Source: a virus | Length of the DNA stretch: 64,000 nt | Virus record (IMG/VR): IMGVR_UViG_3300048444_000173 | Span: 1 to 64,000 of that record | Reading direction: 5' to 3' (one strand) | Part shown: piece after piece, positions 1-64,000 of the stretch | Numbering within the stretch: the stretch's first letter is position 1 | Layout of the letters: the number at the start of each line of letters is the position of its first letter | Translations under genes and position numbers: made by a program | The notes under the pieces: generated by a model | Seen by the model: only the letters and a program-made list of their open reading frames with translations | Told to the model about the DNA's origin: nothing | Databases searched by the model: none

Positions 1-2
1 CT

Positions 3-2729
3 ATCGACGGACGTGTTAATACAGTCGTTGATGACTTGCAGACGTTTGAAGATGATACGGCTGACCAGTTCACAAGCGCACAGGAATCGATCGACGCAGC
101 GAACGGGCGCATCACAAACAGCGTCTTTCAAATTGTCGGCAATAGCACCGACTTTGAAGATGCACAGTTACAGTCGCTTGATGAGCTAGTTGATTCGCTA
201 CAGCGTCGCACAGGACAGATAGACCGCAACTTATCTTATGCCGAAGCCATCAGTCAGCTTGAAGTTGACGTAAGTGAGGATGGTGCTTTAGCACGTTCTA
301 TTGATGCGCTAGAAGCGGCAACGGTGACGCAGGATAGCGCCATAAAAGCTAATACACAGTTTATCCAAGAAGTTGAAACGAATGTTAATGGTAATGCGAG
401 TTCGCTTGCACAGATTGCCGCAGGTGTAACAGGTGAAGAAGATACCGCATCTGCACTGATTAAACTTGAGTCATACTTGGAGGATGGTGGTTTATCCGCA
501 AGAGCTTTCTTTGGTACGGACGTTAACGGACAAGTTACAGGTATTGTTGTTAACGACAGCGGCACTGCACAACAGATTGAGTTTCAAGCTAATACGTTTG
601 CATTCCTTGATGGCGCTGGTGATGTTCAAGTCTATTGGGACACGAACAACGAGCGCTATGTATTCAACGGTGAAATCATAGCACAAGCGGGCAGCTTCAC
701 AGGTTCAGTGACATCAAGTGAGGGTAGCATTGGCGGCTGGAATATCGAACCTAACTACATGTCATCATCCGAGTCAGGGCAACGTATCGAACTTGATGCG
801 GGTAACAGTCGTATCGGTGTTTACGATACTGTCAACGAAAAAGTCGTCATGGGCTACCTCGATGGCTTGCCTAAGAACGATGGCACAGGCAACTGGGGTG
901 CAGGTGACTATGGCTTTTGGGCAAGAGCGGGTGACGGCTTAACGATTGACGGTACGATTGATTACACGTCAGGCGACTTTATTGTTGAGAATGACGCAAG
1001 TGTATCTATCCGTGACGACCAAAACCGTGAAATTGTGCGCTTAGGTACAGATAACGGTACAAAAGGTACGTTTATATATGACATAAGCGGCGATGTATTA
1101 GCCGAGTTTAGCGCTGATAAAATTGAAGTCGGTGAAAGCACTGGTGATAGCCTGACCTATCAGAACGGAAACCTAGATGTAAGCGGCGGCATAAGTGCAG
1201 ACCGTGGTGCTATCGGCGGTTGGTCTATTAGCGGAACATCATTAACAAGTGGCGACACTTCACTTAACTCAAGCACAGAAACGCTAACGCTTGGATCGGA
1301 AGTTTCGCTAAATAAAGATGCTGTAAACTTCGGCGCAGGATTCGCATGGGATAGCACCAACGGCCTTGTTGTTGATGGCGACGCAGAAATAGCAGGGTGG
1401 ATAGTCGAAACGGGCTTATTCAAATCTGCTACTAGCGGTGCGCGTATCGAGCTTAATGCAACGAACAACCGAGTTTCAGTGTTCGACTCAGTAAATGAAA
1501 AAGTCGCTATGGGTTACTTGGGCGGATTACCTAAGTATGATGGTAGTGGTAATTGGGCGAGTAACAACTACGGTTTTTGGGCTAGACAAGGCGACCAGTT
1601 AGTTATTGACGGTGACATGGAATACAATAATGGTGACTTCATCATTGAGAATGATGCGTCCGTTAAAATCCGTGACGGTGTTAACGCTAATGAAATCATG
1701 CGCTGGGGTACAGACGCTGGTGTAAAAGGTATGTTCATCTATGACGCTTCTGTTGCTGATGGTAGCGCATCAAATCGTATTGCTGAATTTAGTGCAAGTC
1801 GAATTGAAGTCGGACGCAACGATGAAAAGCTAGTTTACGAGAACGGCGAGCTTGACATTGAAGGCGGTATTACAGCAGACCGTGGCAAGATTGGCGGATG
1901 GACAATAGGCAGCACCAACCTGTCTAATACAGTGGACGGATTAGGCGCGATAGAACTAAACGCGGCTGTTCCTCGCATTCGCATTGATGACGAAAACGGT
2001 AACGCAAGATTCGTAGCAAGACCAGACAAGCTAACTGTAGGCGATAAATCAAATGACTACATGGAGTGGACACCAAACGATGGCTTAGACATCAGCGGTA
2101 ACATTTCAGGCGGAAGTATTGACCTCGGTAACGGCACGTTTACTGTTGATAATAGCGGTAACATGGTGGCGAATAGGGGTACGTTTAGAGGGAGCCTTGA
2201 CGGTGTTGATGGCACATTTAGTGGTGACATATCGGGGTCAAATGGCACTTTTGATGGTACAGTGAAGGCGAAAAACATACTGGGTGAAAGCGCAGCAGGT
2301 GGTTTTTCTTATGTAAGCCCATTTGCTCAGACTAGAATAGGTAGTAGCTACCAACAAGTGTTGAATCTTAGTGTATTATCTACGGATACTACATACATTG
2401 AGTCCCACACTAGAGTTATAACTGTTGGTGGGTTGCACGTTCTTCCTGTACAGACTTCCGGTGCCAGTGGTGCTATTATATCCGCAAGATGGTCAAGCGG
2501 GCAAGATTCCACCATAAGACAGTACAACGTGCTTCCTTCTGACTCTGGCTATACTTTCTTTATACCACCAGAAAACTTTTCAAATAATAGTACAATTACA
2601 TACCCACTCGAATTAGAGTTAAAAATTGATGGAGGCGGAGCGGGGTGGGAAATGACCGTAGAGGATGCTTATACAGTAGTGACTGTATTTAAGAACTCAG
2701 GGCTGATTGATTCAGGTTTTGTCAGCTAA
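3..2729 (+). CDS. Tail tip (lambda J-like) protein, C-terminal part
   Basis: The reading frame is open to the left edge, so the gene begins outside the window; about 908 codons are visible. The start is alpha-helical and rich in Asp, Gln and Ala. The rest is beta-rich, with IGGW and GSFTG-like strands typical of the C-terminal region of phage central tail/J proteins, which touch the host receptor at the tail tip. Two copies of a module of about 170 residues follow each other (roughly nt 718-1230 and 1378-1905). The last 180 residues form a different, presumably receptor-facing, domain. Fibre genes follow directly. The J-like role is inferred from repeats and context; no enzymatic motif is seen. 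Confidence 0.7.
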   Translation: MDGRVNTVVDDLQTFEDDTADQFTSAQESIDAANGRITNSVFQIVGNSTDFEDAQLQSLDELVDSLQRRTGQIDRNLSYAEAISQLEVDVSEDGALARSIDALEAATVTQDSAIKANTQFIQEVETNVNGNASSLAQIAAGVTGEEDTASALIKLESYLEDGGLSARAFFGTDVNGQVTGIVVNDSGTAQQIEFQANTFAFLDGAGDVQVYWDTNNERYVFNGEIIAQAGSFTGSVTSSEGSIGGWNIEPNYMSSSESGQRIELDAGNSRIGVYDTVNEKVVMGYLDGLPKNDGTGNWGAGDYGFWARAGDGLTIDGTIDYTSGDFIVENDASVSIRDDQNREIVRLGTDNGTKGTFIYDISGDVLAEFSADKIEVGESTGDSLTYQNGNLDVSGGISADRGAIGGWSISGTSLTSGDTSLNSSTETLTLGSEVSLNKDAVNFGAGFAWDSTNGLVVDGDAEIAGWIVETGLFKSATSGARIELNATNNRVSVFDSVNEKVAMGYLGGLPKYDGSGNWASNNYGFWARQGDQLVIDGDMEYNNGDFIIENDASVKIRDGVNANEIMRWGTDAGVKGMFIYDASVADGSASNRIAEFSASRIEVGRNDEKLVYENGELDIEGGITADRGKIGGWTIGSTNLSNTVDGLGAIELNAAVPRIRIDDENGNARFVARPDKLTVGDKSNDYMEWTPNDGLDISGNISGGSIDLGNGTFTVDNSGNMVANRGTFRGSLDGVDGTFSGDISGSNGTFDGTVKAKNILGESAAGGFSYVSPFAQTRIGSSYQQVLNLSVLSTDTTYIESHTRVITVGGLHVLPVQTSGASGAIISARWSSGQDSTIRQYNVLPSDSGYTFFIPPENFSNNSTITYPLELELKIDGGGAGWEMTVEDAYTVVTVFKNSGLIDSGFVS
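718..1905 (+). repeat. Internal duplication of a 170-residue module in the tail tip gene
   Basis: Both copies share the order I(G/A)GW, then RIELxAxNxR, then NEKVxMGYLxGLPKxDGxGNW, YGFWAR, GDFIxENDASVxIRD, AEFSAxxIEVG, and end at the next GGW. The copies differ mainly in short linkers. Protein similarity is far clearer than DNA similarity, so the duplication is old. Confidence 0.75.
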
Positions 2730-2785
2730 TTTAGTTACAGGGCTCCAGCTACTAATATTAAAATATATTTCAAAGGAATAACAAA

Positions 2786-2851
2786 ATGAGCACATTTACA
2801 ACAGTGTCAGAATTTAACAGAAAATTTAACCAAACGAGGTCACTAACATGA
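2786..2851 (+). CDS. Possible 21-residue leader peptide before the tail fibre gene
   Basis: An ATG follows AAAGGAATAACAAA, a fair ribosome site, and encodes a short polar peptide beginning MSTFTTVSEF. Its stop overlaps the start codon of the tail fibre gene as ATGA, which would allow translational coupling. Nothing else supports it, so it may be chance. Confidence 0.3.
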   Translation: MSTFTTVSEFNRKFNQTRSLT

Positions 2852-4563
2852 CATCATACGTAAGAAGCGCAGACGTTGACTTAGCGCAAAACTCAAAGTT
2901 TGTCGAGGTCAACGACTCGGCTAACATTGGTAACATCAAAGACGGATGGGGCATATTCGTCAACGAAAAGTTGGTAGGTATTGCCCGAACCGTAAATACA
3001 GGAGCTAATCCGCAGACCATAGAATTACACGAAAACTATACAGGCAACGCTATTACGGGCGGTGTACTTTACGCTGTCATTACGCAAGGTTCGATTAGTG
3101 CTATTGGCGAGCGGTTGACAAGCCTTGCAGATACATACGAGGGGCTTGCTGATAGCGTTGCAACGACTACTACGCCAAATAGCTTGGTCAAGCGCACAAG
3201 CGATGGTCGTGTTAAAGTTGCTAACGGCGTGGACAGTAACGATGCGGTGGCGTATGGGCAGTTCAGCGGCTTAGAGCAAGACCTAATTGATACGGTTGAC
3301 TTGCAAGTTGCACGAGTTAATGTCGAAGAAAAGCTAAAACGTGACGCCGCATTCTACGCTGACTTTACGCAAGATGATGCGATTATATCGAGCGGGCTTA
3401 GCAAAGTGGCTAGCGGTGTGGCTTCTGCTATCACAATGACAAACCCTGATGGTATTACAGGTATCGGCGCTGATGGAAAAATATACGATTCGGGCGCTGG
3501 TAATGTGCCGATTGTGCATGATGTCGAGGGCGAGTGTCAAGGCTTGCAGACTGCGACTGGTAGCACGAATGAATGGCTTTGGTCAGAAGATATAACAACC
3601 GGAGTTTATTCTATTATCGGTGGTGCTGCGATTAATTCTGAAACTTTTATAGAGAATTCAAACGATGAACAACACAGGCTTTCACAAAACATCACTGTAA
3701 CTTCACAGGGGGATTTGTGGTCATTTCATGGTGAGTTTAAGCCGAACGGTCGTAGTGTTATCCAACTTGTTTTAGGCTCTAATATATTTCCCACAACTTC
3801 AGTTAATTTTGATTTGGAAAATGTCGTCATAAGTGACGATGACGGTGGCTTTGATCATCTAAAAATAGAAAAAAGAGCAGACGGATGGGTTTACTGCGAG
3901 GCTGTTTGTGAAGCTTCTGAGGGGAGTGGGATAACCAGCCCGTTTTGGGTTTTGCAGGACTCTCCCACTGCTAGCAGGTTTTCATCATACTTAGGTGACG
4001 GTTCTAGCGGAATCAAGGCAAGGTACTTATCTGCCGAGCAAGGCTATCCAACCGCTTACATCAAAACAGAAGCGAGTCAGGTGACTAGGGGCTATGTGGG
4101 AGCGGTTACAGAGCAATTTGGTCTAAATCCAGTTACTCATACGCTTTTTGGGGTTGCTACTTATTATGGTTCCGAAGATGACCAAAATCTATTGGCGAAT
4201 CGTAGTGGTGATACTGGTTTTGACGTGTCTCTTACTACCGTCGGTTCAATACGCACTAGGTACGCAGATGGTAGTGGAGGGACTGTCAACACCCTCCTTT
4301 CTATGGGTCTCGAAATAGGCGACCGTTTTGCATGGTGTGTTACTAGAGATAGTGATGGTGTAGTTAAAACTTTTTGCTCTGCAACAAGTAATATTGAAAC
4401 TTTAACAGGGTCTGTTGACGCTGAGTTTACCGACAAGACACTAAAAATTTCAGCTTACACCGCCAGTGGTTCGGTTCGTCCTGCGAATGGCACTGTAGAA
4501 AAGATAGTGGTTAGCAGTCACACTATCACAGACGCAGAAGCCTTGGTATTGACATCACTATGA
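2848..4563 (+). CDS. Tail fibre protein
   Basis: This is a 571-residue protein directly downstream of the tail tip gene. The first 100 residues form a compact beta domain (DGWGIFVNEKLVGIAR). A helical linker of TPNSLVKRTSDGRVKV type follows, then YGQFSGLEQDLIDTV, as seen in fibre proteins that bind the tail through an N-terminal anchor. The C-terminal 350 residues are beta-rich, with a segment resembling carbohydrate-binding jelly-roll domains (LFGVATYY, DRFAWCVTRDSDG). It probably forms side or tip fibres for adsorption. Its last codons overlap the next gene. The specific ligand cannot be read from the sequence. Confidence 0.65.
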   Translation: MTSYVRSADVDLAQNSKFVEVNDSANIGNIKDGWGIFVNEKLVGIARTVNTGANPQTIELHENYTGNAITGGVLYAVITQGSISAIGERLTSLADTYEGLADSVATTTTPNSLVKRTSDGRVKVANGVDSNDAVAYGQFSGLEQDLIDTVDLQVARVNVEEKLKRDAAFYADFTQDDAIISSGLSKVASGVASAITMTNPDGITGIGADGKIYDSGAGNVPIVHDVEGECQGLQTATGSTNEWLWSEDITTGVYSIIGGAAINSETFIENSNDEQHRLSQNITVTSQGDLWSFHGEFKPNGRSVIQLVLGSNIFPTTSVNFDLENVVISDDDGGFDHLKIEKRADGWVYCEAVCEASEGSGITSPFWVLQDSPTASRFSSYLGDGSSGIKARYLSAEQGYPTAYIKTEASQVTRGYVGAVTEQFGLNPVTHTLFGVATYYGSEDDQNLLANRSGDTGFDVSLTTVGSIRTRYADGSGGTVNTLLSMGLEIGDRFAWCVTRDSDGVVKTFCSATSNIETLTGSVDAEFTDKTLKISAYTASGSVRPANGTVEKIVVSSHTITDAEALVLTSL

Positions 4564-5300
4564 TAGTTAAGATTAGAGACGGCTTTACCCTTATCAAGGA
4601 ATGCGAGGAGGGCATCTTAATAAGATGTGATAAGCATAAATGCGATTTCGCAACTACGTATAATAGACATAAGCATTCCAAATATGGCGGGTGTACCCAA
4701 TGTAGACACGGTGGTATCCTAGAGAGTAGAGCTAAGAAGGGCTATGAGTTCTTAGAAGAAGCTCGGAGATTATGGTGCGATAAATATTCTTACTTTGACG
4801 TGCCTACGTACTGTACTTCAAAGACACAGATTGGAATTGTTTGTAGGAAACATGGAGAATTCTACCAGACTGTTAATAGCCACTTGTCTGGGAGAGGTTG
4901 TAGGGCTTGTGGGTATGAGAGTAAGAAAGGTAAAGGCATTGGAGGATATTCCTACCAGCTTTTTGAGGAATACCCAGAGCGAGCCAAGGAACAAGGATTG
5001 TTCTATCTGTGCGAGATGTTTAATGACGAATACCATTTTCTTAAATATGGTATCACCAAAACCACCCTTGGAAAGAGATTCAGTGTCCACAGGACATTCT
5101 TTTACGAACCAATTATAGTTGTCAGAGATAACCTGTTTAATCTGTTTGAGTTAGAGCAACAATTTCGAGGAATATTCCCACAACATAATTGTAAGTCTCA
5201 CATAGATGGGTACACAGAGACAATACCTATTAGTTTCAAGAGGGAAGTTATAAAACACATGAGAGATAAATCAATCGCCCTAACAACATTGGAGCAGTAA
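4560..5300 (+). CDS. Zinc-ribbon plus GIY-YIG-like (T5orf172-type) endonuclease-like protein, copy 1
   Basis: The N-terminal half has repeated Cys/His units (CDKHKCDF, CTQC; CRKHGEFY, GCRAC) that look like zinc ribbons. The C-terminal half has FYLCEMFND, FLKYGITKTTLGKRF and later LEQQFRGIF, the pattern of the T5orf172/GIY-YIG-like fold. It starts inside the end of the fibre gene and stops one base before the next gene, splitting a fibre/fibre-accessory pair. Two paralogues lie at 14494 and 27318. The likely role is a selfish free-standing homing endonuclease; activity is inferred. Confidence 0.6.
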   Translation: MIVKIRDGFTLIKECEEGILIRCDKHKCDFATTYNRHKHSKYGGCTQCRHGGILESRAKKGYEFLEEARRLWCDKYSYFDVPTYCTSKTQIGIVCRKHGEFYQTVNSHLSGRGCRACGYESKKGKGIGGYSYQLFEEYPERAKEQGLFYLCEMFNDEYHFLKYGITKTTLGKRFSVHRTFFYEPIIVVRDNLFNLFELEQQFRGIFPQHNCKSHIDGYTETIPISFKREVIKHMRDKSIALTTLEQ

Positions 5301-5301
5301 T

Positions 5302-5841
5302 ATGATTAAACTTATCGGCGTTGTTCCAACAGCGCAAGCACAATATAACGAGAACGGGGAACAAGTCTCCCCTGCTCAATACGATGACAAAAGCTATTAC
5401 GCAATCAGCCACGACCGCATAAAGGGTTTAACGGAAATAAGCCCCGACAGACCGTTGCCTAAGTTTGGCTCGAATACGCATTACTACGCATTCACAGACG
5501 AACAAGATGCAAAGACACAGCTCAGCTATGACGAAGAAACTGAGTCATTTAATGTTGAGTTTTATCCTAGCGAGAAAGAGTTTAAGCAATCTCGCCAACA
5601 ACAACTTGACAACGCTGTAGTCACAATTAGCACAGGCAAAAAGTTTGACGCTGATGAATCGAGCATTACGCGCTTAACTAATGCTATTATTGCAGCGCAA
5701 GATGAGCCTGACACGCTTATTCCGTGGTCTTTGGCTGATGATGGTGCGGGTGCTATGACAGAATGCACACAGGCTGAGATACGGGAAGCACATAAGCTTG
5801 CTGTACAGAATATGGCATCAATTTGGAGTGTAGAACAATGA
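5302..5841 (+). CDS. Tail fibre-associated protein with DUF4376-like C-terminus
   Basis: This 179-residue protein begins MIKLIGVVPTAQAQYNENGE. Its C-terminal 80 residues show the DUF4376 layout (DNAVVTISTGKKFDADESS, then TRLTNAI, then EIREAHKLAVQ). Such proteins sit next to phage fibre genes and are thought to help fibre assembly or form a fibre-end part. It overlaps the peptidase gene by ATGA. The family link rests on motif reading only. Confidence 0.5.
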   Translation: MIKLIGVVPTAQAQYNENGEQVSPAQYDDKSYYAISHDRIKGLTEISPDRPLPKFGSNTHYYAFTDEQDAKTQLSYDEETESFNVEFYPSEKEFKQSRQQQLDNAVVTISTGKKFDADESSITRLTNAIIAAQDEPDTLIPWSLADDGAGAMTECTQAEIREAHKLAVQNMASIWSVEQ

Positions 5842-6221
5842 CACAACTAAACTGGCAAGACTATTACCCTGAATTTCAGAAGCATGAGTTTGACTGTAAA
5901 CACACTGGCTTAAACAACATGACCAAAGAGTTTATGGATAAACTTCATGCTCTACGCTTAGCCTATAATAAGCCAATGATTATATCCAGTGGTTATCGTC
6001 ACGAATCCCACCCTATTGAAGCTGAGAAGAGCGTCAGGGGCGAACATACCTATGGGGAATGCTGTGACATAGCTGTTGGATATGAGGACGCTTACGAGCT
6101 TCTTAGGCTTGCATTTGAGCATGGATTTACACGAATAGGTGTCAAACAGCATGACGAGGGCAGATTCATTCACTTAGGAATGAGTGACAAGTTCCCTAAC
6201 CCTAGAGTTTGGAGCTATTGA
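5838..6221 (+). CDS. Endolysin, M15-type peptidase
   Basis: A 127-residue protein of the Peptidase M15/DUF882 kind. The zinc-site residues are visible in order: SGYRHESHP, then EHTYGECCDIAV (His and Asp ligands), then GRFIHLGM (final His). These enzymes cut peptidoglycan cross-bridge peptides. It is small, has no signal peptide, and lies just before holin and spanin genes, so it is most likely the endolysin and needs the holin to reach the wall. The start is the ATG overlapping the previous stop. A tail-lysin role is less likely given the neighbours. Confidence 0.8.
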   Translation: MTQLNWQDYYPEFQKHEFDCKHTGLNNMTKEFMDKLHALRLAYNKPMIISSGYRHESHPIEAEKSVRGEHTYGECCDIAVGYEDAYELLRLAFEHGFTRIGVKQHDEGRFIHLGMSDKFPNPRVWSY

Positions 6222-6222
6222 A

Positions 6223-6295
6223 AATAGCAAGAATATTGCCTATCGGCAAAGTCATACTAGCGTATGCAAGAATCCCCTAGCGGGAATTAGCTATT
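6223..6295 (+). ncRNA. Predicted four-way-junction RNA before the holin gene
   Basis: AATAGC (6223-6228) pairs with GCTATT (6290-6295) and closes three hairpins in 73 nt. Hairpin 1 is TTGCC-TATC-GGCAA (6236-6249). Hairpin 2 is CATAC-TAGC-GTATG (6253-6266). Hairpin 3 is formed around CCC-TAGC-GGG (6273-6285). Each can be capped by a C(UANC)G tetraloop. No U-tract follows. It resembles a tRNA outline but lacks a 7-base anticodon loop and a TTCRANN loop. It may be a processing, stability or translational control element for the holin. Confidence 0.5.
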
Positions 6296-6321
6296 AAAAT
6301 ATACATAAATTGGAGAAAATT

Positions 6322-6531
6322 ATGGTACAAGGTAAGAAGTGGTACAAGAGTAAAGCAATTTGGGGCAGCGTAGTTGCTGTAGTATCTTTAGTTGGTGGTG
6401 CATTCGGCTATACGATTGGTGCAGAAGATCAGGAACTATTAGCTGTGTCCTTATCAGGAATTGGTGTAGCAGCAGGTAATATCCTAGCTGTCTATGGTCG
6501 AGCTAAAGCCAAAGATAAGTTGGAAAAATAA
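6322..6531 (+). CDS. Holin
   Basis: A 69-residue membrane protein. It starts MVQGKKWYKSKAIWGS, has one hydrophobic helix (about residues 14-33) and a second weaker one (44-60), and ends with a lysine-rich tail. This is typical of small phage holins of the KKWYxSKxIWGS type. The ATG at 6322 has GGAG eight bases upstream; an upstream in-frame TTG is not needed. The stop overlaps the spanin start. It permeabilises the inner membrane to release the endolysin. Confidence 0.75.
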   Translation: MVQGKKWYKSKAIWGSVVAVVSLVGGAFGYTIGAEDQELLAVSLSGIGVAAGNILAVYGRAKAKDKLEK

Positions 6532-6755
6532 TGTGGGCTAAATTCAAGTCGTGGATTCTTGGCTTAGTATTCGGAGGGCTTGCTTTGGCGTTATTGCTAT
6601 GGCAAGCCTTTTCGTCTGGAAAGTCGTCACAGAAATCAGATGAGCAAGAGGAGATACTGGACAATGTTAAAAAGGCTAAAGAATCTCGCCAAGATACTAA
6701 CAATATGTCTGACGATGAGCGTATTGAGCGGATGCGTAAGCGTTCCCGTAAGTGA
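6531..6755 (+). CDS. Rz-like inner-membrane spanin
   Basis: 74 residues: a short basic start, one transmembrane helix (residues 8-27, LGLVFGGLALALLLW) and then a charged, predicted coiled-coil periplasmic domain. It overlaps the holin by the TAATG junction and contains the start of the Rz1 gene in another frame. This gene order and topology are those of i-spanins, which with the o-spanin fuse inner and outer membranes at the end of lysis. Confidence 0.75.
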   Translation: MWAKFKSWILGLVFGGLALALLLWQAFSSGKSSQKSDEQEEILDNVKKAKESRQDTNNMSDDERIERMRKRSRK

Positions 6756-6894
6756 ATACTGTATCATAGACTTTCAGATTAAACCTACGCCAGAGGAAAT
6801 TGACAGAGCCTTAGGCGCTAACCTCAAGCCACTTCTCTTGCGTATAGACGAGCATGACACAATGTATGCCGAATTAGGATGTATCAATGAGTGA
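6664..6894 (+). CDS. Rz1-like outer-membrane lipoprotein spanin
   Basis: A 76-residue protein that starts inside the Rz gene in the +1 frame (ATG 6664). It has a basic start (MLKRLKNLAK), a hydrophobic core and the lipobox LSGC ending at residue 24, so the mature protein is a 53-residue lipoprotein. The overlapped arrangement with Rz is the classic spanin pair. Confidence 0.75.
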   Translation: MLKRLKNLAKILTICLTMSVLSGCVSVPVSEYCIIDFQIKPTPEEIDRALGANLKPLLLRIDEHDTMYAELGCINE

Positions 6895-7069
6895 CAAGTT
6901 ACAGGACATAGACATTGAGTATGAAAAATTACGCCTAGAGAACATTAAGCTAAGATATGCGACAAGGAGTTTTGTCGATGCTTATGAACGAGCTATGAGG
7001 GATGGAACTGAGCTACAATTCACTAGGCGTGAGGTGGATAGGATTAAAGCTGTGCAGAATTTATTATAA
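6887..7069 (+). CDS. Small helical protein after the spanins
   Basis: 60 residues, highly charged and almost wholly helical (DIEYEKLRLENIKLRYATRS). It overlaps the end of Rz1 by 8 nt, so it is co-transcribed with the lysis genes. No family recognised. Confidence 0.55.
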   Translation: MSDKLQDIDIEYEKLRLENIKLRYATRSFVDAYERAMRDGTELQFTRREVDRIKAVQNLL

Positions 7070-7124
7070 ATAAATTGAACAGTGCTTATCAGCACAGGGG
7101 ATTCTGTAAAAAGCATATAGGGGC

Positions 7125-7649
7125 TTATTCCTCGCCCCCTTCCTCGTTGCCTTCATTCTCGTAAACTTCCCCCTCTACGGCTTTCTCAGACTCTCCTTTG
7201 CTATCCTCTAGCCCTAAGAACTTGGACAATGCCGCTACCGTAGATTCTCCGCTATCAACAATTAGGGTATTGTTCGTCTGGTTCTGTACCTTTGTGCTGT
7301 AACGATTCGGGTCAGATGCTTTGAGCATAGTTTCGAGCAGCTTATCCGAATACTTCCTCTGTGTCCCTACCTTTTGCCCTTGAAACCAGACATCTTCCTC
7401 TACGCCGTCAACCGCACGTTGATATGCTGCGTCCTCAAGTTTGCCTAAATACCTCGCCTTAGCAATTTCCAATGCCTCCTTGAAATAAGCATCTTTCTCT
7501 GCTAAGCTGTACACAGTTTTCATGCCAACACCTAGTTCACCTGCGGCTCGTGTGACATTACCAGTTCGTTCTAATATTTGTAGGAACTGTTTTTGGCGAG
7601 GTTCAGTCAAAGGTAAATGTGCTGGAGTTTTGTCTACTTCTTTTGTCAT
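7125..7649 (-). CDS. terS: Terminase small subunit
   Basis: 174 residues from the ATG at 7649. It has an N-terminal helix-turn-helix (QKQFLQILERTGNVTRAAGELGVGMKTVYSL) and the segment YSDKLLETMLKASDPNRY, typical of small terminases that bind pac/cos and hand DNA to TerL. The C-terminus is very acidic (GNEEGGEE). It lies convergent to the lysis genes and divergent to the HNH gene. The large subunit is 49 kb away in this window, which is unusual. An upstream in-frame GTG (7715) is possible but has no ribosome site. Confidence 0.8.
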   Translation of the reverse strand: MTKEVDKTPAHLPLTEPRQKQFLQILERTGNVTRAAGELGVGMKTVYSLAEKDAYFKEALEIAKARYLGKLEDAAYQRAVDGVEEDVWFQGQKVGTQRKYSDKLLETMLKASDPNRYSTKVQNQTNNTLIVDSGESTVAALSKFLGLEDSKGESEKAVEGEVYENEGNEEGGEE

Positions 7650-7663
7650 AATTAAATTCGCTA

Positions 7664-7692
7664 TTGATTTGTGGATCAGGTTAATGTAGAAT
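7664..7692 (+). promoter_or_regulatory. sigma70-like promoter for the replication operon
   Basis: TTGATT (7664-7669), 17 bp, TAGAAT (7687-7692), 50 bp before the first rightward gene at 7742. It lies in the divergent gap with terS. Confidence 0.5.
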
Positions 7693-7741
7693 AGTGCTAT
7701 GATTGAGTTAGACACATTTTTTAGTACAAGTGGGGTAAGAT

Positions 7742-8629
7742 ATGTTGAGTCAGGAAGAGTTGCGGGAATTATTTGAGTATGATGAGTCTAGTCCTAGTTG
7801 TTTGCGGTGGAAGGGTCACAAGGTCAAAAGTGTGAACGGCAGACCTGTAGGCTCTTGGTATCCTCGTTATAATAAGTTTATAGCAACAGTAGGTGGTAAG
7901 AAAATACCGCTAGAGTACCTGATGTACCAATTCAAATATGGTGGTATTGAAGATGGCGACACTTTGAGGACTTTGGGTGAACCATCAGACCTAAGAAAAG
8001 AAAACTTAATCTTATATAAAAAAGATTATATTGAGTATTGTTATAACGCTCGAATGAATATGGAGTGGTGGAATGTATTTGACATAAAGGATGGCAAGCT
8101 TTATTGGAAAATACCTAGCTTCGGAGGTAGGAGTAAGGGTAGCCATGTTCGTACAGATATTGGTGAGTCACTCAAATGGAGGTTAAACCAACACGGTTAC
8201 GTTGTTTGTAATATTAGAACCAGAAGTAAGAATCACCATTACTATCATAAAATTATGTGGGAAACTGCGAATGGTAGACCTACTGGTGACAATGAGGTTG
8301 ACCACATTGACAGGGATAAGTTAAATTGTGACCCATCTAACTTACGTTTAGCTACTAGGAATATTAATAGCAGGAACAGAAGCATGAGTGCCAACAACAC
8401 CTCTGGTGTAACTGGTGTTCATTATTCCAAAGATGACTTTTGGACTGCTAGGTATAATGACGCTGATGGTGTCAGGAGATGTAAAAAGTTTTCAGTGAAG
8501 CAGTACGGTTGGGATAAAGCGTTTGAAATGGCTTGCGAATATCGTAAAGAGAAGATAGAATACTTAAACGAAATATATGGTGATGAAGGTTATACAGAAA
8601 CACACGGTTTAAAATTGGAGGATAATTAA
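7742..8629 (+). CDS. HNH endonuclease with AP2-like DNA-binding end
   Basis: 295 residues. The central HNH_3-type core reads HHYYHKIMWETANGRP, then EVDHIDRDKLNCDPSNLRLAT, with the conserved D-H and N residues of the beta-beta-alpha metal site. The C-terminal part (SGVTGVHYSKDDFWTARY, then KKFSVKQYG) matches an AP2-like DNA-binding unit that often follows phage HNH cores. It stops as TAATG at the primase-helicase start, so it was inserted at the head of the replication operon. A free-standing homing endonuclease is the likely nature. Confidence 0.85.
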   Translation: MLSQEELRELFEYDESSPSCLRWKGHKVKSVNGRPVGSWYPRYNKFIATVGGKKIPLEYLMYQFKYGGIEDGDTLRTLGEPSDLRKENLILYKKDYIEYCYNARMNMEWWNVFDIKDGKLYWKIPSFGGRSKGSHVRTDIGESLKWRLNQHGYVVCNIRTRSKNHHYYHKIMWETANGRPTGDNEVDHIDRDKLNCDPSNLRLATRNINSRNRSMSANNTSGVTGVHYSKDDFWTARYNDADGVRRCKKFSVKQYGWDKAFEMACEYRKEKIEYLNEIYGDEGYTETHGLKLEDN

Positions 8630-10524
8630 TGACAGACGAATTAGAAGAAGGTGAATTGTTAGGGCATTATGCTTGCGTTGGTCATGGCGGTAGTGATTCG
8701 TTAGCACTGTACCAACATGAGGACGGAATAAGAGGTTATTGCTTTGCTGAATGTGGGGCAGTTTCAGCTAAGACATTGAAAAAGTGGGAAGTTACTGACG
8801 GTAAAGATGAAGTGTTAGTAGAACCAGCAATTATTACAAGTTCAAAAGGAGGCTCTTTTGTTATGACTGATGAAGTGTTAGCTAAAGTTAATAGTATTCT
8901 CGAAAAGGAAACACACGGTTGGCCTGAGCGCAGAATACCAGCTATTGTTAATGATTTTTATGGTGTTCGTTCAGACGTAGAAGGCTCAGGTAGGGATAAG
9001 GTTTTACTTAAAGAGTATTGTCCTTCTTACGACCAAAATGACGACCTAGTTGGTTGGCACGTTCGTGATGACAAATGCAAAAAAGCCCGAAACGAGGGAC
9101 AGAAAGATTTACCACAACCTTTTTACTCTATTGGTAAAGTTCGTGGTAGTTGTAAAATGTTTGGTCAAAATAAATTTGAGAAAGGTGGTAAGTATTTAGT
9201 TATTGCCTCTGGGCAAGCTGACGCTCGTGCTATCTTTACCGCCCTGAACACAGAGAATGACCATCAGACTAAGCGTACTGTATTAAAGAAATTCCTTACA
9301 CCTATCGTCAGCGTACAGACTGGTGAGGGTAGTATGTCACAGATTAAATCAAACTACGAGTGGATTAGTAGCTTTGAAAATGTAGTAATTATGTATGACC
9401 AAGATGACGCTGGGAAAGAGGGCGCTGAAAAACTAGCTAAGTTACTGAAGCCGGGGCAGGCTAAAATTGCTAAGTATAAGCGCAAAGACGCTTGTGACCA
9501 TTCCAAACGTGGTGAATGGGATGCTATTCGTCAAGCGTTTTGGAAAGCAGAGTCATTCAGTCCTATTGATATTTGCTCACTTGGTCAACTGTGGGATGAA
9601 TTTGAACACGCAGTTGAAGATGATATTATCGAGCTACCTAAAGAATACAGGACTCTTGGTGGAATGATGGGTGGTGGCTTTCGTGCAGGACAGATCACAA
9701 TGTTGTTAGCCTATACTAGCGTTGGGAAAAGTACCCACTTAAACCGTATTGCTTATGACGCTGCTATTCGACAAGGTAAGAAGGTGGGTTTAGTTTATTT
9801 GGAAAGTAGTCCTCGTGAATTAGTAGAAGGATTCTTAAGTATTCACTCCAAAACCAACTTGACTCATTTACGTAGAGAAGAAATGAATATGGGAATGCTA
9901 AAGAATCAATTTCAAGATATGATTGGTAAGGATGATAATATATTGTCCGTTAACCATCACGGTTCTTTCACAAGTGTTGACGATATGTTCAATAAAATCC
10001 GCTGGTTGATTAAAGCTATGGGTTCTCAACTTGTGCTGATAGATCCTCTGCAACAGGCGGTGCCGAATAACGAGAATCAGGTTGTTGAGGAATTTATGGA
10101 TAAATTGCTTAAATTGGTTAAAGAGACTGGTGCTCATATTATTGTTGTTTCTCATATGAAGAAACCTTCTGACACAAACCCTCATAATGTTGATGAATAT
10201 GGGTCAAAGGGTAGTAGTGCAATTAACCAAGTAGCGTTCAACTCAATCTTAATAAGCAGGGACAAGACACACGACAATGCTAAAGTCAGAAATGCTACTA
10301 AACTAACTTTAGTAAAGAACCGCACATTGGGTATTACTGGTGATGCAGGGTGGGTATCTTATAATCCAGATACAACTGAAATTAAAGAGGTTGCTAACCC
10401 GTATGATTCACTTGACGAACCAGATGAGACATTATTTGGTGGTGATGTAGACGTGGGCGAACAAGACTACGACAAAGTTGAAGAACAAGAATCTAGTCAA
10501 GATTGGGAGGTTGTTGATGAGTGA
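8629..10524 (+). CDS. Primase-helicase, T7 gp4-like
   Basis: 631 residues. Residues 15-45 hold a zinc-binding-like unit (CVGHGGSD, then GYCFAECG). The TOPRIM primase region has YLVIASGQADARAIF and VVIMYDQDDAGKEGAEKL. The C-terminal RecA/DnaB-type helicase has Walker A AYTSVGKST, then VGLVYLESS, Walker B QLVLIDPL and IIVVSHMKKP. It would synthesise primers and unwind DNA at the fork. The end overlaps the DNA polymerase gene by 8 nt, so the two replisome enzymes are translationally coupled. Confidence 0.9.
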   Translation: MTDELEEGELLGHYACVGHGGSDSLALYQHEDGIRGYCFAECGAVSAKTLKKWEVTDGKDEVLVEPAIITSSKGGSFVMTDEVLAKVNSILEKETHGWPERRIPAIVNDFYGVRSDVEGSGRDKVLLKEYCPSYDQNDDLVGWHVRDDKCKKARNEGQKDLPQPFYSIGKVRGSCKMFGQNKFEKGGKYLVIASGQADARAIFTALNTENDHQTKRTVLKKFLTPIVSVQTGEGSMSQIKSNYEWISSFENVVIMYDQDDAGKEGAEKLAKLLKPGQAKIAKYKRKDACDHSKRGEWDAIRQAFWKAESFSPIDICSLGQLWDEFEHAVEDDIIELPKEYRTLGGMMGGGFRAGQITMLLAYTSVGKSTHLNRIAYDAAIRQGKKVGLVYLESSPRELVEGFLSIHSKTNLTHLRREEMNMGMLKNQFQDMIGKDDNILSVNHHGSFTSVDDMFNKIRWLIKAMGSQLVLIDPLQQAVPNNENQVVEEFMDKLLKLVKETGAHIIVVSHMKKPSDTNPHNVDEYGSKGSSAINQVAFNSILISRDKTHDNAKVRNATKLTLVKNRTLGITGDAGWVSYNPDTTEIKEVANPYDSLDEPDETLFGGDVDVGEQDYDKVEEQESSQDWEVVDE

Positions 10525-12712
10525 TAAAGATTACTTAGACGTATGGGTTTGTGACGTAGAAACTTTTAAGGATTGCTTCACCCTAGTTGCGGCTAATGAA
10601 TCTAAGAAGAAAATGTATGTGTTCGAGATTTCGTCAAGGAAAGACGACTCTCAACGCTTGCGTAAATTCTTAGGACAACTTTATAAGAATAAGGAAACAC
10701 TTGTCGGGTTTAACTTTGTCGGATTCGATTACCCTGTTATTGTGCATTTCTTAGAGAATAAAGGTATAACTTGCACCGAGTTGCATGAGTTCGCTAATGA
10801 CATTATTGCGGCACAGAACAGCGAAGATGACAAGTTCAAATATCAAGTACCAAAGAATAAGCAGTGGATTCGCTGTGTCGATTTGTACTTAATTAATCAT
10901 TTCAACAATAAGGCTAGAGCTACTAGCTTGAAGATGATTGAATTTAATATGCGTAGTGAAATGATTGAGGATTTACCTTATAATCCGACTGACGATTTGA
11001 CAGAAGATCAGATCCAGAAAATCGTTGAGTATAACAAACACGACGTACTTGAAACGCTAAAGTTCTATAAAGAATGCTTAGGTGCAGTTAAGTTCCGTGA
11101 CGTCCTCTCTGAACAACTAGGAATGGACGTAACAAACTTTGACGACACTAAAATTGGTAAGCAGTTCTTTATTAATGAGCTTGAGAAGAATGACCCAGAA
11201 GCCTGTTATAAGAATGTAGGTGGACGTAAAATTAAACGTCAAACTAAGCGTGACAGTATTGATTTGAGTGAAACTATTTTGCCGTACATTAAGTTCAAGC
11301 GTCCAGAGTTTAAGGCTGTAAAGGAATGGGTGGCTAAGCAAGTTATTACAGAAACTAAGGGCGTGTTCACCGACATTGAAGAACATGAGCTTGGTGAACT
11401 TGCTAAATATGCTCACATGGAAACTAAGTCTAAGAAACTCAAGACTAAGGAAACTAAAGACCGTGATTTGTATAAGCAAGTTCGTAAGCGTATTCGTGAA
11501 GAAGATTTGGATGAGAGTGAGGTTGAACAACTTGAAGATTCAATTTACGGTGTACCAGATCAAGATGAAATTGACGAGTTATTAGAGTTGCACCCTAAAG
11601 GTTGGGTTGAGCGCACCCGCCTAAAGTCAGGCAAAACCAGCTTCAACTTTAACTGGCGTATAGCTCCGAACTTGAATACTGTCGTTGATGGTTTTGTATG
11701 GGATTTCGGCGTAGGTGGTGTGCATGGTGCTACTGCTGGTAAGAGTTATGTCAAAGATGAATCACAACGCATTATGTCATGGGACGTAACAAGTTATTAT
11801 CCGAACTTGTCTATCCGTAATCGGATTTACCCTGAACATTTGGGTGAGATGTTTTGTGACGTATATGAGGAACTGTTTGAGAGGCGTAAGAAATACCCTA
11901 AAGGTACACCTCAAAATCTTTCTCTGAAGTTGAGCTTGAACGCCTCTTACGGCGCGTCTAATGATAAATATTCAGTAATGTTTGATCCTAAATTTACGAT
12001 GAAGATTACACTTGCTGGACAATTATCACTTGCTATGCTTGGCGAATGGTTAGTTGAAGGTTGTGAAACTTTAAACATAATCATGGTGAATACGGACGGA
12101 CTTGAATTTACTGTCCACCCTGACGAAGTTGAGAAGTCCACACAAATATGCCAAGAGTGGGAAAAGGCAACTAAGTTACAACTCGAAGGTGAAGAATATG
12201 ACAAACTGTTCATAGCAAACGTGAACAACTACGTTGGTGTATTCACTGACGGTAAAGTTAAGCGTAAAGGTGCTTATGAATATGAAGGATTAGGTTGGCA
12301 TCAAAATCAAAGTGCATTAGTGATTAAACGTGCTGCTGTCTTAGAGATGACAGACGGAATCCCACTAGAGAAAACTATACGTGATTGTCGTGACCCTTAC
12401 GACTTTATGCTACGAACAAAAGTACCACGTAGTTCTCGCTTGGTATTGCGCTATCACGATTCTGACGGAGATTTAATGCGTGAAGAACAGCAACAAAATA
12501 TCACACGGTATTATATTGCTAATGATGGTGGTAGCTTGATTAAAGTTATGCCACCTTTACCTAAAGACCCTGAAAAGGAGCGTGAGATTGGTATTGATAA
12601 GGAATGGTTAGTGAAAACGTGCAATAACATGAAAAACTTTGACTGGGATATTAATTACGATTACTATATCAGTGAAGCTAAGAAGCTGGTGAATGCTGTG
12701 GGAGAGTTTTAA
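10517..12712 (+). CDS. DNA polymerase, family B
   Basis: 731 residues from the ATG at 10517, which overlaps the helicase end. The N-terminal 3'-5' exonuclease has WVCDVETF (Exo I Asp13/Glu15), LVGFNFVGFDYPVI (Exo II-like) and YNKHDVLETL (Exo III). The polymerase part has motif A SWDVTSYYPNL, motif B KLSLNASYGASND and motif C VNTDGLEF, with NTD in place of the more usual DTD. KVKRKGAYEY follows, as in the KKRY region. It is a proofreading replicative enzyme without recognisable protein-priming insertions. Confidence 0.9.
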   Translation: MSDKDYLDVWVCDVETFKDCFTLVAANESKKKMYVFEISSRKDDSQRLRKFLGQLYKNKETLVGFNFVGFDYPVIVHFLENKGITCTELHEFANDIIAAQNSEDDKFKYQVPKNKQWIRCVDLYLINHFNNKARATSLKMIEFNMRSEMIEDLPYNPTDDLTEDQIQKIVEYNKHDVLETLKFYKECLGAVKFRDVLSEQLGMDVTNFDDTKIGKQFFINELEKNDPEACYKNVGGRKIKRQTKRDSIDLSETILPYIKFKRPEFKAVKEWVAKQVITETKGVFTDIEEHELGELAKYAHMETKSKKLKTKETKDRDLYKQVRKRIREEDLDESEVEQLEDSIYGVPDQDEIDELLELHPKGWVERTRLKSGKTSFNFNWRIAPNLNTVVDGFVWDFGVGGVHGATAGKSYVKDESQRIMSWDVTSYYPNLSIRNRIYPEHLGEMFCDVYEELFERRKKYPKGTPQNLSLKLSLNASYGASNDKYSVMFDPKFTMKITLAGQLSLAMLGEWLVEGCETLNIIMVNTDGLEFTVHPDEVEKSTQICQEWEKATKLQLEGEEYDKLFIANVNNYVGVFTDGKVKRKGAYEYEGLGWHQNQSALVIKRAAVLEMTDGIPLEKTIRDCRDPYDFMLRTKVPRSSRLVLRYHDSDGDLMREEQQQNITRYYIANDGGSLIKVMPPLPKDPEKEREIGIDKEWLVKTCNNMKNFDWDINYDYYISEAKKLVNAVGEF

Positions 12713-12713
12713 T

Positions 12714-13673
12714 ATGGACTATTGGTACTTAAAAAATTCACCAGAACACTTAGCCAAGATCACAGCCGAACGTAAGCCGAGAGCTTATTACTTAGAAATT
12801 AAGAATCAGTATGCCCATACAAAACGTCATCCGCACATGAGATGGATGAGTGATAGCTTTGCCGATGTTATTGGCGAACATGACGTGAAGCATGAACAAG
12901 TGCTGATACCACATATCGACGTAGACTATGACCCATTCCTCCCGTTCGAGGGGGATTGGGACTTAGATACTATTGATGATTATACTAAGTTAGCAAATGT
13001 GAACGTATGGAACCGGGTCAATCCTAAGCATAGACCTATTGTGGGATTCTTGCTTAAGCACCAGAACCCAAATATCGGCTTACTTGATGCAAAAGGAATA
13101 CTTAAGCCAAAACGTCACCACCTATTTACAGCAGACCCTGTTACCACTACAATGGTGCAGAATCTAAAGTCAATAGGATGGGACACGAATAAACTGTGGC
13201 GTATCTACGGTTATGCTGTACCTTTTGGTGAGAAGTCCATGAAAGATTATTACAAAGATACTTGTCAAAGATATTGTTTTAACCTTGACTTCGGCTTTGG
13301 TATTCGGTACAGTAGGACATTCTATACACTCTATGACAATGTTGAGGGCAAATATATTAAGCCTAATCTTCGTAAAGATAGAGGGTATAGTTATTCGACC
13401 AAGCCTACATTTGCAACGCATACGGTAATGAAACTTGCACAGATGTTGCATAAAAGAGGTTTGGACATAGATTATATTGATGAAAACTTAACTGTGGTTC
13501 GTTACCACTTCTTTCCGCTTAAGTCATTTCCAGTAAATTTGGAGCTTAATGGCGTTAGGAAGAGGGAGGCAGAAGCTATGTATAACGCTGGTAATGAAGA
13601 TATTGTTAAGTATAATTATCATGCGTTTCGGTATCATCATAAAAAGATGGCGAAATTGAGGAAAAAGGTTTGA
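12714..13673 (+). CDS. Unknown protein in the replication operon
   Basis: 319 residues, start ATG 12714, one base after the polymerase stop. It is rich in Tyr, His and aromatic residues (YWYLKNSPEHLAKI, DVDYDPFLPFEGDWDLD) and ends in a basic tail (HHKKMAKLRKKV) suggesting nucleic acid contact. No known fold recognised. Position suggests a replication accessory factor. Confidence 0.75.
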   Translation: MDYWYLKNSPEHLAKITAERKPRAYYLEIKNQYAHTKRHPHMRWMSDSFADVIGEHDVKHEQVLIPHIDVDYDPFLPFEGDWDLDTIDDYTKLANVNVWNRVNPKHRPIVGFLLKHQNPNIGLLDAKGILKPKRHHLFTADPVTTTMVQNLKSIGWDTNKLWRIYGYAVPFGEKSMKDYYKDTCQRYCFNLDFGFGIRYSRTFYTLYDNVEGKYIKPNLRKDRGYSYSTKPTFATHTVMKLAQMLHKRGLDIDYIDENLTVVRYHFFPLKSFPVNLELNGVRKREAEAMYNAGNEDIVKYNYHAFRYHHKKMAKLRKKV

Positions 13674-13698
13674 CAAAATATCCGTTATGGATTAAACT
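13670..13698 (+). promoter_or_regulatory. sigma70 promoter of the ssDNA-binding protein gene
   Basis: Perfect TTGACA (13670-13675), a 17-bp spacer and TAAACT (13693-13698). The -35 hexamer overlaps the stop of the preceding gene, giving the SSB gene its own transcript. Confidence 0.7.
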
Positions 13699-13701
13699 AC
13701 G

Positions 13702-13727
13702 CAATATGGGCAGTGAAGCTCATATTG
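13702..13727 (+). promoter_or_regulatory. Hairpin at the 5' end of the SSB mRNA
   Basis: CAATATGGGC pairs with GCTCATATTG around a six-base loop (10 bp with one G-U). It begins near the expected transcription start. A 12-bp palindrome, TTGAAATTTCAA (13725-13736), follows directly. The hairpin could protect the mRNA end or serve translational control. Confidence 0.5.
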
Positions 13728-13758
13728 AAATTTCAATAAACTAGGAGGTATATACCTT

Positions 13759-14412
13759 ATGGCTAAGACTAAGAAATCTGTAATTCTTAAAGAAGATGGT
13801 CAATTCAATCACGTTTACATTATGGGCGCAAAAATTTACTATGCTAAGGTTCAATCGCCGCAGCAAAAGTATAAAGCACCAGAAGGTGAGCGTGAATATG
13901 CTTTGACTGCATTCGTTGACGAAAAGACTAAGGAAGCATTGTTGGACTTACCTGTTAATAGTGCTAAGAGCTTTGCTGAGGTTGGAGTGGATAAATTGAA
14001 GAAGGGGCGTAACAGAGGCGAGATTAAATATCCTCTGGACAAATACCCTGATTGTGAAGGCTTATTTGGCTTCAACTTAAATTGCCCTGAGTTCTCTAAG
14101 GTAGGTAAGAAGCGCACAATTAAGGTCATTGACAAGAATGGCGAGGATATTGAGTCGTTGATTGGTAATGGTAGCGTTGCCAACATTAAAACGCTTGCTT
14201 ATAAGAACCAAGATGAAGAGTGGAATATGCAATTGTCACTGCTGCAAGTCACTGACCTAATCGAGTATGAGTCTGATGGTGAAGTAGAGGACGACGTGTT
14301 AGGTGTAAGTTACGGCGTATCAAGTGCTAAATCTGATGACAATGATTCTGGTATCTCTGATGACGACATTCCATTTGACACAGGTGACGACAACGATGAC
14401 GAAGAATATTAA
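13759..14412 (+). CDS. Single-stranded DNA-binding protein
   Basis: 217 residues with AGGAGG upstream of the ATG. A compact beta-rich body (residues 1-170; QFNHVYIMGAKIYYAKV, REYALTAFVDEKTKEAL) is followed by a 50-residue acidic tail, the layout of phage SSBs such as T7 gp2.5. The tail contains DDDIPF (residues 201-206), identical to the protein-docking tip of bacterial SSB, but 11 further residues follow. It has its own promoter and 5' hairpin and a terminator after the stop, consistent with high expression. Confidence 0.85.
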   Translation: MAKTKKSVILKEDGQFNHVYIMGAKIYYAKVQSPQQKYKAPEGEREYALTAFVDEKTKEALLDLPVNSAKSFAEVGVDKLKKGRNRGEIKYPLDKYPDCEGLFGFNLNCPEFSKVGKKRTIKVIDKNGEDIESLIGNGSVANIKTLAYKNQDEEWNMQLSLLQVTDLIEYESDGEVEDDVLGVSYGVSSAKSDDNDSGISDDDIPFDTGDDNDDEEY

Positions 14413-14438
14413 TCGTCAATAATATTACCCTAATAATT

Positions 14439-14466
14439 GGGCGGCATTGTGTCGCCCTTTTCGTTT
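14439..14466 (+). terminator. Rho-independent terminator after SSB
   Basis: GGGCG (14439-14443) pairs with CGCCC (14453-14457), followed by TTTTCGTTT. It ends the SSB transcript just before the endonuclease-like gene. Confidence 0.7.
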
Positions 14467-14493
14467 ATGTGGAGGTATGATTTGGGACGGACT

Positions 14494-15726
14494 ATGAATC
14501 CAAAGGACATAGAGGATAAATATAAAGGTAGACTTCTTCAAAAGTTTGGTGACAATTATATTTTTACAAACTTCGAAAAAGAGGGCAACGGAGCTTTTAG
14601 TGTAGATGTTTTTTGCAAGATCCATAATACCCACCACAGGAGCAGGATTAGTAATTTACTATTAAAATATAAATACTGTTGCCCTACCTGTAAAAAAGAA
14701 GCTAGGGCTGAGAATGATAAGAAAAGGGGTCTCAAGATCATTCAAGAACGCCTAGTGGATAAATTTGGGACAAATATAACATTAGACCAGAGTACCTTTG
14801 TAAGCACCCAAAAAGAGGCTAAGTTCAAATGTGAAAAACATGGCGAATTTTTAGCTAAACCTGCTAATGTGGTAGCTAGTAAAAACGGATGTTTTGAATG
14901 CACCAGAGGTTATAAACCTAATGGTAGTAATGGGTTAAAGTACACAACAGAATCTTATATTAATGCTTGTAAGGAAGTCCACGGGCATAAGTACGATTAT
15001 AGTAAGACGGAGTATAGGGGTTGCGCTCACAAGGTTACTATAATTTGCCCCACGCATGGCGAATTTAAAACCGACGCCAATGTCCACTTAAAAGGACACC
15101 ATTGTAATAAATGTGCAAATATCAGTTTTGGCTTGAAAACTAGGAAGTGGAGCACTGACTACTTCATCCAGAAAGCCACTGAGACGCATGGAGGCAAGTA
15201 TGACTACTCTAACACCATTTGTGGAAGATGTGATGATGTAGTTAAAATAGGATGTAGGGAACACGGCATGTTTTCTCAAATTGCTTACAACCATGTTCTT
15301 GGTAAGGAAGGATGTAAAGACTGTCTCGAAAGAGATGTACTAGAACCTTATTTCAAGAAACATGATGACTCTCACATTTATTTAATGAGGGTAAATGGCA
15401 ATGGTGAGGATTTCCTGAAGATAGGTATTTCCATAAACCCCGCACACAGGAAGCATGAGATTGCACATGACGTAGAAAATCAATATAAGGTAGAAATTAT
15501 CAAGCAAGTACAAGACTATTCGAGGAGGGTTTGGTTATTTGAAAAAAGAATACATGAGTCACCACTGTTCAAAAAGTATATTCCTAAGTTGAGTTTTGGT
15601 GGCATGACAGAGTGCTATGATTTATCTGAATTAGATTCATTCATAGGTTATTTTAACAAATTTGAAAGTAAGGTGGGGTATGGGAAAGAAAATACCGAAT
15701 TTTGGTCTCGTTTTGATAGACGGTGA
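14494..15726 (+). CDS. Zinc-ribbon plus GIY-YIG-like endonuclease-like protein, copy 2
   Basis: About 410 residues, the longest of three paralogues. Several repeats of the form CxxHGEF...H..GC..C (CEKHGEFLAK, NGCFECT; CPTHGEFKTD, HHCNKC; CREHGMFSQ, GCKDC) probably bind zinc. The C-terminal unit HIYLMRVNG, FLKIGISINPAHRKHEI resembles the T5orf172/GIY-YIG-like domain. ATG 14494 is the simplest start; TTG at 14482 has the better spacing from GGAGG. It is inserted between SSB and exonuclease genes and overlaps the latter. Confidence 0.6.
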   Translation: MNPKDIEDKYKGRLLQKFGDNYIFTNFEKEGNGAFSVDVFCKIHNTHHRSRISNLLLKYKYCCPTCKKEARAENDKKRGLKIIQERLVDKFGTNITLDQSTFVSTQKEAKFKCEKHGEFLAKPANVVASKNGCFECTRGYKPNGSNGLKYTTESYINACKEVHGHKYDYSKTEYRGCAHKVTIICPTHGEFKTDANVHLKGHHCNKCANISFGLKTRKWSTDYFIQKATETHGGKYDYSNTICGRCDDVVKIGCREHGMFSQIAYNHVLGKEGCKDCLERDVLEPYFKKHDDSHIYLMRVNGNGEDFLKIGISINPAHRKHEIAHDVENQYKVEIIKQVQDYSRRVWLFEKRIHESPLFKKYIPKLSFGGMTECYDLSELDSFIGYFNKFESKVGYGKENTEFWSRFDRR

Positions 15727-16669
15727 TCTATTACACTACAAGTGTTCAGCCGTTGGTGAAAAAGTGAGGTACAATCTTGTCAGTAAAGATGGTGAAGTAA
15801 TAGACACCTTTGATAACGCAAGACAATGTGCCGACACTTTGGACATATTGTTTGCAGACATCCCTGATGAGGATAAGCCAGAGAGAGTTAAGGACATTGA
15901 GGACAGAGGTTTAGACTATTGTAAGAAAGCCTTTAAGAGTCAAATTAAATCTATACTTAAAGCTACTGGTGCAAAAGACTTTAAACTATATCTTGGACAT
16001 AAAGATTCAAAGGCTAACTTTAGACATACTGATATTGCGACAATAAAGAAGTATAAGTCTGGTAGGGCTGCTGAGAAACCTAAGTATTTTGAGGATATGA
16101 GGAAATGGATATTACAAGAGTATAGCCCAGTCATATCTAAAAGGATTGAGTCGGATGACAGGTTGTGTATTGATAGCAGAAAGGACTTCAATAACAGTGC
16201 CAAGACAAAGAATAAAATGCTTTGTAAGGTTGTGGTAGCTACAATAGATAAAGACCACCTGACGGTTCCCGGATGGCTCTATAATTGGGACACAATGAAT
16301 GAACCAACTTTTGTTACTGTCAAAGCTGCGAGAAAATGGTTCTACCAGATGTGCCTCATCGGTGACACAGTTGATTCCATACAAGGTTGCCCTCTAGTTG
16401 GTCACAAGAAAGCTGAGTCCATATTTGACGGATGTAAAGCAGACGAAGAGTATTGGAAGATTGTCTGCGAGCAATATATCCACGCCTACCGTAAGAAGGT
16501 TGACGAGGATGGTTATTTTAACTATGAACATGCTTACACAGGAGAACCCATGAAAAAGACACCTGTTGAGATAGCTGTTGAAATGGCTACACTCTTACAC
16601 ATGCTTAGAAGTAAGTCTGATAAATGGAAGCCGCCATTTGACTATGAGAAGGAGATACAGAACCTATGA
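15680..16669 (+). CDS. 5'-3' exonuclease, FEN-like
   Basis: 329 residues. Motifs of the 5'-nuclease superfamily appear in order: LIDGDLLHYKC (first Asp), DIATIKKYKSGR (arch/basic region), ESDDRLCI (acidic pair), VVVATIDKDHL, and LIGDTVDSIQGCPLVGHKKA (helix-hairpin-helix with GD..D). It would remove RNA primers or degrade host DNA, like T7 gp6 or T5 D15. It starts within the end of the preceding endonuclease-like gene and overlaps the resolvase gene by ATGA. Confidence 0.85.
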   Translation: MGKKIPNFGLVLIDGDLLHYKCSAVGEKVRYNLVSKDGEVIDTFDNARQCADTLDILFADIPDEDKPERVKDIEDRGLDYCKKAFKSQIKSILKATGAKDFKLYLGHKDSKANFRHTDIATIKKYKSGRAAEKPKYFEDMRKWILQEYSPVISKRIESDDRLCIDSRKDFNNSAKTKNKMLCKVVVATIDKDHLTVPGWLYNWDTMNEPTFVTVKAARKWFYQMCLIGDTVDSIQGCPLVGHKKAESIFDGCKADEEYWKIVCEQYIHAYRKKVDEDGYFNYEHAYTGEPMKKTPVEIAVEMATLLHMLRSKSDKWKPPFDYEKEIQNL

Positions 16670-17163
16670 AGAAACGCTATTTCGCAAAACGACCAAAGGG
16701 TTTGCCCAAAGGTTATGACAGTAAACTTGAGTACAGATTGCACCAGACTTGCTTAAAGGGAACTCAGCATCATGTTCCCACGGAAGATCGTGTACCGTAC
16801 AAAGTTGAGCATACTTATGAACCTGATTATGTATTCACTCACTATAACAAATTGTATATAACTGAGGCAAAAGGTCGCGCAAGAGAGCAGAGCGAATTAC
16901 GTAAACTGTGCTATGTCCGTGACCATTTTGACGAATGGCAATACTACAAAGATTCAGGTTGCACTGACATAGAGCTTGTGTTAATATTCGAGAACAGTTC
17001 AACACCTATGCCTTTTGCTAAGAAGCGTAAAGATGGAACTAAGCAAAGTCATGGTGAGTGGGCTACAAGAAATGGATTTAGATGGTTATGCGAGAAACGT
17101 GGTGACTTAGAAGATGTCGTTACTCGTAGTGACTTAATCAAGAAACTTGACGAACTAAACTAA
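16666..17163 (+). CDS. Endonuclease I, Holliday-junction resolvase (T7 gp3-like)
   Basis: 165 residues. The PD-(D/E)xK pattern of phage T7 endonuclease I is complete: KGYDSKLEYRL (Glu), YEPDYVF (Asp), then ITEAKGR (Glu and Lys). It resolves branched replication and recombination intermediates before packaging. It is translated in overlap with the exonuclease gene, as in T7-like recombination modules. Confidence 0.88.
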   Translation: MKKRYFAKRPKGLPKGYDSKLEYRLHQTCLKGTQHHVPTEDRVPYKVEHTYEPDYVFTHYNKLYITEAKGRAREQSELRKLCYVRDHFDEWQYYKDSGCTDIELVLIFENSSTPMPFAKKRKDGTKQSHGEWATRNGFRWLCEKRGDLEDVVTRSDLIKKLDELN

Positions 17164-17175
17164 GGAGAAATTATT

Positions 17176-17400
17176 ATGCGAGTATTTGTAGACCAAGACG
17201 ATGGTAAAGAGCCTACTGAGTTTGTTTACACCAACAGTGAGGAGGACACAGAAGGTGTGAGGGTAGATTGTTATCATGTAGACTTATTTGAGGAAAATAA
17301 TGAAGATGCTAGATTCAGAGTTATTGGTAAAGACATCCCTAAGCTAATCAAAGCGCTCGAAGCAGCTTATGAACAGATCACTAAGGAGAATAATTTATGA
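17176..17400 (+). CDS. Small acidic protein
   Basis: 74 residues, preceded by AAGGAGAAATT. A beta-like first half (RVFVDQDDGKEPTEFVYTN) and a helical end (PKLIKALEAAYEQITKE). Overlaps the next gene by ATGA. Not recognised. Confidence 0.7.
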   Translation: MRVFVDQDDGKEPTEFVYTNSEEDTEGVRVDCYHVDLFEENNEDARFRVIGKDIPKLIKALEAAYEQITKENNL

Positions 17401-17564
17401 ACCAATATTTATTGCAGTATGGAAGTTATTCGGATGAACCACAGTTTACCCAAATTGATGCAAGCACCCCAGAAGAAGCTGCTGCTGAAAAACTAGCTGA
17501 TGAGAATCCAGATTATTTAGACGTCTATGTGCTCGTATTAGAAGATTATAAGGAGAAATCTTAA
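17397..17564 (+). CDS. Small protein, 55 residues
   Basis: Begins MNQYLLQYGSYSDEPQF with AAGGAGAAT before the ATG, and is joined by ATGA and TAATG overlaps to both neighbours. That coupling and the ribosome site support a real gene despite its size. Acidic; has an EEAAAEKLADENP helix. Function unknown. Confidence 0.65.
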   Translation: MNQYLLQYGSYSDEPQFTQIDASTPEEAAAEKLADENPDYLDVYVLVLEDYKEKS

Positions 17565-17800
17565 TGCAACAACCTAGCGAATTACAGCAGACACAAGCTG
17601 AGCTAAATGACACAGCCTTAACTCTTGTGCGTGAACAACGTAAGCTCAAACAATCGCAGAATAATCTTCAGTCATTATTACAGGCTGTATTGAACTTAGC
17701 CAAAACTGATGACGTAGAGATTAAGTCATTAGACGATGCGCTGAATTATTTGAACAGCAAAGCTATTCCAGATAGTGAGGACGATAATGACAGCAATTAA
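17564..17800 (+). CDS. Small coiled-coil protein
   Basis: 78 residues, Gln- and Leu-rich (ELQQTQAELNDTALTLVREQ), predicted to form a coiled coil over residues 5-45, with an acidic end. Preceded by AAGGAGAAAT. Function unknown. Confidence 0.7.
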   Translation: MQQPSELQQTQAELNDTALTLVREQRKLKQSQNNLQSLLQAVLNLAKTDDVEIKSLDDALNYLNSKAIPDSEDDNDSN

Positions 17801-17972
17801 ATTTAACTCAAGCCGCTACAGCATAATATCTGTGGCGGAATTTCACGAAGTATTTGATTGGCAAGAACGTGAAACAGTGTTTGTGTCAGAGAAGCGACAT
17901 AAGGCTGAATTTGCCCTTGCCCAATTAATTAAGAATGGACGTATTGACAAAGCTATGATGGAGGTAAAATAA
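17787..17972 (+). CDS. Small protein, 61 residues
   Basis: ATG 17787 has GAGG seven bases upstream; it overlaps the preceding gene by 14 nt and the next by one base. Begins MTAIKFNSSRYSIISVAEFHE. Function unknown. Confidence 0.65.
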   Translation: MTAIKFNSSRYSIISVAEFHEVFDWQERETVFVSEKRHKAEFALAQLIKNGRIDKAMMEVK

Positions 17973-18655
17973 TGACAGAACTGGAGCGAGTGGGATTATG
18001 GAACACTACTGCGGGTAAGCCTTGTGGCGCTAGTAATGGCGAAGATGAATTGATGCGTTCACAAGTGCTGTTTATCGCTGAGGAAATTACTGGCACAAGT
18101 GAGTTGTACGAATCATTCCGTCGAGGCAAGGAGCATGGGTTATTGGACGGATGTGGTGACGTGCTAGTTACGGCTGCGGGTGTTCTGCACTTAATTGGTC
18201 ATGATTCCTTTAAGCGATTACCCGCTGAGAATGATACGGGTGATAAGGATATTATGGAAGTTGTTGACGAACTCTACTTCCTCGGATTATCGCTCAAAGA
18301 AGATCCGCTTAGGCTTGACCCTGCTTCCGTTGCTAATGCTTGTATTCAATATGTATGCGACATTCTCCATATCAAAGGTTATGACCCTGAAGCTGTGTTG
18401 AAGATTGTTAACGACAGCAACTTTAGCAAGTTCTGTAATAGTGCAGAAGAAGCTAAGGCAAGTGTGAGAGCATATATGGGCAAGAAGCGGTACAAGAAGG
18501 TCAATTACAAGAAAGTGGGCGCTTACCGTATCGTATTTGGCGATGATGTGGTTAACAACACTAAGGCCAAGACATTGAAGAGTATTCATTTCAAAGAACC
18601 TTGCTTCTTAGATATGATTAAAGAAGTTAACCCTGAATTAATGGAGGAAATTTAA
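17972..18655 (+). CDS. MazG-like NTP pyrophosphohydrolase
   Basis: 227 residues. LFIAEEITGTSELYESFRRG and DGCGDVLVTAAGVL match the ExxE and ExxD helices of all-alpha NTP pyrophosphatases. VLKIVNDSNFSKFC near residue 150 is also typical of phage members. It would hydrolyse (d)NTPs or alarmone-like nucleotides in the phage-modified nucleotide pool. Some acidic metal ligands are only partly conserved, so activity is inferred. Confidence 0.65.
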   Translation: MTELERVGLWNTTAGKPCGASNGEDELMRSQVLFIAEEITGTSELYESFRRGKEHGLLDGCGDVLVTAAGVLHLIGHDSFKRLPAENDTGDKDIMEVVDELYFLGLSLKEDPLRLDPASVANACIQYVCDILHIKGYDPEAVLKIVNDSNFSKFCNSAEEAKASVRAYMGKKRYKKVNYKKVGAYRIVFGDDVVNNTKAKTLKSIHFKEPCFLDMIKEVNPELMEEI

Positions 18656-18657
18656 TT

Positions 18658-19029
18658 ATGGAATTCAAACGAGAAGAGCGTTATATTGTAATCAAACGTA
18701 AGCATTTACCCTTTTGGAAAGAATCCCAACTACGTACGGTCATGGAGGATTTTGGTATAGAACCTTTAGAATGTGTTGTCGTAGAAAAAGGATTACCTAA
18801 CTACGAACAAACGTGGAGAGATTTGGAAAAAGTTTACCACGGTGAATATGCTGATAATGAAAAACGGGATTCACTCTTAGCTCATGTAGAACAGCTCTTA
18901 GATGAAATTTCCGCTGAGATTTTCAACAATACTGATATTACACAGCAGACTGGTAATCTATACCAATACGCCATCCTTGCCGATAAGCTAGTAGAATCAA
19001 TCAGAGAGGAGAACCTTAATGCTAAATAA
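18658..19029 (+). CDS. Unknown 123-residue protein
   Basis: Begins MEFKREERYIVIKRKHLPFW, three bases after the MazG-like stop with GGAGGAAAT upstream. Mixed alpha/beta start, helical second half. Overlaps the phosphoesterase gene by 11 nt. Similar short proteins of the form YIVxKxxHL occur in phages; no function assigned. Confidence 0.7.
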   Translation: MEFKREERYIVIKRKHLPFWKESQLRTVMEDFGIEPLECVVVEKGLPNYEQTWRDLEKVYHGEYADNEKRDSLLAHVEQLLDEISAEIFNNTDITQQTGNLYQYAILADKLVESIREENLNAK

Positions 19030-20056
19030 TTATCCAGAATGGCTACCACAAGCTATTGAGCTATTAGATACAGGCATGAGTAAACGTGCTATTGCTCGTG
19101 AGCTAGATATTGGGCGTACATCCTGTCGTGAATGGTTGAGTAAGTTTGAGGATGGGTTGATTGGTGAGGTTCGTGTTGCCGAGCCTGTTGAGCCTAGAAT
19201 TGTAGAAGAAGTTACTGCAATCAATATCACCAAAGATGTTTACCCTATTGAAACGACAAAAGTGGTTGAACCTGACGTAACTCACTTAATGATACCTGAC
19301 ACGCAATGTAAACCAAATATTGACATGACTTATTTAGACGTGCTTGGGCAATATATTGTCGATAAGCAACCAGAGGTTATTGTTCATATTGGCGACCATG
19401 CTGATATGCCGTCCTTGTCCTCTTACGATAAAGGTAAACGTACTGCCGAAGGTAAACGAGTGCAGCATGATATTGAATCATCCATTGAGGGTATGAATCG
19501 TTTACTTAAACCCTTGCATGACTTACAACAGCAACAGTTAGAGCAATTTGGGCGAGTATTGTACAAGCCTAAGATGGTACTGACACTCGGTAATCACGAA
19601 CAGCGTATTGAACGTCACGTAGATGCTAACCCAGAGCTTCACGGTTTCTTATCTTACGATAGTTTACGCTATAAAGATATGGGGTGGGAGGTCTACGACT
19701 TCTTACAACCAGTAATCATAAATGGCGTGAGTTATGTGCATTACATGGCTAATCCTATGTCGGGCAAGCCATACGGCGGTCAGGCTATGAATGTGTTAAA
19801 GAATGTAGGCGAGTCATTCTGTATGGGACATAAGCAAACATTGGATATTGCCACACGTTTCTTACCCTCATCTGGCAAACAACAGTGGGCTATTATCGCT
19901 GGTGCATATTATGAGCATGAGGAAGCATATAAAGGTCATCAGGGTAATCACCATTGGCGTGGTATTGTTGTTAAGCACAATGTTCGTGACGGTACATTTA
20001 ACCCAATGTTTGTTAGCTTAGAATATTTGAAGAATCGTTATGGAAAAGAAATTTAA
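19019..20056 (+). CDS. HTH plus calcineurin-like metallophosphoesterase
   Basis: 345 residues. Residues 5-45 form a helix-turn-helix (AIELLDTGMSKRAIARELDIGRTSCREWL). The catalytic part has MIPDTQC, VHIGDHADMPS, LTLGNHEQRIERH and a late GHQGNHHWRG, the metal-binding blocks of the calcineurin-like superfamily. Phage relatives sit in replication operons and may act on DNA or nucleotides. The HTH-phosphoesterase fusion suggests DNA targeting. The end overlaps the next endonuclease-like gene by 17 nt. Confidence 0.75.
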   Translation: MLNNYPEWLPQAIELLDTGMSKRAIARELDIGRTSCREWLSKFEDGLIGEVRVAEPVEPRIVEEVTAINITKDVYPIETTKVVEPDVTHLMIPDTQCKPNIDMTYLDVLGQYIVDKQPEVIVHIGDHADMPSLSSYDKGKRTAEGKRVQHDIESSIEGMNRLLKPLHDLQQQQLEQFGRVLYKPKMVLTLGNHEQRIERHVDANPELHGFLSYDSLRYKDMGWEVYDFLQPVIINGVSYVHYMANPMSGKPYGGQAMNVLKNVGESFCMGHKQTLDIATRFLPSSGKQQWAIIAGAYYEHEEAYKGHQGNHHWRGIVVKHNVRDGTFNPMFVSLEYLKNRYGKEI

Positions 20057-20825
20057 TTACTTGAAGCGACTTAGGCATCACAATACAGACAAGCACGGAA
20101 GCTACTCTGTATATGAATGTTGTATTTGTGGTAATACAAAGACTATATGTGACTATAGCGTTAAGAGTGGCGCAACTAGGTCTTGTGGGTGCATGGCTAG
20201 ATTAATTCCAGTAAATGATTACACAGGTGAAATGGTCAATGGCGTCGAGATAATAGGTTACATTGGTAAATCTTTATGGCGTGTTAGGTTCTCCTGCGGT
20301 CACTATGGGGACGTCCAAATAGGCTTAGTTAAAAACAGGAAGAATCCAGAATGTAATCACTGCGTTAAAAGTAAGCTAGTAATCCAAAGAAACACCAAGC
20401 ATGGTTGTTGCAATAAAGGTAACTTAACTTATACATCTTGGCTATCAATGAGAAGGAGATGTTACGATAAGTCTAACAATAGGTATCAAGAATATGGAGC
20501 AAGGGGTATATCCGTATGTGAAGAATGGCGCAATGACTTTTCTAAATTCTTAGAGGATATGGGTGAGAGACCTAGTGTAAACTATTCTATTGACAGGATT
20601 GATACCAATGGTGACTACACACCAGAAAATTGCAAATGGTCTGATAGGGTAGAACAAGCAAATAACAAGCGCAATGTTAGGTTAATAACAAATGGCGCTG
20701 AGAGTAATAGTCTTATGTATTGGTGTAAACGACTCAACATTGACTACAAAAGGGCTTGGTATTTAACTAAAAATAAAGGTGTTGACATTAAAGAGGTGCT
20801 GGGTGAAAATTACAGATATGTTTAA
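20040..20825 (+). CDS. Endonuclease-like protein of the YGARGI/SIDRID family
   Basis: 261 residues. The N-terminal half has paired cysteines (CCICGNTK, RSCGC; CGHYG, CNHC) likely to bind zinc. The C-terminal half carries SWLSMRRRCYDKSNNRYQEY, GARGISVCEEW, SIDRIDTNGDYTPENCKW and EQANNKRN, a pattern common in free-standing phage genes annotated as HNH-like or homing endonucleases. It lies about 300 bp upstream of the intron-containing nrdA gene. Nuclease activity is not shown by a classic HNH signature, so the call is by family resemblance. Confidence 0.6.
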   Translation: MEKKFNYLKRLRHHNTDKHGSYSVYECCICGNTKTICDYSVKSGATRSCGCMARLIPVNDYTGEMVNGVEIIGYIGKSLWRVRFSCGHYGDVQIGLVKNRKNPECNHCVKSKLVIQRNTKHGCCNKGNLTYTSWLSMRRRCYDKSNNRYQEYGARGISVCEEWRNDFSKFLEDMGERPSVNYSIDRIDTNGDYTPENCKWSDRVEQANNKRNVRLITNGAESNSLMYWCKRLNIDYKRAWYLTKNKGVDIKEVLGENYRYV

Positions 20826-20878
20826 CAAACTAACAGTGTCTAACATATCTTCCCAACCTCAGAATAAAGGAGGTGGAC

Positions 20879-21055
20879 TTGATTGAATTAAGATGTATAA
20901 TGGAAGCTGAAACTGGTGATGATTCTGTGACAAAATCATACAGTCGAAAGTTTCCGCAAGAACATATCACCAAAGAAGATTTGCGAGATTTCTTCAAACG
21001 TGCTGAGTTAGAATTTACAGGCGAAGAAGATGTTGACGAAGATTCTGGTGAATAG
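20879..21055 (+). CDS. Small acidic protein before nrdA
   Basis: About 58 residues, ending in EEDVDEDSGE. AAAGGAGG (20866-20873) is well spaced from TTG 20879; ATG 20900 is an alternative. A terminator follows 10 bases after the stop. Function unknown. Confidence 0.55.
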   Translation: MIELRCIMEAETGDDSVTKSYSRKFPQEHITKEDLRDFFKRAELEFTGEEDVDEDSGE

Positions 21056-21065
21056 TAGAATGAAC

Positions 21066-21091
21066 GCCGCTTGAGATACAGCGGCTTTTTT
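21066..21091 (+). terminator. Rho-independent terminator before nrdA
   Basis: GCCGCT pairs with AGCGGC around eight bases, followed by six T residues. The T-tract runs into TTGACA (21090-21095). Confidence 0.75.
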
Positions 21092-21116
21092 GACAATGGA
21101 ATAGGAGAAGTAATTT

Positions 21117-23623
21117 ATGATTGAAACCGTTGTAAAGCGAGATGGAACAGAAGAAGCGTTTGATGCAGGTAAGCTAAATAAGTGGGCGGAGTTTGCAACA
21201 GAACAAGGCGGCGACTGGTCGGAGATTGCACGACAAACCTTTAAGAAATTACCAGCTAAATGTACGAGCAAAGACATTCACCAGACGATGATTGACGTAT
21301 GCTTATCTAAACAAACTATTGAATACAGCCGTGTAGCTTCACGCTTAGAGCTTGCTGAGCTACGTAAAGCGATGAATTATTTACTTAACATCGACCCGTT
21401 TGATAATTCATTCAAAGACATTATGCAAACTTATGAGGACTTAAATATATGGGATAGTGGCGTTATGCCTGAATATAACCCAGAGTGGGAGAACTGGTAT
21501 AATGAATTGAAAGAATATCGTATGGAGTTTTGGCGTATAAAACAGTGGACGGATAAGTATTCACAGCAACTTGATGATAACCCTGTTGAGACTCCTGCAC
21601 TTGGTTATATGGGTATCGCTCTAGCGTTATTTGGCGACTCTGAGAAGGCTTATGAATTTGCTAAGGGTCTTACACTCGGTAAGATTAGTTTGCCTACTCC
21701 TGCTCTTAATGGTTTACGTAATGGTGATTGGGACACAATCTCTTGTTGTGTTATTTCAGCAGATGATACAACTGAAAGTATTGGTGTGGCTAATTGGATC
21801 GCATATCGTATGACAGCTAAAAAGGCTGGCATTGGTATTGAATATACAACTCGCTCTAAAGGAGATAACGTCAAAGGTGGTCGAGTCAAACACTTAGGTA
21901 AACACCCTATTTATAAATGCTTAGACCGTGAGGTTAAGGTACTGACTCAGATTACTCGTGGTGGTAATGCAACAGTTACGGCATTAGCTATCGACCCAGA
22001 AATTGAGGATATTATCTTATGGCGTTCACAGCGTAAAGACATCGAGACTCGTATTGATAAGTTGGATAATGAATTTGGTTATAATGATGCGTTTGTTGAT
22101 GCTGTTGTAGGTAATAAGGATTGGCACTTATTTAGTTATGGTGATGCGCCAGACGTTTACAAAGCATTTTATAAGGCTAACGTAGAGGACTATAACAAGG
22201 TTGTTGATGAGCATATTAAACGGGGAGTTAAGCACAAAACTGTTAAAGCTCGTGATTTACTTAAAACATTTTTAACTGTGCGTCAAGAAACTGGTCGATT
22301 TTATGACAACAACTTAACCCGAACTAATACGCATACGCCTTTTATTGATACAATTAAGCAAAGCAATCTGTAAAATAGTGCAGCCCTATTTAGGAATAGA
22401 TAGGTGAAGAATCCTGTGAATTGCTGGAAACCTAAACGTGTTATGACGTAGGCAATCAGCAGCTAAGCTTGGAACATAGTTCCTTGAAAGTTCAGAGGTC
22501 ATCTCGCAAGAGAGTAGGAGTCAAGTGATTCCGAAGCGCAGGACAACCAGAACGGTTGATGATATGATCCGACACCCGTTGAAAAGCGGGAGAGACGTAA
22601 CGAATCTCGTAACAGTGTGGCGAAGAAATTTGCTTACCAACAAAAGGTTATAAGTCAATGCAAGACCTTTATTCCCCAGAGAGTGAAGGTGAAACAGCAT
22701 TCTGTAGCTTGTCTGCTATCAACGTTGCTAACGTAGCCTTAGATGAGTACGAGCGTGTTGCAGAGCTAGTATTAGAAGCTGTAGATATTATGATTGATAA
22801 TGCCCCAATGATGACAGAATCAATGAAAGCGGATATTATGCGTAGGCGTAGTGTTGGAGTCGGTATCACTGGACTAGCAAGTGCTATGTATAGTAATGGT
22901 TACGATTATGATGGGAGTGACGAGTCCTTAGAGTTTGTGCAAAAAATAGCTGAACACCATTATTTCTATTTACTAAAAGCTAGTCAGAAATTATCTGAAC
23001 GTGATGGTTTTTGTGTAGAAGGTGTGAACTTAGATTGGCTACCAGTCGATACTGCTATAAGTAATTCTATAACAAATTTAGATTGGGAATCGTTGCGAGG
23101 GAAACCACGCAAGCACAGCGTACTTGTCGCTAATATGCCTACTGAGAGCAGTAGTCTTTTGAGTGGCAAAACCAATTCGTTGTACCCTGTGCGTAAGAAA
23201 GTCATCAATAAACGTAGTCGAAAAGGGCTGGTGCAATTCATTTGTCAGGAATTTGACCCAGATAAACATTTAAGTGCTTGGGATGTTGATAATATTACTT
23301 TATCCAAGTACTATTCACACATTCAGGATTTCACTGACCAAGCGATTAGTGCTGACTTCTACTTTAATCCTATGAAGTACGAGGATGAAAAAGCACCATT
23401 GTCAGTCCTGATGAAAGAGTGGGTTGCTCATGCTAAACTGGGTAACAAAACTAAGTATTACCTTAACACGAACGATGACAACGGTGGTTCTTTCCAAGAC
23501 CAGACCAAAAAATCTAAAGGGGTCGAGTCTTACCTTTCGCCAGAAAAACCAATTAAGGAGATCGTCAACGGTCTTGAGGTGGAAGCAGAAGAAGATGGTT
23601 GTCAGGGCGGTTGTAAATTATAA
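21117..23623 (+). CDS. nrdA: Ribonucleotide reductase large subunit, split by a group I intron
   Basis: Exon 1 is 21117-22371 and exon 2 is 22620-23623; joined they give 2,259 nt, 752 residues, in frame. Exon 1 starts with an ATP-cone-like region (VVKRDGTEEAFDAGKLNKW) and ends at IKQSNL. Splicing completes a Cys codon to read SNLCEEICLPT, so N417, C419 and E421 form the N-x-C-x-E radical site of class I enzymes. Partner Cys residues are in DTISCCVIS and GETAFCSLS, the radical-path YY in KYYLNTN, and a C-terminal CQGGC redox pair. Unspliced translation stops right after exon 1. nrdB follows 11 nt downstream. Confidence 0.92.
22372..22619 (+). other. Group I intron (248 nt, no ORF) in nrdA
   Basis: P1: exon CUGU pairs with intron GCAG, leaving U-G at the 5' splice site; the intron ends in G. 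Core pairings are visible: P3 UCCUGUG/CGCAGGA, P5 CCUA/UAGG, the P4 Q-strand AAUCAGCAGC, P6 arm GGAAC/GUUCC, P7 GGUCAU with AUGAUCC, extra P7.1/P7.2 hairpins (UCUC-GCAA-GAGA; GGAGUC..GAUUCC), P8 AACC/GGUU and P9 CCCG/CGGG. The P7.1/P7.2 insertions fit subgroup IA. No endonuclease is encoded inside. The insertion lies between bases 1 and 2 of the catalytic cysteine codon. Confidence 0.9.
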
Positions 23624-23634
23624 GGAGTGAAAAT

Positions 23635-24708
23635 ATGACAGTATTTAATGCAAACAACAAAGGTTTTGAAACTAAGAAATATCCTCTCTTTTTCGGAGAG
23701 GAGCTTGGTTTATTTGATACGGTAAATGTTGCTTACCCAGAGGTTGATAAGCTATACCATCAACAAATGAGCCAGATTTGGAATCATGCGGAGGTGTCAC
23801 TAGACCAAGACAAGATGGATATGCAACGTCTGCCAAATGAAGTTGTTGACTTAATGGTTAAAACATTGAGCTGGCAACACTTGGCTGATTCTGTTGCGGC
23901 ACAATCAATCAGTACCCTATTGCTGCCCCATTGTACGAATAGTGAACTTGAAGCCATGTTGACAGCACAGAGTTTGTTTGAGTGCATTCATGCCATGACC
24001 TATTCCCATATAGTTCAGCAGACGTTTTCTGATCCAAATAAAATGCTCAAAGATACCTATGAAAACACACATACACTCATTCGTTCACAAGCTATAGTTA
24101 AGGCGTTTGATGATGTCCAAGCATTACCTCAAGATGCTGACATTGAGGAAAAGCGTAAGGTTCTTATGAAAGCCTTTGTTGCGCTATTTGCACTAGAAGG
24201 TATTGCCTTTATGTCGTCCTTTGCTGTGACATTTGCTATTGCGGAGACGGATGTGTTTCAAGGGATTGGTGCATTGGTTGCGCTCGTATGCCGTGATGAG
24301 GTCCTTCATACAAGAATGGACTATACTGTTCTTGACTATATGCTTAAAGACTCTGACTGGCAAACAGCCTTGAGCGAGAGCAAGGATGAAATTAAACAGA
24401 TATTGGATGACGTTACACAACAGGAGTTAGACTGGTCTGAGTATTTATTCAGCGAAGGTCGCCAAGTAGTGGGGTTAAATGAAACCTTACTAAAAGAATA
24501 TGTTCAATTTATGGCTAAACCTATCTACGACTTCTTAGGCGTGGAATATAAATTTGAAAATATTGCAGAAAATCCTTTACCTTATATGGAAAAGTATGTT
24601 GACCCTAGCCAGATGCAATCAGCCGCTCAGGAGATAAACATTACGTCCTACAAGGTTGGTTCAATTAAGGACGACACAACCGACCTAGACTTGGACTTTG
24701 ACCTTTAA
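23635..24708 (+). CDS. nrdB: Ribonucleotide reductase small subunit
   Basis: 357 residues. Iron and radical residues can be placed: D85 (HLADSV), E116 and H119 (SLFECIHAM), radical Y123 (MTYSHI), E188 (ALEGIAF), E222 and H225 (RDEVLHTRM). The numbering is almost identical to E. coli NrdB (D84, E115, H118, Y122). The acidic C-terminus (DDTTDLDLDFDL) would dock to NrdA. Together they make dNDPs for phage DNA. A strong terminator follows. Confidence 0.93.
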   Translation: MTVFNANNKGFETKKYPLFFGEELGLFDTVNVAYPEVDKLYHQQMSQIWNHAEVSLDQDKMDMQRLPNEVVDLMVKTLSWQHLADSVAAQSISTLLLPHCTNSELEAMLTAQSLFECIHAMTYSHIVQQTFSDPNKMLKDTYENTHTLIRSQAIVKAFDDVQALPQDADIEEKRKVLMKAFVALFALEGIAFMSSFAVTFAIAETDVFQGIGALVALVCRDEVLHTRMDYTVLDYMLKDSDWQTALSESKDEIKQILDDVTQQELDWSEYLFSEGRQVVGLNETLLKEYVQFMAKPIYDFLGVEYKFENIAENPLPYMEKYVDPSQMQSAAQEINITSYKVGSIKDDTTDLDLDFDL

Positions 24709-24717
24709 CCCAAACAC

Positions 24718-24743
24718 AAGCCCCTTAATTGGGGCTTTCTTTT
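24718..24743 (+). terminator. Rho-independent terminator after nrdB
   Basis: AAGCCCC (24718-24724) pairs with GGGGCTT (24731-24737) around TTAATT, followed by TCTTTT. It ends the long replication/nucleotide operon. Confidence 0.85.
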
Positions 24744-24807
24744 GCCCATATTCCATTCCGTTATAACTTGCCCCAATTTCCTGCCTAAATTATTCTAAGC
24801 AAAATAC

Positions 24808-24836
24808 TTGTAACCTTAATCTTATTCCTCTAATAT
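24808..24836 (+). promoter_or_regulatory. sigma70-like promoter for the small-gene region
   Basis: TTGTAA (24808-24813), 17 bp, TAATAT (24831-24836). It lies between the nrdB terminator and the first gene of the next operon. Confidence 0.5.
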
Positions 24837-24867
24837 TAGTCATGTAATCACAACGGAGGAATAACTT

Positions 24868-25164
24868 ATGAAAACTATCACACGAGAACAAGCGGCTAAA
24901 TTAATTCGCTCAATTAAAGGCAATAGAGCATTCTCAGTTGAGTTCACTAAGAAGGACGGTTCGTTGCGACACATGAATGCCATTATTAAATGCACCAAAC
25001 ACCTTGCAGGAGGTAAGTCCACAATATCTCATAAGGATAATCTTATCGGGTGTTATGATATGCAAGCTGGTAAACAAGACAAGGGTAAAGGGTATCGCTG
25101 CATAAACATCGACACACTTAAAAAGGTGAAAGTTGGTGGCGTAGAATATCAGGTACAGGGTTAA
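24868..25164 (+). CDS. SH3-like beta-barrel phage protein
   Basis: 98 residues. The pattern FSVEFTKKDGSLRHMNAII, then DNLIGCYDM, then YRCINIDTLKKVKVGG is that of small phage proteins described as SH3-barrel-like, often early and highly expressed. Preceded by GGAGGAATAACTT. Function unknown. Confidence 0.55.
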   Translation: MKTITREQAAKLIRSIKGNRAFSVEFTKKDGSLRHMNAIIKCTKHLAGGKSTISHKDNLIGCYDMQAGKQDKGKGYRCINIDTLKKVKVGGVEYQVQG

Positions 25165-25179
25165 TAGGAGGAATTATTT

Positions 25180-25554
25180 ATGAGTAACAATGGAACAATT
25201 AAATTGTACTATAACAACGAGAATATGGTTTTGAGTGGATTCATTATGCAAACTGACAAAGAGTTTTACAACGAAGATGAACGTGCAAAATCTATCACAA
25301 TCAATTACAGCGACGGTTCGGGCTATACAATCAAGACAGAAGGTTATGCTCAAATTACTCGTGTGAATGATAAGCGTGAGTATAAATTGCACATTGACTA
25401 TTTGCGTAAACCTGCTACAGTGAAGTCTAGTGCTGATTATCTGGTCAAAGAGCTTGAGTCAGTTAAGGAGCGCGTAGAGTTGAAGCTGAAAGATGTTAAG
25501 AGTATGAGTGTGCGTGAGGATGACCGCACAATTACTTTGACTAAGTTTAAGTAG
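25180..25554 (+). CDS. Unknown 124-residue protein
   Basis: Beta-rich N-terminal half (TIKLYYNNENMVLSGFIMQT) and a helical stretch (ADYLVKELESVKERVELKL). AGGAGGAATTATTT precedes the ATG. No family recognised. Confidence 0.7.
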   Translation: MSNNGTIKLYYNNENMVLSGFIMQTDKEFYNEDERAKSITINYSDGSGYTIKTEGYAQITRVNDKREYKLHIDYLRKPATVKSSADYLVKELESVKERVELKLKDVKSMSVREDDRTITLTKFK

Positions 25555-25566
25555 GAGGAATAAATT

Positions 25567-26136
25567 ATGCGAAATATTGAAGCAATTAATCAAGTGCTAA
25601 AAGTTGTTGATGAAAACCGCGAGGAATTATTGAAAGGTTATCACGCTCAAGATGCTATTCAAAAGTTAATTCTGGAAAAAGAGTTGGCTGAATTAGAGCA
25701 ATTATTCCAAGTTGAAATCAAAGATGGCTACAACACTGATTGGATCGACATGGGTGATAATCAGCGCATCGGGTTATTCTTTGGTAATACTGGTCGTAAT
25801 ATTTCTTGGCCTGACGCTGACTATAATTTATCCGAAGAGGAGTATGTATATGTCGTTAGCTTCCCTACTGGTGCGTATATCTTTGGTGGATACATGGATG
25901 ATAAATATCCTGTCAAAACTTTCAGTAAATTCTTTAACGAATTGAAGGCGCTAGGTGCTAAGTATGTTGACAGCCATAATCACTGCTTGTATTTTCCGCC
26001 AGAAAAAGCTAAACTTGTTCGTGATAAGTATACTGAACTATTCAACAAGTACAAAAGTCAGGTTGAAGATGAGATGAAGGAACAACGCAAGCAAAAGTTA
26101 CAGGAAGAACTTGATAAATTAAACTCGGAGGACTAA
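25567..26136 (+). CDS. Unknown 189-residue protein
   Basis: Helical ends flank a central alpha/beta region with Trp, Tyr and Gly motifs (DWIDMGDNQRIGLFFGNTG, VVSFPTGAYIFGGYMDD). The C-terminal 40 residues form a charged coiled coil (VEDEMKEQRKQKLQEELDK). AGGAGGAATAAATT precedes it. Not recognised. Confidence 0.7.
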   Translation: MRNIEAINQVLKVVDENREELLKGYHAQDAIQKLILEKELAELEQLFQVEIKDGYNTDWIDMGDNQRIGLFFGNTGRNISWPDADYNLSEEEYVYVVSFPTGAYIFGGYMDDKYPVKTFSKFFNELKALGAKYVDSHNHCLYFPPEKAKLVRDKYTELFNKYKSQVEDEMKEQRKQKLQEELDKLNSED

Positions 26137-26138
26137 TC

Positions 26139-26378
26139 ATGCGGGTAGTAATGATGACAATTAAGGACAAAATTGATAAAGCTATTGACGAAAATGGTAA
26201 AGATATTTTTCGTATTGAGTTGACTAATAGTGAATTTGCTGATTTTATCTACAGCGGAGTATCACCAGAGTTATATCGTACAAGCATTGTATTTAATGGT
26301 GCTGAGAATGGATATTCTGGTTCTCACGTAATGTACCGTGACGTATGTGTTCAAACGCATCATTCTTACACAGAATAA
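26139..26378 (+). CDS. Unknown 79-residue protein
   Basis: ATG 26139 follows GGAGGACTAATC. Starts MRVVMMTIKDKIDKAIDENG; later in-frame ATGs (26151, 26154) are also possible. Not recognised. Confidence 0.6.
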   Translation: MRVVMMTIKDKIDKAIDENGKDIFRIELTNSEFADFIYSGVSPELYRTSIVFNGAENGYSGSHVMYRDVCVQTHHSYTE

Positions 26379-26391
26379 GGGAGGAATAACT

Positions 26392-26658
26392 ATGCCAAAC
26401 GAATTTGACCAATTATCATGTGTAGACGCTTTACGTAAAGAATGTGAGAACCTACTAGCACAAGTACGTTTTCACCAGCGTCAGGAACAAGAGCTACGTA
26501 GGCAATTATATGAGGCTAAATTAGAGAGCCTGACGCAAGCATACGACGACTTATTCTTCTACATTGACCCATTCTCAGGGTCTAGGAAAGTAATGCCCGT
26601 GGCGCTCTCTTATGAGGACTTTTACGACTATATTCAGCGTGTGAATGTGGAGGGGTAA
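26392..26658 (+). CDS. Coiled-coil small protein, 88 residues
   Basis: GGGAGGAATAACT precedes ATG 26392. The first half is a charged helix (DALRKECENLLAQVRFHQRQ) with two cysteines, the second an aromatic-rich segment (DDLFFYIDPFSGSRK). Not recognised. Confidence 0.65.
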   Translation: MPNEFDQLSCVDALRKECENLLAQVRFHQRQEQELRRQLYEAKLESLTQAYDDLFFYIDPFSGSRKVMPVALSYEDFYDYIQRVNVEG

Positions 26659-26661
26659 TTT

Positions 26662-26826
26662 GTGAAATACATTCGTAAGTATTTACCAGAAGTCACTGTG
26701 ATAGAGCGCATAGAAGATACCGATGACCTGAGTGGTGTTGTTAAATACATTAACGAATTTGGTTCGGTTTGTGTTATGCTGACTAAACACTTTGACGAAT
26801 TGTATGAACAGAAGGTGGAGGGATAA
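26662..26826 (+). CDS. Small protein, 54 residues, GTG start
   Basis: GGAGGGGTAATTT precedes GTG 26662. The peptide begins (fM)KYIRKYLPEVTVIERIED. Its GTG start and ribosome-site spacing match those of the next gene. Function unknown. Confidence 0.6.
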   Translation: MKYIRKYLPEVTVIERIEDTDDLSGVVKYINEFGSVCVMLTKHFDELYEQKVEG

Positions 26827-26829
26827 CTT

Positions 26830-27309
26830 GTGAAAGATAAACACGACAAAGTTACTATGGAAATGGATTTGGAGGAGAATGTTATGACGACTATCAGCAA
26901 AGAAAATACCAAAATGGAATCTACAAATGACTTCCTCAAAAAGTTAATACTGATGATGGTTTCGGAAGAATTGGCTATAGACTTCGACCATGAATCAGAA
27001 CAGTGTTATTTGATGCAAGTTGAGGTAGGTGAGTTCGATAATTGCCGAGAATATGGTTACACTTATCGCGTAGTCAATGGTGAACAAGATATTACCTTCT
27101 GTGTGTATGAACATCGTAACTCAGACGCTATTATTATCAATGGTTGTCGCACAAAAGATATGAAAGAACATGGTCCGTACAATGGGGAGTCTAAGTATGA
27201 TTTCTTATTCGGATTCCGTTATAATCAACACCAAGATTGTGCAGACAAATTAGCAGATTGTTTGCGTGAATGTTATTTGGGTAAGTTTGATGAGGGAGTT
27301 TTGTTATAG
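26830..27309 (+). CDS. Unknown 159-residue protein
   Basis: GTG 26830 follows GGAGGGATAACTT. ATG 26884, with GGAGGAG seven bases upstream, is an equally good start and would give 141 residues. The body is acidic with a Cys-containing C-terminal part (HQDCADKLADCLRECYLGKF). Not recognised. Confidence 0.6.
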   Translation: MKDKHDKVTMEMDLEENVMTTISKENTKMESTNDFLKKLILMMVSEELAIDFDHESEQCYLMQVEVGEFDNCREYGYTYRVVNGEQDITFCVYEHRNSDAIIINGCRTKDMKEHGPYNGESKYDFLFGFRYNQHQDCADKLADCLRECYLGKFDEGVLL

Positions 27310-27317
27310 GGGTTATT

Positions 27318-28331
27318 ATGGCTAAAGCATTAACTATAGAAGAAATTAAAAATAGAATAGAAGGTATATTCGGAGATAAGTATGATTTATCTTCTATTCA
27401 TTTTGATCCTGAAAACAAAAGGAAAGTGGTTATTCAATGTAGGAAGCATGGTGTGTATAAACCATATATAGTTAATATATTTAGAGGTCATGGTTGTAAG
27501 GAATGTGATAACGAGCTAAGAAGGATAAAATTTGCGGAGGGGTGTGGTATGTTGGATGGACAACCTCTTTCTAAAGTGTTTGAACAGTCATACTCCAGAT
27601 GTAAGTTTTTGAAGATAGACAACACAAAAATGATTCATTATTTTTGCCCACACAGGGGTTTCTCTCAAATCACAAGACAGTCTTTCATGGGACAAAGAAA
27701 ACGTATTTATGATTGTTGCCCTATTTGCGACCAAAAAGAAAATTACAGAAAGAAGCATGAGCGATTGTTCATTCAGAATGCTACAAAAATACACAGCGGT
27801 AAATATAGCTATGAAAATGTAAAATACATCGAGGCAAAGAGAAAAGTTGAGATAATTTGCCCTAAGCATGGTTCATTCTGGCAAAGACCTAACGATCACA
27901 CATCTGACAAAAATGGATGTCCTGAGTGTCATGCTGAGAAGTTGCCGTATGACTATGATAGTCGGGTTAACTTAGCTAAATGGAAGAACGCCTTACTTTA
28001 TGCTTTAGTTATAAAATATGAAGGCGGTAAATGTGTGAAAGTTGGTGTAAGTGTGGATATTGAAAAGAGAATGACAGAGTTAACGTCCGATATAATCAGG
28101 CTGAATGTTGAGCAAGGTAATAAAGATGAAGTAACTGCAACTCTTGTCAGGGGTTATGTACATGATGTAAAAACTGCTTACAGAAGTGAGAGAAGGTTAC
28201 ATACTAAGTTAAAGGACTTTAAATATAAACCAGAGGTTAAGTTTGGCGGTCATTCAGAGTGCTATAGGTTTGATGAATTAGATCAAATTTTAAAGCTAAT
28301 GGATGAGTTCCATTTTGAAGTAAATGGTTGA
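27318..28331 (+). CDS. Zinc-ribbon plus GIY-YIG-like endonuclease-like protein, copy 3
   Basis: 337 residues. Cys/His pairs recur (CRKHGVYK, GHGCKECD; CPHRGFSQ; CPICDQ; CPKHGSFWQ, NGCPECH), as in the copies at 4560 and 14494. The C-terminal unit ALLYALVIKYEGGKCVKVGV, SVDIEKRMTEL fits a T5orf172/GIY-YIG-like core. Its codon use looks more AT-rich than its neighbours' (many AAA/ATA). It sits alone between small genes and is followed by its own downstream promoter. Probably mobile; nuclease activity is inferred. Confidence 0.6.
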   Translation: MAKALTIEEIKNRIEGIFGDKYDLSSIHFDPENKRKVVIQCRKHGVYKPYIVNIFRGHGCKECDNELRRIKFAEGCGMLDGQPLSKVFEQSYSRCKFLKIDNTKMIHYFCPHRGFSQITRQSFMGQRKRIYDCCPICDQKENYRKKHERLFIQNATKIHSGKYSYENVKYIEAKRKVEIICPKHGSFWQRPNDHTSDKNGCPECHAEKLPYDYDSRVNLAKWKNALLYALVIKYEGGKCVKVGVSVDIEKRMTELTSDIIRLNVEQGNKDEVTATLVRGYVHDVKTAYRSERRLHTKLKDFKYKPEVKFGGHSECYRFDELDQILKLMDEFHFEVNG

Positions 28332-28355
28332 CACAGCGTAACTACCGTGTAGAAT
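28328..28355 (+). promoter_or_regulatory. sigma70 promoter downstream of the copy 3 endonuclease-like gene
   Basis: Perfect TTGACA (28328-28333), a 16-bp spacer and TAGAAT (28350-28355). It restores transcription of the small genes beyond the inserted endonuclease-like gene. Confidence 0.65.
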
Positions 28356-28447
28356 CTACGGTGAGTGATTTCCGCAACACTTCGTTCAGAAAGTCGGATA
28401 AGGTTACGGAAGAAGTTATTGTGACTAATTATTAATGGAGGATTGAT

Positions 28448-28660
28448 ATGCCAAAGTTATCCCAACCACATTTCTTGCAACTATTATCTGTCGTAAACTC
28501 TTTCCACAAACGCTCACCAGAGCTAACATGGTCACAAGCGTTTATGAAAGTGTATCGTGCCACAGTAGATAAAGGCGCAAGTAATCCTCGCCTATTATCC
28601 GTAGCAAGCCCGTCTGACGCATTTGATATTGCAAGGGAGATGTATTGTGAAGCTGAATGA
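28448..28660 (+). CDS. Small protein, 70 residues
   Basis: GGAGGATTGAT precedes the ATG. Helical and mildly basic (HFLQLLSVVNSFHKRSPELT; FMKVYRATVDKGASNPRLL). Not recognised. Confidence 0.6.
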   Translation: MPKLSQPHFLQLLSVVNSFHKRSPELTWSQAFMKVYRATVDKGASNPRLLSVASPSDAFDIAREMYCEAE

Positions 28661-28703
28661 GATTTATCTTGAGAAAGTATATGCTTATAACAATTTGTTC
28701 TAA
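28647..28703 (+). CDS. Possible 18-residue peptide
   Basis: GTG 28647 follows GGGAGATGTATT and encodes (fM)KLNEIYLEKVYAYNNLF. It overlaps the preceding gene and ends ten bases before a terminator. It may be a chance reading frame. Confidence 0.25.
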   Translation: MKLNEIYLEKVYAYNNLF

Positions 28704-28712
28704 TAAATTTAG

Positions 28713-28739
28713 CCCGTATTTATTGACGGGGTTTTCTTT
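28713..28739 (+). terminator. Terminator of regulatory unit 1
   Basis: CCCGT (28713-28717) pairs with ACGGG (28726-28730), followed by GTTTTCTTT. The 3' arm is shared with the -35 box of the next promoter. Confidence 0.6.
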
Positions 28740-28751
28740 ATCCGCTATTCT
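28723..28751 (+). promoter_or_regulatory. Promoter embedded in terminator, unit 1
   Basis: TTGACG (28723-28728), 17 bp, TATTCT (28746-28751). The -35 box lies in the loop and 3' arm of the terminator hairpin and the T-tract forms the spacer. It would end read-through and restart transcription for the gene at 28787. Confidence 0.65.
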
Positions 28752-28786
28752 GTCACTATATCGTTAACAAAGAGAGGACAAAGATT

Positions 28787-28978
28787 ATGCTAAAAACTTA
28801 CATAGTAAATTATTCAGGATTATGGCTAGGCGGCACAGCTATTGTCCGAGCAGAGTCAGAGCAAGAAGCTATTGAAGAAGTACGTTCACATCGCTTTACA
28901 ACGAATTTCACTCATGTAGACTGCCAAGAAATTAAAATTAAGCGTGGTGTTATCTACAACGACAACGGCGACTATTAA
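28787..28978 (+). CDS. Small protein, 63 residues
   Basis: Begins MLKTYIVNYSGLWLGGTAIV, with AEQEA-type helix and beta ending; resembles small ferredoxin-like-fold phage proteins of the YxVxY...GG.A.V.A.s.eEA kind. First gene after promoter unit 1. Function unknown. Confidence 0.65.
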   Translation: MLKTYIVNYSGLWLGGTAIVRAESEQEAIEEVRSHRFTTNFTHVDCQEIKIKRGVIYNDNGDY

Positions 28979-28989
28979 GGAGAATTTTT

Positions 28990-29460
28990 ATGACTAAATA
29001 TAGCAACCCAAAATCATTACCCGATCCAGTTGGAATGTTTGAACCACCATTATCGGAAGAAGTACCTGCTGAGTGGATTGAGGATAACAAAGGCGAAATT
29101 ATTGACGTACTCATTGACAAAGGTTTCCATGAAGAATTGATTGAGTGGTATGTGGACGAGTTCTATGACGATATGGAATGTCAAGATGAGGTGATGAATG
29201 GTCTTATCTATGATATTGCTCGAACTTACACGCTAGATAATCCGCTATTGGATTTGTCAGAGATTGTTGGCGAGTATTATGACGAAATTGAGAAGAAGTT
29301 AATGCTACATAAGCGTACAATCACTGGACATTTCCTTAACGAACATATTATTGGAGCAGAGCATTTGCCAGAGTTTGTTGGTACAATGATTGACCCAACG
29401 ATTGACGAAGTGTATGCTGAATATGTTGAAGAGTGTGAGCTTAATGATGCTATTGACTAA
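28990..29460 (+). CDS. Acidic helical protein, 156 residues
   Basis: Very acidic, with many Glu/Asp and few basic residues (EWYVDEFYDDMECQDEVMNG). AAGGAGAATTTTT precedes the ATG. An acidic DNA-mimic is conceivable but not shown; no family recognised. Confidence 0.65.
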   Translation: MTKYSNPKSLPDPVGMFEPPLSEEVPAEWIEDNKGEIIDVLIDKGFHEELIEWYVDEFYDDMECQDEVMNGLIYDIARTYTLDNPLLDLSEIVGEYYDEIEKKLMLHKRTITGHFLNEHIIGAEHLPEFVGTMIDPTIDEVYAEYVEECELNDAID

Positions 29461-29623
29461 AGACAGCATCAAAGCAGAGTGTCAAGGACTACCCCGAAAA
29501 GATTTGGCGTATCTCCTTGACATAGGTAACGACCGTATTATAGAGTTAGAACGTGAGCTTGAATATTTGAAGCAACGTAGAGATTATATTCGTGAATTGA
29601 TTAAGGAGAAAAGGTATGAGTGA
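29444..29623 (+). CDS. Small helical protein, 59 residues
   Basis: Starts at ATG 29444 (or 29447) inside the end of the previous gene. Charged helix with IIELERELEYLKQRRDYIRE, a likely coiled coil. Overlaps the next gene by 8 nt. Confidence 0.55.
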   Translation: MMLLTKDSIKAECQGLPRKDLAYLLDIGNDRIIELERELEYLKQRRDYIRELIKEKRYE

Positions 29624-30131
29624 ATTTAAAACTGGAGTTTGTTATGTATACAATGGTGTCAACGGTAGCCATTACCACTTTAAGCATGGTGACACATTCT
29701 TTGTCACTAAGAGGCAGTGTGCTGGTAATTGGGTAACAACTTGTGGACACGAAATAGCAGAACAAAGGCTTCTCAATGGTACTGTTAAAGAGCTTAATGA
29801 ATATAAAACAGGGCGAAAGTTTGGTAAAAGTAATTTGAAAGATGGGTATAAGGTTAAACTTCGCAGCGGAGTTGAAAACCTTGTTATCAATGGGTGTTTA
29901 TGGAGAGGTGACAACACATACAAATCAAACCGTTTTGGTATTGACAAGAATTATAGCGATGATTTATACAAGGGTAGGGGTTGTTATTCTAAAAGCGACC
30001 CAGATGATATTATGAAAGTTTATGACAACGAGAATCGTCTGGTATTCCAACGCGAAGATGAAGCCAAAGAGGTTACGCTTAAATTAACACAGGCTCAAAT
30101 TGATAGCCTAAAAGAACAGGGAGTAATTTAA
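29616..30131 (+). CDS. Unknown 171-residue protein
   Basis: AAGGAGAAAAGGT precedes the ATG. A beta-rich first half (FKTGVCYVYNGVNGSHYHF, then GDTFFVTKRQCAGNWV) is followed by a repeat-like basic region and a final helix (VTLKLTQAQIDSLKEQGVI). Not recognised. Confidence 0.65.
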   Translation: MSEFKTGVCYVYNGVNGSHYHFKHGDTFFVTKRQCAGNWVTTCGHEIAEQRLLNGTVKELNEYKTGRKFGKSNLKDGYKVKLRSGVENLVINGCLWRGDNTYKSNRFGIDKNYSDDLYKGRGCYSKSDPDDIMKVYDNENRLVFQREDEAKEVTLKLTQAQIDSLKEQGVI

Positions 30132-30133
30132 TC

Positions 30134-30289
30134 ATGAAAGTTACACCAGAATACTTACTTGGCTATAAAGCCGCTAAAGATTCGTACGTACTCTTGTCCG
30201 AGAACTATGAGCATGTAGAGCAAGAAGATGTATTGGACGAGATTTATGAGAGCTATGTGCCGTATATGTTGAATGAGATGGGAGAATAA
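30134..30289 (+). CDS. Small protein, 51 residues
   Basis: ATG 30134 lies two bases after the preceding stop with CAGGGAG upstream. Begins MKVTPEYLLGYKAAKDSYVL, acidic end. Function unknown. Confidence 0.55.
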   Translation: MKVTPEYLLGYKAAKDSYVLLSENYEHVEQEDVLDEIYESYVPYMLNEMGE

Positions 30290-30292
30290 ATT

Positions 30293-30622
30293 ATGGGTAA
30301 TATTTCTGAACAACGTCTGCGTCAATTAGAAAGAGCAGAACGTAAACTAAATGCACTTGAGTCAGGTGGTGTGGATAATTGGGAGTGGTACAGTGAATCC
30401 CTCAAGGATTATTTTAAGGAGGAAGAATTAGCAGAACTGCTTGATGATTCTACCCAACAACTTGAGGAAGATCTTTTTAGCGAACCCGATTTTTGGAATG
30501 TGGAGATACCAAGTGTACGAGAAGCAGGTTACAGTGTGTATTTAACAGAAGATGGTCAGAAATTCCTGCGTCAATACTTAGAATCTTTCAAGAGCAAAAT
30601 TGATGAACTGAATAAGAACTAA
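30293..30622 (+). CDS. Acidic protein, 109 residues
   Basis: GGGAGAATAAATT precedes the ATG. Helical start (EQRLRQLERAERKLNALESG), acidic centre and C-terminal helix. Followed by regulatory unit 2. Not recognised. Confidence 0.65.
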   Translation: MGNISEQRLRQLERAERKLNALESGGVDNWEWYSESLKDYFKEEELAELLDDSTQQLEEDLFSEPDFWNVEIPSVREAGYSVYLTEDGQKFLRQYLESFKSKIDELNKN

Positions 30623-30654
30623 GATTCTTATAACAAATCATTCTAACCAAATTA

Positions 30655-30682
30655 GCCTGTCCAAGTTGACGGGCTTTTTATT
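30655..30682 (+). terminator. Terminator of regulatory unit 2
   Basis: GCCTGTC (30655-30661) pairs with GACGGGC (30668-30674), seven pairs with one T-G, followed by TTTTTATT. Confidence 0.8.
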
Positions 30683-30694
30683 ATTCGCTATGCT
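30666..30694 (+). promoter_or_regulatory. Promoter embedded in terminator, unit 2
   Basis: TTGACG (30666-30671), 17 bp, TATGCT (30689-30694). The -35 box overlaps the hairpin 3' arm exactly as in unit 1, and about 35 bp upstream are also alike (CTTATAACAA, TTCTAA, AAATTAGCC), so the units are duplicates. Confidence 0.65.
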
Positions 30695-30732
30695 GTAATT
30701 GTTACGTTGGAAAATACAGGAGCAAATAAGTT

Positions 30733-30999
30733 ATGAAAATCATCGGAACATCATACACGACGCCACCAGAGTATGAACACAACCATGAGTGGTTGCGTGA
30801 TATTATCGAAAATGCTGTCTATAACCTAGACGACGCTGGATTACTTGACGAGTTTCTTGAGCAATACTTTGGTGATGTCGATAGTTATGACGTGGATTTA
30901 CGTAATAAGGATTCACTTATAGATTACTTCCACGATGGTGTAGGCTATGATGACGTAATAGAAATATTTGACGGTTATGAGGAATATATTGATGCGTAA
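30733..30999 (+). CDS. Acidic protein, 88 residues
   Basis: First gene after promoter unit 2. Strongly acidic (NAVYNLDDAGLLDEFLEQYF, DVDSYDVDL). Resembles in composition the gene at 28990. Not recognised. Confidence 0.65.
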   Translation: MKIIGTSYTTPPEYEHNHEWLRDIIENAVYNLDDAGLLDEFLEQYFGDVDSYDVDLRNKDSLIDYFHDGVGYDDVIEIFDGYEEYIDA

Positions 31000-31273
31000 A
31001 AAGATTAGCAAGCGATATTACGCCAAACTCAAGCAAGCCTTTGACAATGACAGGATAATGTTTGACGGAATAACTAGAGCCTATGTCTCTGGCATAAACT
31101 CTAAGTCAATTATGACCAAAGAGCAGGCTCGATATTTAGCTAAGCAAATTGGCGGACACTGGAAAGATTTGCAAACGCTATGTCCTATCATATACAAAGT
31201 TGAGGATAATTGGATGAAAGATCTTGACGAAGATAATTTGGCAAGCTATAGTGAAGAAGAATTGAGCAAATAA
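30992..31273 (+). CDS. Small protein, 93 residues
   Basis: ATG 30992 overlaps the previous gene by 8 nt. Basic start (MRKKISKRYYAKLKQAF), acidic end. Mixed helices. Not recognised. Confidence 0.6.
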   Translation: MRKKISKRYYAKLKQAFDNDRIMFDGITRAYVSGINSKSIMTKEQARYLAKQIGGHWKDLQTLCPIIYKVEDNWMKDLDEDNLASYSEEELSK

Positions 31274-31289
31274 CTAAGGAGAATATCTT

Positions 31290-31625
31290 ATGAAAACATT
31301 ATTAAGGTTAACCGCAGCAATTACAGCAACAGCATTTATGACGTTATCACCTGTGGTGTTAGCTTCGGATAACTCTGGTGAAGAAGTTACGTGTGAACAG
31401 TTTGCACAAGTGTCTGCGGTCATCATGGAAGCACGACAAAAGGGTGTGCCAATGGTGGACGCAATGAAAGTGGCGAGTGGTACGCCAGTATTTGAAGAGA
31501 TAATTAAGCAAGCCTATTCTGTTAGACGTTTTAGTTCGGATGAATACCGACAAGAAGCTATCACGGAGTTTAGCAATATGATTTATCGTGCTTGTCTTGA
31601 ATCGGATTATGGACATAAGGAGTGA
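31290..31625 (+). CDS. Secreted small protein
   Basis: 111 residues with a clear signal peptide (basic start MKTLLR, hydrophobic core, likely cleavage after VVLA). The mature part is helical with two cysteines (VTCEQFAQVS and IYRACLES) that could form a disulfide in the periplasm. AAGGAGAATATCTT precedes it. A periplasmic phage protein in an early region suggests envelope modification, but this is inference. Confidence 0.7.
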   Translation: MKTLLRLTAAITATAFMTLSPVVLASDNSGEEVTCEQFAQVSAVIMEARQKGVPMVDAMKVASGTPVFEEIIKQAYSVRRFSSDEYRQEAITEFSNMIYRACLESDYGHKE

Positions 31626-31628
31626 GGC

Positions 31629-31877
31629 ATGAAACAAATACCTTTACCAAACCCCTTCGACGCAGGTGACGTGCCAGATGACTTGCGCCCACACTTATCC
31701 ATAACAGTTGACGGAGAAAAGGTGGAGAAATGCTTTGAGGTATATCTTGGCGAAAATGGATACGCCTTGTGCTATACTGGCGAGTGGGATGAATCAGGTA
31801 ATCTTGGTACAATTATCCATGACGGATTAGTTGAGCTATGGTATACTAACGAAAAAGTGGAGGTGAGTTATGAGTGA
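31629..31877 (+). CDS. Unknown 82-residue protein
   Basis: AAGGAGTGAGGC precedes the ATG. Beta-rich (HLSITVDGEKVEKCFEVYLG, EKVEVSYE). Overlaps the next gene by 8 nt. Not recognised. Confidence 0.65.
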   Translation: MKQIPLPNPFDAGDVPDDLRPHLSITVDGEKVEKCFEVYLGENGYALCYTGEWDESGNLGTIIHDGLVELWYTNEKVEVSYE

Positions 31878-32325
31878 GTTTACAGTTAATGCTGGTGATT
31901 ATATCTACCAGCCAAGTTTTACATATAGCGAGGTTTCATTATTCATTGAATTGGCGGCGGAGAGTGGAGCAGAGGTTACTAACTTCAGAACTGGTGATTA
32001 TGTCGCTTATGACAGTGAAGATGATATGATAGACAGTTCTTATAGTGGTCATCACAATGGTTTTGAGAGGAATATTACAAAGGCATTCCGTGAATACTTG
32101 GACAACAAAAAGCCTAAATCAAGCGTCAGCCCATCTATTCCACCTAAGCCTATTGTCGCTATTCATAAGGAGGATAATGCCTCTGATAGCCGCTTATGCT
32201 ATTACGCCAGAGATTTGAAGCATTTATTGAAGCAGATGGATAATGACCAAGAGAGCTTGGTGGATTATGAGCTATTTAATCTCGGAGAAGAATTGGAGCT
32301 GAGAGTAGAGGAGAAAGAGTTATGA
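31870..32325 (+). CDS. Unknown 151-residue protein
   Basis: GTGGAGGTGAGTT precedes the ATG. A compact N-terminal domain, a Pro/Ser linker (KPKSSVSPSIPPKP) and an acidic C-terminal helix. Overlaps the next gene by ATGA. Not recognised. Confidence 0.65.
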   Translation: MSEFTVNAGDYIYQPSFTYSEVSLFIELAAESGAEVTNFRTGDYVAYDSEDDMIDSSYSGHHNGFERNITKAFREYLDNKKPKSSVSPSIPPKPIVAIHKEDNASDSRLCYYARDLKHLLKQMDNDQESLVDYELFNLGEELELRVEEKEL

Positions 32326-32669
32326 CAGAACCAAATGACTTAAATATCTTAGCGTGGTATGTTGACGCTATTATGCAAAAGCATGGGACATATTGTACGG
32401 TACAAGTTAAGCCTAAGTTTGACCATGATTCTCACAAATATAACGGCGGTACAAAAATCACAACTTATATTAGTGGATTACCTGATGGGGTAATGAGCCA
32501 CATTGACCATGATAGTTATGAAGAAGCTGAGGCTAGGCTTAGGGAATACTTTAACGGCGATCCGCTCGATATGTACGAGGAGTTACGCCGAAAGAAGATT
32601 GCCGTTATTAATCAACAGATAGAATATTTGCAGGAACAGTTGGATGAGTTAGAGGGGGATAAGCTATGA
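32322..32669 (+). CDS. Unknown 115-residue protein
   Basis: GAGGAGAAAGAGTT precedes the ATG. Alpha/beta body, ending in a coiled coil (KIAVINQQIEYLQEQLDELE). Overlaps the next gene by ATGA. Not recognised. Confidence 0.65.
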   Translation: MTEPNDLNILAWYVDAIMQKHGTYCTVQVKPKFDHDSHKYNGGTKITTYISGLPDGVMSHIDHDSYEEAEARLREYFNGDPLDMYEELRRKKIAVINQQIEYLQEQLDELEGDKL

Positions 32670-32944
32670 ACAGCAGCCTAGACAAAATGACCTTAGCAGA
32701 AATTAAGGACTACGTATCTGCTTTAGAGAAGAAATCATCTAAGAATGACTATAAGGCTCATTTGGCTGATATTTTCACACAACTTGTGCAAATGATTGAT
32801 GACCAAGACGTTCGTGATATGAGGTTGGAGATAGATAACTCGGATAAAGCGCCCTTATTCGGCATGTATGATAGTCATGGTAATATGCCAGATATTAAGC
32901 CGAGACTAGGTTGGACAGAAATTACGATTAAAATTTTGAGCTAA
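32666..32944 (+). CDS. Unknown 92-residue protein
   Basis: Helical start (LDKMTLAEIKDYVSALEKKS), last gene of this overlapping set before the next promoter. Not recognised. Confidence 0.6.
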   Translation: MNSSLDKMTLAEIKDYVSALEKKSSKNDYKAHLADIFTQLVQMIDDQDVRDMRLEIDNSDKAPLFGMYDSHGNMPDIKPRLGWTEITIKILS

Positions 32945-32950
32945 ATAACC

Positions 32951-32979
32951 TTGACAGAATATTCGGCTTAGATTATAGT
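32951..32979 (+). promoter_or_regulatory. Strong sigma70 promoter
   Basis: Perfect TTGACA (32951-32956), 17-bp spacer and TATAGT (32974-32979), six bases after the preceding stop codon and 35 bp before the next gene. Confidence 0.75.
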
Positions 32980-33013
32980 GGTGGTGATTTTATTTGGATG
33001 GATGGAGAGAGAT

Positions 33014-33328
33014 ATGGGTAACGAAAAATTTAACCAACCGTGGGAGCGGTCATCAACGACGTACAAGTTCGGTAAACCTATTGGTTACACTTTTGGTTAT
33101 GGATGCAACAAACATAACGACGGACCAAAAGGTAAAATTGCATACGTTGAAACTGACGACCCGAAAGTTGCTGACTTTATTCAGGCCGCGCCTGATATGT
33201 GTCGGGTTTTGAGTGATATTTCAAACCTTTTAGGTCAAGGATACCCTCACGAAAACCTTGTAGCAGAGCTAGAGGCTGTACATTCAGAAATAGATAAATC
33301 CCTAGCAAAAGCGCGAGGTGAGGTATGA
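33014..33328 (+). CDS. Unknown 104-residue protein
   Basis: GGAGAGA precedes ATG 33014. The segment PKVADFIQAAPDMCRVLSDI resembles the ADLIAAAPEMLEAL helix common in small phage proteins that carry environmental or inducible functions. Overlaps the next gene by ATGA. Confidence 0.6.
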   Translation: MGNEKFNQPWERSSTTYKFGKPIGYTFGYGCNKHNDGPKGKIAYVETDDPKVADFIQAAPDMCRVLSDISNLLGQGYPHENLVAELEAVHSEIDKSLAKARGEV

Positions 33329-33582
33329 ATATCGAACAAATAAAACAAGTGCTTGAGGGTGCTGAAGAAGCCGACAATCATTTTCTTGAATTAGACGGTA
33401 AACATACACGGTACACTAGGCTTGCTAGTGACCATCATTGTTTAGACGACCTACGCACAATCCTAGCCCAGCATGAGGAAATTCAGCTATTGCGTGAGCA
33501 GCTAGAAATACAAACCAAGCGCGGGGATATGGTTAGTGGAGCTATTGATACAGCTTTGGATATAAAGGAGCAGAATAAATGA
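33325..33582 (+). CDS. Small helical protein, 85 residues
   Basis: Acidic, helical, with a Leu-rich coiled coil (AQHEEIQLLREQLEIQTKRG). Overlaps both neighbours by ATGA. Not recognised. Confidence 0.6.
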   Translation: MNIEQIKQVLEGAEEADNHFLELDGKHTRYTRLASDHHCLDDLRTILAQHEEIQLLREQLEIQTKRGDMVSGAIDTALDIKEQNK

Positions 33583-34322
33583 GTGAATACAGAAACTACG
33601 GCGATGACTTTATTATTGAGTCCAACAATTACGGTAAGCACGTATCAGCCATGACAGGTGAACAATTACATAGCAAGTCTGATATAGCCGCTGAATTGGC
33701 TTATCGTGATGACCGAATCGAGCAGTTGGAGCGTGAGAATGAATTAGCAACCAAAGAAGCCTTGTTAATGGTTCAAGCTATGCACAAAGACTTCTACTCG
33801 GATTCCGATGGTGCAGAGTTATTTGAGCCATTAGATACCACCTCTGGCTTACTTACTCAAATTGACAATATGTACGCAGGTATTCGTAACCGTTGCCGTG
33901 AGTTGGAGCGGGATAATCGGGAATTAGCTGATAAAAACTCCATCCTGTGGAATAGGTATAACGAAGCCAGTACAGTCACAGGAAAAGAATGGGGGTTAAC
34001 AAAAGAAAACCAAGCGCTAGCGGCGCATGTTGAACGTTTAATTAAAGCGTGTGAATTAGCCCGTGATAACTACGGTAAAATGCTATTGACTGACCCGCCG
34101 CAAGAAGCGTGGAAAGCAAATCAAGTGACCACAAAGTTGGTTGATGCAATAGCTTCAACGCCCCGAACCAGCCTAGCCGAGCGTGATGCGGAAGTTGCTA
34201 ATAAAGCATTATTGAAGCTGGCAGAATACATGGAAGAAGGTTTTGGTGTGCCAGTGACTATGGGTTGTGATGAGGTTAGAGATTACGCCGCCAAAATCCG
34301 CAACGAAGGTTCTGACCAATAA
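33579..34322 (+). CDS. Coiled-coil protein, 247 residues
   Basis: Long heptad regions (residues 35-65 and 100-150). A C-terminal helix set reads [20 protein letters not shown]. Similar polyproteins of variable coiled coil are common in phage accessory regions. Function unknown. Confidence 0.6.
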
Positions 34323-34401
34323 CTTCCCCACCCACCTATCCTCAGTATTCGCCCTAGATGCTGGGGACAATTCCCTCCCTAAAAATATTCCAACAATTAA
34401 T

Positions 34402-34430
34402 TTGACAATGATTCGGACGAGTGATATTGT
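34402..34430 (+). promoter_or_regulatory. sigma70 promoter of the helicase operon
   Basis: Perfect TTGACA (34402-34407), 17 bp, TATTGT (34425-34430), 32 bp before the helicase start. Confidence 0.75.
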
Positions 34431-34461
34431 TGCTGAAAGTTTTAAATTAGGAGACTATAAT

Positions 34462-35703
34462 ATGGACAAACAACAACAAGCCCTAGACGCTATTCATAAT
34501 GGAGAGAACATATTTCTCACTGGTGTAGGTGGTACAGGTAAGAGTTATGTCATTAATCAAATTAAAGATGATTCTACCATTATCTGTGCGCCAACAGGAA
34601 TTGCAGCACTAAATGTGGGCGGCATCACTTGTCATAAAGCCTTTGGATTGCCAACAGAGGTAGCGACTAAACATCATCGATCTATACATGGTAACAAGAA
34701 CGAACAGTTTAGAGAATTATTCTCTGGTAATATTGTTAAACGTATTGTTATTGATGAAATATCTATGTTGCGCCTAGATTATTTCGAACTAATTGACCAT
34801 AAACTACGTGCAGTGAGAAATAATGACCTACCCTTTGGTGGAATACAGATGGTAGTGGTAGGAGATTTCTTCCAATTAGAGCCTATAGTGAGCGTTAAGC
34901 ACAAGAAATTCTATTATATGCTATATCCTAGCGCCTTTTGCTTTAATAGCTCTAGCTGGAGCTTTAAGACCATAGAACTGGACAAGGTATATCGCCAAGA
35001 GGACGCTAATCAAGTTGCTATGTTGTCTTGTGTACGTAAAGCAGATAAACACGCTAAGTTAGCCTTAGACACAATTCAGAAACGTGCTGACATTTATAGA
35101 AACTCACCACTTACCTTAGAGTTATTTTGTTATAATGCTGGAGCAGATAAGGTTAATAAGCAGTGGTATGATGAGCTAAGCACAAGGGAATACACATATT
35201 TTGGTAGTAAACGTGGTAAGTGGAGTCCTAGTGAATTACCTGTACCAGAAGAATTACGTATGAAGTCTGGCGCAAGAATTATGCTATGTGCTAATGACTT
35301 AGAAGGGCAATATGTGAATGGTGATAGAGGCTTTATCAAGCAACTTAGCTATACAGGTATTGTCGTAGAGTTAGATGACGGCAGAATGGTCAATGTCCAA
35401 CCTTACACTTGGAAGAAGATTGATTATGAAAAGGTGGAGGGGGAGTTAGTACGTAATACTGACAATGAATATACACAGTTTCCTATCAAACTAGCATGGG
35501 CAATATCCATTCATAAATCACAAGGTATGACATTAGATAAGGTTGCTCTTAATGTTGGCAGAGGTTGTTTTGCACATGGTCAATTATACGTAGCCCTTAG
35601 TCGAGTTAAGGACTTGAATAAACTACAATTAGCAGAGCCATTAGTTTATAATCGTGATTTAATTGTCAAACAAGAGGTAAAGGAGTTTTATGAAAAAGAT
35701 TAA
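34462..35703 (+). CDS. Pif1/RecD/Dda-like SF1B helicase
   Basis: 413 residues from ATG 34462 (GGAGACTATAAT upstream). Superfamily 1B motifs appear in order: Walker [23 protein letters not shown] (Ia), IVIDEISML (II), [11 protein letters not shown] (III), ELDKVYRQ (IV), and a C-terminal [17 protein letters not shown] (V) and LYVALSRVK (VI). Such 5'-3' helicases (T4 Dda, RecD2, Pif1) act in replication initiation and fork rescue. It heads a three-gene operon that ends at the repeat tract at 36.6 kb. Confidence 0.9.
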
Positions 35704-35872
35704 CTTAACACCAGAAGAAATAGATAACTTAGTATACAAAGCCACTGTAGCTAAATGTATCTTAGTTGAAGATGGTTATTCAGAGGAAGAAGCAAAGGAT
35801 TTAGCTTATGCTTTAGTCGATTATTGGATGGGGAAATATGATGATGAAAAAGGTTCAGGAAAATCCGAATAG
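35690..35872 (+). CDS. Small helical protein in the helicase operon
   Basis: 60 residues, starting inside the helicase gene's end with AAAGGAG upstream. Begins [20 protein letters not shown], acidic. Overlaps the next gene by 35 nt. Not recognised. Confidence 0.6.
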
Positions 35873-36635
35873 GTATTCTTATCGAAGTGATGATGATGGG
35901 AGTAAGACCGTAGTTATAACCGATTTAGGTAAGAACAAATTGGAGGACATTAGACAAGAGATGGAATCACTAGAAATGGAATATAATATGTTAAAACGGG
36001 ATGACGATGCCGATGTACAACTACGCCTGACAAAGATCAATGGTAAGATTAATTCATTACGACAGTTTGCAGCAAGAATTAGACGTGGTGATAAAGTTAA
36101 GAATACTTGGGATAATCAGTTTGCTACAAATTGCCATAGTTATGTCCTTGATAACGCTGGGGCAAGTGTTAGGGAAGCATTAGATACAACTGCTATGCAG
36201 ATGGGTAAGACAGAAGATTTTGTCAAAGATATGGAAAGACGTAAATACCCTAAATATGAACTGAATCATTTATTCCATGTTCTTAGTCATCACCCAATTT
36301 GGAACGACATGATAAACTATGACGAAATAGATAAGTCTGATATAAATACTGCTACAGATTTATCGAACCAGTTAAATAAGGTAAGAAGAGCTAGGAAGAG
36401 ATATCAGTGGCGTAAAGATACTGAAAGTAAATTGAAAGAACATGAGGTTAAGATAAAACAGTTAGAATTTGAAAGTAATCTTGCTAAGATAATGGAAGAG
36501 AAATACGGACAAAATGTTAAGCCAGATGATTTTGACATAGTATTAGCATGGAGAAACACTGGAATGAGTATTCGTCAGATATCTAAGCAAACAGGTATTA
36601 GTAAGAGTCGTGTTCAAAGGCTATTACAGGAATAA
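35838..36635 (+). CDS. Helix-turn-helix protein next to the repeat tract
   Basis: 265 residues. The middle is a long charged coiled coil (EDIRQEMESLEMEYNMLKRD; KLKEHEVKIKQLEFESNLA). The last 30 residues form a resolvase-type helix-turn-helix (WRNTGMSIRQISKQTGISKS, then RVQRLL). It is the last gene before 1.7 kb of repeats and shares an operon with a Pif1-like helicase, so it is a candidate for the protein that binds those repeats. No initiator family is recognised. Confidence 0.7.
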   Translation: MMMKKVQENPNRYSYRSDDDGSKTVVITDLGKNKLEDIRQEMESLEMEYNMLKRDDDADVQLRLTKINGKINSLRQFAARIRRGDKVKNTWDNQFATNCHSYVLDNAGASVREALDTTAMQMGKTEDFVKDMERRKYPKYELNHLFHVLSHHPIWNDMINYDEIDKSDINTATDLSNQLNKVRRARKRYQWRKDTESKLKEHEVKIKQLEFESNLAKIMEEKYGQNVKPDDFDIVLAWRNTGMSIRQISKQTGISKSRVQRLLQE

Positions 36636-36657
36636 TATAACAATGTCCCAACTATTA

Positions 36658-36915
36658 ACGAAAGAATGCGGGCTAGAGAGGAGTCAAGGTTATTTTGACG
36701 TAATATATGGGACAGTTTTGGGACAACGTGCTTAAGAGACAATATAAGGCATAGTATGTGTCCCAAACTGATTATGTCACTATATCGGGTCGTATCGCTT
36801 TTACCCTAGTTTTGGACGGAAGAATGCGGCCTGTAGCTTGATTATGACTATTTTACCGATACGATTTTGTCCAAGTGTGCTATAGAAACATTATAAGGGT
36901 ATAATACCGTATCGG
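36658..36915. repeat. Inverted and direct repeats at the left end of the tract
   Basis: ACG(A/G)AAGAATGCGG(G/C)CT occurs at 36658 and 36816. CAGTTTTGGGACA (36713-36725) is inverted as TGTCCCAAACTG (36759-36770). CCGATACG (36856-36863) is inverted as CGTATCGG (36908-36915), and CGTATCG also occurs at 36791. These look like protein-binding sites. Confidence 0.6.
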
Positions 36916-37136
36916 ATAATTAAGTCATAGCTATTCTGGCGCAATATTAAGGCATAATTCTTAGGTATAGTTAGTTATGGCATAGGTAGTTATGCCTAAA
37001 TATACTGTATAAGTGTACAGTTATGAAGTGCTTCTATAAATTCGGGTCATAATGTACTGTGCAATCTGTTTTAGCGATACACTAAGACATAGTGATTTTG
37101 ACTAACACTTGGTCAAATTGACTAATGCTGTATTTG

Positions 37137-37355
37137 GGCATAGGATTGTGGTGCTGTATAGGGCATAGAGTTATGGCTAGGTATAAGGCATAGGATTGTG
37201 ACAATGTAATTTAGCATAGAATTGTGACTAGGTATTTTGGCAATGCTTATGGCGATGTATTTTGGCATAGTATTATGGCAATGTTTATGTCGATATTTAT
37301 GGTGATGCTATTTGGCATAAGATTATGACAATGTTTACGGCATTGTATCTGCAAA
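37137..37355 (+). repeat. Degenerate 25-bp tandem repeat, about nine units
   Basis: The unit is roughly GGCATAGnATTRTGRC followed by nATGTATTT. Copies begin at 37137, 37162, 37187, 37213, 37239, 37264, 37289 (degenerate), 37314 and 37339, a 25-26 bp period close to 2.4 helical turns. A stray copy (GCATAGAGTTAGGGCTAGG) lies near 40406. Confidence 0.75.
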
Positions 37356-37449
37356 TGTACTTGAAAGGGTAGCCAGATCCAACTAACACAGTAAAATATA
37401 CTTTACCGAACCTATTATCTCACCATAATTCTATGCTATAACCTTTTGC

Positions 37450-37778
37450 GTAATCATAAGTACACATATTATGCCTAAGTTTCTGGCGTGATCTTTTGCT
37501 AAGGAATCTTACCCTTTCGGGTATACATAAGTACAGATATTTTGCCAAAGTGTTTTTGCGTAATCATAAGTACAGATATTTTGCCAAAGTTTCGGGTATA
37601 CATAAGTAGGCAAATCATTCAGACGTAATCATAAATACAGGAATTTCGCCAGAGTGTTCAGGTTTACATAAGTACAAGAATTATGACAGGATATACATAA
37701 GTACAGATATTTTGCTCAGGTTTACATAAGTACAGATATTGTCAGGATATACATAAGTAGGCATATTTGTCCGAACCG
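37450..37778 (+). repeat. Iteron-like array, nine copies of CATAAGTACAGATATT
   Basis: CATAAGTA-type cores start at 37455, 37526, 37565, 37601, 37630 (CATAAATAC), 37667, 37696, 37725 and 37752. Most are preceded by TA and followed by CAGATATTTTGCC. Spacing tightens from 71 to 39, 36, 29, 37, 29, 29 and 27 bp. All are in the same direction, as in iterons bound by a replication initiator. Confidence 0.8.
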
Positions 37779-37868
37779 TTTTCCGAACCATGCTGTGCCT
37801 AACACGTTCAACCTGTCGCTGTCAATACCCTTTGTATAGAATATTCTGCTATAACCTTATGCCAAAAA

Positions 37869-38167
37869 ATTATATACCTGAAGTATTGACAAGATTATTT
37901 TAACACTATCTAGCAATATAACCTTGCTGAATATATGCCATAATCTTTATTAATACTGCTGCACTGGAGTAATTTATAACGGTTATAAGCAATCTTGTTT
38001 TAATAACAATATTGAATATATGCCTAAAACGCTCTATACGGCATTCTAAGCAATTTTAGCCTTAAGTAATACGTTGGGCTAGGGTATAGGCGGATCTCCA
38101 TTTTCTATACAGAATGTTATATATAGCTAAATATTATATGCCTGAAGTATTGACAAGATCATTTTAA
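37869..38167 (+). repeat. 35-bp direct repeat containing TTGACA, two copies
   Basis: Copies at 37869-37903 and 38133-38167 differ at two positions. Each reads ATTATAT, CCTGAAGTATTGACAAGAT and ATTTTAA in turn, so each carries a perfect -35 hexamer, but no good -10 is found 17 bp on in either. Confidence 0.8.
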
Positions 38168-38266
38168 TATGCTATTCGCGTGTGCGTGTATATAAGAGTG
38201 TATCTAGCCGATATTGCCATATAACAGAATAGAATAGTAATAACGTTTAATATAATAAATTAATCC

Positions 38267-38294
38267 TTGCTAGTTTTCATTGATTCGCTATAAT
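38267..38294 (+). promoter_or_regulatory. Promoter reading out of the repeat tract
   Basis: TTGCTA (38267-38272), 16 bp, perfect TATAAT (38289-38294), 46 bp before the first small gene. Confidence 0.6.
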
Positions 38295-38339
38295 TGTTTA
38301 CAAGTTAAGGCGAACAACGCAACGAAAGGGTAAAATATT

Positions 38340-38450
38340 ATGAGCAAACGTAAACAGCAACGCATTCGCAACGAACGTATTAAAGCTACTTTATTGATTT
38401 TATCAGCGCTATTACTAGGTGCACTTGGTTATATTATGGTAGTGGTATAA
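38340..38450 (+). CDS. 36-residue membrane protein
   Basis: Basic N-terminus (MSKRKQQRIRNERIKAT) then one transmembrane helix (LLILSALLLGALGYIMVVV). AAAGGGTAAAATATT precedes the ATG. First gene after the promoter; typical of tiny early membrane proteins. Function unknown. Confidence 0.6.
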   Translation: MSKRKQQRIRNERIKATLLILSALLLGALGYIMVVV

Positions 38451-38460
38451 GGAATTTATT

Positions 38461-38691
38461 ATGATTTACATTGTAAGAGATTCGAACGACAACTTCAGCG
38501 TTACACGTACGCCACCAATGGCGCATAATGTAGGCGTAGTATCTGACTTAGCATACGAGCGCAACGGTTCAAGTGATAATCGCACTATGTACGGTGTTTT
38601 AACGCTACATTGCGAACAACGGTTATTGCAAAATGAATTGGCGGATATTGCACTAAAAACTAAATTATTAAACTTCATTAACGGGATTTAA
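38461..38691 (+). CDS. Small protein, 76 residues
   Basis: AAGGAATTTATT precedes the ATG. Beta start (MIYIVRDSNDNFSVTRTPP) and helical end (LLQNELADIALKTKLLNF). Not recognised. Confidence 0.6.
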   Translation: MIYIVRDSNDNFSVTRTPPMAHNVGVVSDLAYERNGSSDNRTMYGVLTLHCEQRLLQNELADIALKTKLLNFINGI

Positions 38692-38693
38692 TC

Positions 38694-38810
38694 ATGTTCT
38701 TATTCATGCTTATTTCTTCTTTTATATTCTTTGGCGTATTGCTTCATATTGGAATATCGCTAAATACTATGACCAAAGAAACTTACCAACTATTAGAAAA
38801 GAGTATTTAA
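38694..38810 (+). CDS. 38-residue membrane protein
   Basis: One long transmembrane helix from the start (MFLFMLISSFIFFGVLLHIG) and a short hydrophilic tail. Starts two bases after the preceding stop with CGGGATTTAATC upstream. Function unknown. Confidence 0.55.
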   Translation: MFLFMLISSFIFFGVLLHIGISLNTMTKETYQLLEKSI

Positions 38811-38812
38811 TT

Positions 38813-39001
38813 ATGTTTTACAACGTACACATTGAAAACAACATCGCAAAAAATACAACCGCTTCAGGCGCTGAACGTATGTTAAAAGAGTTTGGCTTGA
38901 CTTCTCAGCAAATAGAACGAGCTTTACAAGTTGGCGTTGTTCCCCGTTCTTTTTGTAATTCTAAAATCAAGCTAGTTTGGATCAAAAAGGTGGGGGAATA
39001 A
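38813..39001 (+). CDS. Small protein, 62 residues
   Basis: Begins MFYNVHIENNIAKNTTASGA, with a helix (ERMLKEFGLTSQQIERALQV) and a basic end. Starts two bases after the previous stop. Not recognised. Confidence 0.6.
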   Translation: MFYNVHIENNIAKNTTASGAERMLKEFGLTSQQIERALQVGVVPRSFCNSKIKLVWIKKVGE

Positions 39002-39003
39002 CC

Positions 39004-39243
39004 ATGAATAATACTTGCGTTATTTATTGCAACGGTTTTAACCAATGGATCGTTCAAGCGGGTTTTGAAATAATCGGTCGTTATGACTCATTAAAAGGCG
39101 CTAGAATTGCAGCAACAAAAAAGGGCTTTAATCATGCAAAAATTAAAACGTGCTTTACTGGAATTTTTAGCTGCATCAAGCGTCACAGCTATTGGTTTAT
39201 TATCTTGCTATATTGCATGGACAACAACGCTTTAACGGCTTGA
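39004..39243 (+). CDS. Small protein, 79 residues
   Basis: GGGGGAATAACC precedes ATG 39004. The first 45 residues look like a small folded unit (CVIYCNGFNQWIVQAGFEII). The Cys-rich end (CFTGIFSCIKRHSYW) lies where a second frame encodes a membrane peptide, so part of it may reflect overlap. Not recognised. Confidence 0.5.
   Translation: MNNTCVIYCNGFNQWIVQAGFEIIGRYDSLKGARIAATKKGFNHAKIKTCFTGIFSCIKRHSYWFIILLYCMDNNALTA
39134..39235 (+). CDS. Possible nested 33-residue membrane peptide
   Basis: ATG 39134, with AAAAGGGCTTTAATC upstream, opens a frame inside the 39004 gene. It encodes a basic start (MQKLKRALLEFLAA) and a hydrophobic helix (VTAIGLLSCYIAW). Tiny one-helix proteins are frequent here, so this may be the real gene at this spot. 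Confidence 0.4.
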   Translation: MQKLKRALLEFLAASSVTAIGLLSCYIAWTTTL

Positions 39244-39292
39244 CAGGCTTTATAGCGTACAATTTAACACTAAATAATAAGGGTATATTATT

Positions 39293-39769
39293 ATGAAAAC
39301 TTTACAAACTCTGATCAACACTATTAACGACAACCTTGTTTTAAAAACTCGCCCCGATGATACGCAATTTTATTGTGTTGCTGATAATGCGCCTGAATAT
39401 GTGCAAGATCTAGCGCATCACGTCCATGACGATATGATGCCGGATGACTACCGGTATAAATTTTTAACGGAAACAATCCGAGAGATAGCAGATTATGACG
39501 AACAAACGCTAACTGACATGCTGACAGGTGATTATGATATTTATGACATTATCGGTGAACCTGATGTTTACAATCATAGTCTTTTACAGTGGCAAGCGTC
39601 CAACCTTTCACGCATGGAATATGCGGATGATTGTTTAGCAGAGTACGAACCTCAGTCATTATCACAGTTGTTAATGTCTGCACAACATAAGGAAATGGTA
39701 GAAGTGTTTAACCTAATTTTATCATGGTTGGAACAACAACAATATGAGATGTGGGAAGAAGTAGCATAA
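39293..39769 (+). CDS. Acidic protein, 158 residues
   Basis: Helical and acidic (DDTQFYCVADNAPEYVQDLA; EIADYDEQTLTDMLTGDYDI). Preceded by AAGGGTATATTATT. No family recognised. Confidence 0.6.
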   Translation: MKTLQTLINTINDNLVLKTRPDDTQFYCVADNAPEYVQDLAHHVHDDMMPDDYRYKFLTETIREIADYDEQTLTDMLTGDYDIYDIIGEPDVYNHSLLQWQASNLSRMEYADDCLAEYEPQSLSQLLMSAQHKEMVEVFNLILSWLEQQQYEMWEEVA

Positions 39770-39850
39770 GCACGACAACAACCAATAGCTATAATTTTAT
39801 GCCGTAGTTATGGCGCTATATTTAATGCAATTAATTAAAGGGTAAAGATT

Positions 39851-39943
39851 ATGCACAAATTAAACGACAAGAAGTTACGCAAGAATCATAAGCAATGGCG
39901 GCAAGGTCGAAAGAATCCAACTAAAAAGCAATGGGGTGTGTAA
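39851..39943 (+). CDS. 30-residue basic peptide
   Basis: AAAGGGTAAAGATT precedes ATG 39851. Very basic (MHKLNDKKLRKNHKQWRQGR); may bind nucleic acid. Two bases separate it from the next gene, supporting a real translational unit. Confidence 0.5.
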   Translation: MHKLNDKKLRKNHKQWRQGRKNPTKKQWGV

Positions 39944-39945
39944 TT

Positions 39946-40227
39946 ATGAAGCATTATTCAATAGACTACTTAAACGAGCACGGAACCAATGGCGGCGTTG
40001 TCGAGCTAGAATCCGGCGATTACTATCACGTTGTTTATATTGGAGCCGATCATGTTTGGGTGTTTGGTGCAGTGTGCAACGTGGGGTTATTAATGCAAGG
40101 GTATTATGACTGTGAAGAATACGAGAGCATCGATCAAGGCTTACAGGAGTTACTAACAGACCTCGAAATGCTAGAACGTGGCGAAGGTACTAGCGCTAAC
40201 TTTTATGCATACAATGAGGCGGTGTAA
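39946..40227 (+). CDS. Unknown 93-residue protein
   Basis: ATG 39946. Beta-rich first half (GGVVELESGDYYHVVYIGAD) and an acidic helical end (DQGLQELLTDLEMLERGEG). Not recognised. Confidence 0.6.
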   Translation: MKHYSIDYLNEHGTNGGVVELESGDYYHVVYIGADHVWVFGAVCNVGLLMQGYYDCEEYESIDQGLQELLTDLEMLERGEGTSANFYAYNEAV

Positions 40228-40230
40228 CTT

Positions 40231-40386
40231 ATGCTTAAATTTATAGCAGGATTAATAGTGATGTTATCATTAGCGCTAGATCATGAGGCTCAGATAATAG
40301 CAATACTTACTAGCGCTGTTATCATGGCGATTGATTTATCCGAGTTTGTTGGCGTAGGAGTGAAGGCGAATAATCGGCAACGGTAA
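40231..40386 (+). CDS. 51-residue membrane protein
   Basis: Two hydrophobic stretches (MLKFIAGLIVMLSLAL and IIAILTSAVIMAIDL) around a short polar turn, with a basic end (KANNRQR). Last gene before the terminator at 40.4 kb. Function unknown. Confidence 0.5.
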   Translation: MLKFIAGLIVMLSLALDHEAQIIAILTSAVIMAIDLSEFVGVGVKANNRQR

Positions 40387-40417
40387 TATGAGGTGAACAA
40401 TTTGAGCATAGAGTTAG

Positions 40418-40454
40418 GGCTAGGATCTGTTATAGGGTTCTAGCCTTTTTTATT
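40418..40454 (+). terminator. Terminator of the rightward small-gene block
   Basis: GGCTAG (40418-40423) pairs with CTAGCC (40440-40445), followed by TTTTTTATT. The remaining 180 bases up to the convergent gene at 40637 hold only a 20-residue open frame at 40508 and no other signal I can support. Confidence 0.65.
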
Positions 40455-40636
40455 GGGCTAAATAATTTTAGGCGATACACTGGCGCAATAGGTAAAGGCG
40501 ATTAATTATGGCAAGTTTAATCTATATAGCTATATGGTATAACCCACCACACCCCTATAACGGGGAGGAATAAGCCTTCTTACCCAGCCTAAACAGCCAC
40601 GGTAAATTTCACTTGCCAAAACTTACTCCCCCTCCT

Positions 40637-40870
40637 TTACCAAGAACCCCCGACCAAACAATTAAGCCTAGCTCTCTCACGAAAACTAATTATTTCCTGC
40701 TTGTTCAACTTACTTTGCGCCATATTCACTTGCACCACACCACACTCGTTACAAATACTGTAATGATTCTTGACCTCTCCCTTATAACCAAATGATGTTG
40801 TATGAACAACTCTGTCACAATGTTCTGTCAAACGCCCTTCTTCACACAAAGGACATAATTGTTTATCCAT
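40637..40870 (-). CDS. YgiT/MqsA-type zinc-finger protein
   Basis: 77 residues. CPLCEEG ... ICNECG gives the four zinc-binding cysteines, and FGYKGEVKNHYSIC matches the strand between them. QSKLNKQEIISFRERA matches the segment that follows the finger in MqsA antitoxins. The helix-turn-helix of full antitoxins is missing, and no MqsR-like toxin is seen nearby. In phages such single fingers are common; a TA role is doubtful. GGGAGG precedes the start. Confidence 0.6.
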   Translation of the reverse strand: MDKQLCPLCEEGRLTEHCDRVVHTTSFGYKGEVKNHYSICNECGVVQVNMAQSKLNKQEIISFRERARLNCLVGGSW

Positions 40871-40960
40871 GCCTTAATAACCTCCCATATCCTTTCGCCC
40901 ACTAACTCGATCAAACCCTTTGTTATAATCACTACCCAAGAACCTCTCCCAGAAATAATA

Positions 40961-41443
40961 TCAGCGAACCTCATAACCACGAAACGCTGACTTTTGATAC
41001 CTACCTCCTTTCCCATTCATACCATTATGATCATGTCTCGAATAAACAACTACGCCAGTATTTTTAGCAACACTTGTGCTGAATATATCTTTACCACCAT
41101 TCTTAGCCATACCATAACAGGAGTAGTCCGTGTGTTTATATATTCGATAAGTTACACCTTGTTTAATTACAATATCATCCATCTGAATACACTCTTGTAA
41201 TTTCTTATCCCTCCATCCCACATCGTCTGTCCACACAACTTTACCACACTCTACTTCTACAATTCCTCGTTTGAGTAATGAGCGCAAAGCTACACTCATG
41301 TCTTGGTCACACTCCCCATCGATATATACACTATAGTAATATTGCGTAGGTTTTAGCTCATAATCCCCTCCCCCTATGATATAGTCAATACACTTTTGCT
41401 GATTATCACTTAAGATAGGATTGGTATAGCTGTCAGGACTCAT
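40961..41443 (-). CDS. Unknown 160-residue protein
   Basis: N-terminal part has winged-helix-like spacing (QQKCIDYIIGGGDYELKPTQ, then MSVALRSLLKRGIVEVECGK). C-terminal part has VTYRIYKHTDYSCYGMAKNG. Overlaps the upstream gene by ATGA. Function unknown. Confidence 0.6.
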   Translation of the reverse strand: MSPDSYTNPILSDNQQKCIDYIIGGGDYELKPTQYYYSVYIDGECDQDMSVALRSLLKRGIVEVECGKVVWTDDVGWRDKKLQECIQMDDIVIKQGVTYRIYKHTDYSCYGMAKNGGKDIFSTSVAKNTGVVVYSRHDHNGMNGKGGRYQKSAFRGYEVR

Positions 41444-41892
41444 TGCATTTCCTCCAATGCTTCCTTAGCCTTAAGATAATCCATAACAAGCTCAACGTTA
41501 CGGTCTGAATACTCGAACGAAATATCCTCGCAATCATCGTATATGCTAATAGTGTTGTCAGCGTAGAATGAGATGTTCATGCTGGCGTTATTTGCTAACT
41601 GTATTAAGGCATCTTTGAGATTACCTACAATAATCCGCTTAGGTTTATAATCCACTCTGTTCATCATAGCATAAGCTGCCTCATATTCTTCTTTCGTACA
41701 GATATATGTCCAGTATTCATTATCATCAACACCGCTCTTAGTGGCAGAGTCTACAATTAAATAAGTGGGGTAATCGTAAGCGTCATTATCTGGTGTGGAC
41801 TTAATGAGATACCCATCCTCTCCAAAGTTTAATGCTTTAATACTACCCCAATCACCACCTGTGTCCACCACTGCTTGTTCAATCTTGTTCAT
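41440..41892 (-). CDS. Unknown 150-residue protein
   Basis: Acidic, alpha/beta (WGSIKALNFGEDGYLIKSTP; KRIIVGNLKDALIQLANNAS). Two bases separate it from the upstream membrane gene. Not recognised. Confidence 0.6.
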   Translation of the reverse strand: MNKIEQAVVDTGGDWGSIKALNFGEDGYLIKSTPDNDAYDYPTYLIVDSATKSGVDDNEYWTYICTKEEYEAAYAMMNRVDYKPKRIIVGNLKDALIQLANNASMNISFYADNTISIYDDCEDISFEYSDRNVELVMDYLKAKEALEEMQ

Positions 41893-41894
41893 AA

Positions 41895-42497
41895 TTAATG
41901 CTCCTTCTCAATATGCGTATTAAACTTCTTAGAATAACGTGTAATAAACCTTGCTGTGCGTAATACAGCGTAACATACTCCTACAGATAATATCAACCAT
42001 AGTGGCAGGAAGAATATTGTTAATGCTGTTACAGCTAACACGGCAAAGAACTTAGCACAGAACATCACTTCTATAACACTACGCCTAACTGTTTTAGTCT
42101 GTCCTTTTAGCTCCTTAGCTATTCTACGTAAAGAGCTGACTCTATAATCACCCTCACAGTCAGCATATCCACTCCCAACTATATTTCTAACTAGCCTGTG
42201 GATTATCGGGTCACTCTTCATAACCCATCCTCTATGTGAACCATGCCATTTTAATATTCTTTCTAATGATAGTCCCACATCAACTTGCTTCTCATAAGAT
42301 AATGCCGACCTAATCACCCGCCTTTGTTCTTTGTCCTCATTAACGTAACGTAAAGCATAATCAATGACAGTATCAATAAAGGCCAGAACAATACACGCGA
42401 GAGGAATAGCAACAGCAATAGCGCCAACCAGAATACCGATGACCTCTTGAGTAGAGTGTTGCATAATCCACGCAAATAAATTATCCACTTCATACAT
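41895..42497 (-). CDS. Membrane protein, 200 residues
   Basis: Two N-terminal hydrophobic segments (TQEVIGILVGAIAVAIPLAC region) and a strong double segment near residues 150-185 (FFAVLAVTALTIFFLPLWLI). The loop between is basic. AGGAGGTAAGAA precedes the ATG. Shares a layout and the end (ARFITRYSKKFNTHIEKEH) with the next upstream gene, so the two may be distant paralogues. Confidence 0.65.
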   Translation of the reverse strand: MYEVDNLFAWIMQHSTQEVIGILVGAIAVAIPLACIVLAFIDTVIDYALRYVNEDKEQRRVIRSALSYEKQVDVGLSLERILKWHGSHRGWVMKSDPIIHRLVRNIVGSGYADCEGDYRVSSLRRIAKELKGQTKTVRRSVIEVMFCAKFFAVLAVTALTIFFLPLWLILSVGVCYAVLRTARFITRYSKKFNTHIEKEH

Positions 42498-42558
42498 TTC
42501 TTACCTCCTATTGGGGCATATTTCAGCCCCATTGTTATTGCTTGGGTGGTCGTCAGAC

Positions 42559-42999
42559 CTACCACTTAACGTCGTAATCGTCTTTGTCAGCATTTTCATG
42601 CAGCTTCTCTAAGTGCTTATCAAATTTACTCTTAAGCGTATAAGCAAAACGTGCTGTGAACAATACCCCTGCAATAACTCCTACCAAGATATATACCCAA
42701 ACTGGTGTGTGCCAGATAACTAAACCAATAGTTCCACCGAAAGCTGCTGCACCAAGTGACAGGAAGATGTGCATAAGTGAACCTGCTATCCAGTCACCCA
42801 AATCTGGGGAGTTTCCACAAAGTGACCTCACAACAGTATACTCATACAAATATGTCTTAGTATTCTCACCACGAGTAACAAAGCCAGTGATACCGCCACT
42901 CAATATCGTCACAATCAAAGGTGTCAGTACAATTAGCCCAAGTGTTACACCAACAACTGTTGCGAATACATCTCTACTTCCAAAAATCATCTCTAACAT
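42559..42999 (-). CDS. Membrane protein, 146 residues
   Basis: Three hydrophobic segments (VFATVVGVTLGLIVLTPLIV; LGAAAFGGTIGLVIW; VYILVGVIAGVLFTARFAYT), then a charged tail (KSKFDKHLEKLHENADKDD) like that of the 41895 gene. AGGAGGAAGTAATT precedes it. Function unknown. Confidence 0.65.
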   Translation of the reverse strand: MLEMIFGSRDVFATVVGVTLGLIVLTPLIVTILSGGITGFVTRGENTKTYLYEYTVVRSLCGNSPDLGDWIAGSLMHIFLSLGAAAFGGTIGLVIWHTPVWVYILVGVIAGVLFTARFAYTLKSKFDKHLEKLHENADKDDYDVKW

Positions 43000-43016
43000 A
43001 ATTACTTCCTCCTAAA

Positions 43017-43421
43017 TTATTTATTACTGTCATCTTCAACAAGCTCACTACGCAAGTTGAAGTCAGGCACAATTACATCTGGTTTAAATGTAACACGATA
43101 ATTATATGTGCTAATATCATGTGCTGTCAACTGTTCTGAGAAGTATGTCACGTTATCAGATAACCCTAGCATATGTTTAACATACTTCCCTTCATCGTTC
43201 TTACATGTAAATGATACACTATTACCACTGTTCTGAACAGAGCATAATCCTTGCACAGATAGGATATAATCACCCGTTATGCCATTATAGAATACTACTC
43301 TGCGTGGAATCTCAAAGTTATCTGCTGCCTTAGATAAGTTGCGAGATGCTACGTCAGCGTCATCACAACCAGTTAATGCCAATGTAGAACCCAATACAGC
43401 CGTTGCTAATAATTTCTTCAT
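43017..43421 (-). CDS. Phage beta-sandwich lipoprotein
   Basis: 134 residues. Signal peptide and lipobox (LALTGC, Cys19), followed by DDADVASRNLSKAADNFEIP, RRVVFYNGITGDYIL and KHMLGLSDNVTYFSEQL. This sequence pattern is shared by a widespread family of phage lipoproteins described as beta-sandwich lipoproteins. It should sit in the inner or outer membrane facing the periplasm; superinfection exclusion is a reasonable guess but unproven. Confidence 0.8.
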   Translation of the reverse strand: MKKLLATAVLGSTLALTGCDDADVASRNLSKAADNFEIPRRVVFYNGITGDYILSVQGLCSVQNSGNSVSFTCKNDEGKYVKHMLGLSDNVTYFSEQLTAHDISTYNYRVTFKPDVIVPDFNLRSELVEDDSNK

Positions 43422-43422
43422 A

Positions 43423-43572
43423 TTATTCCATCCCCTCTATTTCTGCTTCTAATTCTTCAACCTTATCTTCTAACTCACTAATCTCACTTAGATGTTCCTT
43501 TTCCATGTCTTTGACGAAGTCCTCTATTGCCCAAACCATCGACAAGGTATCATTGAAACGATATTCTTTCAT
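43423..43572 (-). CDS. 49-residue coiled-coil protein
   Basis: Begins MKEYRFNDTLSMVWAIEDFV and continues as an acidic heptad helix (EISELEDKVEELEAEIEG). GGAGGAGCATTT precedes the ATG, which overlaps the upstream gene by ATGA. Function unknown. Confidence 0.65.
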   Translation of the reverse strand: MKEYRFNDTLSMVWAIEDFVKDMEKEHLSEISELEDKVEELEAEIEGME

Positions 43573-44015
43573 AAATGCTCCTCCAATATCTCCGTTGCTA
43601 AATTACGCATATCTGAATAACTGAATATATCACGTTGGTATTTCTCTTGCAACACTTCATTTGGAATAACCATTAAGGCATTAGTGAGGTCATCAATCTG
43701 ATGCCTCTTTCTCTCTGCTTCAGCTAGTCCCCGAAACCATTGCTTTAAACCCTCTTTGTCGAAGTTGTCTGTTACATACACTACTGGAATGGTTAGGACA
43801 ATCACTTCTTTGTTATCCTCGTAAGGCTCACAATATTCCACAGTAACCATGACATACTCCATTCTCCCTGATTGTTGTACATTGGTAATGTCACCAAATC
43901 TCAACGTAGCGTCACACAAGTCATTGTTCTCACTGTCCTCTGCTAGAGTATTCATAATACCCTTTAGCGTACTGTACATCCAATCTTCGGTGTTAAAGTA
44001 TTGCTGTATATTCAT
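43569..44015 (-). CDS. Unknown 148-residue protein
   Basis: Mixed alpha/beta (EYVMVTVEYCEPYEDNKEVI, VLTIPVVYVTDNFDKEGLKQ) with a helical end. Overlaps both neighbours by ATGA. Not recognised. Confidence 0.6.
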   Translation of the reverse strand: MNIQQYFNTEDWMYSTLKGIMNTLAEDSENNDLCDATLRFGDITNVQQSGRMEYVMVTVEYCEPYEDNKEVIVLTIPVVYVTDNFDKEGLKQWFRGLAEAERKRHQIDDLTNALMVIPNEVLQEKYQRDIFSYSDMRNLATEILEEHL

Positions 44016-44227
44016 ACATCATCCTTATTCATAGCACTGTCTATTGCCCAGCCACACATTCCACCAATAATTGCCCATAATATCTGAACAACTATAAAGC
44101 CCAATGTCAGACCAAATGTATTCCATTGTCTTATGTCCAAAACAATAGCAACAAGTATACCACCAACTATCATGCCCACCACTGCGCCAACAATTACGGC
44201 GTATAATTTACGATAAAGAGTTTTCAT
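44012..44227 (-). CDS. Membrane protein, 71 residues
   Basis: Two transmembrane helices (LYAVIVGAVVGMIVGGILVA; LTLGFIVVQILWAIIGGMCG) with glycine-zipper-like GxxxG spacing. Ends MNKDDV. Function unknown. Confidence 0.6.
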   Translation of the reverse strand: MKTLYRKLYAVIVGAVVGMIVGGILVAIVLDIRQWNTFGLTLGFIVVQILWAIIGGMCGWAIDSAMNKDDV

Positions 44228-44411
44228 CTATCACCTCCTCTAACCTACGCTTATTCTCATCAGCAAAACGCATGAGTATAGTCTTACGCTCTACTTTAGC
44301 CACCTCGTCGTATCTGTCCAATAACTCCAGTTGTTTATGCGTGAGGTGTCCATAAATTTGTCCATTATCATCTACGACATAACAACTATTCTTGAATCTG
44401 TATTCTTTCAC
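44208..44411 (-). CDS. Small charged protein, 67 residues, GTG start
   Basis: GTG 44411 has GGAGG seven bases upstream. Begins (fM)KEYRFKNSCYVVDDNGQIYG; the helical end includes EVAKVERKTILMRFADENKR. Overlaps both neighbours. Not recognised. Confidence 0.55.
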   Translation of the reverse strand: MKEYRFKNSCYVVDDNGQIYGHLTHKQLELLDRYDEVAKVERKTILMRFADENKRRLEEVIDENSLS

Positions 44412-44655
44412 AAGTGTGCCTCCATTTCCCGTAATAACTAGCCCTATCTGGTAATTGTAGCGCAACAGTAGCAGGAACGTCAAGCGTCTGTTTATGCCCA
44501 AGTAGGTCGGTGTAATTTACAGCAACATTTCCTTTGTCAAAATCTGTCACCGTAACATTGGCATGAACACTCGGAACAATGTAATTTTGCACAAGTATTA
44601 GCGCAGAAACAAAGCCCAAAGCGAATAGGCTAAGGACTAGGGTGATGCACCTCAT
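44386..44655 (-). CDS. Membrane-anchored small protein, 89 residues
   Basis: N-terminal hydrophobic helix (LVLSLFALGFVSALILVQ) acting as signal anchor, then a beta-rich outside domain (ANVTVTDFDKGNVAVNYTDL). A Cys near the end (RHTCERIQ) is outside the membrane. Function unknown. Confidence 0.6.
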   Translation of the reverse strand: MRCITLVLSLFALGFVSALILVQNYIVPSVHANVTVTDFDKGNVAVNYTDLLGHKQTLDVPATVALQLPDRASYYGKWRHTCERIQIQE

Positions 44656-44837
44656 TGTTTAGTCTCCAGCAGGCGATAGATTTTGTCAATGATTTCTTCG
44701 ACCTCAATATAATCCCTATCTGCGCCGTAAATGAAAACCCTACTGCGCCCATCTATCTCAACAACCCTCTCTATGTCATCTACTTGCAGAATAACACGTT
44801 TGCCATCAAGTAGCGTCAATTTAATAAACTTACTCAT
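44652..44837 (-). CDS. Small beta-rich protein, 61 residues
   Basis: ATG 44837 follows GGAGGGTAAATAAT. Begins MSKFIKLTLLDGKRVILQVD. The layout (I.LT..DG...IN.d.I..v.......) resembles FlbD-like small proteins, but the match is too short for a name. Confidence 0.55.
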   Translation of the reverse strand: MSKFIKLTLLDGKRVILQVDDIERVVEIDGRSRVFIYGADRDYIEVEEIIDKIYRLLETKQ

Positions 44838-44838
44838 A

Positions 44839-45126
44839 TTATTTACCCTCCACTTTGTCAGGAAACTCTGCCACAATCTCTTCTAATGCTTCTAGGAATG
44901 ATTTTACGTCATGTTCTTCCTTTGCTTCATTAGCAATCTCGTAATGTAATATTCCCACTAACGCTTGCTTGAGTGTACCGTAATAACGCTCAATGCTACG
45001 ATGCCCTGCTTCCCTAACCTTACCCTTGTGTACGCCACTTTGTATAGTTTCCTGTTCAAACCAGCGTTCAGGGATGTAGTTGTAAGGGTCTGTGCGAATA
45101 CGCCATTTGTCGTTAATTGTAATCAT
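44839..45126 (-). CDS. Unknown 95-residue protein
   Basis: Begins MITINDKWRIRTDPYNYIPE, with EAGHRSIERYYGTLKQALVG and a helical acidic end. The opening (W.I..D..N..l.......) is seen in many small phage proteins of the early region. Function unknown. Confidence 0.65.
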   Translation of the reverse strand: MITINDKWRIRTDPYNYIPERWFEQETIQSGVHKGKVREAGHRSIERYYGTLKQALVGILHYEIANEAKEEHDVKSFLEALEEIVAEFPDKVEGK

Positions 45127-45128
45127 AC

Positions 45129-45500
45129 TTATAACTCCCGTTTTGCTATTGGGGTTATGTCATCAAAGTCACATAAGTCTGTACGAAAACTCCACACCTG
45201 CCCAAAGTCGTCATGTTCATAAGTGTAGTTGTACTTATTGTAGTATGCTGTACTCCCACAATCTTTCACTTTACCATACATAGTAGCCCACTCTGGTGCT
45301 CCTGACCAATCTACACCAGTAGAACTTGCTTCCACACTTTCCTGCGCCATATTTTCAGAATTTTCGCACTTTTCTGCACCTGAGTTATTCTGCTCATGAT
45401 ATTGCGCCATAATTGTCAGTGCTTGTGTCAGACTGTCACACTCTACGGTGAAACTCTGCGAACAATCCCCTGCGTACTCATTTACTGTAATCTTAATCAT
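45129..45500 (-). CDS. Unknown 123-residue protein
   Basis: Begins MIKITVNEYAGDCSQSFTVE, a beta strand and helix pair like a ferredoxin-type half, then a Gln/Asn/Ser-rich linker and an aromatic end. Overlaps the upstream gene by 8 nt. Not recognised. Confidence 0.6.
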   Translation of the reverse strand: MIKITVNEYAGDCSQSFTVECDSLTQALTIMAQYHEQNNSGAEKCENSENMAQESVEASSTGVDWSGAPEWATMYGKVKDCGSTAYYNKYNYTYEHDDFGQVWSFRTDLCDFDDITPIAKREL

Positions 45501-45687
45501 AGTTATGTCCTCCTAATGCTACTCCATCAAACGATATTAAATTTGGTGCATACATCTGCTTGTCCACTGTGCTGATATTAAATTTATCAGAGTAGCACAC
45601 ATCCGTCAATGATACACCATGATTTTCTTGGATATAATCATGTGCTTCTTGTAACACTTGACGAATACTCTTAACTTGTTGTGTCAT
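45493..45687 (-). CDS. Small protein, 64 residues
   Basis: Begins MTQQVKSIRQVLQEAHDYIQ and has a Cys-containing middle (VCYSDKFNISTVDKQM). GGAGGAGAATT precedes the ATG. Not recognised. Confidence 0.6.
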   Translation of the reverse strand: MTQQVKSIRQVLQEAHDYIQENHGVSLTDVCYSDKFNISTVDKQMYAPNLISFDGVALGGHNYD

Positions 45688-45832
45688 AATTCTCCTCCCA
45701 ATACTCTACTGTAATCTTGTGCATAATATCTGATACATATTTTGGTGTAAAGGTCTTATTCAAAGATAACATATCCTTCAATTTAGTTCCAATACGCCAG
45801 TGGTCAAATATCAACTGTTCATCTCTGTTCAT
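45671..45832 (-). CDS. Small protein, 53 residues
   Basis: ATG 45832 overlaps the upstream gene by 4 nt, and the end overlaps the 45493 gene by 17 nt. Begins MNRDEQLIFDHWRIGTKLKD. Its overlap on both sides supports it as coding. Function unknown. Confidence 0.55.
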   Translation of the reverse strand: MNRDEQLIFDHWRIGTKLKDMLSLNKTFTPKYVSDIMHKITVEYWEENYDTTS

Positions 45833-46053
45833 ATCCATTCGTCTATCCTCTTAATATAATTATCAATCATTTCCTGTACCTCTTCTTCGGACAACTCACC
45901 ATTACCAATTCGATGTGCATAGCTCCAGTTCCGTATCAGTTCCACAGCTTCACCAACTTTAGCGTTATTCATGCTAATACAATAGAGTTGAATTTGGTGG
46001 AAGAATCGCTCGTAAATCTCGACCTTCTTTTTATCAGAATATTTACTCTGCAT
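45829..46053 (-). CDS. Small helical protein, 74 residues
   Basis: Start ATG 46053, inside the end of the upstream gene, with GGTGGTGAAG just before. An upstream ATG (46071) lacks a ribosome site. Begins MQSKYSDKKKVEIYERFFHQ; acidic end. Not recognised. Confidence 0.55.
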   Translation of the reverse strand: MQSKYSDKKKVEIYERFFHQIQLYCISMNNAKVGEAVELIRNWSYAHRIGNGELSEEEVQEMIDNYIKRIDEWI

Positions 46054-46375
46054 CTTCACCACCACTTCCATGCCACGGACAACTCATGTTGTAATATCTA
46101 CGTCCTGTACCTAGTGCGTCTAGCGAATCCATCTTGCCGCAAGTACACCCATCAACTTCCATCCAATATCTGTGGTAATTACTGTCCAGAGGAAATCCCC
46201 ACAATAACTGTAGCGCATATTCTATGCCCTCAATCACGTCATTACAATGCTGTGCGTCTTTGAAGTGTATATTAGGGCGTGATAGTAATTGCTCTAATTG
46301 CTTGTGCAATTCCTCTAGGGCAATAACTCTGCGCTCATCTAAGCCTTGCTTTTCTACTAAGTGTTCATTTAGCAT
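46043..46375 (-). CDS. Unknown 110-residue protein with Cys/His pair
   Basis: Helical N-terminal half. The C-terminal part has VDGCTCGKM and MSCPWHG, giving three Cys and one His that could hold a zinc ion. Lies next to the polynucleotide kinase gene. Not recognised. Confidence 0.6.
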   Translation of the reverse strand: MLNEHLVEKQGLDERRVIALEELHKQLEQLLSRPNIHFKDAQHCNDVIEGIEYALQLLWGFPLDSNYHRYWMEVDGCTCGKMDSLDALGTGRRYYNMSCPWHGSGGEDAE

Positions 46376-46378
46376 AGA

Positions 46379-47326
46379 TTAAAATTCCTCATTATATTTT
46401 CCAACATCAATCACGTTCGGCATATTGATCAAATTCCAGAACCGAATCATCTGGCGACGGTCATCTAGTACAGCACTTACGTTATAAATACCTTTGATGT
46501 GTTTTTGGTACAACTCATATTTAACAATATCATCCTTGCGCTTGTCATTAGGGTTCCTCATGTGCAAATCCCACTCAATATCTTCATGCCAATCGTTTGT
46601 GATATTATTCTCAATCCATTCTAGCGTATCATCATAACAAATGCCATCACGTCCAGATAAGAATGTTACATGACCTGTACGAAAGGCTAGTCCTTCGAGC
46701 ATAGAAATAATTTCGTAGCGAGGGCGGTCTAATCCAACCTTATTCCACTCAAATGGCTTACGAATACCTTTCATGTCCGCAACTGTACCATCAATGTCAC
46801 AAATAATTGTTTGGTCTAGGCTGGGGTCATCACAATACTGCTCAAATTCACCAAATTGCTCGTTATACCGCTTATATTGCGACCATAGTATTGACTCAGA
46901 TAACCCACCCTCACGTTGAGCGTTACGTTTAACTAATTCCTCCCAAGAACAAGGGAATAACTTTTCCTCATACTCATAACCATTCTTCTCAGCAAATTCC
47001 TTCCACTTGTTGCGGATTTTGGGATTGAGGTTAGTATCAGAAACAATGATGTTCTTATTATTCGCAACAGCTTCTTGTGCCATCTTATCAATGACCCCTG
47101 TAACCTTGTTCTCATTACTACGCTTGAACTTATACTGAGCCCAGTCACGAACGCCGTCACAGAATAGCTCAAAACGTACGTCATCACGATTTAAGTTTCG
47201 CCAGTTATTATAGCTGACTGGTTGGTCTAAGACTGTATCACGCACTTCTTGCTGTTCAATAAATTCCTCAGCCCAAGTTGTTTTACCTGAACCACTTGCG
47301 GCAATAGTTAAGATTAATTTCTTCAT
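46379..47326 (-). CDS. pseT: Polynucleotide 5'-kinase/3'-phosphatase (T4 Pnkp-like)
   Basis: 315 residues. The N-terminal kinase has the P-loop IAASGSGKTTWAEEF, DDVRFELF, and VSDTNLNPKIR. The C-terminal HAD phosphatase has CDIDGTVADM (DxDGT) and FLSGRDGICYDDT, with VLDDRRQMIRFW near the end. T4 Pnkp has the same domain order; it repairs tRNA ends cut by host nucleases so that RNA ligase can seal them. The ligase gene lies one gene upstream in the operon. Confidence 0.9.
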   Translation of the reverse strand: MKKLILTIAASGSGKTTWAEEFIEQQEVRDTVLDQPVSYNNWRNLNRDDVRFELFCDGVRDWAQYKFKRSNENKVTGVIDKMAQEAVANNKNIIVSDTNLNPKIRNKWKEFAEKNGYEYEEKLFPCSWEELVKRNAQREGGLSESILWSQYKRYNEQFGEFEQYCDDPSLDQTIICDIDGTVADMKGIRKPFEWNKVGLDRPRYEIISMLEGLAFRTGHVTFLSGRDGICYDDTLEWIENNITNDWHEDIEWDLHMRNPNDKRKDDIVKYELYQKHIKGIYNVSAVLDDRRQMIRFWNLINMPNVIDVGKYNEEF

Positions 47327-47997
47327 AAACTTTCCCTCCAGTTGTTGTAATAGTAAACCTGCGCTAATTCTAACTCAGGTATGTCCTTCGCACCGACACA
47401 ATATTTACTCATGTGACGAAACACATAAGGTTCTACACAATTTGGTAATTGTTTTGATGCTTCTCTCATGTTTTTATACTGTTGTTCTAAATCATCGCCC
47501 GTCTCAAAACTCACAGAGAAATACTCCAACATGTCTTGTACCCACTCAGCATAGGCAGTTGACCACTTTATCTTCTTAAGCCTTTCGTCACCAGATAGTT
47601 TCTTAGCTTGCTTATAGTCCCTTTGCGCCACACCAATTAAAGATTTAGCAAGTTTGTATGAGTACAGTTCCCCGATGCCAATAAAATTGAGAATACTATA
47701 CATAAACTCTGGTAACTTCTTGTTTGACGCTATTATTTCAAAAAGTATAGTGCTGCTGCCTGTTACTAATCCATTGATCAAGCACCGAGGTGTTGCATAC
47801 ACAAAGTCCTCCCCATTGGTTTCATCTTTGTAGAAAAAGAAATGGTCGTTATTGTGTAGAGCGCCATCCATCTGAATATTTGGCTCCACCACACATAACC
47901 AATCCCTGTCCTTACCGTTAGGATTTCCAAACTCAATCTTTTCTATTACATATTTGTCCAACTTGTTCTTAAAACACTCTGTTATTTTAATGTTCAT
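47323..47997 (-). CDS. Unknown protein in the RNA-repair group
   Basis: 224 residues, overlapped by ATGA to both the kinase and ligase genes, so probably produced with them. The first 100 residues (DWLCVVEPNIQMDGALHNND; DFVYATPRCLINGLVTGSST) have acidic and aromatic spacing that faintly recalls nucleotidyltransferases; the rest is helical. Position suggests a third RNA-repair component. No motif proves an enzyme. Confidence 0.65.
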   Translation of the reverse strand: MNIKITECFKNKLDKYVIEKIEFGNPNGKDRDWLCVVEPNIQMDGALHNNDHFFFYKDETNGEDFVYATPRCLINGLVTGSSTILFEIIASNKKLPEFMYSILNFIGIGELYSYKLAKSLIGVAQRDYKQAKKLSGDERLKKIKWSTAYAEWVQDMLEYFSVSFETGDDLEQQYKNMREASKQLPNCVEPYVFRHMSKYCVGAKDIPELELAQVYYYNNWRESL

Positions 47998-49058
47998 ACA
48001 AATTCCTCCAATAGTCGGTACTGTGCCTTTCTGTTCAGCTTGTAAAAATATTGGTGTGGTTCACCACCCTTACTTCTCATGCTAAATAAAAGCGGGGAAT
48101 ATGGCTTCTTCAATGCTTTATAAGCGAAATCCTTCTGTTCCACAGTATCTTTAATTCTTTCATAGTAACTGTAGCAACTAACAAACAAATAATCAAGAGC
48201 ATCCATATAAGGCTGAAACAAATCCTTGTCCTCTGGGAATATAGCTAAGTATTCATCCTGCTCATTCTCAATAACCAAGTCCATAATCCGTTTAGGTGTT
48301 GGTACACCCTCTCCACGAATCTTATGTGCTGAGACATAGGCAGGATTCTTAACCTTGAGGACAGGAACACCTTGTTTAGTATATAGCACATAACCTTCTT
48401 CTAAATTAGGTAACTCAGAAGCGTTGCGTACACACTCGCTAATACTACTGAACCCATACTTGCGTGGAGAATCCCACTGACTACTTACATCGACGTATTC
48501 ACCTGTACTATTCACACGTTCTGCAAGAATATACAGCTTCTCTTCGTCATATTTTGTCACAACTCGATTCCACTGACTTACTAATTCAAGGATATATGTA
48601 ACACCTTTTGCTAATAGTGCTGTATCAATGTGTTGCAGATTACGCTCAATAAGGTCTGTCCACGTTAAGTCGTGACCATTTATGCCCATATCTTTAGGCA
48701 TAATCATAGAGCGAGTACGATACAACCAACCATATTTGTCGTTATACCACAACCCAATCAGACTACCGTCGATCTTTTCGTGTGCTACTAGCTGAGTAAT
48801 ATCATAGTTATGCTCAACCTCCCCATGATTAAAGAATCGGTCAAAACTACGACTTTCCACAACAAATTCACCAGAATCTTCTTGGCGCAACACTAGGCTA
48901 CGACATTCCTGCACAATATCCTCCAGTTTAGGACTGGCAATTTGGTCATAGTTTAGCACAAACAAGTCAGGATAATCTTCATTCTGGCTAACTTTGATAC
49001 CATACTTTTCTTTCAACCGATCTAACCCGTATTCATTTACATAATCAACTGCCAGCAT
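47994..49058 (-). CDS. rnlA: RNA ligase, T4 Rnl1-like
   Basis: 354 residues from ATG 49058 (GAGGAG seven bases upstream). Ligase motif I is AHEKIDGSLIGLW, with K95 as the adenylated lysine. Further blocks are YILAERVN (motif III region), LEEGYVLYT (motif IV) and PVLKVKNPAYV (motif V). The C-terminal helical domain fits Rnl1 size. With the Pnkp-like enzyme it would reseal cleaved tRNA anticodon loops. Confidence 0.88.
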   Translation of the reverse strand: MLAVDYVNEYGLDRLKEKYGIKVSQNEDYPDLFVLNYDQIASPKLEDIVQECRSLVLRQEDSGEFVVESRSFDRFFNHGEVEHNYDITQLVAHEKIDGSLIGLWYNDKYGWLYRTRSMIMPKDMGINGHDLTWTDLIERNLQHIDTALLAKGVTYILELVSQWNRVVTKYDEEKLYILAERVNSTGEYVDVSSQWDSPRKYGFSSISECVRNASELPNLEEGYVLYTKQGVPVLKVKNPAYVSAHKIRGEGVPTPKRIMDLVIENEQDEYLAIFPEDKDLFQPYMDALDYLFVSCYSYYERIKDTVEQKDFAYKALKKPYSPLLFSMRSKGGEPHQYFYKLNRKAQYRLLEEFV

Positions 49059-49389
49059 TATCAAACTCCTCTTCAAATTCCTCTAGCGTAATAATTTCAA
49101 TATCAACATCGTCCTTAGAGTTTTCCTTAACTTGCTCTAACCAACCACCAGCGTATAAGCTCATGCCATACATCTTCTCATCTACTTCGTAAACACTACC
49201 GCTACCACCGTAGAAGCGTATTTTGCCATTATCAGTACGTTCATATTTCTCTACACCACTATTAAGCCGATAATAATCACCAGAAGCAAAGCCACCATAC
49301 CATGTCCCCATGACTCGGTAATGAACTTCACCATCTTCTACGTCTGTAATTCTTACCATAACATATTTATCTGGATAATATTCACTCAT
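49045..49389 (-). CDS. Unknown 114-residue protein
   Basis: ATG 49389 follows GGAGGAGTGATT. Beta-rich with many Tyr and Gly (GTWYGGFASGDYYRLNSGVE), resembling small phage proteins that show conditional beta-barrel folds. Overlaps the RNA ligase gene start. Not recognised. Confidence 0.65.
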   Translation of the reverse strand: MSEYYPDKYVMVRITDVEDGEVHYRVMGTWYGGFASGDYYRLNSGVEKYERTDNGKIRFYGGSGSVYEVDEKMYGMSLYAGGWLEQVKENSKDDVDIEIITLEEFEEEFDNAGS

Positions 49390-49435
49390 AATCACTCCTC
49401 CTGTATTTTTGACCTATTATTCCGTCATAATTTCA

Positions 49436-49612
49436 TTATTGCACAGTTTGACGCAAATCTTTGTCAAAACTATCTCTGTTCCAATACTTAGACGTATCCC
49501 CTTTGCGATAATCCTTGTCCTTAGATTTCACCACTGTTCCCTCAAAGGTATTTTTACCTGTTCTCTTGCTAAATTTTACTGTCAATGTCTTTTGTCTATT
49601 GCTCAGAAGCAT
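49436..49612 (-). CDS. Basic protein, 58 residues
   Basis: ATG 49612 has TAGGAGGAAATT directly upstream, an excellent ribosome site. The peptide (MLLSNRQKTLTVKFSKRTGK, then VVKSKDKDYRKGDTSKYWNR) is basic and beta-like. It is the first gene after the promoter at 49764-49792. Function unknown. Confidence 0.7.
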   Translation of the reverse strand: MLLSNRQKTLTVKFSKRTGKNTFEGTVVKSKDKDYRKGDTSKYWNRDSFDKDLRQTVQ

Positions 49613-49731
49613 AATTTCCTCCTATTTCATGCCTAAATCAACCGTCAGCTTATTTATGTCCTATAACCTATGCCATCGTATTGCTAAAGTAATTTAGCCT
49701 AGCTCACGGCTCTGTCAGGCTTGCACATACG

Positions 49732-49762
49732 AAAAAAGGCACAGGAATAAACCCATGCCTTT
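49732..49762 (-). terminator. Terminator after thyX, leftward
   Basis: On the minus strand AAAGGCA (49762-49756) pairs with TGCCTTT (49741-49735), followed by more T residues. The hairpin 5' arm abuts the -10 box of the promoter below. Confidence 0.65.
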
Positions 49763-49763
49763 G

Positions 49764-49792
49764 ATTGTAATTGATGATTGAGAGTATGTCAA
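49764..49792 (-). promoter_or_regulatory. sigma70 promoter, leftward, at the thyX terminator
   Basis: TTGACA (49792-49787), 17 bp, TACAAT (49769-49764). Initiation near 49757 would leave out most of the hairpin 5' arm, so new transcripts should pass the terminator that stops thyX read-through. Drives the RNA ligase/kinase block. Confidence 0.7.
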
Positions 49793-49796
49793 GCTA

Positions 49797-50468
49797 TTAT
49801 TTAGTTAAAGCGTCCCAACCAACACGGAAATCGTCAGGAATTTGTTGCTCAAGCTCTTTAGCAAACTCTTGCGCCTCTAATTGTGCGTCAGGTTTAGCAC
49901 GTAAGTTATAAACATGAGCGAATGCCAGCAAATTACCTGTCCAAATCCATGTTACGAGCATTGATTGTGGTAATACCATTCGAGCCATTTCTGGGGCTAC
50001 GTTTGCTTCTAACATTCGCTCATATAAGTCGATGCAGTCATCAATATGCTCACCGTAAGCAACCTCTGGTGGCATCATATATTCGTCTGATAGTTGTGGC
50101 AACCGTATTTGTTCAACATATTCTTCGCCACTACCCTGCTTAATACTCTTGTCGGGACGACTACGCCACTTCTCTGGCTCATAAAACCCAACAGGTTCAT
50201 CAAGGTAACGCATAGACATTTCATTCCATGTGAGTCCGACCTGATGTTTCATCAACTGCCTTGCTAAGAAAATTGGAGCAGTACACCGAAACTGTAAACA
50301 ATTATGACGAAAAGGTGTGATGTGTTGGTTTCGACCTAAGAAATCGACCAATTTAGCATCTTTTTCGTCAAATTCTTCCTTCCATTTGTTGAATGAAGTT
50401 CGGGCAGAGTTCACAATAGATAAATCACCACCCATACTATCGACTAATTCTACGCTAATTCCTTTCAT
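49797..50468 (-). CDS. thyX: Flavin-dependent thymidylate synthase
   Basis: 223 residues. The ThyX order is clear: NSARTSFNKW, DFLGRNQHITPFRHN, QFRCTAPIFLARQLMKHQVG, then WNEMSMRY, and near the end VTWIWTGNLLAFAHVYNLR. The signature RHRx7S of cellular enzymes is changed to KHQ(x8)S, a variant seen in phages. It makes dTMP from dUMP with FAD and methylene-tetrahydrofolate. It is coupled to the HAD nucleotidase and dNMP kinase genes. Confidence 0.88.
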   Translation of the reverse strand: MKGISVELVDSMGGDLSIVNSARTSFNKWKEEFDEKDAKLVDFLGRNQHITPFRHNCLQFRCTAPIFLARQLMKHQVGLTWNEMSMRYLDEPVGFYEPEKWRSRPDKSIKQGSGEEYVEQIRLPQLSDEYMMPPEVAYGEHIDDCIDLYERMLEANVAPEMARMVLPQSMLVTWIWTGNLLAFAHVYNLRAKPDAQLEAQEFAKELEQQIPDDFRVGWDALTK

Positions 50469-51004
50469 AACAACTCCTCCAATGTCTCAATGTACTCAAC
50501 TTTGTCCAATCCTTTATTATAAGGATATTCAATCGCAATTACACGCTCGATTCCTGCGTCTAACCCTTCTTGTAAATGTTTAGGACTATCATCAACGAAA
50601 ATGTCAGGCTTAATCTCTTCCAAAATCTCTTGCTTAGACTCTTGCATACCCAACAGGAACACATTATTCAGGTCAAGCCCTAATAATACATTCTTGCGCC
50701 GAGTATTGGCTACTTCATCGTCAGAATAGCTCGAAATAACCACAATATCGTATTTTTTCTGTAATTTTGGCAATAAATCACGCAAATATCCATAGACAGG
50801 AGGGTGTTCAGAGCGATTATACTGGCGAATCAGGCTAGTGAACTCATGCTCAAGCATTTGCGTGAACCATTTACTCATGTTGTGCGTATCAAATTTACTG
50901 TTGATATTTAAGCCATAGCCTTGCTTAATAGCAAAGCCAATAAATCCGCTAGCGTAATCGAACAATACTTGGTCGCCGTCTAGGGCTAGTAGTTTTTTAC
51001 TCAT
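50465..51004 (-). CDS. HAD-family 5'(3')-deoxyribonucleotidase-like protein
   Basis: 179 residues. ALDGDQVLFDYASGF stands for the HAD nucleophile motif (LDGDQVLFD; the usual form is DxDGVL), VVISSYSDD is motif II and DIFVDDSPKHL motif III/IV. Phage enzymes of this group dephosphorylate deoxynucleotides to shape the dNTP pool. Overlaps thyX by ATGA. Confidence 0.7.
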   Translation of the reverse strand: MSKKLLALDGDQVLFDYASGFIGFAIKQGYGLNINSKFDTHNMSKWFTQMLEHEFTSLIRQYNRSEHPPVYGYLRDLLPKLQKKYDIVVISSYSDDEVANTRRKNVLLGLDLNNVFLLGMQESKQEILEEIKPDIFVDDSPKHLQEGLDAGIERVIAIEYPYNKGLDKVEYIETLEELL

Positions 51005-51219
51005 TCATCCTCCAATTTATACGTAAATGTTGCCCCATTCTCACAAACTAATTCATCGTCACGGTCATACGACTGTAATTCTGAACCAATATCTGTGCAA
51101 TAATTCTCAATTTTGTGTTCGATTGGTGATAAGTTAGCATTATCATAAACATTAGCACCAAGAATAAATCCACAGGATAAGAACATAAACACCATTAGAG
51201 ATATACCACTGTCACTCAT
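51001..51219 (-). CDS. Small membrane-anchored protein, 72 residues
   Basis: One N-terminal transmembrane helix (GISLMVFMFLSCGFILGANV) then a hydrophilic domain with two Cys (ENYCTDIG and ELVCENG) suited to a periplasmic disulfide. Function unknown. Confidence 0.6.
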   Translation of the reverse strand: MSDSGISLMVFMFLSCGFILGANVYDNANLSPIEHKIENYCTDIGSELQSYDRDDELVCENGATFTYKLEDE

Positions 51220-51893
51220 ACCTCACCCTCCTTTGTCCATTCACTAATAACATCATCACACTTAGCAATAAATTCCTCAAGTGTCCCGTCATTATACACA
51301 TCAACGGTATTCTTGACAACCCCATCTGGCACATATTGGCGTGAATCTCCGTCAAAATCACCTCTACCCTTGATTCGGATAAGAAGGATATTGTCCATAC
51401 CAATCCGAGCAATCGCTGGCTTAATTTCATCGGCAGTACCAAAGCAGCTGTCATCAATGTAGATATTATCGCCATTAAGTGTCGCTGCTCGACATTTGCC
51501 GAAGTAATCCTTGCCGAATAATGGCTTACAGATTAGCTCAGATACATAAATGAGGCTTTCTCGCACCGATAACGCTGTGCGAGGGCTACCGTTACGCTGA
51601 TTATGAGCAACAGATATAAGCAAGGTTTCTTTACCGAGTAATTTACCCAATTTATACGCCTCTTCATTTGGCACAGAGAATGCGGATAAAGGTGTTTCCT
51701 TAATATCTCGGTTCTCATATATCTCAAAGAACTCTTTCTCAGGAATATTGAACAGGTTTTGCGTCAATGTGAACAAGTGATCCTTACAGCGTGATTCGAT
51801 TAGACCATACTTACCTTTTAACACATTCACTATCTCCGTCTTACCTGCCCCAATAGGAGCAGACAAGAGGATTAGGCGTGGTTGTTGTGTCAT
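51216..51893 (-). CDS. Deoxynucleoside monophosphate kinase (T4 gp1-like)
   Basis: 225 residues. P-loop LLSAPIGAGKTEIVNVL, then PRTALSVRESLIYVSELICK, a conserved segment in phage dNMP kinases, then NIYIDDSCFGTADE and LLIRIKGRGDFDGDSRQYVP. It would phosphorylate dTMP, dGMP or modified dNMPs, next in the pathway after ThyX. Confidence 0.75.
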   Translation of the reverse strand: MTQQPRLILLSAPIGAGKTEIVNVLKGKYGLIESRCKDHLFTLTQNLFNIPEKEFFEIYENRDIKETPLSAFSVPNEEAYKLGKLLGKETLLISVAHNQRNGSPRTALSVRESLIYVSELICKPLFGKDYFGKCRAATLNGDNIYIDDSCFGTADEIKPAIARIGMDNILLIRIKGRGDFDGDSRQYVPDGVVKNTVDVYNDGTLEEFIAKCDDVISEWTKEGEV

Positions 51894-52678
51894 AGACTTT
51901 CTCCAAGTTTATTTGCCTGAGATTGTAACTCAGCAATTTGACGCTGTAATTGTTCATATTCTTCTCGGCGTTTATCTGCTTCGTTATCACGTTTCCAGAT
52001 TAGTGTTAGGTTTTTATTAGTATGTTGTGTTAATAAATTTAATGCCACTGTTTGACTGGGGCATTCGATTTCATAAACACATTCGATGTTATCACTAACC
52101 TTTGGAAGAAGTTCCCACCCATTAAACTCTCCAACGTTTGCATACTTTACATTTAAATATAATAACGCGTCCCCCGCCAAAACCAATGCCTCTCTACCAT
52201 CTTTCATTTTAACAACGTGTTTACCCGCCTCTAGCTTAGGCATTTTATTTGACTGCATAGTAATTTCCTCCTCATTTACGTTGATTAGTTTTACTGAGTT
52301 AAATGCTTTTAAAAATCCATCTAAATTATATCTATGTGAAATTAATTCACCGCAATATACCCAGTGAGCGTTTTCGCCTATCTGATAATAAGCATGAATT
52401 AGTGATGAATCAGTCTTAAACAACCGACCAGTATCATCACCAGTGAGAATTTGAAGGTAGTGTACTTGTTTATGATTATGTTGGTTGAAATACTCTTGGT
52501 CAAAACCACCCTGAGTCATTTTTAATGAATCATCCACATATAAATATTTCTCGCCTTCATGTCTCACTGAAGCGCTCCCTGCGTATCTCCAACGAACACC
52601 ATGCTCAAACAATTTCTCCTGAACCATTCGGCTAATCTCTGGCGTAGGTACTTTCACCTTGATATTTCGATATTGCAT
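51890..52678 (-). CDS. Unknown 262-residue protein
   Basis: The opening (IKVKVPTPEISRMVQEKLFE, then HGVRWRYAG) is common in phage early-region proteins and looks like a ferredoxin-type alpha/beta repeat; a second similar unit may lie at residues 195-225. C-terminal coiled coil (EQLQRQIAELQSQANKLGES). Function unknown. Confidence 0.65.
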   Translation of the reverse strand: MQYRNIKVKVPTPEISRMVQEKLFEHGVRWRYAGSASVRHEGEKYLYVDDSLKMTQGGFDQEYFNQHNHKQVHYLQILTGDDTGRLFKTDSSLIHAYYQIGENAHWVYCGELISHRYNLDGFLKAFNSVKLINVNEEEITMQSNKMPKLEAGKHVVKMKDGREALVLAGDALLYLNVKYANVGEFNGWELLPKVSDNIECVYEIECPSQTVALNLLTQHTNKNLTLIWKRDNEADKRREEYEQLQRQIAELQSQANKLGESL

Positions 52679-52693
52679 AATTTATCCCTCCAA

Positions 52694-52858
52694 TTAAAAC
52701 TTATATTCAGCATATAACTTATTATTGCTCTCATAACACTGTGTCACTGGTTTAGGCTCAACACTTGGTGCATTAACTTGGTGATAACTCCACTCTAACC
52801 CTAGCGCAACAACAGCAGCGGTAACACTGACCAAAGCATAATTCAATAATTCTTTCAA
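52694..52858 (-). CDS. Small membrane-anchored protein, 54 residues, TTG start
   Basis: TTG 52858 has GGAGGG seven bases upstream. N-terminal transmembrane helix (LVSVTAAVVALGLEW) then a Pro-containing outside tail with one Cys. It fills the gap between two well-supported genes. Function unknown. Confidence 0.55.
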   Translation of the reverse strand: MKELLNYALVSVTAAVVALGLEWSYHQVNAPSVEPKPVTQCYESNNKLYAEYKF

Positions 52859-52870
52859 GTCAATCCCTCC

Positions 52871-53416
52871 TTACAGAATAATTCCGTCAAAGTGTTTGTT
52901 GATAGCTATGGCGTGATTAGCTTGTGAAAGAGCGTCATCAATAGCTGAGTGGTGTGTACCAACTCGTTCAATCTTGGGCGCACCTTTTAGGTTCTTCCAC
53001 GTCCTGTAGCAAGCCTCATTCCAAAACTTCCAGAAAGGTTCTTGTCCACAAGCAAGGAAAGCATTCTCAAGGATACCTAAGTCAAAACGTGCCGAGTTAC
53101 CTACCATTGTAACGTTGTAGCTGTGTACGTTCTTGAACACGAAATTACGTAACTGTTGTAGTGCTTTATCAATGGGTACAGTTTTCTCATTAAATACTTT
53201 ACGAGCATCTTCGTCCTGCTTCATCCAGAACTGAATTGTGCTACCGATAACGGTCATACCTTTATCCAAGCAACTTTGTATATCTACTGGCACATAGAAT
53301 TTATCCTTAAATACCTTGTCAGCAGTAAATAGCACAACACCAATCGACGCAATAACCGCTGTGGGTTTTGTGTCCAAAGATTCTAGGTCAGTCATTCCGT
53401 AGATTTTATTTGCCAT
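52871..53416 (-). CDS. DnaQ-like 3'-5' exonuclease
   Basis: 181 residues. DEDDh acidic residues can be placed: MTDLESLDTKPTAVIASIG (first Asp/Glu), VTMVGNSARFDLGILENAF (second Asp), GTHHSAIDDALSQANHA (His and last Asp). This compact form matches phage exonucleases of the Rv2179c/ExoX kind. It may trim RNA or DNA ends and lies in the same region as RNA-repair genes. Confidence 0.75.
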   Translation of the reverse strand: MANKIYGMTDLESLDTKPTAVIASIGVVLFTADKVFKDKFYVPVDIQSCLDKGMTVIGSTIQFWMKQDEDARKVFNEKTVPIDKALQQLRNFVFKNVHSYNVTMVGNSARFDLGILENAFLACGQEPFWKFWNEACYRTWKNLKGAPKIERVGTHHSAIDDALSQANHAIAINKHFDGIIL

Positions 53417-53419
53417 AAA

Positions 53420-53872
53420 TTATTCCTCCAATTTGTAAATGTAAACGTCATATTCTCCCAAATACCACTCAATCAATTCTAGCACAATTTCCCAATCACC
53501 ACCAGCCCTATCTGACGCAAATTTATAAGGAAAAGCTACTTTGACGTTAGGTGTTAGCTTAAGCTCATTACGAATATTAATTAGTCCCTGACATAATGCA
53601 CCGTAACTAAGATGGCGTTTATCTGTGCCATAATAAAATTGTCCGTATAAATTCACCACACCACCTTCGCTAAACCAAGCCGAGCCTAATTTATTCTTGC
53701 TATTATTGTAGCACCAAGTATCTAGCGCATAAGCGTCAGGACATTCGCGCTTAATTTGTCGTGCAATGCCGCTACCAAATTTATTTTGGCAATTACAACA
53801 GTGAACTAGCCAGTCAACATCGCCTCGTTTTACTGCTTTTACAGCATCGCCTTTGACGTAAGTAATGGGCAT
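53420..53872 (-). CDS. Macro-domain protein (ADP-ribose-1''-phosphatase-like)
   Basis: 150 residues, one macro domain. HCCNCQNKFGSGIARQI gives the ADP-ribose-binding NxxGxG region, NLYGQFYYGT and SYGALCQGLINI follow, and KFASDRAGGDWEIVLELIE ends the pattern, as in Poa1p-type enzymes. Those remove the phosphate from ADP-ribose-1''-phosphate, a by-product of tRNA 2'-phosphate removal. That suits a phage with RNA-repair genes, but removal of ADP-ribose from proteins or DNA is also possible. Confidence 0.85.
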   Translation of the reverse strand: MPITYVKGDAVKAVKRGDVDWLVHCCNCQNKFGSGIARQIKRECPDAYALDTWCYNNSKNKLGSAWFSEGGVVNLYGQFYYGTDKRHLSYGALCQGLINIRNELKLTPNVKVAFPYKFASDRAGGDWEIVLELIEWYLGEYDVYIYKLEE

Positions 53873-53908
53873 AAGTTATTCCTCCAAGATCATTTCAACA
53901 GAGCCTAG

Positions 53909-53937
53909 AGTATAATTTAGTTATAGCGTTATGTCAA
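53909..53937 (-). promoter_or_regulatory. Strong sigma70 promoter, leftward
   Basis: TTGACA (53937-53932), 17 bp, TATACT (53914-53909). It heads the macro domain, exonuclease and dNMP kinase operon. Confidence 0.75.
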
Positions 53938-54146
53938 GCGATTAGGTCTACAAAAGGTGTATAAATTTAGTAACGTAATGTAGACTAGGTGATACCATTG
54001 TAGCAATTATGGCGTAAAATAGGATATAATTACCACTATTGTAACAACTATGGGATATTTAGGTAGGTTTACTTAGGCAGGAATATGCGGTAATAATTGG
54101 CGTGAGTTTAGGATATAGTAAACTTTGGTACTGATAGTACGGTCAT
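53938..54146. other. Gene-free AT-rich stretch
   Basis: About 200 bases without a coding frame. It contains loosely repeated words (GTAGCAATTATGGCGTAA, TTGTAACAACTATGGGATAT) reminiscent of the 25-bp repeats at 37.1-37.4 kb, but too diverged for certainty. Confidence 0.35.
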
Positions 54147-54176
54147 AAAGAAAAGCCCCAACATTGCGTCAGGGCT
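54147..54176 (-). terminator. Terminator, leftward, after the tRNA transcript
   Basis: On the minus strand AGCCCT (54176-54171) pairs with GGGGCT (54159-54154), followed by TTTCTTT. Confidence 0.65.
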
Positions 54177-54216
54177 GACCCGAGAGGAAATTTGTTAGAT
54201 GTATTCTGTACTCATA

Positions 54217-54279
54217 TTAGGCTCCAGTAAATCCACCAACTAAAGGATCATCCCAAACACCCACTTCACTCATTTTCAT
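54217..54279 (-). CDS. Possible 20-residue peptide
   Basis: AAGGAGAAATAAT gives a very good ribosome site before ATG 54279. The peptide is MKMSEVGVWDDPLVGGFTGA. It is the only frame between the tRNA and the terminator. Too short to be sure. Confidence 0.35.
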   Translation of the reverse strand: MKMSEVGVWDDPLVGGFTGA

Positions 54280-54371
54280 ATTATTTCTCCTTAATTTATT
54301 TGCAAATAATTAAAGCAGGGACACTCGACCAAGAATACGCTCAATCCTTATTCCCTATTATCCTTACGGAA

Positions 54372-54479
54372 GTGGTATGACGTGTCTCTCTGACGTGATC
54401 TGCTAGGCCATACACCACAGCGTCAGATTTACAACATGACACTACTAGCTCTAATCGCTAAATGTGAGAGGTTGTAAAT
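54372..54479 (-). ncRNA. Probable structured RNA downstream of the tRNA
   Basis: Two long stems lie in a stretch without genes. ATTTACAAC and GTTGTAAAT (54479-54471 with 54435-54427) pair over 9 bp. GTGGTGTATG and CATACCAC (54418-54409 with 54379-54372) pair over 8 bp with a small bulge. On the minus strand the stretch is in the path of the tRNA-Arg transcript. No RNA family is recognised; further weak pairing continues to about 54310. Confidence 0.45.
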
Positions 54480-54483
54480 ACGT

Positions 54484-54559
54484 TGGCGTTCCTACTAGGA
54501 CTTGAACCTAGACCACAAACTTAGAAGGATTGTATGCTTTCCAATTACACTATAGGAAC
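54484..54559 (-). tRNA. tRNA-Arg (anticodon UCU)
   Basis: 76 nt including an encoded CCA end. Acceptor GTTCCTA/TAGGAAC pairs fully. D stem GTGT/GCAT has two G-U pairs. The anticodon loop CTTCTAA gives UCU; its stem has one T-T mismatch. T arm CTAGG-TTCAAGT-CCTAG is perfect. It reads AGA codons, which are rarer in many GC-balanced gammaproteobacteria, so it could aid phage translation, or replace a tRNA cleaved by the host. Confidence 0.93.
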
Positions 54560-54567
54560 GAATTAGC

Positions 54568-54589
54568 CCTACAGATTACGCACTGTAGG
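54568..54589 (-). promoter_or_regulatory. Perfect hairpin upstream of tRNA-Arg
   Basis: CCTACAG and CTGTAGG are inverted repeats with an eight-base loop, 9 bp before the tRNA 5' end on the minus strand. Perhaps a processing signal in the tRNA precursor. Confidence 0.5.
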
Positions 54590-54641
54590 CTGCGGCATCA
54601 TTACTGCGGAGGAGACAACGGCGATGCAACCGTGATTGATA

Positions 54642-54767
54642 TTAGCCCTCACCGCGTTTCGTCTTATTGTATGGGCGCTTATAATTCGCCCCAGAATTAG
54701 CACGATTACCCCATGCTTGATTGACGAAAACGTGTTCATAAGCCTTACGGCGTTCATCTTGTGTCAA
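54642..54767 (-). CDS. Small basic protein, 41 residues, TTG start
   Basis: GAGGAG lies eight bases before TTG 54767. The peptide starts (fM)TQDERRKAYEHVFVNQAWGN and ends in a basic NYKRPYNKTKRGEG tail. Fits between the methyltransferase and the tRNA. Function unknown. Confidence 0.45.
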   Translation of the reverse strand: MTQDERRKAYEHVFVNQAWGNRANSGANYKRPYNKTKRGEG

Positions 54768-54825
54768 AGTATTTGCTCCTCATTTGTTCGTGATGTTAGT
54801 TTGACAATGTTATTCAGGGTTAGTT

Positions 54826-55614
54826 TCATGCGTTGTTAATTCGTTCTTTGGCTATATTAAAATAGTCTTGGTCAAGCTCAATACCAATAAAGTTTCGGTT
54901 TAAATTCTTAGCCGCTGCGCCAGTTGTTCCTGAACCCATAAATGGGTCTAAGACTACATCATTACTTTCTGTCATTAGTTTGATAAAGAACTCTGGTAAA
55001 TACAACGGGTAAACCGCAGGATGACCTATGTTAGCATTACTTGAGCTACCTGTTATGACATTAGATGGTCTAACCGTGTCGCTCGAAATCCTTTTACTCA
55101 TGTTCATTCCAGACCCATTGTTAGTATTATGCTCGCCATTGTTCTTTCTGCGCTTTTCAGATGCAAGCCACTTGGAATCTGATTTCACTAAAACTTTCTC
55201 TGGGTAAAACTTGTAAGACTTCGATTTGGAAAAATGAAGTACTCGCTCGTAGGCATCTTTCAATCTCTTCTTGCTACCTGTTGGGAACGGGTTAGTCTTA
55301 TTCCAAATGTATTCGTCAACCAACCTCCATCCATAGTTTTCAACCATTTCGATTATCAACTTATACACGTATAGTTCGCGCTGACCATCTTTGCAATTTT
55401 CTTTTATGTTCAGAATCAACGAACCTGTTTCCTTTAACTTGTCTTTGCATAAATTCAATATGGGATGAAGGAATGAACCATACTCAGATACACTATAACC
55501 AGTGTAACTCCTCTGCTTTGCATAAGGAGGGCTTGTAACTATTAAGTCAACTGACCCATCAGGAATTTCTTTCATGACCTCTAAGCAATCGCCCTGCCGC
55601 AAATCTATATTCAT
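54826..55614 (-). CDS. DNA methyltransferase, N4-C/N6-A type
   Basis: 262 residues. The catalytic motif IV is DLIVTSPPYAKQRSY and the AdoMet-binding motif I, DPFMGSGTTGAAA, lies near the C-terminus, the beta-class order. TSPPY is usual in N4-cytosine enzymes but also in N6-adenine ones, so the modified base is open. A ribosome site GGAGG precedes the ATG. No cognate nuclease is adjacent, so it is probably a solitary phage enzyme that protects from host restriction. Confidence 0.88.
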   Translation of the reverse strand: MNIDLRQGDCLEVMKEIPDGSVDLIVTSPPYAKQRSYTGYSVSEYGSFLHPILNLCKDKLKETGSLILNIKENCKDGQRELYVYKLIIEMVENYGWRLVDEYIWNKTNPFPTGSKKRLKDAYERVLHFSKSKSYKFYPEKVLVKSDSKWLASEKRRKNNGEHNTNNGSGMNMSKRISSDTVRPSNVITGSSSNANIGHPAVYPLYLPEFFIKLMTESNDVVLDPFMGSGTTGAAAKNLNRNFIGIELDQDYFNIAKERINNA

Positions 55615-55724
55615 AATACTCCTCCATATTAATTTGTCTCAAGTATAGCACACTAACATTTCTAATGATACATTTATAGCACATTATTGGGCGAAATACT
55701 GGTTAATGTGCTGTTTAGGGTACG

Positions 55725-56540
55725 TTATGCTTTAGTCCAGTCTTTATCTGGCGCATATCGTTCTCGTAATGCTTTAGCAACACGTTCGTCTGATTGTTCA
55801 TCAGCAAGTTGACAAGCGAGTTCGTGTTTGCGAGCTTGCCATACTTTGTGTGCTTCCATTGGGTCGTCGAAAGCACCCAACCGCTCAGCTTTACCAGTGA
55901 ACGGGTTACCACACCTTGCAATAAATCTATTTTCTTTTTTACATAAGCTCGCACCAATAGGGTAAACTCCTACATTAGAAGGATATATGGCGAATAAGTT
56001 AGTTTTGGTGTCTACAAAAGCACAGTAATCTGGACAATAGACCTTGTTTCCTCTTTTTATAATATCTTTGTCTAAAGCCAACCCTTCCCATTCTCTTTTT
56101 GTGACCCAATCCCTGAATTTTGTGAAATAAAGCCACTCGTCACAAACTGTGACATCTTTATACACTGGTGCTGTTTTAAGACCTTTCTCTGAATAACAAC
56201 GTCTTATCATTCCTCTCCATTTGTCATAGATAGGGCAGCTTTTCACTTCACCATCTTGATAGAACCGATTCTTGTGTTCCGTATCACAAATACCGACTCC
56301 GTGTATTTTATTCAACCCTCCGTTCGCATTCTTTTTGGTTTTTATATAAGGGTCTTTGAAGCAGCCGTTTTTAAAATGCCTACAGTCAACGATATAACGG
56401 TGTCCACTCTCGACTTCTATTAAGCAATTTTTAAAGTTGATATATTCGACAAGTTTGCCAACGGAACCATTGTGGGATTCAACCACCATGCCTTCTCTTT
56501 CTGATTTCTGTTTAAGTCTACGCTCTTCTCTCCAGTCCAT
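55725..56540 (-). CDS. Endonuclease-like protein beside terL
   Basis: 271 residues. YDKWRGMIRRCYSEKG, PVYKDVTVCDEWLYFTKF, LDKDIIKRGNKVYCPDYC and the end FGxLGAFD-like FRERLGAFDDPMEA-type region (KAERLGAFDDPMEAHKVWQA) are the marks of a large group of free-standing phage HNH-like endonucleases, with an AP2-like last part. It has its own promoter and follows terL, which holds a group I intron, so it could be the intron's mobility enzyme acting in trans. Confidence 0.65.
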   Translation of the reverse strand: MDWREERRLKQKSEREGMVVESHNGSVGKLVEYINFKNCLIEVESGHRYIVDCRHFKNGCFKDPYIKTKKNANGGLNKIHGVGICDTEHKNRFYQDGEVKSCPIYDKWRGMIRRCYSEKGLKTAPVYKDVTVCDEWLYFTKFRDWVTKREWEGLALDKDIIKRGNKVYCPDYCAFVDTKTNLFAIYPSNVGVYPIGASLCKKENRFIARCGNPFTGKAERLGAFDDPMEAHKVWQARKHELACQLADEQSDERVAKALRERYAPDKDWTKA

Positions 56541-56574
56541 AATAAAACTCCTTAGTTATAAAAGTATCTCTACC

Positions 56575-56604
56575 AATATAATCTAAGGAGTTTGTATTTG
56601 TCAA
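56575..56604 (-). promoter_or_regulatory. sigma70 promoter of the terL-adjacent endonuclease
   Basis: TTGACA (56604-56599), 18 bp, TATATT (56580-56575), just beyond the terL stop codon and 35 bp before the endonuclease start. Confidence 0.65.
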
Positions 56605-56610
56605 CAACTT

Positions 56611-58219
56611 TTATAAAATAAATTGTTTACGAGTAGTAAAGTTACTATTTTTGATAAGACCATCTACAGCGAAACCAAGCGCATCAACATGGTTAGGGGA
56701 GCGCCCCTTGCCATCGAAACTAATCATCTCATTCTCAAGCTCGCCAAGATCTGCGTTAGTGTCATGGAAAACTATTCCAGTTTCATAGAACTGAGCGCAA
56801 GTTATTGCTCTAGCATATTTCTTATTCACTGACGAAAATTCTTCCATAGGCAAGAAGGGGTGTTCTCGCTTAATCATGCTCTTATACATCCCTCCGATTC
56901 CGTTGGCTTCAATTCTCACCTTAGTCGGACAGAAGTTGCTGTATTTACTGTGTAACGAATGTATAGTTTTAATACAAGTGTCACCAGACATTCTAGCAGT
57001 CTTATCTTCAACCACAAGAATCTTGTCAGATTCAGTTAGTACAGCAACGATTATACCAGTTTCGTCAGACGCTTTTGATGTAGATTCACCAGCAGGGTCT
57101 AAGCCTATAACAGCCTTCTTCCAATATTTAGGGTGAAACTCACCCATTTTTGTTGCTCTGCACTTGTCTAAAAGGTCAGGATTCCAAGCCGCCATGTCAT
57201 TGGCGAGAATAAGTTCACCCTCAACCTCTTGCATACCTAGCTTAGTTTTCCTTGTCCTTTCAGCGTTAGCAAGCATCTGGGGTGAAAGGTTGTCCGAGTT
57301 CTCGAAACTACTACCTGTCACAATCCTTACGTTACTATCTTCTTCCTCTGATTGTTTCTTTAATTCAATCATCAAAGGTGTTGCTTTGGGTGTTGTTACA
57401 ATGATACCCTGAGAAATACCCAGTCGTAAACCGTATAGCAAGTTATGATAGAACTCTAGCGCATCGCCGGACCAAGCCGCTGCTTCGTCTGATAAAAGCA
57501 CCTCCGAATTTATGCCCCTGCTACGCTCGCTGGACTCACTACTAACCAAACGGGCTACAGCACCATTTTTATGCTTAAGTACACCATAGTGAGGCATATA
57601 CTCTGGCTTGTTTGGGTCATTGTCTGAATAAGCGTTCAAGACCCCAGATTCACCTCTCACAATTGTGTTCACAAGGTCATTGTTGCTCGGTGCAGCAATA
57701 GTGAGATGCTTTACCCCAAGCTCTTCAACATAATATTTATACATCCTTGCTAGACAGAAAGTTTTACCAACAAATATGTTCAACGTAGGTCGTTAATCTA
57801 CGCCAGCGACATTACTCGCATCTCTATGTTACCATAGAAGTTCAGACTATATCTTCAAGGAATATTATTCCAAGCTCCTCGTTTCCACCCACTTGGGCGT
57901 ACGCCTCCCAGCTAGTCGTTACACACGGCTATTAAGCCTTGCTCGGTATTGTCCATTTAGGAGTTCCACCGAATTAGAGGAGTTTTACGTGAGCAAGGTT
58001 TTACCCACGACCTGCCAATACAAGGCAGATGTTTCTTTCTAGGTCAACAGGGATAAACTGTTTACGTCTAAGATGTATGATTGGATCATAAGCAAACTCT
58101 TCACGTTGAGCCGCCGTAAGATTATCAATAAATGCCTGTTTATCTTCTTTTGGCATCTGTTTTAACCGCTCACCTAAGTCCAATCTCTGCTCAGGTGTTA
58201 AGTCCGATAGTTTTTGCAT
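56611..58219 (-). CDS. terL: Terminase large subunit, split by a group I intron
   Basis: Exon 1 is 58219-58003 and exon 2 is 57770-56611; joined they give 1,377 nt, 458 residues, in frame. The join completes a Phe codon and produces Walker A LVLAGRGFGKTFCLA. Walker B is EVLLSDEAAAW. The nuclease domain has VIGLDPAGES (Asp), RIEANGIGG and NHVDALGFA (late Asp). It is the ATP-driven motor and nuclease that packages DNA. Without splicing the exon 1 product is a 72-residue fragment lacking the P-loop lysine. Confidence 0.92.
57771..58002 (-). other. Group I intron (232 nt, no ORF) in terL
   Basis: P1: exon CGUGGGU pairs over 7 bp with intron GCUCACG, with U-G at the splice site; the intron ends in G. 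Core pairings: P3 CUCCUC/GAGGAG, P4 UCGGU/ACCGA with Q-strand AAUACCGAGC, P5 UCC/GGA, P6 GGCU/AGCC, P7 GACUA/UAGUC within the conserved S-box AAGAUAUAGUC, P8 GGAAU/AUUCC, P9 UCUAUG-GUAA-CAUAGA. The extra GGCGUACGCC hairpin between P7 and P3' fits subgroup IA. It interrupts the first base of the Phe codon within GRGFGKT. Confidence 0.92.
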
Positions 58220-58258
58220 AATTTACCTCGCCGTATCTATGCGTAAATGTCTAGCCCC

Positions 58259-58486
58259 TTAATGCAGGGGCGTATCTTCTTCCACATTAGACACAGCCAT
58301 ATCAATCTTCGCATTAACTCTCGTCATCATTTTCCCGACAGCATCAGCATCCATAAGAAATTCTTGCACAGCCATTAGCAATAGATTAGCGCCAGATAAG
58401 CTGTCCTCATTATCAAAGTCAAACTTTACGCTCTCAATTTCTTCCGTAGCTTCATTACTCACTATTGTCATTGAACACTTGCTCAT
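58259..58486 (-). CDS. Small protein, 75 residues
   Basis: Acidic with a beta start (SMTIVSNEATEEIESVKFDF) and the helix SGANLLLMAVQEFLMDADAV. The gene at 59250 has a similar order (beta start, then HIMSGAIKLFLSDEEA), so the two may be paralogues. Overlaps the upstream gene. Function unknown. Confidence 0.6.
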   Translation of the reverse strand: MSKCSMTIVSNEATEEIESVKFDFDNEDSLSGANLLLMAVQEFLMDADAVGKMMTRVNAKIDMAVSNVEEDTPLH

Positions 58487-58682
58487 AATTATCCTTATAT
58501 TCTTCGCCTAGTTTGCTGGAAATATGTCCTAAGTAAATTACTGCTGGAACTGTTACGACAGACCACCAGCCAAATGTTGCGATAGATGTTCCGACCAGAT
58601 ATGCTACAAGCAGAATAAATATCCCTAATATTCCGCCAACGTGTTTCAGCACCCACCTTCTACGCTCTTTATTCGTCACCAC
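58455..58682 (-). CDS. Membrane protein, 75 residues
   Basis: Two transmembrane helices (VGGILGIFILLVAYLVGTSI and WWSVVTVPAVIYLGHIS) after a basic start (TNKERRRW); the last 20 residues are acidic. Overlaps both neighbours. Function unknown. Confidence 0.6.
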   Translation of the reverse strand: MVTNKERRRWVLKHVGGILGIFILLVAYLVGTSIATFGWWSVVTVPAVIYLGHISSKLGEEYKDNYEQVFNDNSE

Positions 58683-58944
58683 TCTTCTCCTTATCTTCTG
58701 TGAAAATTACATCACAGTTATCTTTAACGCCACGATAGATGCAGTACCACTGGGCAAATCTGTCACCGTACTGATTGGTGATAACTCCGCCCATACAATC
58801 AAGCATAAATTCCGTAGCCTTAGCTTGTTGCTCATCTGTGGCACAATGGTATTCGTAGAAGCTATGGCGATGCTCCTCTTGTGCAAAAGCAACCACTGGC
58901 GCAAATACTAAGCAAGCTAATAATGTTTTAATCTTCGTCATCAT
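58669..58944 (-). CDS. Secreted small Cys-rich protein
   Basis: 91 residues. Signal peptide MMTKIKTLLACLVFAPVVAF with cleavage likely after AFA. The mature part has four Cys (YEYHCATDE, MLDCMGG, WYCIYRG, DNCDVIF), enough for two disulfides in the periplasm. Second early secreted protein besides that at 31290. Function unknown. Confidence 0.65.
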   Translation of the reverse strand: MMTKIKTLLACLVFAPVVAFAQEEHRHSFYEYHCATDEQQAKATEFMLDCMGGVITNQYGDRFAQWYCIYRGVKDNCDVIFTEDKEKSGDE

Positions 58945-59260
58945 CTCGCTCCAATTCCTCGACCAATTCCTTTACAGCCAAGTAACCCTGCTCAGAATAT
59001 AGTTGCTGATATTGCGCCATCTTCTCGCTAATATCTTCTTCAATGATTCCGTCCCGAATGGTATAACCCAAGACGAAATAAGTGAGAGGGTTCTGCCCCA
59101 TTTGTCCTGCCTCAAACCATTCCATCCAACTCTTATACACTTCAAGCTCCTCAAGAGGATTTGTAGCGTCTTTTGGGATAAGGTAATGGTAACAGTCAGC
59201 CCAAGCTAATTTAAGGCTCTCACGGATTGCTGAGGCTTGTTTATCGCTATTATTCTGCAT
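58928..59260 (-). CDS. Helical protein, 110 residues
   Basis: ATG 59260 lies within the end of the upstream gene, with GAGGATGAAGAT before it. Begins MQNNSDKQASAIRESLKLAW. Tryptophan-rich centre (VYKSWMEWFEAGQMGQNP), acidic end. Not recognised. Confidence 0.6.
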   Translation of the reverse strand: MQNNSDKQASAIRESLKLAWADCYHYLIPKDATNPLEELEVYKSWMEWFEAGQMGQNPLTYFVLGYTIRDGIIEEDISEKMAQYQQLYSEQGYLAVKELVEELERDDDED

Positions 59261-59480
59261 TATCTTCATCCTCTTTAGCTTTGTCCTTAGATTCACTCTC
59301 TAAATATGACCGAACTAGCTGTGCATACATTAGCATAGCTTCTTCGTCCGAAAGGAATAGTTTGATAGCACCTGACATAATGTGCATAGCACGATCATCG
59401 CCAGCATTATTCTCTACAACAGTTTTGATGTTGTCATCGTCTTGCTTAGTAATTTTGATAATGATTTCTGAATTGCTCAT
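59250..59480 (-). CDS. Small protein, 76 residues
   Basis: Begins MSNSEIIIKITKQDDDNIKT; helical middle; very acidic end (KDKAKEDEDNAE). Overlaps the sigma gene by 35 nt, so co-translated. Possible paralogue of the 58259 product. Function unknown. Confidence 0.6.
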   Translation of the reverse strand: MSNSEIIIKITKQDDDNIKTVVENNAGDDRAMHIMSGAIKLFLSDEEAMLMYAQLVRSYLESESKDKAKEDEDNAE

Positions 59481-60111
59481 TAAATTGCTCCGTTACTTGT
59501 TTGTCAATCTTGCGTCCAACTTTCGATGAAATAGTTTTTACAGTCCAGTAGCTTAACCCTAATGTTTCAGCCGCTTCCTTTAGGCTAGTATCATGTGCAT
59601 CACGAGAGTAGTAGATGAGTTGCTCTCGTTCAGGATATTGTCCGACTACTTGTTCTTCAATGCTAAGGTACATATCCGCCACTTCTGCTACGTCAATGCT
59701 CTGGAATGCGTCTGTTAAATCTTCTACCTGTGATTCATTAAAAGAGAACTCTTGTTCATGGCTATGTTCAGCAATACTGTAAAATAGAAAATGGAAATCA
59801 TCCTTGTCTTGGTCTGTGATATAATTCGGCTTACGATAACGAAATTGGTTAATGTATCTTGTCCGAACAATCGTGTAGAGATATGTTGTGAATGATGCCT
59901 TAAACTCAAATGATTGCTTAATGTATCGTGCTGCTGTTGACCAAACCTCTTGTGTAATATCGTCTATCTCTTCTTTGTCATGCTTTACGAGCTTATTTAG
60001 CCTTGCCTTAACCATTGGGTTGTAGCGTTTGTACAAAGCTGTAAAGGCGTGTTCATCTCCGTCTTTGTATGCTTGACAAAGCTCATTGGCTGTCATTTTG
60101 GTGTAATTCAT
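59446..60111 (-). CDS. Phage-encoded ECF-like sigma factor
   Basis: About 221 residues. Region 2 is clear: ELCQAYKDGDEHAFTALYKR, then DDITQEVWSTAARYI, then FTTYLYTIVRTRYINQFRYR. A linker of about 75 residues follows. Region 4 has REQLIYYSRDAHDTSLKEAA and ETLGLSYWTVKTISSKVGRK, with a helix-turn-helix. This is a two-domain ECF/group 4 layout. It probably redirects host RNA polymerase to a phage promoter class. ATG 60111 is chosen; 60096 or 60123 are alternatives. It is transcribed away from the polymerase-like gene at 60385. Confidence 0.8.
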   Translation of the reverse strand: MNYTKMTANELCQAYKDGDEHAFTALYKRYNPMVKARLNKLVKHDKEEIDDITQEVWSTAARYIKQSFEFKASFTTYLYTIVRTRYINQFRYRKPNYITDQDKDDFHFLFYSIAEHSHEQEFSFNESQVEDLTDAFQSIDVAEVADMYLSIEEQVVGQYPEREQLIYYSRDAHDTSLKEAAETLGLSYWTVKTISSKVGRKIDKQVTEQFNEQFRNHYQNY

Positions 60112-60126
60112 TTCATATATCATCCC

Positions 60127-60155
60127 GTTATAATTGGCTATGCTTACTATGACAA
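60127..60155 (-). promoter_or_regulatory. sigma70-like promoter of the sigma factor operon
   Basis: TTGTCA (60155-60150), 17 bp, TATAAC (60132-60127). The expected start near 60120 leaves almost no leader before ATG 60111. Confidence 0.6.
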
Positions 60156-60244
60156 TTTGGAATAAATATAGTTCAAAATTAGTAGTGTTATAATGTAACA
60201 AAATAGGGGTCATTTTCGAAATGCTCTAGCCCATGTGTGGCGTA

Positions 60245-60282
60245 GCCTGTAGCTCGATTTTCGCTCTTAGATCCGTTATAAT
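60245..60282 (+). promoter_or_regulatory. Shared element GCCTGTAGCTYGATT with a TATAAT box
   Basis: GCCTGTAGCTCGATT (60245-60259) ends 17 bp before a perfect TATAAT (60277-60282). The same 15-mer with one change is at 36829-36843 in the repeat tract. It stands where a -35 element would be but is not TTGACA-like, so it might mark an activator- or alternative sigma-dependent promoter. Confidence 0.4.
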
Positions 60283-60306
60283 GGGGGGATTTCTGCCATG
60301 ATTTCC

Positions 60307-60335
60307 TTGTTATAGTATTAGTAATGATCTATACT
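60307..60335 (+). promoter_or_regulatory. sigma70-like promoter of the polymerase-like gene
   Basis: TTGTTA (60307-60312), 17 bp, TATACT (60330-60335), 50 bp before ATG 60385, which has AGGAG upstream. Confidence 0.55.
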
Positions 60336-60384
60336 ACAGATATTATGTAATAGATTATGTCATAGACATTAGGAGTAAATAGTT

Positions 60385-61638
60385 ATGTCAGTAGAGTTAA
60401 TAATGGATAGTAGAGTACACAAGGATAGTGATTACCTAGTTAATCTTATCTATGATTCTGTCATAGGTTCTTTCAAGAATACTAGGACAAGAACAAGTAA
60501 GTCAAAAGTAAAGGGTTGTCTACAGTGTATTGTTAAAACATTACTCTACATGGACAAGGAAGGATACGGTTATGCTTCTGTTAGCCTAGATGAGTCTGAC
60601 TACACTGGTAAAGCAAAGATAAATGGTGAGGACAAAGATATTCTACCATCGTATTCTTACATGATTGACTTACTTCCACTCCTGCATGAGTTAAAATGGA
60701 TTAAGTATAAGAAACATGACCAACTAGATTATGCCGAATACTCTGCCAGAATTATGAACCATGGGTTTGACATAATTCCGTTAAAGGTTACTGACAGATG
60801 TTCTACCATTAGGCGAGGTAAGCGTTGGAAGCAACAACGTAAACGTAAGAAACATGTAAAAGATATTAAGCCAACATTATCGGTTATAGAAATTAGGGAC
60901 ATGAATAAGAACTTATTACCAGTACCAGATACAGAGGAGACAAGACAGTTGAAGAAAGATATGTTTGCATTAAATGACTGGATGAACAGTAACAAGGTTG
61001 TGCATCAAGGTGAACGCCTGTTTATTTGGCTTAAGCGTATCTACCAAATGGACTTTGAACAAGGTGGTCGATACTACTCTGAAAAAGGTACTGTGCAAAG
61101 CATTCCTAAGCAAGAACGATTCAATATTACTATTGCAGGTGAATCCATAAGTGAATTGGACTATGTTTCATGCCAATACCGAATCCTTGCTGATTTCAAT
61201 GCGGTAAATTTGGAACAAGGTTTTGACCCATACTTCATTCCAGAGCTTCCTCAAGTGAGCAGGAGTATGCTTAAAAAGTGTAGCGTTGTGATGCTTAACA
61301 CAAGTGGAAGAAAGTCTGCCTATGGTGCTGTCAGGAATGAATTAAAGCATTTAGGCGTAAAACCTAAGCAAGTATTTGACGCGCTAATTGATCACAACTG
61401 GTATGTTAAAGATTATGCGTTCAAACAAGTAGGAATGAAACTGCAAAAGATAGAGTCAGAGATATGTGGCATGGTGTTGGATATTTGTATGCGTGATAAT
61501 GTACCTGTGTTCCCTATCCACGACAGCTTCTTATGTCGAGCTAAGGACAAGGAATTATTGCATGAAATTATGTTGCAATCTTGGCGTAATGTGTTAGGAT
61601 TGAACATGAACTGTAAGATTAAGGAGGAAACACTATGA
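60385..61638 (+). CDS. Protein with a polymerase-like palm (PolA/single-subunit RNAP superfamily pattern)
   Basis: 417 residues. Three blocks match the palm of family A DNA polymerases and single-subunit RNA polymerases: motif A ISELDYVSCQYRILAD (D259), motif B RSMLKKCSVVMLNTSGRKSA (K297/K298), motif C VPVFPIHDSFLC (H379-D380). Before motif A, GGRYYSEKGTVQSIPKQERF resembles a conserved GRxY...IP..R block of polymerase-like proteins on plasmids and prophages. There is no exonuclease domain, and residues 1-200 are unlike known polymerases. Role (primase, accessory polymerase or RNA polymerase) is open. Confidence 0.65.
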   Translation: MSVELIMDSRVHKDSDYLVNLIYDSVIGSFKNTRTRTSKSKVKGCLQCIVKTLLYMDKEGYGYASVSLDESDYTGKAKINGEDKDILPSYSYMIDLLPLLHELKWIKYKKHDQLDYAEYSARIMNHGFDIIPLKVTDRCSTIRRGKRWKQQRKRKKHVKDIKPTLSVIEIRDMNKNLLPVPDTEETRQLKKDMFALNDWMNSNKVVHQGERLFIWLKRIYQMDFEQGGRYYSEKGTVQSIPKQERFNITIAGESISELDYVSCQYRILADFNAVNLEQGFDPYFIPELPQVSRSMLKKCSVVMLNTSGRKSAYGAVRNELKHLGVKPKQVFDALIDHNWYVKDYAFKQVGMKLQKIESEICGMVLDICMRDNVPVFPIHDSFLCRAKDKELLHEIMLQSWRNVLGLNMNCKIKEETL

Positions 61639-61886
61639 TTGACTTTACTGGTTACGACATGGACTTAATCATTGATCGGTATCAGTGTGCTGGAGAACAA
61701 CTAGACCGTGTTGAAGAAGCATGTGGTGATGAAGGAAAGATGTATGATCTTGCCTGTGAATTGGCTTGGGCAGAAGAATTGTTGTTTCAGCTTGAGATGG
61801 AGCTTATTGACGAAAAGGGTTATGAGCAAGACAGAGAATACCATACAATTAAGCAAGCATATGGTGATGTTATTATTAAGAAATGA
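61635..61886 (+). CDS. Acidic small protein, 83 residues
   Basis: GGAGGAAACACT precedes the ATG, which overlaps the polymerase-like stop. Helical and acidic (LDRVEEACGDEGKMYDLACE). Not recognised. Confidence 0.6.
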   Translation: MIDFTGYDMDLIIDRYQCAGEQLDRVEEACGDEGKMYDLACELAWAEELLFQLEMELIDEKGYEQDREYHTIKQAYGDVIIKK

Positions 61887-61895
61887 GGATTAGAC

Positions 61896-62096
61896 ATGAG
61901 TAACAAATCACTTGCTGTTCTCGACAATGCGATTCGGTCTAAGAAGTTCAGGAATAAACCCTATGTCATTATTCCTAAAGTAGAAGCTAAGGTCATATTA
62001 TCGACACAGGCTCAGCAAAAGGTTTTGTTGGAAGAACAACAAGCATACATTGAAGAATTAGAAATGAAACTCAGGACAATAGGAGAGTTACTATGA
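61896..62096 (+). CDS. Small protein, 66 residues
   Basis: Basic start (NAIRSKKFRNKPYVIIPKVE) then a coiled-coil end (VLLEEQQAYIEELEMKLRTI). GAGGATTAGAC precedes the ATG. Overlaps the next gene by ATGA. Confidence 0.6.
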   Translation: MSNKSLAVLDNAIRSKKFRNKPYVIIPKVEAKVILSTQAQQKVLLEEQQAYIEELEMKLRTIGELL

Positions 62097-62290
62097 CACA
62101 CCTAATCTTAGGCGCAATATCAGGCATAGTCATTTACTTCCTAATGCTATGCTTCATGTTCTGGCAAATACCACCAGACTTAGGTTCGCTGCAAGTTTAT
62201 GACAGAGTGTTTATTTTTATATTCGGCTTGATATTTGCTGTAGCAGGTGGTATGGTTGGATATGCAACTTTGAAAAATATGGAGGGATAA
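62093..62290 (+). CDS. Membrane protein, 65 residues
   Basis: Two transmembrane helices (LILGAISGIVIYFLMLCFMF and IFIFGLIFAVAGGMVGYATL) with GxxxG spacing. AGGAGAGTTACT precedes the ATG. Function unknown. Confidence 0.6.
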   Translation: MTHLILGAISGIVIYFLMLCFMFWQIPPDLGSLQVYDRVFIFIFGLIFAVAGGMVGYATLKNMEG

Positions 62291-62292
62291 TT

Positions 62293-63030
62293 ATGACTAA
62301 ACGAGAGAAGATTGAACAGGCAGTTGAGACATTACAAGGTAAATGGCCTGATGATTCTGTTGAAGGTGAGGATGTGTTACATCAATTCTACACTGGTAGA
62401 TATGTTGCAGGTGTCTGCGAATCAACAACAGTTGATATGATCTGCACTCGCAAGGAATTCGAACAAGTAGCTAAAGAACTAGGCTGGGTGAATGGCTGTA
62501 AGTGGGGCGTTGAATACCCGACTAATGGCGAGAAGCCTGAATTACCTGATGATGTTCAGGTGGCAATCAGGAATGAGAATGGAAGATGGCTCTCTTATGG
62601 CAATGAGGCCGATCAAGTTAAAAACTGGGAATGGGAACTAATTGAGTCATTTAAAATTATAGATAAACGTTATAAACCTGAATCGGAATCAAACTGGCAT
62701 TGTCGTGGTGAATACCCGCCCGTGGGAAGCAAAGCAAAACTAAATATAGATGAAAAGATGTGTGAAGTTGAAGTTATAGCATATCACGGTCATGGTGAAT
62801 GTATGAGAGCATGGGTTTACAATATAGGTCGTGGTTACAGAACGACACTTCCCGATAGCTTACGCCCAATCCAATCCGAGCAAGATAAATTCACCAATAA
62901 CCTCGCAGAGCATATCAAGGACGTTGGTGATTCAGTTAGTTTTGCCGTTGAGGGCTATGAGTTTGCGGCAAAAGAAGTGATTAAATTCTTTGAAGAAAAT
63001 GGATGGGAGAAACCTTATGAAAATCAATAA
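62293..63030 (+). CDS. Unknown 245-residue protein
   Basis: GGAGGGATAATT precedes the ATG. Begins MTKREKIEQAVETLQGKWPD. Trp-rich first half, then a second unit starting GEYPPVGSKAKLNIDEKMCE, VEVIAYHGHGECMRAWVY, a pattern of phage-borne DUF-type domains. The end overlaps the next gene by 14 nt. Function unknown. Confidence 0.65.
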   Translation: MTKREKIEQAVETLQGKWPDDSVEGEDVLHQFYTGRYVAGVCESTTVDMICTRKEFEQVAKELGWVNGCKWGVEYPTNGEKPELPDDVQVAIRNENGRWLSYGNEADQVKNWEWELIESFKIIDKRYKPESESNWHCRGEYPPVGSKAKLNIDEKMCEVEVIAYHGHGECMRAWVYNIGRGYRTTLPDSLRPIQSEQDKFTNNLAEHIKDVGDSVSFAVEGYEFAAKEVIKFFEENGWEKPYENQ

Positions 63031-63262
63031 TGCAGCTTTGTCAGCAATGCCTACACAGGTCAATGGTGGCGATTTATTTGGTGGACTGACTAAGCGTGAA
63101 CAAATTGCTATGGTGGCATTACAGGGTATTTTGTCTAGCCCATATTATGCTGACTTTTGTGACCAACCTAATTATGACCAAAAACCTAAAGCAGCAGCAA
63201 TTAGCGCAATTAAACACGCAGACGCTTTGCTAGAAGAATTGGACAAAACCAATGACGACTAA
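63017..63262 (+). CDS. Small protein, 81 residues
   Basis: ATG 63017 is preceded by GGGAGAAACCTT. Contains LTKREQIAMVALQGILSSPY, then AAAISAIKHADALLEELDKT; this TxRExxAxxALxGLL-AxxA.xxADALL pattern is widespread in small phage proteins. Function unknown. Confidence 0.65.
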   Translation: MKINNAALSAMPTQVNGGDLFGGLTKREQIAMVALQGILSSPYYADFCDQPNYDQKPKAAAISAIKHADALLEELDKTNDD

Positions 63263-63554
63263 ACTATGTACACCAGAACTCGCCAGCGGAGGGCAGCAAT
63301 ACCCTTGCGCCAATTGTGGATTACCGCCAACACCAGAAGGACATGATGGATGCTTGGGTACTTTGCAAGGTAACATTAAAAATTCTTGCTGTGGTCATGG
63401 TAATGATAACCAAGCCTACATTCAATACGATGGTGACGTGGGTGTTGGCGAAGATGACGGTTGGGGTAATAGTTGGATTGGTGGAGTTGAGGCAAGAATT
63501 GAGCAGAAACGATTAGTGGAGGAACGTGAAAATGGAAAAAGATATACTAGATGA
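63252..63554 (+). CDS. Cys-rich small protein
   Basis: 100 residues. YPCANCGLPPTPEGHDGCLG and KNSCCGHGNDNQAYIQYDGD give a zinc-type set of Cys and His. The CLG...SCCGHG combination is shared by many small phage proteins of unknown function. Overlaps the genes on both sides. Confidence 0.65.
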   Translation: MTTKLCTPELASGGQQYPCANCGLPPTPEGHDGCLGTLQGNIKNSCCGHGNDNQAYIQYDGDVGVGEDDGWGNSWIGGVEARIEQKRLVEERENGKRYTR

Positions 63555-63795
63555 GCTTAACATCCAACGGGAGAGAGCTTGTCACTATGACTCGGTTGAT
63601 CCTGAAGTCATTGATAGCGCCTACTTAGTAATAGAAGCCTGTCGTAAAAGAATTGACGACCTAACCTTTGACTTATCAGCGGCACATAGAGATATTAATG
63701 AACTTGAACGTGAATTATCACAAGCTATTGACATCATCGAGGATAGTGGTGTAGACTATGATGAAATTGTTAAGGCAAGAGAAATTGGAGGATGA
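63532..63795 (+). CDS. Coiled-coil small protein, 87 residues
   Basis: ATG 63532 has GTGGAGGAACGTGAAA upstream; the in-frame GTG at 63526 is too close to the ribosome site. Acidic helices with heptads (LSAAHRDINELERELSQAID). Function unknown. Confidence 0.6.
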   Translation: MEKDILDELNIQRERACHYDSVDPEVIDSAYLVIEACRKRIDDLTFDLSAAHRDINELERELSQAIDIIEDSGVDYDEIVKAREIGG

Positions 63796-63798
63796 ATT

Positions 63799-63960
63799 AT
63801 GAACGAAGAAATCTTCAACGAACATAACCGAGAATTAGAGCGAACCATCGCACGAATTGATTACCAGATTGCTATGCTAGAGAAAGAGCGTAATGACTTG
63901 AAGAAACTATTATGGCATAAAGATTCGGATACAGGTGAATGGACAAGAACTTCAACATAA
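63799..63960 (+). CDS. Coiled-coil small protein, 53 residues
   Basis: GGAGGATGAATT precedes ATG 63799, three bases after the preceding stop. Begins MNEEIFNEHNRELERTIARI, continues as a charged coiled coil and ends KDSDTGEWTRTST. Forty bases of non-coding sequence remain to the window edge. Confidence 0.6.
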   Translation: MNEEIFNEHNRELERTIARIDYQIAMLEKERNDLKKLLWHKDSDTGEWTRTST

Positions 63961-64000
63961 TCCTTTCAGGCAAGACTTAGGGCAAAAATACTCCCTTATC

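Follow-up and report, generated by a model that had tools for sequence, protein, structure and literature searches.

A group IA intron, free of any reading frame, in the catalytic cysteine codon of a phage nrdA gene, a site that other phages fill with introns and inteins

Results

An intron within the radical-site codon

Nucleotides 22,372–22,619 of the window are a group I intron in nrdA, confirmed here to the nucleotide. By the window we mean the whole stretch analysed, positions 1–64,000 of an IMG/VR virus record that is 82,362 bases long and possibly incomplete. Our fuller reading, to which we give a probability of about 0.95, is that the element is a self-splicing group IA intron, free of any open reading frame (ORF), which interrupts a class Ia phage nrdA just past the T of its catalytic Cys codon (Table 1). 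Exon 1 runs into a stop at codon 419 and exon 2 opens at 22,620; joined without the 248 nt between them, they give an uninterrupted NrdA of 752 aa reading QSNLC^EEICLPT. The joined protein matches the RNR barrel (PF02867, 4e-77) and carries the N-x-C-x-E site, with matches to the ATP-cone and all-alpha domains that fall just below the Pfam cut-offs. It aligns with solved class Ia R1 chains (E. coli-type) at QSNLC.EI, and the split codon is therefore that of the radical-site cysteine, which we take to be the equivalent of E. coli Cys439.

The splice sites are fixed by the joined frame, by natural intron-free alleles, and by a P1 with its U.G pair together with the final omega-G at 22,619. Alleles that read straight through SNLC occur in the metagenomic contig L044/L066 (NrdA 71% identical) and in Acinetobacter phage phiAB441. 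In an Rfam cmscan, RF00028 (group I catalytic intron) matched 22,360–22,591 on the plus strand with 64.7 bits (E 4e-14; gathering score 50 bits), the match beginning 12 nt within exon 1 and ending short of the true 3' end of the intron. The preliminary description of this DNA had placed a 248-nt group I intron between two NrdA halves, had its removal join T and GC into the Cys of SNLCEEI in frame, and had named a covariance-model search as a check; the boundaries proved exact, all the pairings that it listed can be drawn, and the model score agrees. Its further claim, that the nucleotide supply of the phage depends on splicing, stands in part. We found no other RNR large-subunit gene in the 82-kb record (possibly incomplete), and unspliced mRNA stops at codon 419, just before the Cys, but a host RNR could substitute. 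The phage may thus depend on nrdA splicing, and splicing in vivo is itself predicted from the sequence.

Table 1. Features of the window discussed in the text
Feature	Position	Strand	Evidence or remark
HNH homing-endonuclease-like gene, free-standing, upstream of nrdA	20040–20825	+	phrog_374 8.9e-48
nrdA exon 1 (codons 1–418 plus T of Cys419 codon)	21117–22371	+	on joined protein: PF02867, and ATP-cone just below cut-off
P1: exon CUGU 22368–22371 / internal guide sequence (IGS) GCAG 22380–22383, U.G at splice site	22368–22383	+	10/10 copies
In-frame stop TAA spanning 5' splice junction	22371–22373	+	stop in 10/10 copies
ORF-less group IA intron, 248 nt, last base omega-G	22372–22619	+	RF00028 64.7 bits; exon join; empty alleles
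5' part of IGS for P10: UAGU with exon 2 GCGA 22620–22623	22376–22379	+	one mismatch
P2 hairpin	22385–22404	+	
P3: 22412–22418 / 22537–22543	22412–22543	+	two-sided changes in 5/7 pairs, ten copies
P4 (22421–22426 / 22457–22462) around P5 (22431–22434 / 22449–22452)	22421–22462	+	
P6a hairpin	22471–22483	+	
P7: GAGGUCA 22495–22501 / UGAUCC 22565–22570	22495–22570	+	guanosine-site G-C kept; two adjoining pairs compensated
P7.1 hairpin, subgroup IA feature	22502–22513	+	
P7.2 hairpin, subgroup IA feature	22517–22532	+	
P8 hairpin	22544–22558	+	
P9 (22575–22590) and P9.1 (22592–22608)	22575–22608	+	
nrdA exon 2 (GC of Cys419 to stop)	22620–23623	+	
nrdB, RNR small subunit	23635–24708	+	PF00268 3.4e-41; 3' of nrdA
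HNH homing-endonuclease-like gene, immediately downstream of terL	55725–56540	-	phrog_953 3.9e-73
Second ORF-less group I intron, 232 nt, in terL Walker A codons (LAGRG-F^-GKT)	57771–58002	-	RF00028; exon join

Fold and covariation

The window intron can be drawn with P1, P2, P3, P4, P5, P6a, P7, P7.1, P7.2, P8, P9 and P9.1, and its unconstrained minimum-energy fold (-74.3 kcal/mol, z -2.5) already holds P2, P3, P4, P5, P7.1, P7.2, P8 and P9. When a hand-drawn group IA structure was scored on five homologs from the same site, 91.1% of the cells were paired, and 35 of the 65 pairs showed two-sided changes, against 15.0 +/- 2.7 in shuffles and 2–11 in slid controls. The core (P1, P3, P4, the start of P5, P7 and P8) could be compared in ten homologs, with 299 of 300 cells paired (99.7%) and two-sided changes in 14/30 pairs (shuffles 7.3 +/- 1.6, slid controls 0–1). 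P7.1 and P7.2, which appear in the free fold and partly covary among the homologs, lie between P7 and P3, as is characteristic of subgroup IA.

At P7 the window has GAGGUCA/UGAUCC where eight copies have GAGACUA/UAGUCC: both partners are exchanged in two pairs, and a further pair becomes G.U. The swapped pairs are common to the window and Shewanella phage 1/4, and the guanosine-site G-C pair does not vary among the ten copies. P1 is CUGU/GCAG in every copy, its U.G lying at the 5' splice site. Its CUG is provided by the Leu codon preceding the insertion site, which is CTG in 10/10 intron alleles versus 2/22 empty ones. P10 follows the sequence of exon 2 (GCGA/UCGU, GCCA/UGGU, GUCA/UGAU or UGAC), with 4/4 pairs in each of nine copies as against 3/4 in the window copy, where one G.A mismatch occurs. 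This mismatch may reflect a recent change of context or a slightly weaker choice of 3' site, and together with the G.U beside the P7 guanosine site and the short, 4-bp P1 it makes the splicing efficiency of the window copy uncertain.

We can outline how splicing would proceed. The last four exon bases, CUGU, would pair with the intron guide GCAG, a guanosine bound in P7 would attack after the U, and the freed exon end would then attack after omega-G, making a Cys codon from T and GC. Unspliced message would yield only a 418-residue NrdA that lacks the active site. The opposite view is that nothing is spliced, the gene being either broken or expressed as two polypeptides that assemble as in Aeromonas phage Aeh1, whose NrdA is functional in two pieces (PMC2988022). 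GenBank annotation of cultured phages with the same intron could be read in that way, as it gives the NrdA halves as separate genes (separate proteins are listed for Shewanella phage 1/4, R16F and J2-1) or leaves nrdA unannotated. We hold this view to be highly improbable: the catalytic Cys codon is itself split, with neither half encoding the Cys, and compensatory change conserves the intron structure while the exon frames stay intact across the copies read, which is not expected of decay. On the spliced reading, automatic annotation has put two broken NrdA proteins, neither with the catalytic Cys codon, in place of one enzyme.

A stop codon across the 5' splice junction

An in-frame stop codon spans the 5' splice junction of each of the ten copies of the intron: seven use TAA, two TGA and one TAG. 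A second intron type that lies 2 nt away in other phages (intron B, below) likewise starts with TAA or TGA, the junction in Lactococcus phage AM5 reading TGT|TAA, and the terL intron described below has an in-frame TAA at its junction as well. The bases concerned lie outside P1 and P10, so the structure gives no explanation for them. According to a review (PMC3984707), stops in frame with the preceding exon are regarded as a device that stalls ribosomes and thereby lets the intron fold. A ribosome on the unspliced nrdA message would halt at the UAA astride the splice site and so stay outside the intron, and the junction stop may in this way aid splicing through ribosome exclusion. Its retention as TAA, TAG or TGA would be a clean comparative sign that such exclusion matters.

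The same nucleotide in other phages

Nine further introns occupy the same nucleotide, four in uncultured and five in cultured marine phages, with intron-free sister genes between them. RF00028 also scores above its cut-off in the metagenomic homologs L045, L062, L064 and L091, and the contig L045/L065, which carries the same-nucleotide intron, comes from the same metagenome as the intron-free L044/L066. The cultured phages emerged from a search with the L083 copy: Vibrio phages R16F (240 nt) and PWH3a-P1 (232 nt), Pseudoalteromonas phages J2-1 (221 nt) and HM1 (222 nt), and Shewanella phage 1/4 (248 nt). Their introns share with that of the window the kind of ribozyme, the Cys nucleotide, P1 and the junction stop, and contain no internal ORF of at least 50 residues. 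They differ from it in having a complete P10, and they are 51–62% identical to it in a multiple alignment; the NrdAs that they interrupt share only about 34% identity with that of the window. The open-licence literature that we searched yielded no paper describing an intron at this nrdA site. The intron is thus already in public records of cultured marine phages, unremarked, and elements of such a kind are well known.

A wider search gathered about forty phage NrdAs covering the Cys-codon region, and most of them have an empty Cys codon. The window, L065, L077, L083 and L091 carry intron A, after the T (T^GC or T^GT); intron B (TGT^), 2 nt away, was found in L072, L073, L074 and L058, and also in the nrdE of Lactococcus phage AM5, where it has a GIY-YIG gene inside. 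Inteins at SNL^C occur in L081, L103, L088 and L059 and likewise in Vibrio phage JSF6, while CB7 and SPbeta have inteins at the same Cys and introns at other places. The nrdA Cys codon is therefore a hotspot of mobile elements, with two intron types and inteins. Several candidates were set aside in drawing up this comparison. The introns of Twort nrdE, Brochothrix A9 nrdE, SPbeta and CB7 are no same-site precedents, all being located elsewhere (in Brochothrix A9, as in SPbeta and CB7, it is an intein that sits at the Cys), and the intron's blast matches in phages of Flavobacterium, Alteromonas and Escherichia belong to the same ribozyme kind but lie in polymerase or thyX genes. Intron versus exon identity as a sign of faster spread was dropped, since the pairwise identities are gap-inflated (shuffled introns score 0.74 when compared in that way).

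On the NrdA tree, the five rows with intron A call for five separate changes, each one imposed by branches with good support; empty sisters stand beside L065 (100/100), L077 (100/99) and L083 (92/84). One could instead suppose vertical descent with many losses: an intron could be lost precisely when its gene recombines with an intron-free allele, the tree does not separate gain from loss, and precise losses rather than gains could explain part of the patchy distribution. As a general account we consider vertical descent improbable, given the five forced changes inside the sampled tree, the copies in NrdA proteins only about 34% identical, and the pair L076/L077, whose exon divergence is concentrated beside the site, as co-conversion or allele exchange predicts. 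That pair differs at 40/300 positions in the stretch from 180 nt before the site to 120 nt past it, against 30/800 farther out (p 9e-8, with bins picked after inspection), a hint of such exchange; the signal is clear in L076/L077 and weak in L069/L072. Our preferred reading is that an intron lineage would have passed by horizontal transfer between highly dissimilar phage nrdA genes, entering each at the same nucleotide.

Several related contigs carry further insertions. In L083/L064 (IMGVR_UViG_3300035637_000015) a second one lies early in exon 2, some 60–550 nt past the nrdA intron, with a short segment that resembles the N-terminal part of an intein (LYSEDYYTGEIEVETEDG...EEGDEIWEIL*), a frame whose start is GIY-YIG-like, and then MKVKKILSKSQQ-SETAFC, where NrdA resumes; it is too short for a normal intein. 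L068 (IMGVR_UViG_3300035492_000045) has at 5,782–7,536 an intein-like insertion with an HNH-like ORF in an overlapping frame; it falls within the conserved MPTESS loop, a region of NrdA that holds introns in pYD6-A and Twort. The L091 record (IMGVR_UViG_3300033997_000035, 128 kb) is unusually intron-rich, with seven RF00028 matches, four of them within 1.6 kb (53,740–55,301).

How the intron might move

Nothing inside the intron could move it. Its spread would have needed either an endonuclease from another gene or the general recombination of phages. The closest candidate for such an endonuclease is the HNH gene directly upstream of nrdA, which in a collaborative-homing scheme would cut intron-free nrdA at the Cys codon and carry intron and gene along together. 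Arrangements of this type are documented for phage psbA and T7-like introns (PMC3984707, PMC10448857), and several relatives have HNH genes of that broad family no farther than about 4 kb from nrdA. The gene, however, starts at 20,040, overlapping the 3' end of a phosphoesterase gene (19,019–20,056), and L076 and L083 have related HNH genes at the corresponding point of the phosphoesterase gene; in L076 the nrdA site, about 3 kb distant, is empty. In L102 an HNH gene immediately precedes an nrdA whose site is empty, L045, L091 and most of the intron-bearing cultured phages lack a close HNH relative beside nrdA, and the HNH relatives share only about 30% identity. Across relatives, then, endonuclease and intron do not show the linkage expected of collaborative homing. 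We identified no nuclease that cuts the nrdA Cys site, and we rejected the HNH gene as mobiliser of the intron; it belongs more probably with the phosphoesterase gene, and collaborative homing by it appears unlikely.

A different route, which we mention as something of a long shot, would use the endonuclease of a rival element, three kinds of selfish element contending for one catalytic codon. An intein nuclease or the GIY-YIG enzyme of intron B would cut intron-free nrdA at the Cys codon, repair from an intron-bearing phage would install the ORF-less intron, and the intron would then protect the site against both.

Two other stretches of the window resemble homing-endonuclease genes, 8,186–8,650 (+; ORF 7,742–8,629) and 14,437–15,726 (+). 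Taken together with the two HNH genes of Table 1, they match phrog_374/681/953; the match near 8,186–8,650 runs only across stops, and this gene may be decayed or mis-framed. In L058, some 750 nt interrupt a metallo-phosphoesterase gene (177–1,676) toward its 3' end, not far from the HNH positions in the window, L076 and L083.

A second intron, in terL

The sole RF00028 match in the record besides that in nrdA falls at 57,822–58,065 on the minus strand (65.3 bits). The P1 of the model lies here in the exon; the frame and a 7-bp P1 (CGUGGGU/GCUCACG) put the intron at 58,002–57,771, and distant terminases are uninterrupted at its site. No terL relatives were found among the nrdA-related contigs, and the comparison is for that reason with distant terminases only. 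Introns in phage terL are already known (PMC7344957, PMC10448857, PMC3606486).

Comparison with known systems

One of the closest known arrangements is that of AM5 nrdE, shared by L058 and L072–L074, where a group I intron splits the gene at the same Cys codon and also has an in-frame junction stop. It differs from the window intron in its position, after the third base of the codon (TGT^), and, in AM5, in carrying a GIY-YIG endonuclease gene. In SPbeta, Vibrio phage JSF6, CB7 and others, NrdA/NrdE inteins sit at exactly the same Cys (SNL^C), but they leave from the protein, unlike the window intron, which is predicted to leave from the RNA. Other phage RNR introns belong to the same ribozyme class (Twort nrdE, SPbeta nrdE, Pseudoalteromonas phage pYD6-A nrdA, T4 nrdB), with insertion sites that differ from that of the window: NrdE codons ~240 and ~587 in Twort, ~240 in SPbeta and NrdA ~598 in pYD6-A. 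The Twort introns are reported to be self-splicing (PMC3653736), and the nrd and terL introns of phage CB7 have been shown by RT-PCR to be spliced (PMC7344957).

As to mobility, the collaborative homing of T7-like phages and cyanophages (Zeng 2009; Bonocora and Shub 2009, both cited in PMC3984707) pairs an ORF-less intron with a free-standing endonuclease nearby, as is also seen in the window; unlike in those systems, the neighbouring endonuclease of the window does not track the intron.

The window intron is ordinary for phage RNR genes, and it is the comparison around it that is useful. In closely related phages the radical-Cys codon holds introns at two nucleotides or inteins at a third, or is empty, which makes it a natural series for studying how an intron without a nuclease spreads and whether occupation of a site shields it against rival elements.

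Follow-up and report, generated by a model that had tools for sequence, protein, structure and literature searches.

The window analyzed here, which comprises bases 1–64000 of an 82362-base viral record, contains an operon for an SF1B helicase and an HTH protein that runs directly into a gene-free, repeat-rich tract starting at position 36636. We favor the hypothesis that the HTH protein binds DNA in a sequence-specific manner, with this tract as its main target, and that the tract is the replication origin of the phage, a joint proposal to which we assign a probability of about 0.48. An origin is thus the best single reading of the tract, with chances of about one half, and transcriptional control is its main rival. 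The genes, the repeats, the homologous protein family, the recurring helicase-HTH neighborhood and the T7-type replisome described below are direct results of the computation. Since the layout is kept in distant phages, the tract is probably a control site at which the copying of the genome starts.

The two ends of the record have 27 bases in common, and the 82362-base genome is therefore probably complete and circular. Replication genes of the T7 kind are located at 8.6–16.7 kb and include a primase-helicase (PHROGs phrog_239, 6e-122) and a PolA-type polymerase (phrog_1252, 1e-176), with endonuclease and exonuclease genes in the same block. To our knowledge, replisomes of this type are found in many phages, for most of which the start of replication is not known; the replisome by itself says nothing about how the replication of a phage is started. 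A 96%-identical contig, L011, appears to end before the region of interest, and nothing in it matched the HTH protein or the helicase.

The operon and the promoter-like site ahead of it consist of the following features.

34402–34430, + strand: promoter-like site TTGACA-17-TATTGT with TG before the second hexamer, ahead of the helicase operon (consensus scan)
34462–35703, + strand: SF1B helicase of the Pif1/Dda type, 413 aa (Pfam, PHROGs and PDB matches)
35690–35872, + strand: 60-codon ORF overlapping both of its neighbors (ORF list)
35838–36635, + strand: 265-aa HTH protein, candidate tract-binding protein (profile searches and AlphaFold2 model)

The helicase matches PIF1 in Pfam (PF05970, E=2e-33), the Dda-like phrog_325 across residues 2–411 (E=1e-72) and solved Pif1 helicases in the PDB with E-values down to 5e-81 (8bns). 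By sequence it is a member of the SF1B Pif1/Dda helicases, with a predicted ATP-dependent 5'-3' unwinding activity, in the same family as T4 Dda and the eukaryotic and bacterial Pif1 proteins. Its best phage relative is the helicase of Alteromonas phage PT11-V22 (44.6%). We know of no HTH partner or repeat tract linked to T4 Dda, and the T4 replisome is unrelated to that of the window phage. A preliminary description of this DNA had placed the helicase and the HTH protein in one operon, which is borne out by these matches and by the overlapping reading frames of the helicase, the 60-codon ORF and the HTH protein. It had counted two genes, both of which are present, but it overlooked the 60-codon ORF between them, for which we obtained no Pfam match and no credible PHROGs match. 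The promoter-like site upstream carries little weight alone, because the number of such sites in the region equals the chance expectation of the consensus scan.

Matches of the HTH protein to HTH-class models in Pfam and PHROGs are confined to residues ~230–264 and to generic models, and no recognizable initiator domain (Rep, RepA_N, lambda O or DnaA) was detected in its sequence, nor was there a match by sequence in the PDB. That the protein falls outside the initiator families recognized by Pfam and PHROGs agrees with what was suggested previously. The AlphaFold2 model (mean pLDDT 79, from a five-sequence alignment) predicts a helical middle domain (residues 91–170), a 49-residue long helix (175–223) that we take to be a coiled coil, and the C-terminal HTH (231–264). 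A Foldseek search of the whole protein against the PDB gave nothing at E<=0.001 and otherwise unreliable matches to helical bundles, and a second search gave mainly coiled-coil matches to residues 6–89.

Homologs were identified in other phages. In single-pair BLASTP comparisons, the HTH protein matched PT11-V22 ORF123 across 260 residues (E=2e-4) and orf42 of Nitrincola phage 1M3-16 (E=0.007), and these two matched each other with E=2e-8. With the HTH removed, the three proteins stayed related in a locally shuffled control, in which none of 300 shuffles scored as well. We conclude from sequence similarity that they form a coiled-coil/HTH family, to which phrog_26693 of the Shewanella phages 1/4 and 1/40 (236 aa) probably also belongs. 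The latter resembles the window protein in its C-terminal HTH, its coiled-coil architecture and its position near a Dda-type helicase and non-coding DNA, but the non-coding DNA lies upstream of its gene and the similarity of the Shewanella 1/4 protein beyond the HTH was not above chance (39–203 of 300 shuffles as good). Four viral models stood above a gap in the Foldseek results, namely the PT11-V22 protein (2e-5) and entries of 216 aa (4e-6), 244 aa (1e-4) and 236 aa (3e-3). Length was the sole basis for assigning the 216-aa entry to 1M3-16 orf42 and the 236-aa entry to the Shewanella protein. The 1M3-16 and PT11-V22 matches are not independent, since both sequences were in the alignment behind the AlphaFold2 model. 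No close relatives of the HTH protein or of the tract were found in phage records, in viral contigs (pattern scans) or in bacterial genomes; two repeat matches in viral contigs looked unrelated and were dismissed as chance.

The tract and the features that it contains or leads into are as follows.

36636–38339: non-coding repeat tract of 1.70 kb, candidate origin or control region (repeat statistics and ORF list)
36748–37319, + strand: left half, with GGCA(A/T)A mostly on the + strand (8 of 9 motifs), holding an array of ~25–26 nt repeats at 37126–37334
37448–37770, + strand: repeat family (A/T)CATAAGTACAGATATTTTGCC, with 8 exact CATAAGTA cores and 1 variant at a spacing of 27–71 nt
37470–38142, - strand: right half, with GGCA(A/T)A mostly on the - strand (7 of 9 motifs)
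37858–38167, + strand: pair of 46-nt repeats, 87% alike, containing CCTGAAGTATTGACAAGAT (repeat family D4)
38021–38067, + strand: element similar to one from the tracts of PT11-V22 and L074 (GCTCTATACGGCATTCTAAGC; local alignment)
38267–38294, + strand: promoter-like site TTGCTA-16-TATAAT at the end of the tract (consensus scan), before the first downstream gene with its ATG at 38340
38340–40386, + strand: short operon of small genes ending at a convergent junction near 40.4 kb (ORF list)

No plausible gene was found in the tract, which is the longest non-coding stretch of the 82-kb genome and its sole strong array of direct repeats, with no other 1-kb window coming close. The tract has 85 repeated 12-mers, compared to 0.2 +/- 0.6 after dinucleotide shuffling, and repeated 11-mers reach 93 per kb, compared to at most 6 per kb in windows elsewhere. 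The 1.6 kb of iterons and AT-rich DNA that had been described at this position are therefore real with regard to the repeats, which exceed chance by far and extend over 1.70 kb, whereas the AT-richness is modest, with a GC content of 34% compared to about 40% in the genome and a minimum near 38200–38300. There are two repeat families, one of about 25–26 nt and one of the CATAAGTA type, the copies of which all point in a single direction. All 7 copies of ACATAAGTACAGATATT in the genome (<=3 mismatches) are located in the tract and on the + strand. Furthermore, there are 18 copies of GGCA(A/T)A, where about 2.4 would be expected and 1000 shuffles gave a maximum of 8, and the orientation of the motif changes from 8:1 in the left half to 2:7 in the right half (Fisher p=0.015, with a dividing point picked after seeing the data).

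The gene for the HTH protein thus adjoins an array of directly repeated sites, as do the genes for iteron-type initiators. As at the origins of iteron plasmids and lambda O, the gene for a DNA-binding protein is immediately next to repeated sites and AT-rich DNA in the window, but the protein has no sequence match to the Rep, O or DnaA-type initiators and the repeats are irregularly spaced. DnaA-box-like sites were not enriched. The element at 38021–38067 is suggestive only, as 4 of 500 shuffles were as good before correction for several comparisons. Another candidate, a GCC-GAA-TATTGAC element common to the 1M3-16 tract, was rejected, with few exact copies (1 and 2) and the best alignment of the tracts elsewhere.

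The same neighborhood is recognizable in other phages. In four family members, an SF1 helicase gene lies within about 2.3 kb upstream and a non-coding tract of 0.8–1.9 kb within about 4 kb. The layout of the window is the same in 1M3-16 (82438 bases; polymerase 52.6% identical to that of the window phage), in the order UvrD-type helicase (annotated in three pieces), HTH homolog, 1.9-kb non-coding tract, small genes and convergent junction. In the tract of this phage, TGTTGAA occurs 10 times on one strand and 0 times on the other. No Dda-type helicase was found in the 1M3-16 record, which suggests a change of helicase class at a conserved position. Looser versions are seen in PT11-V22, where a Dda-type helicase is followed after 2.1 kb by the HTH gene and, about 3.7 kb further downstream, by a non-coding tract of 1.62 kb at a convergent junction, and in Shewanella 1/4 and 1/40; in Shewanella 1/4 the HTH gene comes 2.2 kb after the Dda-type helicase and is immediately preceded by 0.8 kb of non-coding DNA. 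The position of the tract is thus variable (adjacent, 3.7 kb away or upstream), while the link to the helicase is constant in these four members. Four members are few, and clustering of early phage genes is common. We conclude that the helicase-HTH-tract module is conserved in kind. No comparable module was seen in the stretches read of the polymerase relatives SYP, AciJM_313, phiPMW, P26059A and DC31, and a “DNA-binding domain protein” of SYP was rejected as it lacks the coiled-coil/HTH architecture. Nor did a four-sequence profile detect a family member near other Dda-type helicases (Vequintavirinae, ICP1 helB, Flavobacterium, Vibrio).

Two contigs from relatives of PT11-V22, L073 and L074, with an HTH protein that is 96% identical, carry a gene at the edge of the tract that is missing from PT11-V22 and is flanked by tract sequence on both sides. 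The first ~80 residues of its product resemble EndoII/GIY-YIG nucleases, and the last ~60 residues match the HTH of the family (PT11-V22 1.6e-6, 1M3-16 0.005), with no other matches at E<0.1 among 5192 ORFs. No such nuclease was seen in the window tract. In the Odn protein of ICP1, which cuts the PLE origin, a GIY-YIG-type nuclease (T5orf172) is joined to the DNA-binding domain of RepA (PMC8263062). The nuclease in the contigs is a comparable chimera, GIY-YIG-like and with the HTH of a nearby DNA-binding protein, at the edge of a tract; it differs in that its nuclease part resembles EndoII (denA) rather than T5orf172 and its DNA-binding part is of the coiled-coil/HTH type. By analogy, the parallel suggests that the HTH of the family targets tract DNA, and also that ICP1 may not be alone in having an origin-directed nuclease of the Odn type. 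However, HTH domains are common to homing nucleases and transcription regulators, and one regulator resembles the DNA-binding domains of homing nucleases (PMC8263062), and the nuclease therefore does not separate an origin from an operator.

Binding of the HTH protein to the tract is likely; this binding, the origin and the action of the helicase there are all inferred. In the favored reading, the repeats would serve as the assembly site of the HTH protein, by way of its HTH and coiled coil, and the protein would then distort or open the AT-rich flank, after which the SF1 helicase could help to open or process the tract, so that the phage's own T7-type replisome, with its primase-helicase and PolA, may be loaded. 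Support for an origin comes from the tract being unmatched in the genome in non-coding length and as a strong repeat array, from the same arrangement in 1M3-16 with its looser versions in PT11-V22 and Shewanella 1/4, from the Odn-like chimeric nuclease with the family HTH at the tract edge, and from the homologous SF1B helicases HelA and HelB of ICP1 (26–28% identical to the window helicase). The latter are needed for the replication of PLE, a satellite replicon of Vibrio cholerae with a RepA_N initiator, from its RepA/repeat origin, in which T4 Dda can replace them and a T7-type replisome is used (PMC7145576). The PLE origin consists of iterons in a non-coding region. The two systems are alike in their DNA-binding protein with a repeat-rich non-coding region, accessory SF1B helicase and T7-type replisome, and also in that the helicases are interchangeable by class. 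They differ in that the HTH protein has no match to RepA_N in Pfam, and in that the helicase, the DNA-binding protein and the tract, with its putative origin role, are together in one phage genome here.

Other observations speak against an origin. The helA and helB genes are dispensable for ICP1 (PMC9040626), and at about 83 kb they lie some 23 kb from its theta origin near 60 kb (PMC7145576). DnaA boxes are not enriched, no HTH partner was found near other Dda-type helicases, some family members have the tract at a distance from the HTH gene, and the window tract ends in a promoter-like site. The third-position GC skew of the coding strand peaks on either side of the tract and is near zero elsewhere, with values of +0.113 for the + genes at 20–36.6 kb and +0.173 for the - genes at 40.6–50 kb (-0.173 on the + strand); the skew of whole 1-kb windows, in which genes and strands are confounded, was set aside. 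The + strand skew is thus positive to the left and negative to the right of the tract, the opposite of the usual sign at an origin. Strong transcription near the junction could cause this pattern; phage transcription can mask a switch in strand composition, and many origins are without one. Of the initiator-helicase-origin unit envisaged in the preliminary description, the helicase-HTH operon beside a unique repeat tract is real, while the origin itself received no direct support.

We also considered the possibility that the tract is a transcriptional control region, in which the HTH protein acts as a repressor or activator on an operator array and sets the expression of the small-gene operon from 38340, perhaps also its own. 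We regard this main rival as less likely than an origin. In its favor, the strand skew does not favor an origin, the matches of the C-terminal HTH are largely to regulator families, and the promoter-like site at 38267–38294 is just ahead of the first downstream gene. A similar -10/-35 arrangement can be seen by eye in 1M3-16. The downstream genes that were tested had no Pfam or PHROGs match. For a single promoter, however, an array of 1.7 kb with about 18 motifs and 9 repeats, reaching up to 1.5 kb upstream, is long; GGCA(A/T)A is not clustered elsewhere in the genome, so that no regulon is seen; and the link to an SF1 helicase would be left unexplained.

If the favored origin hypothesis is correct, the module provides a defined protein and site for tests in cultured phages (1M3-16, PT11-V22 and Shewanella 1/4), and it would suggest a role at origins for accessory helicases of the SF1B type, among them Dda and HelA/HelB, the in vivo function of which has been described as not worked out (PMC9040626). 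A broader and more doubtful proposal is a new family of phage origin-binding initiators, with a helical domain, a coiled coil and a C-terminal HTH, that together with interchangeable SF1 helicases would load replisomes of the T7 type at long origins rich in repeats. In a related phage, a nuclease located at this same site would have acquired the HTH of the family.

Two further explanations have less in their favor. A late rolling-circle origin combined with a packaging (pac) site, as proposed for ICP1 in a 1.3-kb orf-less space (PMC7145576), or a replication terminus, would agree with the maximum of the cumulative GC skew, which is less than 3 kb from the tract, and with the convergent junction at the PT11-V22 tract. 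We consider this improbable, since 18 kb separate the tract from the large-terminase-like gene (56.6–57.8 kb) and the HTH protein sits with a helicase and not with the terminase genes. Least probable of all is a non-coding RNA encoded by the tract, to which Rfam gave no match at E<=1; a strong promoter-like site is absent from the tract start in the consensus scan, and DNA repeats in one direction are no RNA signature. The parallel in this case is again ICP1, in which a long non-coding RNA is abundant and is expressed close to the lysis genes (PMC9040626), and which has a 1.0-kb gap about 3.5 kb downstream of helB, beside the holin genes.

In the contigs L073 and L074, which belong to relatives of Alteromonas phage PT11-V22, the edge of the non-coding tract is the site of a nuclease gene that carries the HTH shared by the coiled-coil/HTH phage proteins:

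L073:3296-3907, minus strand, gene for an EndoII/GIY-YIG-like nuclease whose C-terminus carries the family HTH; also in L074

PT11-V22 lacks this gene. Short perfect palindromes of varied sequence, for example AACAATTAATTGTT and TAATAACGTAGTTATTA, follow each other in series in the tracts of both PT11-V22 (L085:23367-24987) and L073 (3960-5351). The letters differ between the two tracts, whereas the palindrome structure seems to have been retained.

In the non-coding DNA of Nitrincola phage 1M3-16 (L071:17106-17450) and Pseudomonas phage SYP (L075:11695-12362), CATTCTCA(C/T) motifs recur, with GATAATGTTAATGATTATC additionally present in 1M3-16; these motifs may resemble Fur-box halves. The UvrD-type helicase of 1M3-16 (L071:19650-21133) is annotated as three reading frames, a split that may be genuine or may stem from a sequence error.

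The first and last 27 bases of the 82362-base record (1-27 and 82336-82362) are identical, so the genome is probably circularly complete, although the record is classed as linear. The cumulative GC skew minimum falls in a divergent intergenic region (window 60214-60384) with 12-nt tandem repeats (ATTATGTAATAG); this region may hold two divergent promoters or serve as an alternative start site. A non-coding gap of several hundred bases adjoins a single tRNA gene:

Window 54484-54559, tRNA-Arg gene, anticodon tct

Follow-up and report, generated by a model that had tools for sequence, protein, structure and literature searches.

An outlying divPolA2-family polymerase encoded besides a phage family B replicase, and its kinship with integrase-linked polymerases of bacteria

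Introduction

Why would a phage that encodes both a primase-helicase and a family B DNA polymerase carry a second, short polymerase gene? The question is raised by the last part of the window, by which we mean the whole stretch of DNA analyzed here; it makes up the initial 64 kb of a virus record of 82,362 bases. The first-pass annotation, made from the sequence alone, had described there a palm protein of the PolA/T7-RNAP type lacking an exonuclease and any known N-terminal domain, and had offered a primase, a gap-filling enzyme, or a compact RNA polymerase as its possible identity. Here, we follow this protein from its gene and predicted fold to its relatives in phages and bacteria, and weigh the roles that it could play.

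Gene and Genomic Setting

The genes considered are the following (position in the window, strand, description).

8629-10524, plus strand: primase-helicase of the phage (phrog_239, E 6.4e-122)
10478-12712, plus strand: family B DNA polymerase (PolB), the presumed replicase (phrog_1252, E 1.2e-176)
34267-35703, plus strand: Dda-like SF1B helicase (phrog_325, E 1e-72)
59446-60213, minus strand: phage sigma-70-family factor, divergent neighbor of the divPolA2 gene (PF04542, E 3e-10; phrog_1740)
60371-60375, plus strand: AGGAG in the sequence, ribosome-binding site about 10 nt 5′ of the polymerase ATG
60385-61638, plus strand: divPolA2-family polymerase gene, 417 aa (ORF, phrog_4756 match, AlphaFold model, A-family matches)
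61635-61886, plus strand: next ORF in the sequence, 83 aa, its ATG overlapping the polymerase stop (ATGA)

The polymerase ORF runs from an ATG to a TGA in the ORF list and its translation, exactly as first annotated, and is now joined by a ribosome-binding site and a family match, while on the opposite strand stop codons close the register that was read. The family B replicase reported elsewhere in the window is likewise confirmed. The divPolA2 gene lies between the terminase and sigma factor genes on one side and a PhoH-like gene on the other, and among the neighbors searched no D5-like helicase, integrase, resolvase, or transposase was recognized beside it. A search near the gene for repeats indicative of an origin, the edge of an insertion, or a binding site returned short imperfect matches only, and promoter-like sites were fewer there than in shuffled sequence. 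The GC skew of the window changes sign at about 40000 and 60200, in line with gene direction, and the second change coincides with the divergent sigma/divPolA2 pair.

The closest relative found by PolB is Nitrincola phage 1M3-16 (52.6% identity), whose genome has largely the same gene order as the window record, read in the opposite direction, from the primase-helicase and PolB through the terminase, PhoH-like, portal, capsid, and tail genes. In this phage, three profiles found no divPolA2 at E<=1, which indicates that divPolA2 is an accessory gene at a variable spot and not the replicase of the lineage. A sigma factor is present in 1M3-16 as well, at the equivalent position by the terminase side. 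The two phages can also be compared at the ribonucleotide reductase large subunit, which occupies two ORFs in the window (21117-22373 and 22658-23623), just 3′ of an HNH endonuclease gene (20040-20825), and a single ORF at the corresponding place of 1M3-16; the split perhaps reflects an intron, a frameshift, or a natural division of the gene.

Family Membership

Residues 23-415 of the window protein match positions 36-439 of the 440-position phrog_4756 profile (E 1.2e-60), and tblastn with the protein matched 288 phage records, with 80% or more of the query covered in 168; a chance reading frame can therefore be dismissed. The relatives, at about 20-31% identity, come from phages of Vibrio, Rheinheimera, Aeromonas, Pseudoalteromonas, Shewanella, Klebsiella, and other hosts, and the direct matches include a barbavirus protein and AUR84708 of Vibrio phage 1.063.O (locus L019). 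Proteins of this kind were named divPolA2 in the 2024 report "DNA polymerase swapping in Caudoviricetes" (Virol J; PMC11348598), which described them in barbaviruses and Vibrio phages as a divergent A-family polymerase carried besides the regular polymerase, with a globular N-terminal domain for which no similarity could be detected, and possibly acting as a repair DNA polymerase or an RNA polymerase. PHROG 4756 is thus the published divPolA2 family, a membership that lay beyond what the first reading of the sequence could see, and since its kin are the proteins named in that report, the window protein is by sequence a new, outlying member.

Full-length agreement with the profile, an A-family palm with both catalytic aspartates, a separate N-terminal domain, the lack of an exonuclease, and a co-encoded regular polymerase (PolB) all characterize the window protein. 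Like the published divPolA2, it is accessory to that polymerase and has a palm without the Pol I thumb. It differs from the others in its outlying position (branch length 2.15, which is long, and at most 27% identity to any row of the tree), and in belonging to a phage related by PolB to 1M3-16, itself without the gene. Many aquatic phages possess divPolA2, a pared-down relative of DNA polymerase I, in addition to their main polymerase. The neighborhoods of divPolA2 are variable, a single phage may carry up to three paralogs, and in two Vibrio phages homing endonucleases lie immediately 3′ of the gene. The main text of the Barba phage transcriptome paper does not name the divPolA2 gene.

The window protein gave no significant polymerase match in Pfam or NCBIfam and no match in a single-sequence PDB search, the family gave none in Pfam, and the family profile matched only a Pol I in the PDB (E 0.019). 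A search of the record with PF00476 (DNA_pol_A) was negative, while 10 of 14 genomes were positive in the control; PF00940, for the T7-like RNAP family, matched neither the record nor its control and thus carries no weight. The full set of members was too diverse in alignment for scanning the collection, and scans with subfamilies were used instead.

Predicted Fold and N-Terminal Domain

An AlphaFold2 model of the window protein, built with 20 viral relatives as input, reached a mean pLDDT of 85 and a pTM of 0.83. The matches listed by Foldseek were all A-family DNA polymerases (best E 5e-7), and in VIA-align, apicoplast Pol (Z 14.5) and yeast mitochondrial RNA polymerase (Z 14.4) scored alike, with mostly residues 165-417 aligned at 10-16% identity by structure. 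Two regions are distinguished.

60385-60900, plus strand: N-terminal domain, aa 1-172, common to the bacterial homologs (predicted secondary structure, profile alignment from residue 13, alignment)
60874-61638, plus strand: palm and fingers, aa 164-417 (Z of about 14 against apicoplast Pol and against mitochondrial RNAP in VIA-align)

The structure prediction and fold search that had been proposed as a check thus return an A-family palm, and with profile homology and residue conservation pointing the same way, the identification as a PolA/T7-RNAP-type palm protein stands. Because DNA and RNA polymerases are matched alike, the fold backs a palm polymerase and makes no choice between DNA and RNA synthesis. 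Profile alignment to Pol I or T7 RNAP was too weak to use, so that this kinship is shown by the fold alone.

Neither Pfam nor the model contains a nuclease domain, in agreement with the first reading, and the absence of a known N-terminal domain holds at the sequence level in Pfam, NCBIfam, and PDB searches. The N-terminal domain is predicted to consist of helix 39-59, strands within 64-84, helix 90-102, and strands 106-108 and 130-135, and a helix-then-strand pattern is conserved in the alignment across the family. On this order of elements and this pattern, the domain is probably winged-helix-like and would bind DNA. Pfam and PDB sequence searches gave it no consistent match; KorB appeared for two members (best E 0.037) and DpnI_C for one (E 0.074), and neither was counted.

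Active Site

The residues expected of an A-family enzyme are found at these places.

61117-61119, plus strand: R245, invariant Arg after a hairpin, the template or active-site Arg of the TV-Pol description (alignment)
61153-61182, plus strand: motif A, ELDYVSCQYR, with catalytic D259 and with Q264 at the sugar-gate position (alignment, sequence)
61225-61233, plus strand: conserved D281-P-Y283, Y283 being invariant (alignment)
61261-61299, plus strand: motif B-like O-helix, R293xxxK297xxxV301xxxN305 (alignment, sequence)
61513-61536, plus strand: motif C, PIHDSFLC, with catalytic D380 (alignment, sequence)

R245, D259, Y283, R293, K297, and D380 are invariant in 21 viral rows and nearly so in 68 bacterial ones; over both sets together, R293 is nearly invariant and the other five residues fully so. 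Motifs A and C are as first described, whereas motif B is canonical only in part, its Arg and Lys being kept and V301 and N305 departing from it.

The window protein shares a palm/fingers fold, motifs A and C, and the O-helix Arg and Lys with DNA polymerase I and T7-like RNA polymerase, with the exonuclease and thumb of Pol I absent from it. Its residues were compared with those of E. coli PolA and T7 RNAP, each translated from its genome. At the gate, five residues after the motif A Asp, PolA has Glu, T7 RNAP has Gly, and the window protein has Gln264; nearly all other members have His, Glu, or Trp. Such a bulky gate may favor dNTPs, judging from the sequence. In the O-helix, V301 and N305 stand in place of F762 and Y766 of Pol I and of Met and Tyr in T7 RNAP, the Asn in place of the usual Tyr being invariant, so that RxxxKxxxVxxxN matches neither enzyme. 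Motif C reads HDS, the same as in T7 RNAP. The window protein thus has neither the Gly gate and Tyr at the Y639 position of T7-like RNAPs (Q264 and N305 instead), nor the PF00476 match, Glu gate, and O-helix Phe and Tyr of Pol I (Q264, V301, and N305).

Bacterial Homologs and TV-Pol

With a divPolA2 from Aeromonas phage phiA019 as the query, matches were obtained to proteins encoded on replicons of Thioclava (E 4e-9) and Paracoccus (E 2e-8), and a search with the Thioclava protein in turn returned 284 phage records from the same genera as divPolA2. A genome scan found 79 bacterial loci, mostly in Rhodobacterales and SAR116 and including Paracoccus denitrificans, Roseovarius, Loktanella, and Sulfitobacter, and an HMM built from phage divPolA2 alone matched 81 of 81 bacterial loci (E 6e-18 to 4e-65). 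Profile-profile alignment of the phage and bacterial sets covers residues 13-414 (probability 100, E 7e-58), showing that the N-terminal domain is common to both. Tyrosine integrases recur near the bacterial genes, one family at 35 loci and another at 10, suggesting integrating islands. On these sequence comparisons, divPolA2 can be placed within a polymerase family of bacterial integrating elements, as its branch in phages.

In a tree with long branches and unknown rooting, a supported branch (SH-aLRT 99) separates the 68 bacterial rows from the rest, and two metagenomic viral sequences sit between them and the other phage rows. These sequences, on IMG/VR contigs (L033:3464-4696 and L034:3455-4681), carry a GGRLYGMGSIGWQN motif and are viral intermediates between phage divPolA2 and the bacterial island polymerases; they may show a route of transfer.

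Iyer, Abhiman and Aravind (2008; PMC2579912) described TV-Pol by a hairpin Arg, two Asp, and a fingers Asp with RxxxK, by the absence of a nuclease, by an extra N-terminal domain in some members, and by linkage to integrases. The window protein resembles this description in R245, D259, D380, D281, and R293/K297, in its additional N-terminal domain, and in having no fused nuclease, and the bacterial homologs resemble it in their integrase linkage, several of their genera coinciding with the 2008 list. In contrast to TV-Pol, no D5-like helicase was recognized fused to the window gene or among those of its neighbors that were searched, and gp030 of cyanophage Ma-LMM01, which lies beside transposases and is presumed to be a TV-Pol, matches divPolA2 weakly. 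Compared by the 2008 description, the bacterial family is thus probably TV-Pol, and we stop short of counting the window protein among the proven ones. The 2024 report names TV-Pol once, in its background section (PMC11348598).

CcPol-MP of SCCmec, a dNTP-using A-family primase (PMC7581432), was placed in TV-Pol by Iyer (PMC2579912), and CcPol and related A-family polymerase-SSB pairs are proposed TV-Pols (PMC7581432; PMC10061031). Both CcPol-MP and divPolA2 are short polymerases of the A family that mobile DNA encodes in addition to the normal replisome. However, CcPol shares E174 and F225, a Glu gate and an O-helix Phe, with Pol I for dNTP selection (PMC7581432) where the window protein has Q264 and V301, and it possesses part of an exonuclease and an OB-fold partner, neither of which was recognized in the window protein or its locus.

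Two Exchangeable Versions in Vibrio Phage ICP1

Each of the 82 ICP1-type records carries exactly one of two deeply diverged divPolA2 versions at a single locus. In 43 records it is the long version, of 494 to 555 residues according to which start codon is used, and in 39 the short one (434 residues). No record has both, and none of the 53 genomes in the series MW794140-MW794192 is without a version. In a comparison of two isolates (L004:6819-9247 versus L006:6525-9783), identity is about 98.6% in the near flank on either side, and the segment between the flanks is unrelated at the DNA level except for 50 bases; the long and short proteins share 28% identity over their last 240 residues. Exchanges of this sort, "functionally redundant alleles" among them, are treated in general terms in a review of ICP1 (PMC9040626). 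That one copy is kept in every genome suggests a real, interchangeable function. The version of the accessory helicase was considered as a partner of the polymerase version and rejected, since helA was found with both; helicase and polymerase loci are thus not strictly paired.

Possible Roles of divPolA2

The role that we favor, tentatively and at somewhat less than an even chance, is an accessory one, as a primase-polymerase or a DNA polymerase for gap filling, with the N-terminal domain binding DNA. Accessory DNA synthesis is preferred because the palm and fingers are confidently modeled with the catalytic residues kept, the gate is bulky and not Gly, and homology to the integrase-linked bacterial polymerases runs over the full length; an accessory place, because PolB and a primase-helicase are present, 1M3-16 does without the gene, and all 82 ICP1-type records retain it. 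The dNTP-primase option gains from analogy, CcPol-MP being the closest tested relative in kind. Against this role, the modeled fold matches RNA polymerases equally well, the dNTP-selecting residues of CcPol and Pol I (E710 and F762 in the latter) are not kept in the sequence, the winged-helix reading lacks a significant library match, and a presumed primase is already encoded, so that a second one needs a reason.

A compact single-subunit RNA polymerase, transcribing a subset of phage genes from promoters recognized by the N-terminal domain, was also offered by the 2024 authors (PMC11348598), and would agree with a Z score to mitochondrial RNAP as high as that to Pol I, with the HDS of motif C, and with the position of divPolA2 at the head of a divergent operon beside a sigma factor. 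However, a bulky residue replaces the Gly at the gate and Asn the Tyr of T7 RNAP Y639, the adjoining sigma factor of the phage points to use of the host RNAP, the homologs reside on integrating bacterial elements and not in transcription modules, and no promoter-binding domain of the T7-RNAP type was recognized. These points, together with the absence from 1M3-16, make transcription unlikely in our judgment, and of the three options first offered (primase, gap filling, or RNA polymerase) the evidence leans toward accessory DNA synthesis.

Within DNA synthesis, a plain repair or gap-filling polymerase devoid of priming ability, as proposed by the 2024 authors (PMC11348598), is a less probable alternative, though one to be taken seriously. 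The accessory distribution, with absence from the collinear 1M3-16, and the lack of an exonuclease would suit it, whereas conservation of the N-terminal domain from phages to bacterial elements exceeds the needs of a plain extender, and repair genes do not consistently adjoin divPolA2. We think it quite improbable that divPolA2 is above all a selfish gene riding along in phage genomes, with a polymerase serving its own spread: the variable neighborhoods, the paralogs, the homing endonucleases 3′ of the gene in two Vibrio phages, the bacterial kin on integrating islands, and the empty spot in 1M3-16 all speak for mobility, but the retention of exactly one version at one locus in 82 of 82 ICP1-type records, including 53 of 53 in the isolate series, argues against it, as does the finding of neither a transposase or integrase gene nor clear flanking repeats next to the window gene.

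In the favored accessory role, divPolA2 would be a catalytically competent, template-directed A-family polymerase made of palm, fingers, and an N-terminal domain standing in for thumb and exonuclease. This domain would grip a particular DNA site or a single-strand/double-strand junction, where the palm would start or extend a short strand with dNTPs, acting as a primase-polymerase or in gap filling, and the primase-helicase and PolB of the phage replisome would then take over that strand. Secondary origins, recombination-dependent replication, and damage are possible settings. A bolder version, which we hold to be rather unlikely, is a site-directed initiator-primase, in which the winged-helix-like domain would recognize a phage site and the palm would lay down the first primer.

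Implications

If the initiator-primase version were true, one protein of 420 residues would combine an origin-recognition protein with a primase and constitute a primase class distinct from DnaG and AEP, with kin among the polymerases of integrating elements. It would now be diversifying in the conflict between phages and satellites, a possibility hinted at by the ICP1 locus, where the two versions exclude each other. The invariant O-helix Asn in place of Tyr could also shed light on the discrimination between rNTPs and dNTPs by A-family enzymes. The family as described in 2024 had no function, no kin beyond phages, and an N-terminal domain whose kin were unplaced; kinship with integrase-linked bacterial polymerases, N-terminal domain included, gives the family a wider circle of relatives and a testable role in accessory priming or DNA synthesis. 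As ICP1 is well studied and its locus exists in two versions, deletion and version exchange there could reveal the job of this enzyme.
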